Assembly (NCBI RefSeq): GCF_011050055.1
Contig: NZ_DRGM01000086.1
Location: 1 to 35,360, forward strand
Source: Pseudoalteromonas prydzensis
Lineage (GTDB): Bacteria > Pseudomonadota > Gammaproteobacteria > Enterobacterales > Alteromonadaceae
Direction: 5' to 3'
DNA: 35,360 nt
Position 1 is the first letter of the stretch; each line of letters starts with the position of its first letter. Positions 1 through 35,360 of this stretch are shown here, piece by piece. The notes under the pieces are model-generated. The model was not told the DNA's origin and searched no databases. It saw only the letters and a list, made by a program, of their open reading frames with translations. A program made the translations under genes and the position numbers.

Positions 1-5
1 ATGTA

Positions 6-1004
6 TTATGACTGCTCATTGACGTGCAAACAGGCCGCAGCACCAATAAGTGGAATATTATCTTGTGTGACGAGCGTCACAGGTATTTGGCTCACATATT
101 GCGACATGATCCCTTTAGCACTAAAACGCTCAACAAAACGACCCGCAAGTAAACGAGCTTGCATACGCGGTAAAATACCGCCACCAATATACATGCCACC
201 AAGCGCACCAAATGCAAGTGCGAGATCCCCTGCTACACTCCCTATCCAATCACAAAATTGGTTTAAGGTCGCATCACAAAGATCACATTCACCACTATTT
301 GCTAGTTCGCTAATTTGCGCAGCCGTTAAATTTTTAGCTTCAACACCTTTTACAGCAGCCATTGCTTGATATAAATGAGCAATACCTGGCCCTGAAAACA
401 CCGTTTCTACCGATACATGCGGTAACTGCTTACGTAACTGAGTGATCAATTGAGCATCGAGTTCATTTACTGCTGCAAGCGTGATATGCCCAGCTTCGCA
501 ACTCAACACAGCACTTGCTTGAGTTGTACGTACTAAACAAGCAGCACCAAAACCGGTGCCGGGGCCCATTACAGCAATATTCGCATCAGTATCGGCTTGT
601 CCGGCTTTAACTGCAATGTTTTGTTGTGGATCTAAATACGGCGCTGCATAAGCAAATGCAGCAAAATCGTTGATCACTTCAAGTTGCGCTAAATCAAATT
701 CAGCTTTTACTTGTGCCACGCTAAAGTGCCAACCTAAATTAGTCAAATGTACTTGGCCAGCTTTTATTGGTCCCGCTACGGCTAAACACGCGCGACGAGG
801 TTGAATATGGCTAACTTGCGACAAATAATGCGTCAGCGCCCCTTCCAACGAGCCAAAATTGGCGCTTGGAAAGGTAATATTATGCTCAATAACAAATTGT
901 TTTTTTTCTAAGTTAAAGGCAGTAATTAAAGCAAAACGGGCATTAGTGCCGCCGATGTCGGCCACTAAGATAGGAGCGAATTCTGAATTTGGCTTGGAGT
1001 TCAT
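6..1004 (-). CDS. glk: Glucokinase (Glk-type, ROK-independent hexokinase family)
   Basis: Phosphorylates glucose with ATP in the cytoplasm, feeding glycolysis. The N-terminal phosphate-1 motif ILVADIGGTNARFAL, the ADP-binding region MGPGTGFGAACL and the glucose-binding FAAFAY/NDFAAF stretch are those of bacterial Glk (PF02685). From the chosen ATG at 1004 the protein is 332 aa, close to the usual 320-330. An in-frame ATG at 1112 would add 36 residues with no family resemblance; the 1004 start has an AGAGAA ribosome-binding sequence just upstream and puts the kinase motif at the N-terminus. It diverges from a LacI-family regulator and sits at the edge of the window, so its downstream neighbours are unknown. 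A LacI-type operator overlaps its likely promoter, so sugar control is expected. It supplies the last step for glucose released by the alpha-glucan enzymes elsewhere in this window. Confidence 0.93.
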   Translation of the reverse strand: MNSKPNSEFAPILVADIGGTNARFALITAFNLEKKQFVIEHNITFPSANFGSLEGALTHYLSQVSHIQPRRACLAVAGPIKAGQVHLTNLGWHFSVAQVKAEFDLAQLEVINDFAAFAYAAPYLDPQQNIAVKAGQADTDANIAVMGPGTGFGAACLVRTTQASAVLSCEAGHITLAAVNELDAQLITQLRKQLPHVSVETVFSGPGIAHLYQAMAAVKGVEAKNLTAAQISELANSGECDLCDATLNQFCDWIGSVAGDLALAFGALGGMYIGGGILPRMQARLLAGRFVERFSAKGIMSQYVSQIPVTLVTQDNIPLIGAAACLHVNEQS

Positions 1005-1134
1005 CGTGTTTTCTCTTTTGTCTAAGCGGTTTAGATACTTAGCTATAACCGAGCTTATTATTGTAATTTCAATGGTCTTGCCATCGCCATGAGATAAACT
1101 TTGAGCTATCACCCCAAAGCAGTTACTCTAGTAT

Positions 1135-1164
1135 AAAAAAATGCTGCCCAACTAAATGAGCAGC
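1135..1164 (-). terminator. Intrinsic terminator in the glk leader (possible attenuator)
   Basis: Read on the minus strand, an 8-bp stem (GCTGCTCA with TGGGCAGC, one G-U pair) closes a six-base loop and is followed after one base by seven Ts (1135-1141). It lies about 130 bp upstream of the glk start and downstream of the predicted glk promoter at 1201-1230. No minus-strand gene precedes it, so its only obvious incoming transcript is the glk mRNA itself. It is either an attenuator or a sign that glk has a second promoter nearer the gene. Confidence 0.65.
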
Positions 1165-1168
1165 CAAT

Positions 1169-1196
1169 ACGTTTTGACAACAAAATGATAAAACGT
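1169..1196 (-). other. Inverted repeat at the 5' end of the glk leader
   Basis: ACGTTTT (1169-1175) and AAAACGT (1190-1196) form a 7-bp inverted repeat just where the glk transcript would begin and immediately before the terminator at 1135-1164. Two tandem hairpins in a leader suit an attenuation device, but the first is A/T-rich and could be chance. Confidence 0.3.
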
Positions 1197-1200
1197 CGAC

Positions 1201-1230
1201 ATTATGACACCGGTGTCAGGGTTGGATCAA
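1201..1230 (-). promoter_or_regulatory. Predicted sigma-70 promoter of glk
   Basis: On the minus strand TTGATC (1225-1230) and CATAAT (1201-1206) are separated by 18 bp, a good match to -35 and -10 elements, with a start point expected near 1194. The LacI-type operator at 1205-1218 fills part of the spacer and touches the -10, a classical repressing position. Confidence 0.5.
1205..1218. promoter_or_regulatory. LacI-family operator TGACACCGGTGTCA
   Basis: A perfect 14-bp palindrome with a central CG, the usual form of LacI/GalR operators. It lies between divergent glk and the LacI-family gene at 1334, overlapping the predicted glk promoter. The most likely ligand is the neighbouring regulator, giving autoregulation plus control of glk. 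Confidence 0.75.
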
Positions 1231-1333
1231 TAAAAATTTTAGATTACTGATAAATAGCTTGTAAAAATCAACAAATAAACGAGAATGGCACGAGTTATTT
1301 GCACTTTATTTACTTAAAGCAATTAGGTTGTGT

Positions 1334-2353
1334 ATGAAAGGTAAAGCTACATCGTTTGACATTGCCCACTATGCAGGGGTATCGCAGTCTACTGTTTCGC
1401 GCGCTTTGCGTAACAGTCCATTGGTTAATGAAGAAACCCGCAAGCGTGTTTTTGAGGTAGCCAAACAACTTAATTATAAAGTTGATAAAAACGCCAGTAA
1501 CTTACGGACTCAACAAAGTAGTACATTGGCTTTGTTATTGTTTGAAGATCCAACAGCCGATGAATCACAAATAAACCCATTCTTTTTGGCCATGCTTGGT
1601 AGTATTACCCGTGCATGTGCTGCACAAGGTTATGATCTGCTTGTATCTTTTCAATCAACTAGTGCCGATTGGCAAGCCGATTACGAAGACAGTCATCGCG
1701 CCGATGGCATTATATTACTTGGTTACGGTGATTATGTAGATTATCAAGCGAAATTTAGCAGCTTAATTGAGCAAAACACCAAATTTGTGTGTTGGGGAGC
1801 AAGTGTAGATAACCGCCCTGATCTGACCGTAAGTTGTGATAACTACGGTGGCGGCAAACTTGCGGCAGCACATTTATTACGTGCCAATAGAAAAGACTGC
1901 GCCTTTATAGGTGATGCGTCAGAGCATAGCCCAGAGTTTTTTGCTCGCTATCAAGGATTTAAAGACGAATTTAATCAGCACGGCATTACCCTGAGTGAAC
2001 GTAAAATGGCCAACGCCATTTCCACCGAAGAATCGGGCTATCATGCCACTCGTTCATTAATTGCCAACAACATTCACTTTAATTCATTATTTGCCGCCAG
2101 TGACTTAATCGCCATTGGTGCTATACGGGCACTCAAAGAAGCCGGTATAAAAGTACCCGATGATGTTCATGTTGTGGGATTCGACAACATTGCCGTTGCC
2201 AGTTTTACTAACCCGCCACTGACCACAGTGCAACAAGATACCACCCTCGCAGGGCAAATGCTGGTTGATAATTTACTAAAATTGATCCGTGGTGAAGTAG
2301 TAGAAAACACCCTACTGCCGCCGTCGTTGATCATTCGCGGTTCAAGTGTGTAA
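1334..2353 (+). CDS. LacI/GalR-family transcriptional regulator
   Basis: A 339-aa one-component regulator. The N-terminal helix-turn-helix (about residues 5-50) has the typical pattern DIAHYAGVSQSTVSRALRN, followed by a hinge and a periplasmic-binding-protein-like effector domain with the usual endings VVGFDNIAVASF and PPLTTVQQD. The ATG at 1334 is preferred over the in-frame TTG at 1328, because TTAGG at 1323-1327 is spaced 6 nt from it. It diverges from glk and a perfect LacI operator (1205-1218) lies between them, so it probably controls glk and itself. The sugar ligand cannot be read from sequence. The operators at the alpha-glucan genes have a different core, so this is not obviously the maltose regulator. 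Confidence 0.9.
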   Translation: MKGKATSFDIAHYAGVSQSTVSRALRNSPLVNEETRKRVFEVAKQLNYKVDKNASNLRTQQSSTLALLLFEDPTADESQINPFFLAMLGSITRACAAQGYDLLVSFQSTSADWQADYEDSHRADGIILLGYGDYVDYQAKFSSLIEQNTKFVCWGASVDNRPDLTVSCDNYGGGKLAAAHLLRANRKDCAFIGDASEHSPEFFARYQGFKDEFNQHGITLSERKMANAISTEESGYHATRSLIANNIHFNSLFAASDLIAIGAIRALKEAGIKVPDDVHVVGFDNIAVASFTNPPLTTVQQDTTLAGQMLVDNLLKLIRGEVVENTLLPPSLIIRGSSV

Positions 2354-2435
2354 GCGCACCTTAATTAAATTGTAATTATTGTAAGCTATACGTTAAACTC
2401 CTCCCGTTATAGTAATATTAAGTGGTGAGTTAAAA

Positions 2436-3071
2436 ATGAAGTGGTTGTTATTTTGGTTTGTTTCTTTTGCTGGTTTTGCTAACACCACCATTGAGCCGTT
2501 ATCATTTCAAGATGATGCATTAGCACAATGCATTAAAGAAACGGCAGCCGAAAAGCAATGGCATACTATTGAGCAATTTACTGACTTAAAATGCCATGGT
2601 ATGGCCATAAAACACGCACAAGAATTAGCGCAATTTGTAAACTTACAGTCGCTTTCTTTATATAACAATCAGCTCACTGATTTAGATTTAACGTCTTTGA
2701 GCAAACTCACCTTGCTAAATTTAGCCAATAACCAACTCACTCAATTACAAATTCATTCATTAGCTAAGCTAGAAAAGCTTTATCTATTTAAAAATAACCT
2801 CACTACGCTCGACATGACCGGCTTATCTGCTTTACACACTGTAAGAATGATGCAAAATAAACTAACCAAGTTAGATATTTCCCCGTTAACGCAGTTAAAA
2901 ATGGGCTATTTTTTTGATAATCAATTAACGGATCTACAGATCACTGGCTTAAATGAGTTAGAGTTTCTTGATGTACGACAAAACCCCATGTCCGACGAAT
3001 TATATGATTTCTATGATCAACAAGCTGGCGTTGTGATAAGTCATGATGGCAATGCCGATGATTGGAAATAA
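2436..3071 (+). CDS. Secreted leucine-rich-repeat protein
   Basis: A 211-aa protein with a Sec signal peptide (about residues 1-16, ending GFA) and about six leucine-rich repeats of roughly 21 residues between residues 65 and 190, of the form LxxLxLxxNxLTxLDL. Before the repeats is a small cap with two cysteines (QCIKET and LKCHG), a cap often seen on exported LRR proteins of marine gammaproteobacteria; the cysteines could form a disulfide in the periplasm or outside. It is probably a protein-interaction scaffold; no enzymatic motif is seen. It is alone on the plus strand and ends at a bidirectional terminator. Confidence 0.8.
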   Translation: MKWLLFWFVSFAGFANTTIEPLSFQDDALAQCIKETAAEKQWHTIEQFTDLKCHGMAIKHAQELAQFVNLQSLSLYNNQLTDLDLTSLSKLTLLNLANNQLTQLQIHSLAKLEKLYLFKNNLTTLDMTGLSALHTVRMMQNKLTKLDISPLTQLKMGYFFDNQLTDLQITGLNELEFLDVRQNPMSDELYDFYDQQAGVVISHDGNADDWK

Positions 3072-3079
3072 ACACCAAT

Positions 3080-3114
3080 AGAGCAAACCCAACTAAACTG
3101 AGTTTGCTCGTTTT
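3080..3114. terminator. Bidirectional intrinsic terminator
   Basis: GAGCAAAC (3081-3088) and GTTTGCTC (3102-3109) make an 8-bp stem with a 13-base loop, followed by GTTTTAAATT on the plus strand. It sits between two convergent genes, the LRR gene (ends 3071) and the porin gene (ends 3118), and can serve both. Confidence 0.75.
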
Positions 3115-3117
3115 AAA

Positions 3118-4374
3118 TTAAAAATTATAAGCAGCCGACACTTCCCATGTCGATATGTCAGCGTTATTCATTCCAGTATCATTAATGACATTATAGTCAG
3201 CCTGCTCTCTAGCTCTGTAATATGCTGCTATCAGCTTAAACTCCCACTTGCGAGAGTAACGCCATGCCAATTCTAAATCTAACTCATCACCTAACTTTTG
3301 CCTAGTCACTAAGGATTCAAAACTGTGGGCAACAATTTTCCAACGAATTTTTGCCTTGCGTCCAGCATAAGCAACATAAATATCACGCATGCCGCCAAGT
3401 TCATCGTAACGACTAAAAACATCTGCCCAGCCTAAAAATTTATGATTAGTCCCTAAACTTGTTTGAAACCCAACGCCATCATCATCGCCTAAATATTCAT
3501 AGCCTACATCAATACGGTGGCTTTGATATTGCAAACCTAATTCAGTTAATAAGTACCATGTTTGGTAGTTAACAGGGTTATTGGCAGCCTCTTTTTGCCA
3601 GGCTAATTCAACCGTATAGTTATATTTAAACTGGTTAGGTTTTAGCGCACCTTCAAAGTGCACACCAAGCGTGTCAGACGAAAACTGCGAAGCTGAATGA
3701 TTATCCAATAAATAAGCAAAGCTACTGACTTTTAAATTTGCATTGACCCGCTGACTAGCATTAAACAAATGGCTATGGTGCTGATGCTCCCCCAATTCGC
3801 TACTTGGTCGTATTGGGTTATCTTGATAACGGGGATCAGAGCGAGGAAGCTGTGTTCGGCTATCATCGCCATAAATACGCTGCACTTTGTCCACATAACT
3901 ATAACTAAATTGCCAACCAAATCCGTTTTGGTAAGCGAGTGCTGCAGCATCAAAGGTTTGCTCATTTTGCCAGTACGCTGCGCTACCAATATGACGTTCA
4001 TTATCAAAGCTAATGGCTTGACGCCCTAACTTAGCCGACCAATTAGCAGCAAATTGCCAATTTAGGTTAAATTGATTCAGCTCACCGCCTGGGGGATCGG
4101 GAATCGGGGCATGATCGTTAAACTGTGCGATAGAATTATAGCTGTCCGTGTCTAGTGCCCAAACATGATCATACTGAGCAAAAAATGTCAGCGCGTCAGT
4201 TGCTTTTAAACTTGCTTCAAGACGAGCCAGTAAGGTCGTCGCACTGGCATTTTTTAAGGATTGATCATTCACTTGCTGATGACGAGCGCGAAAGCTTGCG
4301 TCATAATCAAAGGTATCTGCAGCCGCTGTTCCTGTCATCATGGTTGTAGCAATAACCATTAATAAACGGCTCAT
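3118..4374 (-). CDS. Alginate-export-like outer-membrane porin
   Basis: A 418-aa beta-barrel protein with a signal peptide (MSRLLMVIATTMM...TAAA, about residues 1-22). The body alternates amphipathic strands rich in W, Y and F, with the phrases LGRQAISFDNERHIGS and FDAAALAYQNGFGWQFSYSYVDKVQRIYGDD typical of the alginate_exp/OprD-like barrel family (PF13372), which form outer-membrane channels for small, often anionic, solutes. The ATG at 4374 overlaps the anti-sigma stop as ATGA, indicating translational coupling, and is preferred to an in-frame start at 4407 that lies before the signal peptide. It is the last gene of the six-gene sigma-factor operon. The family name does not prove alginate as substrate. 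Confidence 0.82.
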   Translation of the reverse strand: MSRLLMVIATTMMTGTAAADTFDYDASFRARHQQVNDQSLKNASATTLLARLEASLKATDALTFFAQYDHVWALDTDSYNSIAQFNDHAPIPDPPGGELNQFNLNWQFAANWSAKLGRQAISFDNERHIGSAAYWQNEQTFDAAALAYQNGFGWQFSYSYVDKVQRIYGDDSRTQLPRSDPRYQDNPIRPSSELGEHQHHSHLFNASQRVNANLKVSSFAYLLDNHSASQFSSDTLGVHFEGALKPNQFKYNYTVELAWQKEAANNPVNYQTWYLLTELGLQYQSHRIDVGYEYLGDDDGVGFQTSLGTNHKFLGWADVFSRYDELGGMRDIYVAYAGRKAKIRWKIVAHSFESLVTRQKLGDELDLELAWRYSRKWEFKLIAAYYRAREQADYNVINDTGMNNADISTWEVSAAYNF

Positions 4375-5111
4375 ACGTTTTCCTGCCAACTGGCCATTTG
4401 AATACATAACCCTTTAGATACTTGAGTGCCCATTGGCTCGCCGTAAGGCGATCCCCCTTTCTCTTCAAGAGTCAGTAATAGGTTTTCTGAATCTTTAATT
4501 AAACGCCATTCGGGCTCAGTAAGTGCTCGGTTAAATACATTTTTATTAATGGGAATAATACCTAAACTGCGTACTTGTTTATCGGTCTTTGAGGTTACCC
4601 ACAATTCTAAACTCATATCACTGGGCACCGTTGGTGTATTTAATAACTCAATCGCCAATGTTCGGCTCCCCCCATAGGTTGTCGCAACTAGCTGAGGCTG
4701 TTGATTTTTATCGTTCATAATGGCGATATAACTAAGTGGATCGGCTTGCTTACTTGGTTGCTGAAAAAAGAGTGTTACTGCTAACGCTAGCAGCGAAAAC
4801 GCACTCGCCGCTTGATAAAAACCAAGTCCAAACCAAGCCGTTAAAGTTTTTTTAGCGTATTGCGGCTGCAGCTGTAATTGCTGTTCAATAGCTTGCCAGG
4901 TATTTTTTTTCGGCATTAGCTCTGGCACATCATTATTTAACGGGGAAAACTTTGCTTCCCAGTAGTTTATGCGTTGATCTAATGCAGTGTGTTGCATTCT
5001 TAACCGGGTAATTCGTTTTCTCACCCGCATCGATTGAGTGCCTAATACATACTGGTGGGCAAGGTGTTCAATTAATTCAGCGTTATGGTAGCGCATTATT
5101 TTGCTAGACAT
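4371..5111 (-). CDS. RskA-like anti-sigma factor
   Basis: A 246-aa membrane protein predicted to hold the ECF sigma factor encoded just upstream. The cytoplasmic N-terminal part contains AHQYVLGT...RVRKRITRL and INYWEAKFSPL, the zinc-less anti-sigma domain pattern of RskA. A single transmembrane helix follows (about residues 98-116, AASAFSLLALAVTLFF). The periplasmic C-terminal domain has SLELWVTSKTDKQVRSLGIIP, as in RskA_C (PF10099). The start at 5111 is chosen because GGTGAGG lies 8 nt upstream; it overlaps the sigma gene by 16 bp. A later ATG at 5096 (TAATG with the sigma stop) is possible. The downstream porin start overlaps its stop. Confidence 0.88.
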   Translation of the reverse strand: MSSKIMRYHNAELIEHLAHQYVLGTQSMRVRKRITRLRMQHTALDQRINYWEAKFSPLNNDVPELMPKKNTWQAIEQQLQLQPQYAKKTLTAWFGLGFYQAASAFSLLALAVTLFFQQPSKQADPLSYIAIMNDKNQQPQLVATTYGGSRTLAIELLNTPTVPSDMSLELWVTSKTDKQVRSLGIIPINKNVFNRALTEPEWRLIKDSENLLLTLEEKGGSPYGEPMGTQVSKGLCIQMASWQENV

Positions 5112-5644
5112 TGTTGTAACCTCACCAGACCACGTTTTAGCCAAGACTTCACTGTATTTAATGGTTTTTCCAGTTTGATAGCAATTTCATCACGACTAAA
5201 ACCATGATAATAAGCCATTAAAATACCTTGGCGTTGAAGCTTTTCTAGCTGCTTGAGGCAATCCTCTAATTGTTGGCCTATTTCACACAGTAACGTGGCA
5301 GATTGTTCGTTCGCAGCAATGTGCTCTTCGTAATTAAGCTCATCGGCAACGAGCTTTCCTTCAAGACGACGACTTTCGCTTCGCACTCTATCGTAACAGC
5401 GATAACGGACTATTGCTGCCATCCATGTAAAAGGCTCAGCTTTATCGCCTCTAAACTCACGGGCATTATGCCAAATTTGCACAAAGGCTTCTTGTAATAC
5501 TTCATTGGCGCTATCAGGATTATGTAAAATTCGATAAGCAATACTATTAAGTTTACTTGCCGTTTGCTCATATAAGTCTCTAAATGCCTGCTGATCATGT
5601 AACGCAATTTTAGCGAGCAGGTCAGCTAGATTGTCTTTATTCAT
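5096..5644 (-). CDS. ECF (group 4) RNA polymerase sigma factor, SigK-like
   Basis: A 182-aa sigma factor with only regions 2 and 4. Region 2 includes FRDLYEQTASKLNSIAYRIL and EVLQEAFVQIWHNA (residues about 20-65, core and -10 recognition); region 4 is the C-terminal helix-turn-helix ILMAYYHGFSRDEIAIKL...TVKSWLKRGLVRL. Pairing with an RskA-type anti-sigma places it in the SigK/ECF19-like class. It lies in mid-operon, 56 bp after the outer-membrane cytochrome-type gene, with its own candidate promoter in that gap. It probably directs transcription of the whole six-gene cluster in response to an envelope signal. Confidence 0.92.
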   Translation of the reverse strand: MNKDNLADLLAKIALHDQQAFRDLYEQTASKLNSIAYRILHNPDSANEVLQEAFVQIWHNAREFRGDKAEPFTWMAAIVRYRCYDRVRSESRRLEGKLVADELNYEEHIAANEQSATLLCEIGQQLEDCLKQLEKLQRQGILMAYYHGFSRDEIAIKLEKPLNTVKSWLKRGLVRLQQCLAK

Positions 5645-5656
5645 GCCATTTACCTT

Positions 5657-5693
5657 AGCCCCGTAAACTTAGATTATACCTAGATACGGGGCT
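5657..5693 (-). promoter_or_regulatory. Inverted repeat and candidate promoter before the sigma gene
   Basis: AGCCCCGTA (5657-5665) and TACGGGGCT (5685-5693) are perfect 9-bp arms around 19 bp. On the minus strand the loop contains TATAAT (5673-5678), and GCAAC (5694-5698) lies 15 bp upstream of it. This may be an internal promoter under operator control or an intercistronic hairpin; there is no T-tract for termination. Confidence 0.4.
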
Positions 5694-5700
5694 GTTGCGC

Positions 5701-6786
5701 CTAAAAATAAAAATGAGTTTGTAGAAATAATTTGTCGTTATTTCGTTGTTCAAACTGTGGAATACTCTCTGCAACTCGGATCCCAGCACGCAATTGCAGA
5801 TGCGATATTGGCGTATATTCAGTCACAAATGAAAAACGTGTTTCCTGATTTTCATCAATGTCTTTATTCGGGTCGTAATACTCCGATGTTAGCTTAAAGT
5901 TTAACCCTTGCCGCCATTGATAGTTGACTTCAAATAACCCGACTAGCTGGGTTCTATCTTGACCATTGCTTTGTTTAGTCAAAATCCAATCCCATTCAGC
6001 TAATAATGTAAAATCAGCAAAGGTGTAGGCGCCATACACATTGACTATTTTTTGCTGGGAGCTATCGCTATCATTCAGTACTAAAGTACTTCCCACCCGT
6101 GCATTAGCAAACTGATGTTCGCCTCGCACACCATATAAAAACTTATTATCATCGTTACTCACTGAGCTAGTACCATTTGAGATAAACAGATTTACTGTGC
6201 TTTGCGTGTAGTCTAGCCCGAGTTCAATACTATTATCACTACTGTCGAAATTGAATCCCGTTGCTTGTCTAACATAAGCCGAATCGTCTTCAAGGCGAAT
6301 ATCAAACGGCGTATACATTTTACCCATTTTAATATAGTGATTATTACTAAACTTATACATGGCAAAAGCTTCACGGTTTACCGCCGCACCCGGTGCTATT
6401 TGTTGATCTAAATAAAAAGTAACCCCTAACTCTTTTGCATTAAGTGCTAAATACAGCTGTGCTGAGTCGATTCTAAATGACGCATTTTCACTGTTAACCT
6501 TATTTTCGTCTTTACTGTATTCAAGGTTACTGCGAAAGTTACCACCTAATTGTAAGTAATCGTTTATTTTCCCTACATCTGCGCTGGTTAGTTTAAGCGG
6601 CTCAACTGGTAGCATGGCATGACCATATAAATTACCAAAACTCGTGCGTAAACCTCCCCCATTGGGATTTACATGGCAGGTGCCACATTTTAAATTATTC
6701 TTATAAGCAATATAAGGCTCCGCCATCACCTGAATATTAACGCTAAGTGCAATGACCAATAAAACGAGTTTAAAAATTTGCTGCAT
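5701..6786 (-). CDS. Outer-membrane beta-barrel protein with N-terminal c-type heme motif
   Basis: A 361-aa exported protein. A signal peptide (about residues 1-22, ending VMA) is followed at once by a CxxCH heme-binding motif (C34, C37, H38) in the setting KCGTCHVNPNGGGLRTSFGN. The rest (about residues 75-361) is a string of alternating beta-strands with porin character, ending in the aromatic QTHFYF expected for outer-membrane insertion by the Bam complex. A heme at the barrel's periplasmic mouth suggests electron transfer at the outer membrane. The gene overlaps the preceding cytochrome lipoprotein gene by 17 bp, with GGTGGAG 9 nt before its ATG. Whether heme is really attached is inference; the precise family name is not recognised. 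Confidence 0.78.
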   Translation of the reverse strand: MQQIFKLVLLVIALSVNIQVMAEPYIAYKNNLKCGTCHVNPNGGGLRTSFGNLYGHAMLPVEPLKLTSADVGKINDYLQLGGNFRSNLEYSKDENKVNSENASFRIDSAQLYLALNAKELGVTFYLDQQIAPGAAVNREAFAMYKFSNNHYIKMGKMYTPFDIRLEDDSAYVRQATGFNFDSSDNSIELGLDYTQSTVNLFISNGTSSVSNDDNKFLYGVRGEHQFANARVGSTLVLNDSDSSQQKIVNVYGAYTFADFTLLAEWDWILTKQSNGQDRTQLVGLFEVNYQWRQGLNFKLTSEYYDPNKDIDENQETRFSFVTEYTPISHLQLRAGIRVAESIPQFEQRNNDKLFLQTHFYF

Positions 6787-7642
6787 AAGTTAATGCTCCA
6801 CCAGGTTGACCATCTGAATTTCCATCTAACTGCTGCCCAAACGTCCCCATTACAGTACCTATTGAGTCTTGATTAAGCACTAAGGTTAGGCTGCTAATTT
6901 GCGCTTGTTTGCCGATACGGATCGTCAGCAAGCGGTTGTTTTGCCAAATAAGTTGATAAGGAATAGACAAAGCACGATCATCTTCCATCAGTAATATTTG
7001 CTCGGCAGGTAAGGTTGATTTGTCAACATCAACACTAAAGCTAATACTGATATCGACGCTATCGTTTGATTGTTGTTGGCTTAACTGAGTAATAAATAAA
7101 GGCGCACTGTTTTCCGCAATTAATGCCCCCTTATCAATCCATTCTCCAATTGCTGCTATATCGGCACTAGAGAGTCCGGGTTGGTTCAATGGCATACGAC
7201 TACCAGCTCTTGGATCGCCAAGTACTTTTAGGTAAATAAAGCTTGCTTCTTTATTACCCGGTGTAACACGCAAAAATTCTGAATTACCAACAGCCGTAAC
7301 ATTAATCAGATTTTTTGCCGTGTTATCTAATGTGTCAAATTGCAAACCAAAAGGTGCATTAGCCCCGACATGACACACTGAGCATATAGGTGTAAATATA
7401 TTTTCTTGTAAAGCAGCCAATGTTGCAGCCTTGTTTTCATCGCCCGGTGGTAATGGCTCTGTTGGCGGCGTACCTTCGTTAACTGGCGGTTGTTCATCAA
7501 CAACTGGGGGCTGCTGCTCTGTCACAGGTGGTTGGTCAACGATGGGCTGACCATTTTCATTTAATAAGCTACCATCACCAGCACCACAGCCATTGAGTAA
7601 CAGTAAAAGCAGCATTAAAAAAATGCAGTTAATTATTTTCAT
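6770..7642 (-). CDS. c-type cytochrome lipoprotein
   Basis: A 290-aa lipoprotein: a very hydrophobic signal ends in lipobox LNGC (lipidated C19), then a proline-rich spacer with repeated QPPV-type units (about residues 32-66). A cytochrome c-like domain follows with CSVCH (C87, C90, H91) and a possible distal methionine in GSRMPLNQPGLS, where the GxxMP phrase is typical of membrane-anchored monoheme cytochromes of the PSCyt type. The C-terminal 100 residues look like a beta domain (SVDVDKSTLPAEQILL...). The proline linker would let the heme domain reach away from the membrane. It is 46 bp downstream of the repeat lipoprotein gene and overlaps the barrel gene by 17 bp, so the three probably work together. 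Confidence 0.82.
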   Translation of the reverse strand: MKIINCIFLMLLLLLLNGCGAGDGSLLNENGQPIVDQPPVTEQQPPVVDEQPPVNEGTPPTEPLPPGDENKAATLAALQENIFTPICSVCHVGANAPFGLQFDTLDNTAKNLINVTAVGNSEFLRVTPGNKEASFIYLKVLGDPRAGSRMPLNQPGLSSADIAAIGEWIDKGALIAENSAPLFITQLSQQQSNDSVDISISFSVDVDKSTLPAEQILLMEDDRALSIPYQLIWQNNRLLTIRIGKQAQISSLTLVLNQDSIGTVMGTFGQQLDGNSDGQPGGALTYAANF

Positions 7643-7659
7643 TATTGATAACCCTATAA

Positions 7660-7680
7660 AAGCTGGACACTGTCCAGCTT
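7660..7680 (-). terminator. Intercistronic palindrome (possible leaky terminator)
   Basis: A 21-bp palindrome with 10-bp perfect arms (7660-7669 and 7671-7680) sits between the repeat lipoprotein gene and the cytochrome gene. On the minus strand the hairpin runs into TTTTATAGGG, so it may act as a partial terminator or mRNA stabiliser that makes more of the first lipoprotein than of the downstream proteins. Confidence 0.5.
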
Positions 7681-7688
7681 ATTGCTAC

Positions 7689-9692
7689 TTATTGACGTGC
7701 TAATGGCCATTGGGCATAGTCACCGAATGTGTCACCAAGCTTTTGATCTGCAGTAAAAAAGTACAGTGGTTTGCCTTTATACGCCCATTGACGTTTGCTA
7801 CTGCCATCATCTTCATTGCGTGTAATGATGCTAAATAAGCCCGTTGCTTGATCATTGTCATTGGCATACAGCGGTGGCCATGTTGCGGCGCAGCCAGCAA
7901 AACAGCTTGATTCGCCTGAATCCTTTTGATCAACATCAAAGGTGTAAAGTGATAGCGTTTGTAGTTCTTCTGCTGTTTTTCCAATGCTTGGCTCTAGCAG
8001 GCCATTAGCAACAAAGTATGCACCTTTAGCAGAGTCATTAAATAAGCGAACAGGAGCCGAGCGTGCCACATACCACACGTCACCAACCCCCTCTCCGCTG
8101 GTTGCTTGTGCATCGCTATCTGCACTAAAAAAGTACAGTGGTTTACCATTAACAGCCCATTGTTTAAAGCCGTCGTTTCTGTCAATAATGCTATAAGAGC
8201 CCGTAGCTTTATCTGCGCTCGTTGCAAGTAGCGGGGGCCAAGCTGTAATGCATGCCGCGCTTGTACAGCTTGAGCTGCCATTGCTATCGGCATTAAAGGT
8301 ATACAGTGCAAAGCCTGTTTTATCTTGTTGTTGCGCAATAAAGTTGCCACTGCCGTCATCAACTAACAATAATGTGCTTCCGGTTACTGTCAGCGTGTCG
8401 CCAAGTGAACTATTTTCTGATGTTAACTGGGTTTTTGCTGCTGGTTTAATAATGTGCCAAACGCCACCTAAGCCGTCGCCATTAGCTTGAGCTTTGTCGG
8501 TGTCATTTGCAAAAAAGTATAAGGGTTGCTGCTGGTAAGCCCATTGTTTAGTGCCATCTTCTCGCGTGAAAATACTAAAATCACCAGTTGCTTCGCTATT
8601 TTCATTGGCTAAAAATGGTGGCCAAGTAACAGCGCAGTTGGCGCTACAATTAGAGGCGCTATTAGCGTCGTTATCGAAGGTATAAAGCGTATGTTGATCG
8701 AAGTTTGTTACTGTGGTTATAAAACTACCTGGTGCGGCGGGATCTTCAGCTAATATGCTGGTTTTACCACTGGCAGTTAACAAAGTGCCTGCATCATTAG
8801 TACGGAAAATTGCGGGTTCCGTTGTCGCTAGATGCCACACATTACCTACATTGTCGCCTAATTTATCACCTTGCGTTTGATCACTAGCAAAAAAGTACAA
8901 TGGCTTACCATTATATGCCCACTGCTTGCTATCGTTTCGGCTCAGTAACGAAAACAATCCTTCGCTATGGGCTCCTTGATCAGCCATTAGCGGCGGCCAA
9001 GTATTTACACATTGGTCACTCGTACAGTTAGTCGTGTCGATAGCATCAACATCAAAGATATACAAACTAAAACCAGTTTTATCAATTCGCGCTAACTCGA
9101 TAACCTCAGATGCAGAGCTTGCTACTCGTACCACGTCACTCCCAACGAGCTGTTGTTCATTAATAACTACTGGTCGCGGGCGAGCTAAATGCCAAATATT
9201 ATTGAGACCATCACCGTTAATGTCGCCTTCACTACTATCATTAACATACTGATATAATGGACGGCCATGTAACGCCCACTGTAATGTGCCGTCATCTCGA
9301 TTTATAATGCTGAAATCATCACTGGCTTGGCTATTTTGTTCAGCCAGCAAAGGTGGCCAAATAGCGGCGCAGCTACTGCTGTCATTACTTGAACCCGCAG
9401 CCGCTCCCTGCTCTGCATTACACACCGATTGATCTTTTGGATCATTTGCAAATACATATAACGACAAACCAAACTCACTTGTAAACACAGTGCCGTTTTC
9501 AGCTAGGCTCACTTTTTTAGGCTGCGTTGATTGAACAGGAAACTGGCTACCACTCGGTGTGCTTGTTACTGGCGGCTTAGCTTGCTCTGCTGGCGTTGTT
9601 TGGGTTGTATTATTATCACTTCCGCCACAGGCTGTTAAACTCATTGACACAACTGCCAATGCAACCAAGCGAGATACTTTATTTATTTTCAT
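7689..9692 (-). CDS. Five-repeat Yx(FWY)xxD lipoprotein (COG4315 type)
   Basis: A 667-aa lipoprotein with lipobox LTAC (C22). It carries five tandem units of about 120 residues, each with LYxFxxD, a pair of cysteines, a WPP motif (IWPPLLA, TWPPLMA, TWPPFLA, AWPPLLA, TWPPLYA), then FSIxxRxDGxxQWAxxGxPLYFFxxD and a tryptophan phrase such as GxVWHLA. This is the secreted repeat behind the conserved Yx(FWY)xxD lipoprotein family, whose role is unknown; single-repeat members are the rule, so five is long. It is the first gene of the six-gene operon, and its partners are a cytochrome lipoprotein and a heme-bearing barrel, which suggests a redox or metal-related role at the surface. AGAGAG lies 7 nt before the ATG. 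Confidence 0.85.
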   Translation of the reverse strand: MKINKVSRLVALAVVSMSLTACGGSDNNTTQTTPAEQAKPPVTSTPSGSQFPVQSTQPKKVSLAENGTVFTSEFGLSLYVFANDPKDQSVCNAEQGAAAGSSNDSSSCAAIWPPLLAEQNSQASDDFSIINRDDGTLQWALHGRPLYQYVNDSSEGDINGDGLNNIWHLARPRPVVINEQQLVGSDVVRVASSASEVIELARIDKTGFSLYIFDVDAIDTTNCTSDQCVNTWPPLMADQGAHSEGLFSLLSRNDSKQWAYNGKPLYFFASDQTQGDKLGDNVGNVWHLATTEPAIFRTNDAGTLLTASGKTSILAEDPAAPGSFITTVTNFDQHTLYTFDNDANSASNCSANCAVTWPPFLANENSEATGDFSIFTREDGTKQWAYQQQPLYFFANDTDKAQANGDGLGGVWHIIKPAAKTQLTSENSSLGDTLTVTGSTLLLVDDGSGNFIAQQQDKTGFALYTFNADSNGSSSCTSAACITAWPPLLATSADKATGSYSIIDRNDGFKQWAVNGKPLYFFSADSDAQATSGEGVGDVWYVARSAPVRLFNDSAKGAYFVANGLLEPSIGKTAEELQTLSLYTFDVDQKDSGESSCFAGCAATWPPLYANDNDQATGLFSIITRNEDDGSSKRQWAYKGKPLYFFTADQKLGDTFGDYAQWPLARQ

Positions 9693-9727
9693 TTATATAC
9701 TCTCTGAATTTTAAGGGTTCGAGAGCA

Positions 9728-9754
9728 ATTACGCCGTTAACCAAAAAAAGTTGC
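9728..9754 (-). promoter_or_regulatory. Candidate ECF-type promoter of the six-gene operon
   Basis: On the minus strand GCAAC (9750-9754) and CGTAAT (9728-9733) are 16 bp apart, upstream of the lipoprotein gene at 9692. An AAC-type -35 and a CGT-type -10 are usual for ECF sigma factors. GCAAC also precedes the TATAAT in front of the sigma gene. The match is short and unproven. Confidence 0.35.
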
Positions 9755-9849
9755 AGTGCATATAAATTTTTTTCATTTATTTTTTAATTACCTGAAATTA
9801 GGCAGTCAATTAAATAAGGATTGCCGTGTAGGCTGGGAAGCGTTATGGG

Positions 9850-9878
9850 AAGGATGGTTCAAATTGCAAACCATCCTT
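9850..9878. repeat. Perfect 10-bp inverted repeat
   Basis: AAGGATGGTT (9850-9859) and AACCATCCTT (9869-9878) flank nine bases. It lies in the gap after the gene ending at 9947 and before the lipoprotein promoter. There is no T-tract on the minus strand, so an ordinary intrinsic terminator is not clear. Confidence 0.5.
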
Positions 9879-9946
9879 GAAGGTTACCAACTTGCGCTAT
9901 CTATTGATGAACATTGGTGATTAAGAAACAGGTAATTGCAGCTAAT

Positions 9947-10366
9947 TTACGACTTATCATTGCAAAAAGCGCTAAAAACAAGATGGCTGATAGCGCCAAT
10001 AGCAGCCCCTACAATTAAAGCTTTAAAACCACCAAAAAGATTTATTAATAACCAGTACCCTTGTCCTGCTCCCAATGAACCTTTTTGCATGATGTCAGCT
10101 AACATCATGTAGTTCCATCCAAGGTGCAACATCACAGGAGCAACAAATGAGCCAAGTACGAGCCAGTAAAACAAAGCTTCTATTGGCTTTTTACATTTAA
10201 TATCCATAAACCAAAGTACTATCAATGGCAGTAGTATTGGAATAGATAAAACGATTGAAGTGCCAATAGCGCTTAAAATAGTACTACCACCCATAACAAA
10301 ACCTAAACATGCCATCGTCATTGCGATCGCAACACTACATAAAGCAATTTTGGTAATTATCGACAT
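9947..10366 (-). CDS. Small four-helix membrane protein, unknown function
   Basis: A 139-aa hydrophobic protein with about four transmembrane helices (KIALCSVAIAMTMACLGFVM; IVLSIPILLPLIVLWFM; LFYWLVLGSFVAPVMLHLGW; FGGFKALIVGAAIGAISHLV). No family is recognised. The start at 10366 is chosen because AAGGA lies 8 nt upstream; an in-frame start at 10393 would add nine residues without such support. It follows another unknown membrane protein gene by 74 bp, at the edge of the accessory island. Confidence 0.6.
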   Translation of the reverse strand: MSIITKIALCSVAIAMTMACLGFVMGGSTILSAIGTSIVLSIPILLPLIVLWFMDIKCKKPIEALFYWLVLGSFVAPVMLHLGWNYMMLADIMQKGSLGAGQGYWLLINLFGGFKALIVGAAIGAISHLVFSAFCNDKS

Positions 10367-10440
10367 AAATATCATCCTTGAAAACAGCTGCACCAGTCTA
10401 AATTTAGTTAATTAAACTATATTTGCTAGGCCAACATACT

Positions 10441-10863
10441 TTATGTAATCCGCTCAGCATCATCTAACATTTTTACTGGCAGTTGATTTTTCAACCATAA
10501 AAGGTGCTGGAGGATATGGACAACACTAAAAAATAGCGGTCCTCCAATTATAAATAATTTATACCAGCTAAAACTTAAGCTAAGAAACTCACCTTGATAG
10601 TTACAACTCAACCAATACACATAGAGCAAATTAGATGCTAAATGAGGAAGAACGTAGTAAGTGTTTTTATATGTAATTCCATTTACATCCATATCGATGA
10701 AGTCACCTAACCCAAGGTGTCGTAACTCTGGAAAATGAGGCTTTGGGATTTCATCAACAATTACAAAATATGCCTGTTGTAAAAATTCCAAAGAATAAAA
10801 GCCTTTAAACTCGTCAAAAATGTAGAGCAAGCGACCCTTTGTTCTTGGTGCTTTAAAAAACAA
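10441..10863 (-). pseudogene. Membrane protein of unknown function, probably 5'-truncated
   Basis: A 140-residue reading frame whose only upstream start is TTG at 10863 with no ribosome-binding site. The frame stays open further upstream into sequence that matches the 3' end of a group II intron (10870-10910), so the natural N-terminus was probably lost by the event that left that remnant. It contains a possible transmembrane segment (about residues 97-118, LFIIGGPLFFSVVHIL) and a charged N-terminal part. The family is not recognised. A shorter protein starting at the internal ATG in DMDVNG is possible. Confidence 0.4.
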
Positions 10864-10869
10864 TGAATT

Positions 10870-10910
10870 ATGGGTAACATGAGGGCTGGAGAGTTCCAGC
10901 TACCCGATTA
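10870..10910 (+). mobile_element. Group II intron 3'-end remnant (domain VI)
   Basis: The stretch aligns well with the 3' end of the group II intron remnant at 16946-16993: both run from ATGGGT through GGCTG to TACCCGATTA. Here GCTGGA and TCCAGC form a hairpin, then an unpaired TA, then CCC pairing back to GG. This gives the bulged branch-point A a few bases before the 3' splice site expected of domain VI. The rest of the intron is absent. Confidence 0.5.
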
Positions 10911-10958
10911 GCTTTATTTGAGTGCATTTAACTCAGCTTTAAGGCTTTTTAATTTGAT

Positions 10959-10982
10959 GAAATGTGCCTGTCCTATTTTTCC
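10959..10982. repeat. 24-bp direct repeat, copy 1
   Basis: Identical over 24 bp to 12154-12177, with core TGTGCCTGTCCTATTTTTCC. The two copies bracket the PD40 gene and a gene remnant, about 1.2 kb. Similar CCTGTCC-containing elements accompany RAYT-type transposases in some proteobacteria, but no transposase is present here. Confidence 0.85.
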
Positions 10983-11085
10983 TCTTTTTTCCTCCATATG
11001 TCCCTTAAATTAATCAAAAATTATGACGATTGCACAAGGCGCATCGTCTCTTATGACGTCGTTGTTATTTCGATTTCAATAGTTA

Positions 11086-11970
11086 TCACTGCTTAGGCTT
11101 TAGGGTTTCAATGATTTTTGCATCAACCCAGTAAATATCGCCTTCAGGTTGTGTGCCGTCTGTATCCCGAACGGGTTTTCGGTTAAAGAAAAGATACTTA
11201 CCGTCTGGAGATACATAGCCACTCGCTTCTGTTCCATCAGTGTTAATGCTATCGCCTAAGTTTATTGCACTACCCCATGCACCATCCGGCTGGCGAAAGC
11301 TGATATACAGATCCGTATCACCAAATCCCTGTTCTTTCTCACTATCCCAGATAATGTAAGACTCATCAGGAGCGATAAACGGATGGGCAGTCCACTTGCC
11401 AGAATTAATATGATCGGCCAGCAATCTCGGCGCCTGGCGCTGGCCGTTTTTAACCTCAGAGATTCTGAGCACATCATTGCTTTTGTAATCATCAAATATA
11501 TAGGTACCATCGGCCGCTGCTGACAGGCGCATAATGCCCCAATCTTCCCGGTCAAACATCGGACCAAGGCTTTTTACCTCTGACCAGCCATCCGCGGTGC
11601 GTTCCCTGTATTTGTTACCCAAATGCAGGGTATTGCCATCTGGTGACAGTATCGGTCGGCCAATTCTGGGGCCAATCACCGACTCTTGCCACTGGTTATT
11701 CTCAAGTTTAAAACGCATTAACCACCACTGTTGCGTATCCACGTCCCTTCTGGAGAAGTAGAACTCGGTTAAATCTGGCGTGAACGAGCCGCTAAAGTCG
11801 CGATGCCGGGTTGAAACATAACCCGGGGCAAATTTCTTCGGTGTTAAACCTGGCGGTACCTGGCCAAGATAAGGTCCTGCTAACAAGGGTAAGCCTTGCT
11901 GAGCGTTATTATCTACTGCCAGAGCCGACGCAGACAGCAAAAGCGCCACAGATAGCCACACATACTTCAT
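11086..11970 (-). CDS. Exported PD40-type beta-propeller protein
   Basis: A 294-aa protein with a signal peptide (MKYVWLSVALLLSASALA). The body contains PD40/TolB-like blades: FTPDLTEFYFSRRD, LSPDGNTLHLGNK, IAPDESYIIWDSEKE and VSPDGKYLFFNRK. These propellers bind proteins or small ligands in the periplasm; no catalytic residues are seen. The ATG at 11970 has AAGGA 7 nt upstream, preferred to the in-frame start at 11988. Its G+C appears higher than its neighbours' and it lies between two copies of a 24-bp direct repeat, so horizontal arrival is likely. Confidence 0.8.
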   Translation of the reverse strand: MKYVWLSVALLLSASALAVDNNAQQGLPLLAGPYLGQVPPGLTPKKFAPGYVSTRHRDFSGSFTPDLTEFYFSRRDVDTQQWWLMRFKLENNQWQESVIGPRIGRPILSPDGNTLHLGNKYRERTADGWSEVKSLGPMFDREDWGIMRLSAAADGTYIFDDYKSNDVLRISEVKNGQRQAPRLLADHINSGKWTAHPFIAPDESYIIWDSEKEQGFGDTDLYISFRQPDGAWGSAINLGDSINTDGTEASGYVSPDGKYLFFNRKPVRDTDGTQPEGDIYWVDAKIIETLKPKQ

Positions 11971-12019
11971 CCGATATTCCTTAAACATTATCCAGTACCA
12001 CCTTGTTTATTTTCGCTCT

Positions 12020-12153
12020 TTAGTTTGGGTGTGCTTCAAATTGCTGAGCGTTATCACCAATTTTCAACCAGGCTGGTTTATCCGCAACAAACTCGTGAAA
12101 TTGGTTTTCAATGTCGATTTCACCGTCAATGCAATGGGCATTGATAGGAAAAA
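12020..12153 (-). pseudogene. C-terminal gene remnant cut by the direct repeat
   Basis: On the minus strand an open frame of about 44 codons ends at TAA (12020-12022) and reads in part CIDGEIDIENQFHEFVADKP, then AWLKIGDNAQQFEAHPN. It has normal coding character but no start. It begins at the edge of the 24-bp repeat copy at 12154-12177, as though the 5' part was removed. It ends 49 bp upstream of the PD40 gene. The family is not recognised. Confidence 0.4.
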
Positions 12154-12177
12154 GAAATGTGCCTGTCCTATTTTTCC
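12154..12177. repeat. 24-bp direct repeat, copy 2
   Basis: Second exact copy of the element at 10959-10982, in the same orientation. Together they mark the ends of a segment that may have moved or been duplicated as a unit. Confidence 0.85.
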
Positions 12178-12218
12178 ACGGTACTATGAACCTTTATTTT
12201 TTAAAAACTAAAATCAGA

Positions 12219-13373
12219 CTAAAAAATTGCAGGGTCAGTCACATCCCATATTTTAAGTTTAGTTAGGATTTTCGGTATTTCGTAAGTAAAAACATTTGCA
12301 TCGAGTGAAGAGCTATTACACATACCAACAAAGGCTACTTGCTCCTTGGGTCTACGGATATAACTAGTGCTTGTACCCATCCATCCGCCATTGTGCAGCG
12401 TATAATTCGGCTCTATATATTGCCCATTAGCATAAAAAGTTATTCCGTTGTTTTCGAATGAGTGTTGACTATTTGGCGTATTAAATTGAGCCATCAATTT
12501 GTTAGGAGCATCGCCTAATTTCGGGGTATAAAAGTGATTATCCCAAATCAACATATCTTCGAGTGTCGTGTAAAGACCACCGTCACCCACAACAAAAATA
12601 TTTGTTTCATAACGTTTTAATCCAATATCTTTGAATGTTCTATACCCTTCGGCACGGTTAGGTACTATCTCTCGCATATCATCAGCGAAAAAAGTGTCGT
12701 GCATACCAAGCGGTTCAAATATATATTTTGTAGTGTACTCCCGCATGGACATGCCACTGACTTTAGCGACTAACTCCGACAATAAAAAATAAGCGAAGTT
12801 ACTATAAGCCTGTTGCGTATCAGGCTGATGCTCTAAAGGAAGCGATTTTATGACATCGTAGTATTCTTCTTTGGTCAGGTAGTCCTCATCACCAAGTCTG
12901 AACGGACCACCTGCGGTCGACAGTAGTGGTTTGGGTAAGAGCGATTGAAGTGTATCGTAATCTGCCATTCCTGAAACGTGACCTAACATTGAGTTGATAG
13001 TTACTTTTACACCGTAGTCTTTCAAATCAGTAAGATATTTCCGTATATCATCATCAAGGTTAATTTCCCCTTTTTCTGCTAACAACAATACCGCAAGTCC
13101 GGTGAATTGTTTGGATACAGAAGCCATACGAAATACTGATATTGAACTGAGTGGAACCTGATGTTCGATGTTTGCCAAACCATAGCTTTTCTTGAATAAA
13201 AATTGCTGATTCTTAATAACACCTACAGAGCATCCCGGTCCATTAACAGGTATAGACTCTCCTGCAATTCTATCAATTTCCTTTTCCAGTAGTGTTAATT
13301 GTGTTTCGCTTCCCATAACGGCAAATGAAAATAACAAAAGAACCCCAGCGATTGCTTGAATACTTTTATACAT
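12219..13373 (-). CDS. Serine hydrolase of the beta-lactamase/class C (PF00144) family
   Basis: A 384-aa exported enzyme: signal peptide (residues 1-21), then the SxxK catalytic tetrad MASVSK (S85, K88), the Y-x-N motif AYSNFAY (Y190, N192) and a C-terminal HNGG block near residue 338. It also has HVSGMADYD, a variant of the HTSGL phrase. These are the landmarks of penicillin-binding-protein-like esterases and peptidases (EstB, D-aminopeptidase, LACTB-type). The HNGG in place of a canonical KTG, and the overall type, point to a peptidase or esterase rather than a resistance beta-lactamase. AGGGGA lies just before the ATG. It stands alone, with a long non-coding gap upstream. Confidence 0.85.
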   Translation of the reverse strand: MYKSIQAIAGVLLLFSFAVMGSETQLTLLEKEIDRIAGESIPVNGPGCSVGVIKNQQFLFKKSYGLANIEHQVPLSSISVFRMASVSKQFTGLAVLLLAEKGEINLDDDIRKYLTDLKDYGVKVTINSMLGHVSGMADYDTLQSLLPKPLLSTAGGPFRLGDEDYLTKEEYYDVIKSLPLEHQPDTQQAYSNFAYFLLSELVAKVSGMSMREYTTKYIFEPLGMHDTFFADDMREIVPNRAEGYRTFKDIGLKRYETNIFVVGDGGLYTTLEDMLIWDNHFYTPKLGDAPNKLMAQFNTPNSQHSFENNGITFYANGQYIEPNYTLHNGGWMGTSTSYIRRPKEQVAFVGMCNSSSLDANVFTYEIPKILTKLKIWDVTDPAIF

Positions 13374-14193
13374 TAATTTCCCCTTTTTTTATTATTAACT
13401 ATTCTAATAGCTGAATAGTTTCAACACTTCCCTTTACAGCAATCAGTCCAATTATCTACGCACTTCTTCGTAGGTTGGCTTTTTTTGTTGAAAAAGTCAA
13501 CAAAGTGATGAAATGAGCAAAATCGGATGATCACAATTATTGTTATTGGCACTGAAGACATATTTCGAAATTTTGATTACGGCAGCTTTAGCCTTACTGT
13601 GCCTTAAAATTAATAAATATCAGATTTTCTCTTGCTAACACTTACATTTAAAAGTGGCAAACCAAAATGCAATTGGATGGTTAGGCTTGATGCAATTGAG
13701 TGGCACTAATGGTAGATATTTTCCATCAAAACTCGACGCCTAGGGCAACTAACGAGCCTGTAGAATAACTCGTTTTTGATTTATTTTTATTGATGCATTA
13801 ACCATAGCCGAGTTCCTATTTTGATTCAATCGCTTACTTCGATTTTACGTAAAATATAAAAGAGGATTTGCTGTTGCTTTAATGGGCGTTTTGGAAGGTA
13901 TGACAGGTCTTTGAATGGCTCATTTGAGGGGGTAAGGGCTTACCCTAATCAGTGCATCGTGTTTTGTAGCTTTTTTATATTGTGAACAAGACACTACAGT
14001 TGTCGCAGTAAAAAAATGGGTCAAATCCTGAGGGCTCCCTCTCAGGGTCACCCATTTGGTTCCATAGTTTTTGACACCTTTATTCCCGAGTAAGTTAATA
14101 AAACAAGCGACTTAGCTTATTGACTTAAAGGGATCTCATGTGTCCGCGATTATTTATTGTTTTATAACTGCAGCAATCATTTTCTGTTTACAC
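13374..14193. other. Non-coding gap without a recognisable gene
   Basis: About 820 bp with no convincing reading frame on either strand. The longest short frames (for example 26 codons near 13527-13607) have no upstream signal or family resemblance. The only clear structure is the hairpin at 14014-14057. The gap may hold decayed genes of the accessory island. Confidence 0.5.
14014..14057. terminator. Long imperfect hairpin, terminator-like on both strands
   Basis: AAATGGGT (14014-14021) pairs with ACCCATTT (14050-14057), and inside it CCTGAG (14027-14032) pairs with CTCAGG (14041-14046). As run up to the left arm and Ts follow the right arm, so it could end transcription either way, but no gene abuts it. 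It may be a mobile repeat. Confidence 0.45.
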
Positions 14194-14216
14194 ACTAGTA
14201 TTTAGTTGATACTAGT
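14187..14216 (+). promoter_or_regulatory. Promoter and palindromic operator of the padR operon
   Basis: ACTAGTAT (14194-14201) and ATACTAGT (14209-14216) are perfect 8-bp arms around 7 bp. TTTACA at 14187-14192 can serve as the -35, with a -10-like GATACT or TACTAG inside the right arm. The palindrome therefore covers the promoter, as expected for autorepression by the PadR protein encoded at 14260. Confidence 0.55.
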
Positions 14217-14259
14217 GATAAGTTAGCACTACTGTTAACTAAACACTAGCAATATTAAT

Positions 14260-14652
14260 GTGAATGAGCTTAATGACAAAAACGCACAAGAGCAGCAAGC
14301 TATTGACGCGTTGACTAAAAAGTTTACTAAGGAGATCAGTGCCGGTACCTCTGCATTGGTTTTGCTTAGCATACTCAAAAATGCCGATAAACCACTCTAC
14401 GGCTACCAAATTGGTAGCTTACTTAATACAGATAAGCAGGGCGCGATTTACCCTGTGCTCAGAAATATGGAAGCAAAAGGCTTACTAAATAGTCAAGTGA
14501 AAATGTCCCCAACTGGCCCGCCAAGAAAGTATTTCACCATTTCTAAACTTGGCAAAGCAGTACTGGCTCAATGGGTTCAAATTTGGGAGCAAACACAACA
14601 ACTCGTTAATCAAGCGATTAGTGGCAAGACAAATGGAGACAATGATGTCTAA
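14260..14652 (+). CDS. PadR-family transcriptional regulator
   Basis: A 130-aa winged-helix regulator. The PadR domain spans about residues 28-105: LVLLSILKNADKPLYGYQIG, then the recognition segment GAIYPVLRNMEAKGLL and the wing PPRKYFTISKLGKAVL. The start is GTG at 14260; no in-frame ATG lies nearby, and the ribosome-binding sequence is weak. The next gene begins 8 bp before its stop, so they are translationally coupled. The palindrome just upstream suggests it represses its own operon. PadR proteins often respond to membrane stress, antimicrobials or phenolics; the signal here is unknown. Confidence 0.88.
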   Translation: MNELNDKNAQEQQAIDALTKKFTKEISAGTSALVLLSILKNADKPLYGYQIGSLLNTDKQGAIYPVLRNMEAKGLLNSQVKMSPTGPPRKYFTISKLGKAVLAQWVQIWEQTQQLVNQAISGKTNGDNDV

Positions 14653-15520
14653 TGATCAAGTAGAACAGAATATTCAAGACTATTTAAGTGCATTAACCGC
14701 ACAATTGCAGGGCCAAGATATTGCATTGATCCAAGATGCACTCTATGACGCAGAAAACCACTTCCGTTGCGCCTTTGATGCTGCTGGGCGTCAGCCTAGT
14801 GCCATATTCGACATTATAAAAAGCTACGGTACCCCTAAGGAAATTGCAAAATACTACTGTGATATGGAGTTAACGGTTAATTGGGCAATTTACGGCATTT
14901 GCACATCTAATATCATAGCTCCCAAAAATACCTCAATGTTTGCGATTCTTAAAGATATGTCAGCATACAAGGCGCTTATCTATGCATTTATCCGCCCACC
15001 TTTAAGTATTGCATACTTTGCTTGGACCCTGATGGTAGGCTTGTGCAGCGCAGCGGCATCGTTGTTTATTGTTGGCCTACCAATATTGGTTTTTTATATG
15101 AAGTCGATGCAGTACTTGTCATTATTAGAAGGTCGCTTAATCGAAAGTTTATTGCGCTTAAGAATGCCAAGACGTCCCGCCAATACTGATATTAGCATGA
15201 AGCAAAAAGTGTTAGACCCACTGCTACTTAGGAGAAACTGGTCAACAAGTCTTTATTTATTTTTGCAGCTGCCGCTGGCAATTGTGTATTTATTATTGAT
15301 TGTGCTGCCAACTATACTGGCCACTTGTTTATTCTTATCACCTATCGTTGATCCGATACTTCATACCATTTATCCAACTTTTGAAATTGATATCAATTGG
15401 TATTGGTTACCAGCAACAACCATTGTTAGCACAGGCCTACTTATGCTTACGCTGTTCTTAGCCAAATTGCTGGGCACACATCATAGCAAGCTTGCCAAAG
15501 CTATGCTTGTTGCTGCTTAA
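14645..15520 (+). CDS. HAAS-domain membrane protein with a sensor-like transmembrane region
   Basis: A 291-aa protein. The N-terminal soluble part (residues 1-75; SNDQVEQNIQDYLSALTAQL, then ALYDAENHF and IIKSYGTPKEIAKYY) is a HAAS/DUF1700-like helical domain that typically travels with PadR regulators. The C-terminal part has about four transmembrane helices, in the pattern of the Sensor domain PF13796 (IRPPLSIAYFAWTLMVGL; LFIVGLPILVFYMKSM; LFLQLPLAIVYLLLIVLP; a final helix near 265-285). The ATG at 14645 has GGAG 6 nt upstream, inside the padR 3' end. It probably senses membrane state and passes this to PadR, by inference from context. Confidence 0.75.
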   Translation: MSNDQVEQNIQDYLSALTAQLQGQDIALIQDALYDAENHFRCAFDAAGRQPSAIFDIIKSYGTPKEIAKYYCDMELTVNWAIYGICTSNIIAPKNTSMFAILKDMSAYKALIYAFIRPPLSIAYFAWTLMVGLCSAAASLFIVGLPILVFYMKSMQYLSLLEGRLIESLLRLRMPRRPANTDISMKQKVLDPLLLRRNWSTSLYLFLQLPLAIVYLLLIVLPTILATCLFLSPIVDPILHTIYPTFEIDINWYWLPATTIVSTGLLMLTLFLAKLLGTHHSKLAKAMLVAA

Positions 15521-15540
15521 AAAGATAATTAGGAATAAAC

Positions 15541-16551
15541 ATGGAAGACCTAAAACTATTTACTCGTAACAACCCAATCATGACATTTACTTGTTTAGCT
15601 TTTAGCCTCACTTGGCTTGTTTGGTTTAGTGTACCCAGTATTGCAGGAGACAATTGGGCATTTGGCAAAATCATTGCTGGCGCAGGGTTTGGTCCTGCGC
15701 TCGCGGCAATTATTTTAGCGCAACTACAAGGTACGGGGTGTGAGTTCAGGTCTGTAAAATGGTGGACTAGTTTAAGCGGTGTATTTGCCATTATGTGTGC
15801 TATTTATACCTCTATGCTAATGACCGGAGATGCCATTACCTTAGAGCTTTTTAAAAAAGCAGAGCCGATAGGATTTTCAACGTTAAGTATTGTGTCGGTT
15901 ATTATCTCATCGGCAGTGGCTGCATTTATTGTGGCATGCTTAATCTGTAGCCGAGATAGCCGTTTTAGCTCATTATTGCAATTTCGAATTAATTTAAAAT
16001 GGTGTCTCATTGCTTTATTTTTGCCTGCAACTTGGTTTTTATTGGGCATGCTTACGGTGACGTTAACGGATGGTACCGCACCAACTTTTCCACTCGACTT
16101 TTTAAACTCAACAGACACTCTATTTGTACTGCGTAGTATTTTATTTACCTTTTTTGTTGTCGCCATTGGAGAAGAAGCGGGCTGGCGAGCATGGTTATTA
16201 CCCGAACTTCAAAAGCGTTTTAGCCCTTTACTAAGCTCTTTTATATTAGGCCTTATTTGGGGAGCATGGCACTTCCCATTATTTGTTATTGGCCAATACT
16301 CTGAGTCTCCTGTGGCAACATTTGCTAAAATGGGGGCTTGCGTTATTCTCGCCACACTCTTTACATGGCTCTATAACCATTCAAAGCAAAGTTTGTTGGT
16401 AGCGGTAATATTCCATACTGCATTAAACAACAGCGCTCGAATACTGCCGATTACTGCACAATCGGGCATCTATATGCTCGCAATTTTCATCACTGTAATA
16501 GTGTTCGATAAAATGTGGAAAAAAGAGCGGGGGCAAATTAGGTTAACGTGA
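15541..16551 (+). CDS. CPBP-family intramembrane metalloprotease
   Basis: A 336-aa polytopic membrane protein with the three signature elements of the CPBP/CAAX (Abi) family, PF02517: GEEAGWRAWLLPEL (E211, E212, R216), WGAWHFPLF (H244) and a late FHTALNNS histidine. These form the metal site of Rce1-like proteases. AGGA lies 6 nt before its ATG. It is the third gene of the padR operon, 20 bp after the HAAS/sensor gene. Bacterial members process or protect against small peptides such as bacteriocins, or act on membrane anti-sigma factors; the target here is unknown. Confidence 0.88.
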   Translation: MEDLKLFTRNNPIMTFTCLAFSLTWLVWFSVPSIAGDNWAFGKIIAGAGFGPALAAIILAQLQGTGCEFRSVKWWTSLSGVFAIMCAIYTSMLMTGDAITLELFKKAEPIGFSTLSIVSVIISSAVAAFIVACLICSRDSRFSSLLQFRINLKWCLIALFLPATWFLLGMLTVTLTDGTAPTFPLDFLNSTDTLFVLRSILFTFFVVAIGEEAGWRAWLLPELQKRFSPLLSSFILGLIWGAWHFPLFVIGQYSESPVATFAKMGACVILATLFTWLYNHSKQSLLVAVIFHTALNNSARILPITAQSGIYMLAIFITVIVFDKMWKKERGQIRLT

Positions 16552-16681
16552 TGAGTCTATAATAGGGTTGGTAAAACCATCAGATTTGATTAAACCTGCA
16601 CGGTTAACCGCTCATATTTTAAATGCTGAGTAGACCAATAAACCAAAGGGGTCACCCTGGTGGCAATATCGCTCTTTATAA

Positions 16682-16908
16682 AAAATAGCACGCATTAAAG
16701 TACGCAGTTTAATGAAATTGGGGGTCAGTGAGCGACTGGCCATAGCATGCGGTATCACCAGTACCAAAAGTAGGCGCTTGGAAGCGAAGGCCCTTGTAGA
16801 AACTCAAAAACAAAAGGAGTTAACATTGCGCTAGGCAATGACTATTTAGCTTCACAAGGTTTAGTGTCATTGAGAGATATTTGGATCAATATTCATTACG
16901 GGAGATGA
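16682..16908 (+). pseudogene. Group II intron reverse transcriptase/maturase, C-terminal remnant
   Basis: The plus strand reads RIKVRSLMKLGVSERLAIAC from 16691 in one frame. After a frameshift near 16765-16800 it continues in another frame as KGVNIALGNDYLASQGLVSL followed by RDIWINIHYGR and a stop at 16906-16908. This is the usual C-terminal end of group II intron maturases (RT thumb/X-domain tail). An in-frame stop lies at 16679-16681 and nothing of the RT palm or fingers remains. The intron's domain V/VI follows directly, which supports the call. Confidence 0.62.
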
Positions 16909-16993
16909 ACCGCCCATTGCACTTCCTGTTAATAAAAAGCGCATGATGGGTGGTGTGGCGGCTGAAGGTTAGAGACCTCTGGCTACCCGATTA
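16907..16993 (+). mobile_element. Group II intron 3' end (domain V and VI)
   Basis: ACCGCCC (16909-16915) pairs with GGGTGGT (16948-16954) as a domain V stem, although the segment is longer than the usual 34 nt. A second hairpin with AGGT and ACCT then ends in TACCCGATTA, as in domain VI with its 3' splice site near 16991-16993. It follows the maturase remnant as expected. It runs into the 3' end of the gene at 17892-16969 (minus strand), whose last codons and stop come from intron sequence. Confidence 0.55.
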
Positions 16994-17892
16994 TAAGCAC
17001 TACTACTGACATAACTTTGGCCAAGGCTATATAATGTTTTATTCTTCTTGATCAAATGTAATCGGACATCATCCCAATCGAGCAAAATATTTACCTTCTC
17101 AATTATTTCATTATTTTTTTCTTGATCAATTTTTAATGCAGCAAGACCAATTGAATTACCACCACTTTCTTTTTTAAAATGCTCAATTTTTTCTGAAACA
17201 ATATTTCTAGATACAGCTACATTACTAGAGAGCAGCTCTCTGAGGGCACCATGAGCCTTGCTAATGGAACTAATATATTTTCGTGAAGCTAATAAAACAT
17301 TTACTTTTTCAGGCATCTCGTTAGCCACTGATTTTTTAAATGCTTTATCCGAACTAACTTCGTCTTTATGGGCAAACACGCAAATTTTATGTTCTAGTTC
17401 ACAATTAGTTTTATCCATTGAAGTCCAGCAACCACCTAATTGGCTCGAGTGCACTGCTAGACCTCGATGCTGCACATAATTTCTTAGTGCTTCCATAAAT
17501 CGATATTCGAAACAATCATCATACTCATAAGAAAATAAGCTTTTTACATTTGCGGTTTCATCTAATAAGCAGGCTTTTACATGCTGATTTAAATGATCCA
17601 TATATAATCTTGAAGCTGTCAAAAGGTTTACAACCATTCGATTTAGCCTGATCCTGATATCAAAGAAATCAGAATATTCGTCATTATTTCTGAGCATAGA
17701 TTCACATGTAATATTTAAGCACTCTTTTTCTAAATCGATAAAATTGGCAACGAGGAGTTCATACTTTTCTTCGATTGCTAAGGCTCCTAACAAACAGTCT
17801 CTCGATGCCTTCAATTCCAAAAAGTCAGGCTCACTAATTTCTATTTCAAAATTAGATGCCAAAACCATTTTTCGTAATATGTAGTTAGTCAA
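16969..17892 (-). CDS. Cassette gene of unknown function with a HEPN-like RxxxxH motif, 3' end altered by an intron
   Basis: A 307-aa soluble, mostly helical protein. It contains FMEALRNYVQHRGLAVHS, where R137 and H142 make an R-x4-H motif like that of HEPN ribonuclease/toxin proteins. No other family marker is seen, so the HEPN link is tentative. The start is TTG at 17892 with GAGG about 10 nt upstream; an ATG at 17868 is the alternative. The gene starts 21 bp after an attC site, as integron cassette genes do. Its last seven or so codons (NRVARGL) and stop lie in group II intron sequence, so the original C-terminus and its own attC have been lost. Confidence 0.5.
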   Translation of the reverse strand: MTNYILRKMVLASNFEIEISEPDFLELKASRDCLLGALAIEEKYELLVANFIDLEKECLNITCESMLRNNDEYSDFFDIRIRLNRMVVNLLTASRLYMDHLNQHVKACLLDETANVKSLFSYEYDDCFEYRFMEALRNYVQHRGLAVHSSQLGGCWTSMDKTNCELEHKICVFAHKDEVSSDKAFKKSVANEMPEKVNVLLASRKYISSISKAHGALRELLSSNVAVSRNIVSEKIEHFKKESGGNSIGLAALKIDQEKNNEIIEKVNILLDWDDVRLHLIKKNKTLYSLGQSYVSSSAYNRVARGL

Positions 17893-17913
17893 GAGTGCAG
17901 AACCTCAATGTGC

Positions 17914-18013
17914 TTATAACGCCCGGCTTTGGGCTTTGGGGCGGACTTGTAGCCGCGAAGCGGCGGAAAAACCGTCCCAGCCCCGAAGGGGCGACAACAG
18001 CCGATTGTTATGT
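17914..18013 (-). other. Integron attC recombination site
   Basis: On the minus strand the site runs from R'' ACATAAC (18007-18013) through CGGC to GCCG and R' GTTATAA (17914-17920). The ends fold as ATAAC-aat-CGGC against GCCG-ggc-GTTAT, which is the attC architecture of paired core boxes with an unpaired central spacer. The interior is a long imperfect hairpin (GGGGCGGAC against GTCCCAGCCCC, with GCCGCGAAGCGGC inside). At 100 bp and with a GGGCGTTATAA end it resembles the VCR-like sites of marine gammaproteobacteria. It separates the two cassette genes. Confidence 0.82.
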
Positions 18014-18015
18014 TT

Positions 18016-18504
18016 TCAATAGTACTGTGTGTAGTCAGCCTCAAAGCCGGCCATGGCAGCCAGTTGATCTAGGATGGCTTTTCCGCTCGATAATAGCTTT
18101 TTGGTTCTCTCGGGATCATCCCAGCCATCAGCACCATGTTTTCCACCGTGAAATAGATTGTTCCGGACAGTTTTGAGAAGGCGGACGACCCTGCAAAGAT
18201 CTGAGCGACAGTCACCCATACCAACTTTTTTCCATTCCACAACCGAGTACGGGCCTACCTTCTGTCGCATTGGATTTAATTCCAGCAACTCTCGTGTCTG
18301 CTCGGAATGTTGAAAAATACCTGCATACCGCTCAATGAAGGCATCCCACCCTGGCTCAGCATTTTCTCCAACGTCATTACGTTTGAGGAACTTATTTTCT
18401 TTAAGTGCAAACTCGAATCGAGAGAACCAGTAGAAGAAATCGAATGCAAAATCTTTCAACTCGTCTTGAATGTCTTCTCTACGCACGGACTCTCCTGAAA
18501 ACAT
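18016..18504 (-). CDS. Integron cassette gene, HEPN-like protein of unknown function
   Basis: A 162-aa soluble helical protein. VVRLLKTVRNNLFHGGKHG holds R114 and H119, the R-x4-H motif, in the setting common to HEPN-domain proteins of RNase or tRNA-associated type. DFFYWFSRFEFALKE near the N-terminus is also usual in such short helical proteins. Start: ATG at 18504 sits in a GTTATG core-site-like sequence; a GTG at 18486 with AGGAG 5 nt upstream is an equally good start. The stop lies 3 bp before the attC site, so gene plus attC forms one cassette. No integrase gene is in the window. Confidence 0.65.
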   Translation of the reverse strand: MFSGESVRREDIQDELKDFAFDFFYWFSRFEFALKENKFLKRNDVGENAEPGWDAFIERYAGIFQHSEQTRELLELNPMRQKVGPYSVVEWKKVGMGDCRSDLCRVVRLLKTVRNNLFHGGKHGADGWDDPERTKKLLSSGKAILDQLAAMAGFEADYTQYY

Positions 18505-18690
18505 AACATTTTAGTATTTATGCGCCGCGCATCTTTCTGCCGATGTCACGCTCATGTATCTAATAAATCTATTATTAACAAATAACTTAATGCATTGCCA
18601 ACTATAATTTTTTATTGGTACTAAAGATATTCAGAAAAGAGAAAATGCGCTACAACTGTGGGGTAATGTGATTAGCCTTTTTCACCCATT

Positions 18691-18712
18691 GGGGCTAACG
18701 TATGTTAGCCCC
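18691..18712. terminator. Strong hairpin at the end of the amylase operon
   Basis: GGGGCTAAC (18691-18699) and GTTAGCCCC (18704-18712) form a 9-bp stem with a four-base loop, 17 bp beyond the stop of the GH13 gene at 18730. A TTTT follows on the plus strand, but none on the minus strand where the operon ends. It may protect the mRNA 3' end or terminate with help from Rho. Confidence 0.5.
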
Positions 18713-18729
18713 TTTTGTGTGTATTTTAT

Positions 18730-20445
18730 TTACAGTGTGTTGTTTAGTAACAACAAACCATAGCCTGCGAGTTGTTCGCCATTGAGGTCGTGTTGCCAAC
18801 TGGCGGTTAAACCGTCACGAGCGATGTTAGCAATAGTTTGTGGGTTAGCCGTTAAATTAAGCACGAACACACTTTTACTGCCGTTTAACTCACGGGTTAT
18901 TTCAACTAGGCCGTTGTTGTGTTGAGTTAACGTGTAGCTGCCTTTAATGCCGAGCTCTGGGCGCTGTTTTTTCTGCGCGATTAATAATTTATATAGCTGC
19001 CAAATAGAGTCTGGCTTTGCTTGCTGGGCGGCTACGCTGCGATCTACTGCCGCAAGTTGCTCGGCTAAAAATGCTGGCCACCAGCTGGCAAAATCATCAC
19101 CAAACAATTCACTGTGTTCAACCCAACTGTTTTTAGCTGTGGTAAAGCCTGCTTGATTGCTGTTATTCCATTGCATTGGCGCGCGTTTATAAACGTCGTG
19201 ACCTGTGCCACCTTGTGTTAAGCCAATTTCTTCACCGTAGTAAATATAGGGGGTGCCCGGTGAGCTAAATAACATGGCGGCGGCAAGCTTTGCCTTGTCG
19301 TCATGCTCTGCTAGCTGATAAGCCACTCGCTCTTGGTCGTGATTGGTTAAAAACGGCGCAAAAAAGTCAAGTGGTGCGCTCGAGTCTATACGCTGCTGTA
19401 AGTTTTGCTTGAGCACATTGGCATTAACCGTATTTTTTTGCTGGTTAGATTGCATTGTGCCAAATTGCGCTTCGCCACTGGCGTCTGGCTTTAATAAGCC
19501 AAGGATTTTATAGCCCACTTCAAAGTCAAAACCTTGATCGAGTCCTTTGCCATCGCCGTAATAACGCGCGGCAATTGGAATATCTGCCCATGCTTCACCG
19601 ACTAAGTACGCGTCTGGATCAACACTTTTTACATACTGATTAAAGTGCTGCCAGTAAGCAATGGTTTCATCGGTGTCGGCTTGTGCATTGCCGCCGCTTT
19701 CCATGGCAAAGCGTACTGCGTCTAATCTAAAGCCTGCTACGCCTTTATCGAGCCAAAACTTGGCCATTTTTTCCATTTCGGCAATCACGTCGGGATGGCG
19801 TAAATTTAAATCAGGTTGGCTGGCACCAAATGCGCCATAGTAATATTGCTGACGGGTGTCACTCCAATGCCATACTGCATCTGGCTTGTCGTTATCGCTC
19901 CATGCGTGGCCCCAGCCACTGCCCGCTTTTGGCAAGTCGTCACGCCACACAAAATAGTCACTGTAAGGGCGCTCGCCGTTTGCAGAGCGTTTAAACCATG
20001 GGTGTTCGCTTGAAATATGGTTAATCACTAAATCGAGTATCACCTTCATGCCTTTGTCGTCAGCGGCTTTTATAAAGGCTTCAAATTCTGCCATGCTGCC
20101 ATAGTCGCTTTCTACTTGGTAAAACTCAGTAAAGTCGTAACCATGGTAAGACGGCGCTTCAAACATGGGGGTTAACCACAAGGCATTGACGCCGAGCTGT
20201 TGTAAATACGGCAGCTTTTTGCTCATGCCGTTAAAATCGCCATGGCCGTCACCGTCGCTGTCATAAAAGCTGCGTGGCCAAATTTGATAAAATATCGCAC
20301 TTTGCCACCATGGCGTGGCGTGTTGTTCGCCACTGATTTGCGCCGTAGCGGCTGTATTAGTATTTTGTGTGTTAGTTGTAGGTGCGCTCTGGCAGCCCGT
20401 TAACATTAAAGCGAGGGCCAACGCACTCAAGGTAAAGGTTTTCAT
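18730..20445 (-). CDS. GH13 alpha-glucosidase/amylase lipoprotein
   Basis: A 571-aa lipoprotein (lipobox LTGC, C18) of glycoside hydrolase family 13. Conserved regions: DLVINH (138-143), GFRLDAV with nucleophile D242, VGEAW with acid/base E284, and TNHD with D370. The opening WWQSAIFYQIWPRSFYDSDG is that of oligo-1,6-glucosidase/alpha-glucosidase-like GH13. It probably trims malto-oligosaccharides at the cell surface or in the periplasm. GGAG lies just before the ATG. It is the last of four co-directional genes (GH13, MFS, GH15, GH13), 72 bp after the GH15 gene with a hairpin in the gap. Confidence 0.92.
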   Translation of the reverse strand: MKTFTLSALALALMLTGCQSAPTTNTQNTNTAATAQISGEQHATPWWQSAIFYQIWPRSFYDSDGDGHGDFNGMSKKLPYLQQLGVNALWLTPMFEAPSYHGYDFTEFYQVESDYGSMAEFEAFIKAADDKGMKVILDLVINHISSEHPWFKRSANGERPYSDYFVWRDDLPKAGSGWGHAWSDNDKPDAVWHWSDTRQQYYYGAFGASQPDLNLRHPDVIAEMEKMAKFWLDKGVAGFRLDAVRFAMESGGNAQADTDETIAYWQHFNQYVKSVDPDAYLVGEAWADIPIAARYYGDGKGLDQGFDFEVGYKILGLLKPDASGEAQFGTMQSNQQKNTVNANVLKQNLQQRIDSSAPLDFFAPFLTNHDQERVAYQLAEHDDKAKLAAAMLFSSPGTPYIYYGEEIGLTQGGTGHDVYKRAPMQWNNSNQAGFTTAKNSWVEHSELFGDDFASWWPAFLAEQLAAVDRSVAAQQAKPDSIWQLYKLLIAQKKQRPELGIKGSYTLTQHNNGLVEITRELNGSKSVFVLNLTANPQTIANIARDGLTASWQHDLNGEQLAGYGLLLLNNTL

Positions 20446-20476
20446 TGCATCTCCGTTATTATTTTAGTGAATGCAC

Positions 20477-20500
20477 CTAGCCGTAAGTTAATACGGCTAG
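20477..20500 (-). other. Intercistronic hairpin between the GH15 and GH13 genes
   Basis: CTAGCCGTA (20477-20485) and TACGGCTAG (20492-20500) make a perfect 9-bp stem with a six-base loop. No T-tract follows, so it is more likely an mRNA stability or processing element than a terminator. Confidence 0.5.
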
Positions 20501-20517
20501 TCATTTGCTGGAAAAGG

Positions 20518-22920
20518 TTATTGCAGTGCGTTTTCAACCACGGGGTAATGATCCCACACTTGCTTGTCGTGTAATGAACGAAGTAGTTTGATGTATTCAG
20601 CATGGGTCCACGCCAGTGGTGTGGCTGAGTTAGTGCCCTCGCCTAGCTTATACCCTGCTTTATTAACCCCTACGCCATCCCATACTTGCTCTGGTAGCAT
20701 AAACCCTTGGTTAGCAAATGTTTCCATACCTTTTACATAGGTGTTTTTGATGGCGTTTTGCTTAGTGGTATCAAGGCTATTTGTGGCATTAGCGGCAGCA
20801 ATTTCATAATGACCTCGCTCGCCGGTAAAAAACGGCCATACTCGCCCACGTTGCCCTGGGGTTTTTATGCCGCCTTCAGCGTAGTTTGCGCCCGTTACTT
20901 CGTCTTCACCGTAACCGTCGTTGCCATAACGGCGATAGCCAGAGAAAGTGCCTGAGCCGTCGGCAAACTCAAATGTGTAATGCACTTGCAAGTTATCTTC
21001 TAAGCTTTGATCATCATACTCAGGTAAGGTTTTAACAATACTCGGTGCGTTGGCATCTCTAACTCCATAACGTACTAGCTCTAAAAAGCCGCCGTCGAGA
21101 ATTTGCTTTTTATTAAAGCCTTCACGGCCATTATTGGCACTAATTTTAGTGTTTGAATTGGCGTCTTTATCTTGGCCAATACGAATGAAATATTCGCCGT
21201 CGCTTGCTTTTGAGTCAAGGTTGCCTTGGGTTGTAAACATGGTGTTTTCAATGTCGGCATTATAGCTTTTTGCGGTTGTAAGATAGCGCTTAGCATTGGC
21301 CTCATCACCCGCCATTTTGGCAATGTCGGCGGCGGTAATTAAACCCGCTATAACCGCTGCGCTGGTTGACGGTGAATAACCCTCTTGCTCTTCCCAGCGC
21401 TCTTGTTGCGTGGCCGGTGGTGTTATTTGTGTGTCGTTCCATAAAATTTTAGCGCGGCCGCCATCCACTAAAAAATCAGCCGCGGGCTTTAACATACGCC
21501 CATACCAATCTGTGAGCTCGCCATCAGTTAATACACCTGCTTGGTGAAGCTTCCACGCTAGCATAATCGGCATCGCGGTTTGATCAAGCTGCACGCCTAC
21601 CCACTCAAGCTCGCCATCAACATGCGTTTTTTGTAAAAACCAGCCTGTATCACCTTGGTTACCTGGGGTATTTTGGTTGACTTGCACTTTATCTAAATAT
21701 TCGAATGCGGTTTTTGCAGTGTGGGTATCGCCCATGGCCATAAATGCCATCGCCACTTGATAAAAGTCACGCACCCATACCGCTTTATAACCGGTAGAGC
21801 CTGTTTTAGCAGAGACCGTTTCGCCCCATGGGTTAGATAAAGACGCAATAAGCGCACCGGCATGAGTTTTATCTTCTTGCGCTTTTAGCACCATGGCACT
21901 GGTGTACAGTAATTTGCCGTTATCTGCGCTGCTGTTCACTAGGCTTGCAAGAGGTGCCAAGCTGCTAAGGTAATCCTGCCAGCCTATCGCCTCACCTTTA
22001 CCATTGTAGTTATCAAGTACAGTTTGATAACCACGGGCTAAACTTGCTTGGCCTTCTTTAAAACTGGCTTGCTCGCTGTTGCCAAAACTAAGGGTTAAAT
22101 CAAACTGACTATTTTTGCCAATTTCACCTAGCTCTGCCAATAAACTCACATTACCCGATTGCTCACCGGTGTTTTTATAAACCTTGGTAAGCTGCTGGGT
22201 TGTTTTAAGCTCGCTTAAACCATCACTCACACCTATAAAACCAACACTTGTTTGTTTAAAAGGTTGTGCGCTTTGTAACGTTAAATAATTATCATCTTGC
22301 CACGCAACCAGCCCTTGCTCGGTGGTTTTTGCAAAGTCATCTAGGCCATTATTGTCAATGTATGGGTTAACATTAACAAAGGCTTTTACCCCTTCAAGCT
22401 CAGTATTAAATATACTGCGTACAAATAATGTTTGCCCGTCTGGATCGGTGAATATGTGTTTTTCGAGACTAAAGCGCCCTTGCTTGTCTTTGCTTGTTAC
22501 TTTGTAAGCCAGCGATAATGGCCGCCCTGCTTGATCTTTGTATAAGTAATCAATGCTTACATCTAAATCATCCGCTTCTGTAACGGTAAAGTCTTTGCCC
22601 ACCACTATAAATTGCATGTCTTTAATTTGTGCTTGGTGAATAAGCCCAAACATGGTTTCGGTGATCATGCCTTTGGCAATGGAAAACCATACTTTTGACA
22701 CTGTGCCAGTGGCGGCACTATCACTGTATTGGCCATCTTGATATTGCTCAAACGAGGTACCAATACCAGTTTTACCCGAATACGCCCAAAATGGCTCGGC
22801 GCCGGGGGCGCCTGGCGCTGATAACTGCACACTTGGTTTGGGTGTATCAGCTTGCTCAGAGCTACACGCGCTAAGGCCAAGGGCCAGTATAGTTGCGGTA
22901 ATAATGTTATAGTTTTTCAC
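20518..22920 (-). CDS. GH15 glucoamylase lipoprotein (glucodextranase-like)
   Basis: An 800-aa lipoprotein (lipobox LSAC near residue 18) that should release glucose from non-reducing ends of maltodextrins. The N-terminal beta-sandwich begins APGAPGAEPFWAYSGKTGIGTS, typical of the glucodextranase N domain (PF09137). The catalytic (alpha/alpha)6 barrel shows WVRDFYQVAMAF, EWVGVQLDQTAMPIMLAW, RWEEQEGYSPSTSA (general acid) and WPFFTGERGHYE (general base). The start is GTG at 22920: AGGGGA lies 6 nt upstream and the lipoprotein signal begins there. A longer in-frame start at 23025 lies inside the transporter gene and adds no signal. It follows the MFS gene by 16 bp. Confidence 0.92.
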   Translation of the reverse strand: MKNYNIITATILALGLSACSSEQADTPKPSVQLSAPGAPGAEPFWAYSGKTGIGTSFEQYQDGQYSDSAATGTVSKVWFSIAKGMITETMFGLIHQAQIKDMQFIVVGKDFTVTEADDLDVSIDYLYKDQAGRPLSLAYKVTSKDKQGRFSLEKHIFTDPDGQTLFVRSIFNTELEGVKAFVNVNPYIDNNGLDDFAKTTEQGLVAWQDDNYLTLQSAQPFKQTSVGFIGVSDGLSELKTTQQLTKVYKNTGEQSGNVSLLAELGEIGKNSQFDLTLSFGNSEQASFKEGQASLARGYQTVLDNYNGKGEAIGWQDYLSSLAPLASLVNSSADNGKLLYTSAMVLKAQEDKTHAGALIASLSNPWGETVSAKTGSTGYKAVWVRDFYQVAMAFMAMGDTHTAKTAFEYLDKVQVNQNTPGNQGDTGWFLQKTHVDGELEWVGVQLDQTAMPIMLAWKLHQAGVLTDGELTDWYGRMLKPAADFLVDGGRAKILWNDTQITPPATQQERWEEQEGYSPSTSAAVIAGLITAADIAKMAGDEANAKRYLTTAKSYNADIENTMFTTQGNLDSKASDGEYFIRIGQDKDANSNTKISANNGREGFNKKQILDGGFLELVRYGVRDANAPSIVKTLPEYDDQSLEDNLQVHYTFEFADGSGTFSGYRRYGNDGYGEDEVTGANYAEGGIKTPGQRGRVWPFFTGERGHYEIAAANATNSLDTTKQNAIKNTYVKGMETFANQGFMLPEQVWDGVGVNKAGYKLGEGTNSATPLAWTHAEYIKLLRSLHDKQVWDHYPVVENALQ

Positions 22921-22936
22921 TGTGTGTCCCCTAAAA

Positions 22937-24421
22937 TTATGATTGTTTAACGCGCAGCACGGCAATTGCGGCAAACACCAACGACAGCGCACCCAGCAAT
23001 AATGCGTAAATAGGCTGGTTATCAAAAAAGTGGCGTAAAATTAAGCCTAAAATACTGGCGGCAAGTAATTGTGGGATCACAATGAAGAAGTTAAAAATCC
23101 CCATAAACACGCCCATTTTATGGCTCGGCACTGAGGTGCTCAGCATTGCATACGGCAGCGATAAAATTGACGCCCACGCAAAACCAATACCTATCATTGG
23201 CCAAATAAGTAATTGCGGATCGGGTATCACAATAAAACTCGCCAGACCTAGCGCCCCTAAAATAAGGTTAAAGCAATGCGCCCACTGTATACCGATTTTT
23301 TTCACAATGAATGGAATACACAATGCGGCCAGTGCAGCAAACCCATTGTAAGCAGCAAACAATACGCCAACCCAATCTGCACCATTGTTGTAAGCAACTG
23401 AGCTGGTATCACTGCTACCATAATGAAAACTGGTTACCGCTGAAGTGGTGTAAATCCACATTGCAAATAACGCAAACCAGCTAAAAAATTGCACCCACGC
23501 CAGTTGTTTCATCGTTTCTGGCATAGTGAATACATCGTTGATCACTTGATAAAAACCACCCGATGTTTTACCTGTTGCTTTTAACCGCGCTGCTATAAAT
23601 TGGATCACGCCAAAAGAGATCAATCCAGCGGAAAGTAAATACAACTCTTTTTCAAGCTTAAGGCCAACAACCAAGGCTAATACAGCAACCCCTAAGCCAA
23701 TAAATATCAGCGCGCCTTTATTAAAATTAACTTTATTTTCAATAACCTGCTCTGATGCATTGGCGTCTTGTTGGTTAAACTCGGCAAGTTCTTTGGGTGA
23801 ATATTCTTTGGTGGTCACTATGGTCCAGCCAACCGCGACAAATAAAATAACCGCACCAAAGTAAAACGAATATTTTACAGAATCAGGAATTTGCCCAGCG
23901 GCTGCGGTGTTAGCAATATCAAACCAGTTGGTCATCATCCAAGGTAAGGCCGATGCCACCACCGCGCCTACACCAATAAAAAAGCTTTGCATAGCATACC
24001 CAGTTGCTCGTTGCTTTTTATTGAGGTTATCGCCAACCAAAGCCCGAAACGGTTCCATAGTGACGTTAATAGAGGCATCCATGATCCACAACATACCTGC
24101 CGCAATCCATAGCGTGGGTGAGTTTGGCATAATAAATAACGACAAGGTGGTGAGGATTGCACCATATAAAAAGAATGGCCGACGGCGACCTAGTTTGCCC
24201 CAGGTTTTGTCGCTCCAAAAGCCAATAATTGGCTGCACAATTAAGCCCGTTAACGGCGCAGCAATCCATAAAATAGGAATATCATCAACATTCGCGCCTA
24301 AGGTTTGAAATATACGGCTGACATTACCGTTTTGTAATGCAAAACCAAATTGAATGCCTAAAAAGCCAAAGCACATGTTCCATATTTGCCAAAAGCTTAG
24401 GTTGGGTTTGTTATTATTCAT
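22937..24421 (-). CDS. MFS maltose/maltodextrin transporter (SLC45/GPH-like)
   Basis: A 494-aa inner-membrane carrier with about twelve transmembrane helices. The start [24 protein letters not shown] and the loop-2 motif [19 protein letters not shown] are those of the MFS sugar/cation symporters that replace ABC maltose importers in Caulobacter, Shewanella and other TonB-receptor users. It should bring maltose or short dextrins into the cytoplasm, probably with protons. GGAG stands 6 nt before the ATG, which overlaps the end of the GH13 gene upstream by 8 bp. The GH15 gene follows by 16 bp. Confidence 0.9.
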
Positions 24422-26303
24422 TATGTGCTCCAGTGGTCAATACTGCACTGCTAAGCGCATTTAACGTTAAACTGATTTTTACCTGCTCAGGTGTGATTGT
24501 TAACACGGCAGTTTGATTAGCTTCGAGCAGATCAAGTAATTGCTGCTCTGCCTGTTTGTGGTTTGCTAATGTGTTAAGTGGAATATCAATACTTACCGTA
24601 TTTTCTTGCTCGGCAAAGTTGCTCACCACCCAAATGTGTTGTTGACCAATACTGCGGCTAAACGCGGCAACTTGGTCGCTACCTGTCACTGTTAACGGGT
24701 GCATGTCACCGGCAACAACCGCAGGATGTTTACTCAACGCCATAACCGCTTTGTAATATTCACGTAACTGACTTTGCTCGGCAGTTAATGCGCCGCCATC
24801 AAACTTGCCGTTGTTCATCCACGCTTGATGCGCTGGCACGCCAATATAATCAAAAATACTGGTGCGAGTTGGTTTGCCAAAACCAGCCTCTTCAGAGCCA
24901 TCTTCACCTACATCTTGGCCAAAATATAATAGTGTTGGCGAGCGGCTAATAAGGTTTGATACTACCAATGCGGGTTTGCCCTTTTCACTGCTACCTGCAA
25001 AATCTGGGCTGGCAATGCGTTGTTCGTCATGGTTTTCTAGAAAATGCAGCATGTGCTGTTCAATATCTGCCACTTGTTGCTGTGCTGCAAAAATGCTGCT
25101 CGCGGCTTGAGTGCCTTGCATCACGGCCTTTAGGGTGTCGTAAAAGCCCACTTTATCGTACAAGTAGTCCATTTTGCCTTGCTGGATATACGGGCGATAT
25201 AAATCTGGGTTGTATACTTCGGCTAGTAAAAATGCCTCTGGGTTGTGCATCTTGATAGATGAATTTAAAAAGCTCCAAAACTCCACGGGCACCATTTCAG
25301 CCATATCATAGCGAAAACCATCTACGCCTTTATCGAGCCAATACAACGCGATATCACGAAATTTATACCAGCTGTTTGGCAATTCTTTATCTTGCCAAAA
25401 TTCAAAGTGCGCGCGTAAATCTTGATTGGCATAATCGTTTGGTAACGTTGGAAAGTCGTAGCTACCATCGGGTTTTACACCGTAGTTAACTTTAACCGTT
25501 TCGTACCAATCGTTACTATCAGGCTTGGCAGCTCGGGCACCGTTACCAGTCCATTTTGCAGGCGTTTCATCAAATAAGTTGTCTGCAAGTGGGTGGGTAT
25601 TACCGCCCAGTACTTGGTAATTTTCACTGGTTGGTACTTGAAATGACTGCCCAGTAACGTAGTAAAAGTTATTATCGCGGGCATACTCTACGCTGGTGTC
25701 ATCTTGCTCACCAAAATCTTTCACACCAGCAGGTTTAGCAGTAGATTGATAATGACGCGCCACATGATTTGGCACAATATCAATCACCACTTTCATACCG
25801 TGTTGGTGGGTGCGCTCAATCAATGCCGCAAATTCTTCAAGGCGGCGCTCTGGATTGATTGCTAAATCAGGGTTTACATCGTAATAGTCTTTAATAGCAT
25901 AAGGAGAGCCGGCACGGCCTTTCACTACATCCGGATCATCTTGGCTAATTCCATATTGGCTGTAATCGCCTACCAGCGCGTGGTGAAGCACGCCGGTATA
26001 CCAAATATGGGTGGTACCAAGTTCTTTAATACCTGCTAATGCGACATCGTTAAAATCACTAAATGTGCCTACGCCATTTTGCTCTTTGGTTCCCCATGGC
26101 ACATTGGCTGTTTGGGTATTACCAAATAAACGGGTGAATACTTGGTAAACCACCGGCTTTGAATGTTCGTTAACTTGTTCAGCTACTTTTTTGTCGGCAC
26201 TGGGGATTGTGGGCTCATCTGAGCAGCTCGATAACAATAAGCTACTAGCTAATACCCATGAGCCATATTTAAATGTACTAATTGTGGTTTTGTTTGTTGT
26301 CAT
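24414..26303 (-). CDS. GH13 alpha-amylase lipoprotein
   Basis: A 629-aa lipoprotein (lipobox LSSC, C27), first gene of the four-gene glucan operon. GH13 landmarks: DIVPNH (175-180), GFRYDM with nucleophile D333, LLAEVY with acid/base E362, and LENHDEQR with D426. The 130-residue insert between the first conserved regions (AIKDYYDVNPDLAINPERR and on) and VVYQVFTRLFG at the start resemble GH13 amylases found beside MFS maltose carriers in Alteromonadales and Bacteroidetes. It is probably an envelope endo-amylase or maltogenic enzyme. A glucan-type operator (26405-26418) and promoter lie 100 bp upstream. Confidence 0.9.
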   Translation of the reverse strand: MTTNKTTISTFKYGSWVLASSLLLSSCSDEPTIPSADKKVAEQVNEHSKPVVYQVFTRLFGNTQTANVPWGTKEQNGVGTFSDFNDVALAGIKELGTTHIWYTGVLHHALVGDYSQYGISQDDPDVVKGRAGSPYAIKDYYDVNPDLAINPERRLEEFAALIERTHQHGMKVVIDIVPNHVARHYQSTAKPAGVKDFGEQDDTSVEYARDNNFYYVTGQSFQVPTSENYQVLGGNTHPLADNLFDETPAKWTGNGARAAKPDSNDWYETVKVNYGVKPDGSYDFPTLPNDYANQDLRAHFEFWQDKELPNSWYKFRDIALYWLDKGVDGFRYDMAEMVPVEFWSFLNSSIKMHNPEAFLLAEVYNPDLYRPYIQQGKMDYLYDKVGFYDTLKAVMQGTQAASSIFAAQQQVADIEQHMLHFLENHDEQRIASPDFAGSSEKGKPALVVSNLISRSPTLLYFGQDVGEDGSEEAGFGKPTRTSIFDYIGVPAHQAWMNNGKFDGGALTAEQSQLREYYKAVMALSKHPAVVAGDMHPLTVTGSDQVAAFSRSIGQQHIWVVSNFAEQENTVSIDIPLNTLANHKQAEQQLLDLLEANQTAVLTITPEQVKISLTLNALSSAVLTTGAHNE

Positions 26304-26370
26304 AATGTTCTTACTTAGATCTGACGTTTTAATGGATTGTCATTTAAACGTCATTTTTATTATAAATTTA

Positions 26371-26418
26371 ATACTAAAGTGAACAGCCACTGACTGACAG
26401 CGGCTGCATACGTATTCA
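26371..26418 (-). promoter_or_regulatory. Operator TGAATACGTATGCA and promoter of the GH13-MFS-GH15-GH13 operon
   Basis: The 14-bp LacI-type operator occupies 26405-26418 and is identical to the one at 32785-32798. Four bases downstream begin CTGTCA (26395-26400) and, 18 bp on, TAGTAT (26371-26376), acceptable -35 and -10 elements. A TATAAT at 26359-26364 is an alternative -10. The operator upstream of the -35 suggests activation. Confidence 0.6.
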
Positions 26419-26426
26419 CACAGGCT

Positions 26427-28271
26427 TTATTCAATTATTAATACCGTTGCACTCATAGGCGCTAAAGTCACTGTATCAATTAGGCTAATTGCTTGGTTAG
26501 TCAAAAGGTTTATGGCCTGTTTATGTTGCCCAATAACCTCCTGCATATATGCTAATGACCAGCTTTTTGCTGCGGTATTTTTATTTAAAAACACCAGTAC
26601 CGTTTGCTGATCACTGATCCGCGCATAGCTGTATATACCTGCTTTAGGGCTAAAGTGAGTCAGTTTACCTTGCGCTATTGCTGGGCTTTGCTTTCTAAAA
26701 TTAAGTAAAGTGGTAATGGTTTGCTGCATATCACGCTGCTCATCTGATAAGCCCTGCCCTGTAAACGCATTACTTGGTTGGCCTTTAAAGCCACCGGGGA
26801 AATCAATGCGAATATCACCGTGATCATTACTGCCCGTGTTATCAAGCAAAACTTCGGTACCGTAGTACATTTGCGCAATACCACGGGTAGTTAAAAGCAA
26901 TGTCATCGCCATTTTAGTTTTCGCTAAATCTTGCTTAAGCTCAGTATAAACTCGGCTCATATCGTGGTTATCGGCAAACACCAGTAAGTTGTCTGGGTTT
27001 GGGTATAAAAAGTCATTGGCGATTGATTGATACACTTTAACCCAGCCGGTGTTCCAACTTTCCTCTTCATTAAGTGCTTGAATAAGTGACTCTTGTAATG
27101 AAAAGTCCATCACGCTTGGTAAACTTGATGTATACCCATCATTATTAACTTTGCCAGCTTGCCAGTAGGAGGCGATGGCGGGGTTTGAGGTCCACTCTTC
27201 CCCAACAATATTAAAGTTAGGGTATTCAGTCATTATGGCTTTAGTCCAGTCAGCTAAAAAGGCTTTGTCTGAATATGAATAGGTATCAACGCGAATACCG
27301 CTTAAGTCGGCGTACTCAATCCACCATATCGCATTTTGAATTAAGTAAGTTGCTAGTAATGGTTGGCGCTGGTTCAAATCTGGCATAGTGGCAACAAACC
27401 AGCCATCGCTAAACTGGCGTTTATCGAACTCGCTGGCATGGGGATCTTGAATAGTTTGACGAGCATGGCTGGTAGCATGGTTACCGTTTGCAAACTCGCC
27501 ATTAAAATTGATCCAATCTGCTGTGGGTTTATCTGTCATCCAGATATGCTCAGAGCCAAAGTGATTCAGCACTAAGTCCATCACTAAACCTATACCATGT
27601 TGTTTTGCTGTAGCAGATAGATCACGGTACAGTTCATTTGAGCCCATGCGCGGGTCGATAGTGTAAAAATCGGTGATTGCATAACCATGGTAAGAATAGC
27701 TAGGCATATCATTTTCAAGCGCTGGCGTTAACCAAAGCTGGGTAACGCCCAGTTTTTGTAAATACGGCAGTGCGTTGATCACACCTTGAATGTCCCCACC
27801 GTGACGCCCGCCTCGCTCAATTGGCTTTGCAGCCTCAAGCATTCCTTTTACGGTGTCGTTGCTGCTATCACCATTAGCGAAGCGATCCGGGTTAATTAAG
27901 TAAATGGTATCACTGCTATTAAAACCACTGCGTTTACTGCTATTAGCTTTACGTGCATGCAATTGATACTCAAAACGCTCCCCTGATTTGCTGCTAAATA
28001 CTAACACACCAGGCTTTGCGCTTGGGTTTATTGCAAGATTTAGAAAAGCGTAATTTGGGTTATCCGTATGCGTAATGCTTGTTAACTCAACGCCAGCATG
28101 TGATTCAAGTTGCCATTGCTGCTTAGCAACATTTGGCTCATGCAGCATAATTTGTAATTGCTTGCTGTGCATGCCAACCCACCAGTTTTGTGGTGATGCA
28201 GTTATTGCATTGACGTTTAAACACATACCTAAAAGCGTGCTTAGTAAAAAAGTGTGCATGAGTGATTTCAT
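26427..28271 (-). CDS. GH13 cyclomaltodextrinase/neopullulanase-like enzyme, exported
   Basis: A 614-aa protein with a signal peptide (residues 1-22, ending VNA). An N-terminal beta-sandwich (about residues 25-110, WWVGMHSKQLQIMLHEP) is the cyclomaltodextrinase N domain (PF09087). The GH13 barrel carries DLVLNH (232-237), GIRVDTY with nucleophile D329, VGEEW with acid/base E358 and ADNHD with D437; MPDLN at 296-300 is typical of the subgroup. Expected action is on cyclodextrins, pullulan or branched dextrins in the periplasm. Its ATG lies one base after the halogenase stop, so the two are translationally coupled. No terminator is evident before the next promoter. Confidence 0.9.
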   Translation of the reverse strand: MKSLMHTFLLSTLLGMCLNVNAITASPQNWWVGMHSKQLQIMLHEPNVAKQQWQLESHAGVELTSITHTDNPNYAFLNLAINPSAKPGVLVFSSKSGERFEYQLHARKANSSKRSGFNSSDTIYLINPDRFANGDSSNDTVKGMLEAAKPIERGGRHGGDIQGVINALPYLQKLGVTQLWLTPALENDMPSYSYHGYAITDFYTIDPRMGSNELYRDLSATAKQHGIGLVMDLVLNHFGSEHIWMTDKPTADWINFNGEFANGNHATSHARQTIQDPHASEFDKRQFSDGWFVATMPDLNQRQPLLATYLIQNAIWWIEYADLSGIRVDTYSYSDKAFLADWTKAIMTEYPNFNIVGEEWTSNPAIASYWQAGKVNNDGYTSSLPSVMDFSLQESLIQALNEEESWNTGWVKVYQSIANDFLYPNPDNLLVFADNHDMSRVYTELKQDLAKTKMAMTLLLTTRGIAQMYYGTEVLLDNTGSNDHGDIRIDFPGGFKGQPSNAFTGQGLSDEQRDMQQTITTLLNFRKQSPAIAQGKLTHFSPKAGIYSYARISDQQTVLVFLNKNTAAKSWSLAYMQEVIGQHKQAINLLTNQAISLIDTVTLAPMSATVLIIE

Positions 28272-28272
28272 A

Positions 28273-29772
28273 TTAATTATTTTTCATCCTCGCTAAAAAT
28301 TCACTATGGGTCGGCAAGTGATTTACCGTAGCGCTGATCAGCGTTTTTAAATGACTAAATAACTCTGCGAGTTGTTCATCACTCAGTGCATCTGCGAGTG
28401 GGTGATAATCCTGTGCTTCAAGCCCTTGACCTATCATTACTTGCTGCCATGCAACTTCGGCAAAAAGTTCATCATCTTCTCTAGTTAATTTACCTGTTTG
28501 CTTAAATAAATCGATTTTGTTTTGCAGCGATATTGGAATATCCATTTGTTTACACTGACGCCAAAATGCGCTGTCATCACGCTCGGTCAGTTTATAATGC
28601 AGAATAATAAAATCTCTTATTCGCTCAACTTCGGTTTTGCTTTGCTTATTAAAGGTATCGACTAAAACAGGTTTGATCCCTTGGTGGGGAAATAATTTAA
28701 TTAAGCGAATTACCGCCGTTTGAATTAAATGAATACTAGTCGATTCTAACGGCTCTAAAAAACCACTGGATAGACCAATGGCCACTACATTTTTGTGCCA
28801 TTGCTTACGACGACGCCCAGTTTTAAAACGAATCACTCTAGGCTCTGTAATTGGTTCACCGGGAATATTATCAAGCAGTTTCAGCTTAGCTTGCTCATCA
28901 GCAATATGACGACTTGAATATACTAAACCATTACCAACACGGTGTTGCAACGGTATTTGCCACTGCCAACCAGCGTCGTGAGCAATTGAACGCGTATAAG
29001 GCGCTGGATCTGTAGTGGTTTTAGTTTGTACGGCAATAGCACTGTCGCAAGGTAACCAATGTGACCAATCCTCAAACCCAGTATTTAAGATCTTTTCGAT
29101 TAGCAGTGCGCTTAGCCCTGTGCAATCTATAAATAAATCGCCTGAAATTATTTGCCCATCTAACAGCTCAAGTGCCTTTACAAAACCGCTCTCTGGGCAT
29201 TGCTTAACATCCGCAATTTTACCCTCAATACGTTTAACACCGCGTGATATAGTCAGCTCTTTTAAAAATTCCCCGTACAAGGTAGCGTCAAAATGATAAG
29301 CGTAATTTAAACCACTAAGCTGGGTATTAGGAATATGTTTTAAATGAGCAAATTTATGCTGTTTGGCCGCTTGGTAATTAAGTGAAAAATCCCAAAAGTC
29401 AGCATTAATGCCTTGTTGCTTGGCCCTCAACCAATAATGATAAAACTCACAAAACGGGAGATCTTTGCCTATCTCACCAAAAGCATGCATGTAGCTGTGT
29501 TGTGGTGCTCGCCAGTTTTCAAATTCAATACCAAGCTTAATCGTAGCGTGTGTCGCCTTAATAAACTCACTTTCACGAATTCCTAATGCAGCATTAAGAT
29601 GTTGAATTGGCGGAATACTCGCTTCACCGACTCCCACAGTACCAATTTGGTCAGATTCAATCAGGGTAATATTAACTATTTTACCTAGCACTTTATTTAG
29701 TAAGGCTGCGGTTATCCAACCCGCAGTGCCACCACCAGCTATTACCACGTCTTTTATTTGTTTATTCTGCAT
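28273..29772 (-). CDS. Tryptophan-halogenase-family flavoprotein
   Basis: A 499-aa FAD-dependent protein (PF04820). Residues 12-18, AGGGTAG, bind FAD; the halogenase lysine is K79 (ATIKLGIEF), the same number as in PrnA; WQWQIP (269-274) is the family's WxWxIP motif; [11 protein letters not shown] (about 338-348) holds the conserved glutamate. All halogenase residues thus appear to be present. No reductase gene is nearby. It is translationally coupled to the GH13 gene at 28271 and follows the TonB-dependent receptor gene after a terminator. In marine bacteria such genes often sit beside TonB receptors in sugar loci; the substrate there is unknown and need not be tryptophan. Confidence 0.88.
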
Positions 29773-29813
29773 AGCACCTGCTCCACTTGCTTTTAGTTAA
29801 GTGTAGTCGATAT

Positions 29814-29845
29814 AAAAAAGCCCTTGTAAAACAAATCACAAGGGC
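29814..29845 (-). terminator. Intrinsic terminator of the TonB-receptor gene
   Basis: On the minus strand GCCCTTGT (29838-29845) and ACAAGGGC (29820-29827) form an 8-bp stem with a ten-base loop, followed by six Ts (29814-29819). It lies 20 bp after the receptor's stop and 42 bp before the halogenase start, so it probably reduces rather than abolishes transcription of the halogenase/GH13 pair. Confidence 0.88.
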
Positions 29846-29864
29846 CTTTCAACGCTAAAGAATG

Positions 29865-32651
29865 TTATAGCTTGTAACTAAAGCCAAGTAAGAACGTACG
29901 GCCATAATCTTGGTAATCACGTACTTGCAGTGCGTTATCACCACTTAGGGTAGTGAATGGTTCTTCTGTAATGTTTTGCACTTGGAAGGTTAAGCTCAAG
30001 CCATCTAAGCTTTCTACACCAGCTTCACTAAAGTCATAACCTACTTGCGCATCCCATAACGTTTCGCCCAAGATATCTACTTGAGTTGGTGCAAGCCCTA
30101 AGCCATTTACATTACCTTTAAAGTCGCTGCGTTTACGCATACTTGTACGTGCTTGAAAACCATTACGTTCATAATAAACAGTAAAGCTATCAACTTGCTC
30201 AGATAGACCTGGTAACTTATAGTCATTACCAAATTGATCTTCAACATCTTGTTCAATCCCGGTATGGCTGGCGATTACACCAAAGCCTTCAAGTGATGGG
30301 TGAAAGATACTAAATGGTAATGCCAATGAAAGCTCGTAACCCCATAGGTCACCACCGCCGCCATTAACCATACCTGAAGCCGTACCTGTGCTGAATTCAG
30401 GAATTTCACCTGTTGATGGATCTGCAACACCCGACATATCTACTTCATAGCTGCCATCAAAAATCCACTGGGTGATATCTTTATAGAAGAATGCTGCCGA
30501 GAAGTAGCCTTCTGCATCAAAGTAATTTTCGTAGCTTAAATCTAGGCCAGTGGCTTCTTTTGGCTCAAGCTCAGGGTTGCCTCCTGAGATAGTCCAGTAG
30601 TTACCATTTTCATCTGGTTGCTGCCCATAAGAAGCGCTAACAGAAGCATTCATATCATTTAATAAGGCACGTGAAATTGTTTTTGCCGCACCAAAACGAA
30701 TTGTTTGCTCTTCATCAATCGCAAACGATAAGTTAATGCTTGGTAAAACATGACTATAGTCATGACTCATGTCCGTTGGTGATACAACAACTAAACCATC
30801 AATAGTGTTGGCGGCTGAACCTTGTGATGACTGTTTTGTTTGCACATAACGTACACCAATATTACCTGTAACTGGAATTGAGCCAAGCTCCGCATTAATA
30901 TCTGCCTGAACAAAAAAAGCAGTAACTTCCTCTTGCACTGTCCATGATTGCGTTTTATGTTTTTGGTCCGTTAGACTTTCTTGTAGTAAATCATAGTAAC
31001 CATCATTTACTAGGCCCCTTGTATCATATGCAACCATGTCTCCCATACCAATAAAGTCAAGGTTAACTGAGCCTAGGCGGTATTGCTCAGGAATAGACAA
31101 CATGCCCGGATTTGCAAGCGAGAAGTCTTTTAAGGTCATGAAGTAACCTTCTGACAGCTTTGACTTCTCACGATCACGATATGACATACCAAATTTAACT
31201 TTGCTAATATAATCATTATCGAGCATCTTGCTAGCAGCAAACTTTAATGTGGTTAGTTCATCATTAACTTTTGGTGCATTAATAAAACCATCTTGTGCAG
31301 TATTTTCGTAAGGCGTGCCAGTTAAACCATATTTATCATTAAGCGCAGCACTTGCTCCCCAAGATAATGGCCCGCCTAATTGAATTAAGCCGTAATCACT
31401 GTAATCGAGTTCATGTGAGAACTGCGCACCAGTGTTACCACCGTCAAACGTATAACCTAAGTTATCAGCAACACCATTAGCATCACCTCGGCCTGTGCCT
31501 GAATAGCTTTCAATACTCCATAACTGACGCTCAACTTCCGAACGACTGATGTCAAACTCAGTACTCCAATCATCACTCAAATCATATTTAACGTTAAAGC
31601 CAAACTGTGTTAGATCAGCCTTTCTTTCTAGGTGGTCATTTCGAATAACAACACGTTGGCCTTCAGTAACAGCACTCGTAACAAAGCCAGTTGCATTGTC
31701 GACAGTCACGGATGCTGGATCAATAGAACCTTGTCCCCATGCAAATGGCACCTCAATACCACGTAGTATTTGCTCGTCAGAAAAATCAATATAAAGAGCG
31801 TCAAAAGTCATGCTTAAGCGGTCCGTAGGAGCGGCTTCAATAACTAACATGGTAGAATCACGCTCAAGCGTAGATGAACGCACATATGGCTTAGCACCGC
31901 CTAAGATAGAGTATGTCTCACCACTGTCTTCTGTAAACTCAGGGTAGCCCCATGAGTTCCAACGTTTCTCTTGGTTTGGCGAGCTCATAGTATTGTAAGC
32001 AAATGCGACACCGATGGTGTCATCGGCAAATTGGTCAATATACGACACCGTACCGCGGAAACCTTGATCATCACCGTCTGGATTTAACTTATCAAAACCT
32101 GTTTGCTCTAATTGACCATTAAACATGATCACGCGTTCACCTTTACTTAAAGGTTTTACGGTTTGCATGTCGATAACACCGGCGATGCCTTCAGCTTCTA
32201 TACTAGCACTAGGTGTTTTATATACGGTTACACCGCTCATTATTTCAGATGGGTAAAGGTCAAATTCAACACCACGATTGTCACCAATCGATACCTGCTC
32301 ACGACCATTAAAGGTTGTCGCACTTTCATCTTCACTAAAACCACGAACGCTTACACGACTGGCACGGCCATCTAGGCGCTGCGCGGTCAAACCTGGTAAC
32401 CGTGCGATTGATTCGGCAATTGAAGAGTCCGGCAGTTTCCCAATATCTTCTGCAGAAATAGATTCAACCACTTCTGATGAAAAACGTTTTGTATTGATTG
32501 ACTCAACTACGCTGCCACGAAAACCTTTAACTTCAATGACTTCAACGTCATTCTTTGCGGTGGGCTGCTCTTCTTGTGCGTGTGAAGCGAAACTGCTAAT
32601 ACCTGCGGTTGCAAGTGCAATTGTTAATATACTTGGTTTGAACATAGACAT
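29865..32651 (-). CDS. TonB-dependent receptor for malto-oligosaccharides
   Basis: A 928-aa outer-membrane receptor. The signal peptide (to about SSFASHAQ) is followed by a TonB-box-like EVIEVKG, the plug domain (SISAEDIGKLPDSSIAESIA, RLPGLTAQRLDGRASRVSVRG, SEIMSGVTVYKTPSASIEAEG) and a 22-strand barrel ending GRTFLLGFSYKL. The plug phrases match the sugar-specific receptors of Caulobacter and Alteromonadales. The glucan context suggests maltodextrin import. The ATG at 32651 is chosen because GGGAA lies 7 nt upstream; ATG at 32645 and a TTG at 32672 are alternatives. An operator and promoter stand about 100-150 bp upstream, and a terminator ends the gene. Confidence 0.92.
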   Translation of the reverse strand: MSMFKPSILTIALATAGISSFASHAQEEQPTAKNDVEVIEVKGFRGSVVESINTKRFSSEVVESISAEDIGKLPDSSIAESIARLPGLTAQRLDGRASRVSVRGFSEDESATTFNGREQVSIGDNRGVEFDLYPSEIMSGVTVYKTPSASIEAEGIAGVIDMQTVKPLSKGERVIMFNGQLEQTGFDKLNPDGDDQGFRGTVSYIDQFADDTIGVAFAYNTMSSPNQEKRWNSWGYPEFTEDSGETYSILGGAKPYVRSSTLERDSTMLVIEAAPTDRLSMTFDALYIDFSDEQILRGIEVPFAWGQGSIDPASVTVDNATGFVTSAVTEGQRVVIRNDHLERKADLTQFGFNVKYDLSDDWSTEFDISRSEVERQLWSIESYSGTGRGDANGVADNLGYTFDGGNTGAQFSHELDYSDYGLIQLGGPLSWGASAALNDKYGLTGTPYENTAQDGFINAPKVNDELTTLKFAASKMLDNDYISKVKFGMSYRDREKSKLSEGYFMTLKDFSLANPGMLSIPEQYRLGSVNLDFIGMGDMVAYDTRGLVNDGYYDLLQESLTDQKHKTQSWTVQEEVTAFFVQADINAELGSIPVTGNIGVRYVQTKQSSQGSAANTIDGLVVVSPTDMSHDYSHVLPSINLSFAIDEEQTIRFGAAKTISRALLNDMNASVSASYGQQPDENGNYWTISGGNPELEPKEATGLDLSYENYFDAEGYFSAAFFYKDITQWIFDGSYEVDMSGVADPSTGEIPEFSTGTASGMVNGGGGDLWGYELSLALPFSIFHPSLEGFGVIASHTGIEQDVEDQFGNDYKLPGLSEQVDSFTVYYERNGFQARTSMRKRSDFKGNVNGLGLAPTQVDILGETLWDAQVGYDFSEAGVESLDGLSLTFQVQNITEEPFTTLSGDNALQVRDYQDYGRTFLLGFSYKL

Positions 32652-32749
32652 GATGTGTTTCCCGTTACCCAATTTTATATTACTAACTTTTAGCGAGTTG
32701 CTTGTGATAGAAGCAAAACCATTTGTTAGCTATTTTGTTGTCAGGATGA

Positions 32750-32798
32750 ATATTAACGCCCGCCTTATTTTATTAACAACTTTATGCATACGTATTCA
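32750..32798 (-). promoter_or_regulatory. Operator TGAATACGTATGCA and promoter of the TonB-receptor gene
   Basis: On the minus strand the operator (32785-32798) is followed after five bases by TTGTTA (32774-32779) and, 18 bp on, TAATAT (32750-32755). Start expected near 32743, giving a leader of about 90 nt. The geometry repeats that at 26371-26418 and 33207-33255. Confidence 0.62.
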
Positions 32799-33206
32799 GG
32801 TTAGTGCAAAACCAACAACCTTAACAAATAATTCACAAAAATAATGGCAACACCTTGTTTTTATAGATATAAAGATGGGGCAGTTGAGCATTCTATTTTA
32901 TAAAAGAAATATTCACTGCTTCGGGTTCCTTTAATGCGGTAATTTACAGTTTAAGACCTTAATTATTAGTGTATTCACACTTTACATGCGCGTTTCAGTT
33001 GCACCTTTTTCTAAATGCCAATTGGTAAGACCATTGGTAGCACTGCACCATAACGCTGCAGAACCTATAGAATATGCACTAAATTGGATTTACTACTTTG
33101 TTAATGATACGAAAACGACAATTGGTAAACATTCATTTGCCGAACACATACCTTTGTTAATAGGTTTTTCTGAGACTGTTTTCCTTGTCAAAGCGATCTA
33201 TTTAGC
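32799..33206. other. Intergenic region between divergent glucan genes
   Basis: About 400 bp between the operators of the TonB-receptor gene and the alpha-glucosidase gene. No gene is evident; the longest frame on the plus strand (32986-33261) runs through the operator at 33207-33222 and has no ribosome-binding site or family resemblance. The sequence is A/T-rich. Confidence 0.6.
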
Positions 33207-33255
33207 ATGCATACGTATGCATCCTTTTTACAGTATCAAGCCCTTCACGTATGCT
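33207..33255 (+). promoter_or_regulatory. Operator and promoter of the alpha-glucosidase gene
   Basis: ATGCATACGTATGCAT (33207-33222) is a perfect 16-bp palindrome with a CG centre. Five bases after its 14-bp core begins TTTACA (33227-33232), then 17 bp, then TATGCT (33250-33255), a good sigma-70 promoter. A further half-site CACGTATGC (33246-33254) overlaps the -10. Start expected near 33262, leaving a leader of about 110 nt. Confidence 0.68.
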
Positions 33256-33374
33256 TTTTAAAAAATAACGTAGTTCGTTTTAATCGAACTGCTAACAAGA
33301 TTACGAACACACCATTTCTAAACAGCAATAATTGCTAGGGTAAAATGGACAGTGTTGTCACGATGGAGAAAAAA

Positions 33375-35000
33375 ATGGCTCAACAGCAGTGGTATAAAGG
33401 CGCAGTGATTTATCAGGTTTATCCGCGCAGTTTTCAAGATACCAACGGTGACGGCATCGGTGATTTAAAAGGGATCATCAGCCGGATAGACTATATTAAA
33501 AGTCTGGGTGTTGATGCTATTTGGATCTCACCATTTTTTAAATCGCCAATGAAAGACTTTGGCTATGATATCAGCGATTATCGTGACGTAGACCCTCTTT
33601 TTGGTGATCTTAATGACTTTGACGAACTTATTGCTCAAGCTCATCAACGTGATATTAAAATTATTATTGACCAAGTATTGAGCCACACATCAGACCAACA
33701 TCAATGGTTTTTAGATAGCCGTGAAGACAAAACTAACGACAGATCTGATTGGTATGTTTGGGCTGATGCAAAACCAGATGGCACCCAGCCAAACAACTGG
33801 CTTTCTATTTTTGGTGGCCCAGCTTGGCAGTGGGAGCCGCGTCGTGGTCAATATTATTTGCACAACTTTTTTACTGAACAACCGGATCTTAACTTCCACA
33901 ATCCAGATGTACGTCAAGCAGTATTAGACAACGTTGAATTTTGGCTGAAAAAAGGCGTGGATGGTTTTCGTCTAGATGCAATTAACTTTTGCTATCACGA
34001 TGCACAACTACGTGACAACCCAGCCAAACCACCAGAAAAACGCCAAGGCCGTGGTTTTAGCGAAGATAATCCGTATGCATTTCAGTATCACCATTACAAT
34101 AATACCCAACCTGAAAATATCAGCTTTATGCAAGATATTCGCACCCTGTTAGACAAGTATCCAGGTACCGTGTCTTTGGGTGAAATATCATCAGAAGACT
34201 CACTTGCGACTATGGCTGAATACACCGCCGGTGGCGATAAACTGCATATGGGTTACAGTTTTGAGCTACTAACCAATGATTACAGCAGTGAGTATATTCG
34301 CACAACAGTTAAAACACTGGAAGAACGTATGACTGAAGGCTGGCCTTGCTGGGCTTTTAGTAACCACGATGTAGAACGTGTGGCTAGTCGTTGGAGTAAC
34401 AATGGCGAAGTAAACCCTGCGCAATGTAAAATGCTTACCGCCCTACTCGCTTCATTACGCGGTAGTGTATGTATGTACCAAGGTGAAGAGTTAGGTTTAG
34501 GTGAAGCAAGTGTGGCGTTTGAAGACTTACAAGACCCGTACGGGATAACTTTTTGGCCAAACTTTAAAGGCCGAGATGGCTGTCGTACGCCTATGCCATG
34601 GCATAATGATGACTGTGAACAGGCCGGGTTCTCTGCAACGAAACCGTGGTTACCGGTAGACGAAAACCACAAACACCAAGCTGTAAGCAAACAAGATAGC
34701 GATAGCGATTCGATTCTAAATGCGTTCCGCCATTTTATGACATGGCGCAAGCAACAAGCTATTTTACTCGAAGGCGATATTGAATTTATTAATACCCCAG
34801 AGCCATTGTTAGCTTTTTACCGTCGTTTTGCAGGCCAGACTATGTTGTGCGTATTTAACCTAGCGCAAGAGCCTGCAAGCCTCAACATTGAACACACTGA
34901 TATTGTGCCACATACTGAACTGAATCATCACAATGGCAGCTTAGATAAACAAACCCTTACCCTACCCGGTTTTGGTTGTTTTTACGCAGCAGTTAGTTAA
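33375..35000 (+). CDS. Cytoplasmic GH13 alpha-glucosidase (GH13_23-like)
   Basis: A 541-aa enzyme without a signal peptide. It opens QWYKGAVIYQVYPRSFQDTNGDGIGD; DQVLSHTS (99-106), GFRLDAI with nucleophile D201, LGEIS with acid/base E270 and SNHD with D332 follow. The DQVLSHTS form and these positions closely match the Halomonas HaG-type alpha-glucosidases of subfamily GH13_23, which hydrolyse maltose and short maltosides and can transglucosylate. The ATG at 33375 is chosen because GGAG lies 6 nt upstream; ATGs at 33345 and 33363 are less well placed. It would convert imported maltose to glucose for glucokinase. It is divergent from the TonB-receptor gene and has its own operator and promoter. 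Confidence 0.93.
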   Translation: MAQQQWYKGAVIYQVYPRSFQDTNGDGIGDLKGIISRIDYIKSLGVDAIWISPFFKSPMKDFGYDISDYRDVDPLFGDLNDFDELIAQAHQRDIKIIIDQVLSHTSDQHQWFLDSREDKTNDRSDWYVWADAKPDGTQPNNWLSIFGGPAWQWEPRRGQYYLHNFFTEQPDLNFHNPDVRQAVLDNVEFWLKKGVDGFRLDAINFCYHDAQLRDNPAKPPEKRQGRGFSEDNPYAFQYHHYNNTQPENISFMQDIRTLLDKYPGTVSLGEISSEDSLATMAEYTAGGDKLHMGYSFELLTNDYSSEYIRTTVKTLEERMTEGWPCWAFSNHDVERVASRWSNNGEVNPAQCKMLTALLASLRGSVCMYQGEELGLGEASVAFEDLQDPYGITFWPNFKGRDGCRTPMPWHNDDCEQAGFSATKPWLPVDENHKHQAVSKQDSDSDSILNAFRHFMTWRKQQAILLEGDIEFINTPEPLLAFYRRFAGQTMLCVFNLAQEPASLNIEHTDIVPHTELNHHNGSLDKQTLTLPGFGCFYAAVS

Positions 35001-35018
35001 TTTTTAGTCGTATTACTA

Positions 35019-35360
35019 GGGCGTGTTGATCTTTGCGGTATGAAAAACAAACAGCATGAAGATAAGGTATAATTGAATTCGCCAGAAAACTTTACACCGA
35101 ACCCTCATGCCAAGATTAATGTTAACAGACGGGACATGGAATGTCTTATCAAAAACAATGTACTTAAGTGGTCGAATTTATAATAAGCCCGACCATAGAA
35201 AAACGTTCGAAGGCACACTGTATAAGATGCGCACAGGTATTCCATGGCGAGATTTACCTTCTTATTTTGGCAGTTGGAGTGCTATCTACAGACGGTTTAA
35301 TTTATGGTCCAAAAAAGGGATTTTGAATGAATTGTTTCGCGTATTATCTCGTGATGCGGA
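35019..35360 (+). mobile_element. IS5-family insertion sequence, left end (runs off the window)
   Basis: The element probably starts at GGGCGTGTTGATCTTTG (35019-35035), a sequence of the kind found as terminal inverted repeat in IS5-family (IS427-like) elements, beside a TA-containing target (ATTACTA). The transposase gene starts 88 bp in. The right end is outside the window, so completeness and target duplication cannot be judged. It lies 18 bp after the stop of the alpha-glucosidase gene. Confidence 0.75.
35107..35360 (+). CDS. IS5-family transposase, N-terminal part (partial)
   Basis: An open frame of 84 codons runs from ATG at 35107 to the window edge. It reads MPRLMLTDGTWNVLSK...RKTFEGTLYKMRTGIPWRD and then LPSYFGSWSAIYRRFNLWSK, the DUF4096 N-terminal domain that precedes the DDE catalytic domain in IS427-type IS5 elements. 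Such elements often make the full transposase by a frameshift between two frames; the catalytic part is beyond the window. Confidence 0.88.
   Translation, partial: MPRLMLTDGTWNVLSKTMYLSGRIYNKPDHRKTFEGTLYKMRTGIPWRDLPSYFGSWSAIYRRFNLWSKKGILNELFRVLSRDA

What the first reader, a model, noticed from the sequence alone, without database searches (positions are those of the whole stretch)
3118..9692. Six-gene operon joining surface heme proteins, a five-repeat lipoprotein, a porin and a sigma/anti-sigma switch
All six genes run on the minus strand with gaps of 46 and 56 bp or overlaps of 17, 16 and 4 bp. The contents (Yx(FWY)xxD repeat lipoprotein, CxxCH lipoprotein, CxxCH barrel, ECF sigma, RskA anti-sigma, alginate-export-like porin) would place a lipid-anchored heme donor and a heme-bearing barrel together at the outer membrane, under a dedicated stress switch. 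That resembles a minimal porin-cytochrome conduit, but none of the proteins is a known MtrABC homologue. Each family is known; the combination as a self-regulated redox or metal-handling module is, as far as I know, not described. Function is inference.
Basis: partly seen in the sequence, partly recalled or inferred. Interest (0 to 1): 0.78.

Follow-up and report, generated by a model that had tools for sequence, protein, structure and literature searches.

The report
Sigma-switched outer-membrane heme conduit
Six neighbouring genes of a Pseudoalteromonas, kept together in related bacteria behind one conserved promoter-like sequence, are predicted to build a heme-carrying channel that would pass electrons across the outer membrane and that is likely switched on by its own redox-sensitive regulator.

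Summary
In detail: genes, order, gaps and overlaps are as described. Synteny exists: 12 of 34 compared loci with the heme barrel have the contiguous six-gene order, two more have one gene inserted, and the CxxCH lipoprotein gene lies directly upstream of the barrel gene in 34 of 34.
New: (1) a promoter-like sequence, GCAACT-N14..16-CGTA, precedes the heme genes in 18 of 18 loci that go with the cognate sigma unit and in 0 of 15 other testable loci; where the sigma gene is set apart it has its own copy, 5 of 5. (2) The SigK-like sigma keeps SigK's redox cysteine pair, 18 of 18. (3) The barrel is a predicted 16-strand porin with one N-terminal heme motif, the architecture of the iron oxidase Cyc2, but it lacks Cyc2's defining motif (0 of 32); its seven weak matches in a phylum sample are Cyc2-like.
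Best reading: a Cyc2-like single-heme conduit under a dedicated redox sigma switch. Heme attachment, electron transfer, partner and direction are untested.

The parts
9730..9755 (-). Predicted ECF promoter TGCAACTTTTTTTGGTTAACGGCGTA (-35 TGCAACTT, -10 CGTA), 37 bases upstream of the lipoprotein start
   Evidence: Pattern present in 18 of 18 loci that go with the cognate sigma unit, 0 of 15 other testable loci; two strict-pattern matches in the whole genome, the other with a spacer one base shorter
7689..9692 (-). Lipoprotein of five double Yx(FWY)xxD repeats (Lipoprotein_15, SCO0930-type)
   Evidence: PF03640 305 bits, NF040526 278.7 over cut-off 275; 10 motifs; lipobox LTAC by eye
6770..7642 (-). 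Lipid-anchored single-heme c-type cytochrome (CSVCH; later RMPL as possible Met ligand)
   Evidence: PF00034 just below cut-off; CxxCH or CxxxxCH in 34 of 34 loci; lipobox LNGC by eye
5701..6786 (-). Fused cytochrome-porin: CGTCH just after the signal peptide, then a predicted 16-strand barrel
5657..5693 (-). RNA hairpin without a T-run between barrel and sigma gene, possible partial attenuator or processing site
   Evidence: z -2.0 here; z -5.2 in L011 and -5.8 in L076 with unrelated sequence; no clear strong hairpin by eye in most other contiguous loci
5096..5644 (-). SigK-like ECF sigma factor with Cys129 and Cys179
   Evidence: Best NCBIfam hit SigK PRK09646 E 7.3e-42, 143 bits against a cut-off of 226; best solved relative SigK 4nqw, both cysteines aligned
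4371..5111 (-). RskA-type membrane anti-sigma factor
   Evidence: PF10099 50.3 bits
3118..4374 (-). Alginate-export-type (AlgE-like) porin
   Evidence: 91 of 120 listed homologues carry PF13372; orthologue L012 over cut-off
3081..3109 (-). Terminator-like hairpin at the end of the operon
   Evidence: 13-pair stem, z -4.6
2436..3071 (+). Convergent leucine-rich-repeat protein, conserved next to the operon
   Evidence: LRR_4 57.7 bits; present in 15 of 16 loci that hold the sigma-RskA unit

Best explanation
The six genes are a conserved, likely co-transcribed block predicted to make an outer-membrane, single-heme electron conduit that its own SigK-like sigma factor likely turns on when the cell's redox state changes. 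Shown by sequence: gene order, promoter-like sequence, heme motifs, cysteine pair, family assignments. Predicted: the barrel is a 16-strand porin whose short N-terminal c-heme segment would sit at the periplasmic mouth, as proposed for Cyc2; the lipid-anchored cytochrome c, encoded just upstream in every locus compared, would be its one-electron partner; the repeat lipoprotein would be a binding module, and the AlgE-like porin would admit the substrate. Inferred: RskA holds the sigma factor at the inner membrane; the Cys129-Cys179 disulfide would tighten that grip when oxidised, and reduction (or cleavage of RskA) would free sigma, which would start transcription at TGCAACTT-N-CGTA in front of the whole operon, including its own gene, giving positive feedback. 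The likely job is exchange of single electrons with a soluble extracellular metal ion or small molecule; direction and partner are untested.
For: Synteny: of 34 distinct barrel loci, 12 contiguous six-gene order, 2 with one inserted gene, 1 with two facing units, 1 with a split lipoprotein frame and no adjacent porin, 2 with the sigma unit elsewhere in the genome, 16 without a cognate sigma beside them; cytochrome lipoprotein directly upstream of the barrel in 34 of 34. Promoter-like sequence in 18 of 18 of the first five groups and 0 of 15 testable loci of the last; about 2.5 matches expected in all loci together by Markov shuffles. Sigma genes set apart (L070, L071, L081, G919, G982) have their own copy, 5 of 5. 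Cys129/Cys179 in 18 of 18 cognate sigmas, aligned with two SigK cysteines in 4nqw; PMC7509140 (passages) reports that SigK's pair controls RskA binding by redox state. Barrel: CxxCH in 34 of 34, 16 strands, first VIA matches OprP 2o4v and OprO 4rjw, the two templates named for Cyc2 in PMC8406198 (sections read). All 7 non-self matches of the barrel profile in 299 phylum genomes are Cyc2-like, 6 by motif and 1 by overlap with a Cyc2-like hit. The genome has CcmF for c-heme attachment.
Confidence: 0.55

Rival explanations
1. The operon is an envelope uptake or metal-handling system: the two porins and the repeat lipoprotein bind and admit a metal or organic ligand, and the hemes only sense or reduce it locally without a conduit through the membrane.
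For: Two porins in one operon; GDxNGDG loops, like calcium sites, in the repeat lipoprotein (consensus).
Against: The part kept in 34 of 34 loci is the heme pair, not the AlgE-like porin or repeat lipoprotein, and every barrel keeps CxxCH.
Confidence: 0.25
2. The barrel is a true Cyc2 iron oxidase and the operon is an iron-oxidation pathway.
For: Same architecture, and Cyc2-like proteins are the weak matches of its profile in the phylum sample.
Against: AXPXFAR[QK][TY] in 0 of 32 and PXL in 0 of 32; profile alignment to Cyc2-like proteins covers only about 100 columns.
Confidence: 0.1
3. The CxxCH of the barrel binds no heme and is a structural disulfide, as CxxC motifs in MtrB-type barrels are thought to be (recalled, from no call); the operon is an ordinary envelope stress regulon.
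For: N-terminal segment poorly modelled.
Against: His and the following N, GGG and R are invariant in 32, which a disulfide alone does not need; the neighbour has a c-type heme motif in 34 of 34.
Confidence: 0.1

Closest known systems
Cyc2 fused cytochrome-porin (PMC8406198)
   Same: Signal peptide, one CXXCH right after it, then a 16-strand barrel of OprP/OprO type; A-x-P-x-hydrophobic-[AS] lead-in in 28 of 32; weak profile matches in the phylum sample are Cyc2-like
   Different: Lacks AXPXFAR[QK][TY] and PXL; has NPxGGGxR instead; 361 aa against a 365 aa minimum; cytochrome-lipoprotein neighbour in every locus compared; SigK/RskA-type control in one family
MtrCAB / porin-cytochrome complexes
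   Same: Barrel plus c-type cytochrome, predicted at the outer membrane
   Different: One heme motif per protein in the window, one of them fused to the barrel; no MtrB-family match over cut-off in the genome, two weak ones below it
SigK-RskA (ECF18/ECF19)
   Same: SigK is best family and best solved relative; RskA partner adjacent; redox cysteine pair conserved
   Different: Below the SigK model cut-off; predicted targets are outer-membrane heme proteins behind TGCAACTT/CGTA
SCO0930 / Lipoprotein_15 (PF03640) lipoproteins
   Same: Same repeat family, over the SCO0930 model cut-off
   Different: Five double repeats, embedded in a cytochrome operon; Pfam gives the family no function

Membership tests
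Cyc2 | Signal peptide and a single N-terminal CXXCH | tested here: met
   One CxxCH per barrel in 34 of 34 loci; signal peptide judged by eye
Cyc2 | AXPXFAR[Q/K][T/Y] motif upstream of CXXCH (PMC8406198) | tested here: not met
   0 of 32 barrels; 11 of 13 Cyc2-like sequences, most of which had been picked by a looser form of that motif; relaxed form in 28 of 32 barrels
Cyc2 | PXL motif downstream of CXXCH | tested here: not met
   0 of 32 barrels, 10 of 13 Cyc2-like sequences
Cyc2 | 16-strand porin of OprO/OprP type | tested here: met
   16 strands in the model; first VIA matches 2o4v and 4rjw, chitoporin 1.1 Z behind; Foldseek ranks chitoporin first
Cyc2 | Length at least 365 aa | tested here: not met
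   361 aa; open frames of the strong family matches 351-405 aa, so marginal
Cyc2 | Fe(II) oxidation | not testable with these tools
   -
MtrCAB porin-cytochrome complex | MtrB/PioB-family barrel (PF11854) | tested here: not met
   No Pfam hit in the barrel at E up to 0.1; two genome matches elsewhere, 20.8 and 20.2 bits under the cut-off of 23
MtrCAB porin-cytochrome complex | Multiheme cytochromes | tested here: not met
   One CxxCH each in the window's cytochrome lipoprotein and barrel; some relatives' lipoproteins have two or three
SigK-RskA type ECF switch | SigK-type sigma next to an RskA_C anti-sigma | tested here: met
   PRK09646 is the best hit but under its cut-off; PF10099; 4nqw best solved relative
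SigK-RskA type ECF switch | Conserved redox cysteine pair | tested here: met
   18 of 18 cognate sigmas, aligned with SigK
SigK-RskA type ECF switch | Redox control of sigma-RskA binding | not testable with these tools
   -
Alginate export porin PF13372 | Score over the Pfam cut-off | tested here: inconclusive
   Window protein none; orthologue L012 26.1 over 25.2; 91 of 120 listed homologues
Lipoprotein_15 PF03640 | Score over the Pfam cut-off | tested here: met
   305.3 bits

The most novel reading that the evidence does not exclude
A second, undescribed family of fused cytochrome-porins, paired with a lipid-anchored cytochrome, lets heterotrophic Gammaproteobacteria such as Pseudoalteromonas, Colwellia and Thalassotalea pass single electrons through the outer membrane, and in one family it is wired as a positive-feedback circuit to a thiol-redox SigK switch, so that the cell builds the conduit when its own redox balance demands it.
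Probability: 0.35. Interest if true: 0.85.

Novelty: new variant of a known kind. Interest (0 to 1): 0.68.

Why it matters
Extracellular electron exchange is mostly studied (as I recall) through multiheme MtrCAB systems and Cyc2 iron oxidisers. A compact single-heme barrel paired with a cytochrome lipoprotein in heterotrophs such as Pseudoalteromonas and Colwellia, under its own redox sigma factor, would extend that ability to bacteria not known for it. It also gives a handle, a sigma factor and a predicted promoter, to turn the system on and ask what it does, and places the orphan Lipoprotein_15 repeats in a testable setting.

Tried and rejected
MtrB homology: no genome match over cut-off. 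Pfam and NCBIfam for the barrel: none at E up to 0.1. PDB sequence relatives at E up to 1: barrel none, Cyc2-like alignment none, RskA none, repeat lipoprotein one at E 0.12, cytochrome lipoprotein only a cytochrome c6 at E 0.19. Repeat lipoprotein fold: model pLDDT 87.9, no PDB match at E up to 0.001; a missing match does not show a new fold. Sigma-70 scan: 14 promoter-like sites against 16.1 expected, uninformative, so the TATAAT-like string in the barrel-sigma gap was not used. Wider regulon: one search found 31 strict matches in 14 of 15 genomes, backward control 13; I looked at 30 of the 31 and, apart from operon genes and two GTP cyclohydrolase II genes, saw no recurring target, so no wider regulon is claimed.

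Rows dropped before counts: L078 (same contig as L012 by length and scores); the weak matches of G437, G473, G554 and G762 (not Cyc2-like by motif); second weak matches of G594 and G807, not examined. L039 has no sequence upstream of its lipoprotein gene, so the promoter test has 15, not 16, loci in the second group. Of the genomes of that group, 13 were searched for the sigma (best identity 47% or less); G581 and G521 were not, and G800 (L086) holds the cognate sigma at its other barrel copy. In some searches the porin query began one codon before its start. One search read L146 and L148 on the wrong strand; one search mended that. An earlier count said 2 of 61 genomes where says 2 of 60, and entry 2 gives the promoter distance from the far end of the site.

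Literature: searches (several returned capped lists out of 33 to 868 papers); in the titles and abstract openings listed I saw no paper on this operon. Seen beyond listings: PMC8406198 abstract, section 4 part 1 of 3, sections 12 and 13; PMC7509140, PMC8078820 and PMC8805035 passages only. Most subscription journals are not held, so absence in print is not proven.
Full report
What is there. The six minus-strand genes lie where stated, with gaps of 46 and 56 and overlaps of 17, 16 and 4 bases. Pfam and NCBIfam give Lipoprotein_15 (305 bits, over the SCO0930 model cut-off), a cytochrome c domain just under its cut-off, an ECF sigma factor, and RskA_C; the barrel has no family hit and the porin none by itself, though 91 of its 120 listed homologues are alginate-export porins (orthologue L012).

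Distribution. In a sample of 36 genomes of the genus the barrel is in the window's genome and one other; 24 of 395 genomes in a family sample and 6 of 394 in an order sample, own genome included; 5 of 369 in a class sample besides the own genome, one of them cut by a contig end. The samples overlap. I compared 34 distinct loci. The cytochrome lipoprotein gene lies directly upstream of the barrel gene, same strand, in 34 of 34. Contiguous six-gene order: 12. One gene inserted between barrel and sigma: 2 (L070, L071). Two facing units: 1 (L081). Split lipoprotein frame and no adjacent porin: 1 (L077). Cytochrome-barrel pair with the sigma unit elsewhere in the genome: 2 (L072/G982, L073/G919). 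These 18 are all in the window's family. The other 16 loci have no cognate sigma beside them; two of them (L022, L023) have the repeat lipoprotein, and at least three (L022, L023, L041) have a different ECF sigma gene nearby. The convergent LRR gene accompanies 15 of the 16 loci that hold the sigma-RskA unit. Flanks read by eye mostly differ between genera; L020 and L074, of one genus, share a neighbour.

Promoter. Upstream of the first heme-module gene a sequence recurs: TGCAACTT at -35 and CGTA at -10, with 16 or 17 bases between GCAAC and CGTA. With the pattern GCAACT-N14..16-CGTA it is in 18 of 18 loci of the first group and 0 of 15 testable loci of the second (L039 ends at the gene); Markov shuffles of all loci give 2.5 matches in total. 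Two of the 18 (L080, L083) lie inside an over-extended ORF start. In the second group, 13 genomes searched have no sigma closer than 47% identity; the exception is L086, a second, distant barrel copy in G800, whose first copy has sigma and promoter sequence. Five sigma genes stand apart from the heme genes or behind an inserted gene, and all five have their own copy (L070, L071, L081; G919, G982). In the 13 loci where sigma follows the barrel directly, none has a copy in front of sigma (12, L077). In L070 and L071 a hairpin with a T-run closes the heme unit. This is what an autoregulated operon should look like after splitting. That the sigma factor reads this site is inference.

Sigma factor. 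The best NCBIfam hit is SigK (under its cut-off) and the best solved relative is SigK in 4nqw; Cys129 and Cys179 align with two of its cysteines. They are kept in 18 of 18 cognate sigmas (17 entries without the L078 duplicate, and G982). Six other ECF factors have neither; two paralogues there and, by eye, the G338 sigma have both. PMC7509140 (passages) reports that the oxidised pair stabilises SigK-RskA and that reduction releases SigK. Transfer of that behaviour to this sigma is inference.

Mechanism. The part conserved furthest is the heme pair, so the core function is likely redox. A lipid-anchored class-I-like cytochrome next to a heme-motif barrel suggests one-electron transfer between periplasm and outside; c-heme attachment is possible because CcmF is present. 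The repeat lipoprotein and AlgE-like porin look accessory: 6 of 8 genomes searched, G982 among them, have no PF03640 protein. Direction, partner and whether both hemes are attached are untested.

Novelty. Fused cytochrome-porins, SigK-RskA switches and Lipoprotein_15 are known kinds. The pairing of a non-Cyc2 fused heme barrel with a cytochrome lipoprotein under a SigK-type self-regulated promoter was not seen in the searches named under Tried and rejected, and I rate it a new variant of a known kind.

Noticed in passing
window 18730-35000: The operon sits beside a large alpha-glucan utilisation cluster (several alpha-amylase-like enzymes, TonB receptor, transporter; a LacI-type regulator at 1328-2353); named by eye, apparently unrelated since relatives have other flanks.
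   Followed up: no
window 2436-3071: A small leucine-rich-repeat protein is conserved convergently next to the operon in 15 of 16 loci, and in G338 a similar one lies directly behind a SigK-like sigma and RskA-like pair.
   Followed up: partly
L022, L023, L041: The same cytochrome-barrel pair lies near a different ECF sigma; in L023 the next genes are an anti-sigma-sized protein and a subtilase-domain protein (PF00082), so ECF control may have been recruited more than once.
   Followed up: partly
L143 1501-2238; L141 798-1526: In genomes G982 and G919 a GTP cyclohydrolase II gene also has the sigma promoter pattern in front of it, which would link flavin synthesis to the switch.
   Followed up: partly
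L043 3094-7804: A Cyc2-like gene lies about 2.7 kb from an ECF sigma gene with a small anti-sigma-like frame behind it.
   Followed up: no
window 7689-9692: The repeat lipoprotein has GDxNGDG loops like calcium sites and a cysteine pair per double repeat; its confident model has no PDB match at E up to 0.001.
   Followed up: partly
window 5657-5693; L011; L076: Hairpins of unrelated sequence, without T-runs, between barrel and sigma gene in three loci; by eye most other contiguous loci lack a clear one.
   Followed up: partly
L071 1313-2538: A second, divergent ECF-RskA pair with the same cysteine pair lies about 2.4 kb upstream of the operon.
   Followed up: no
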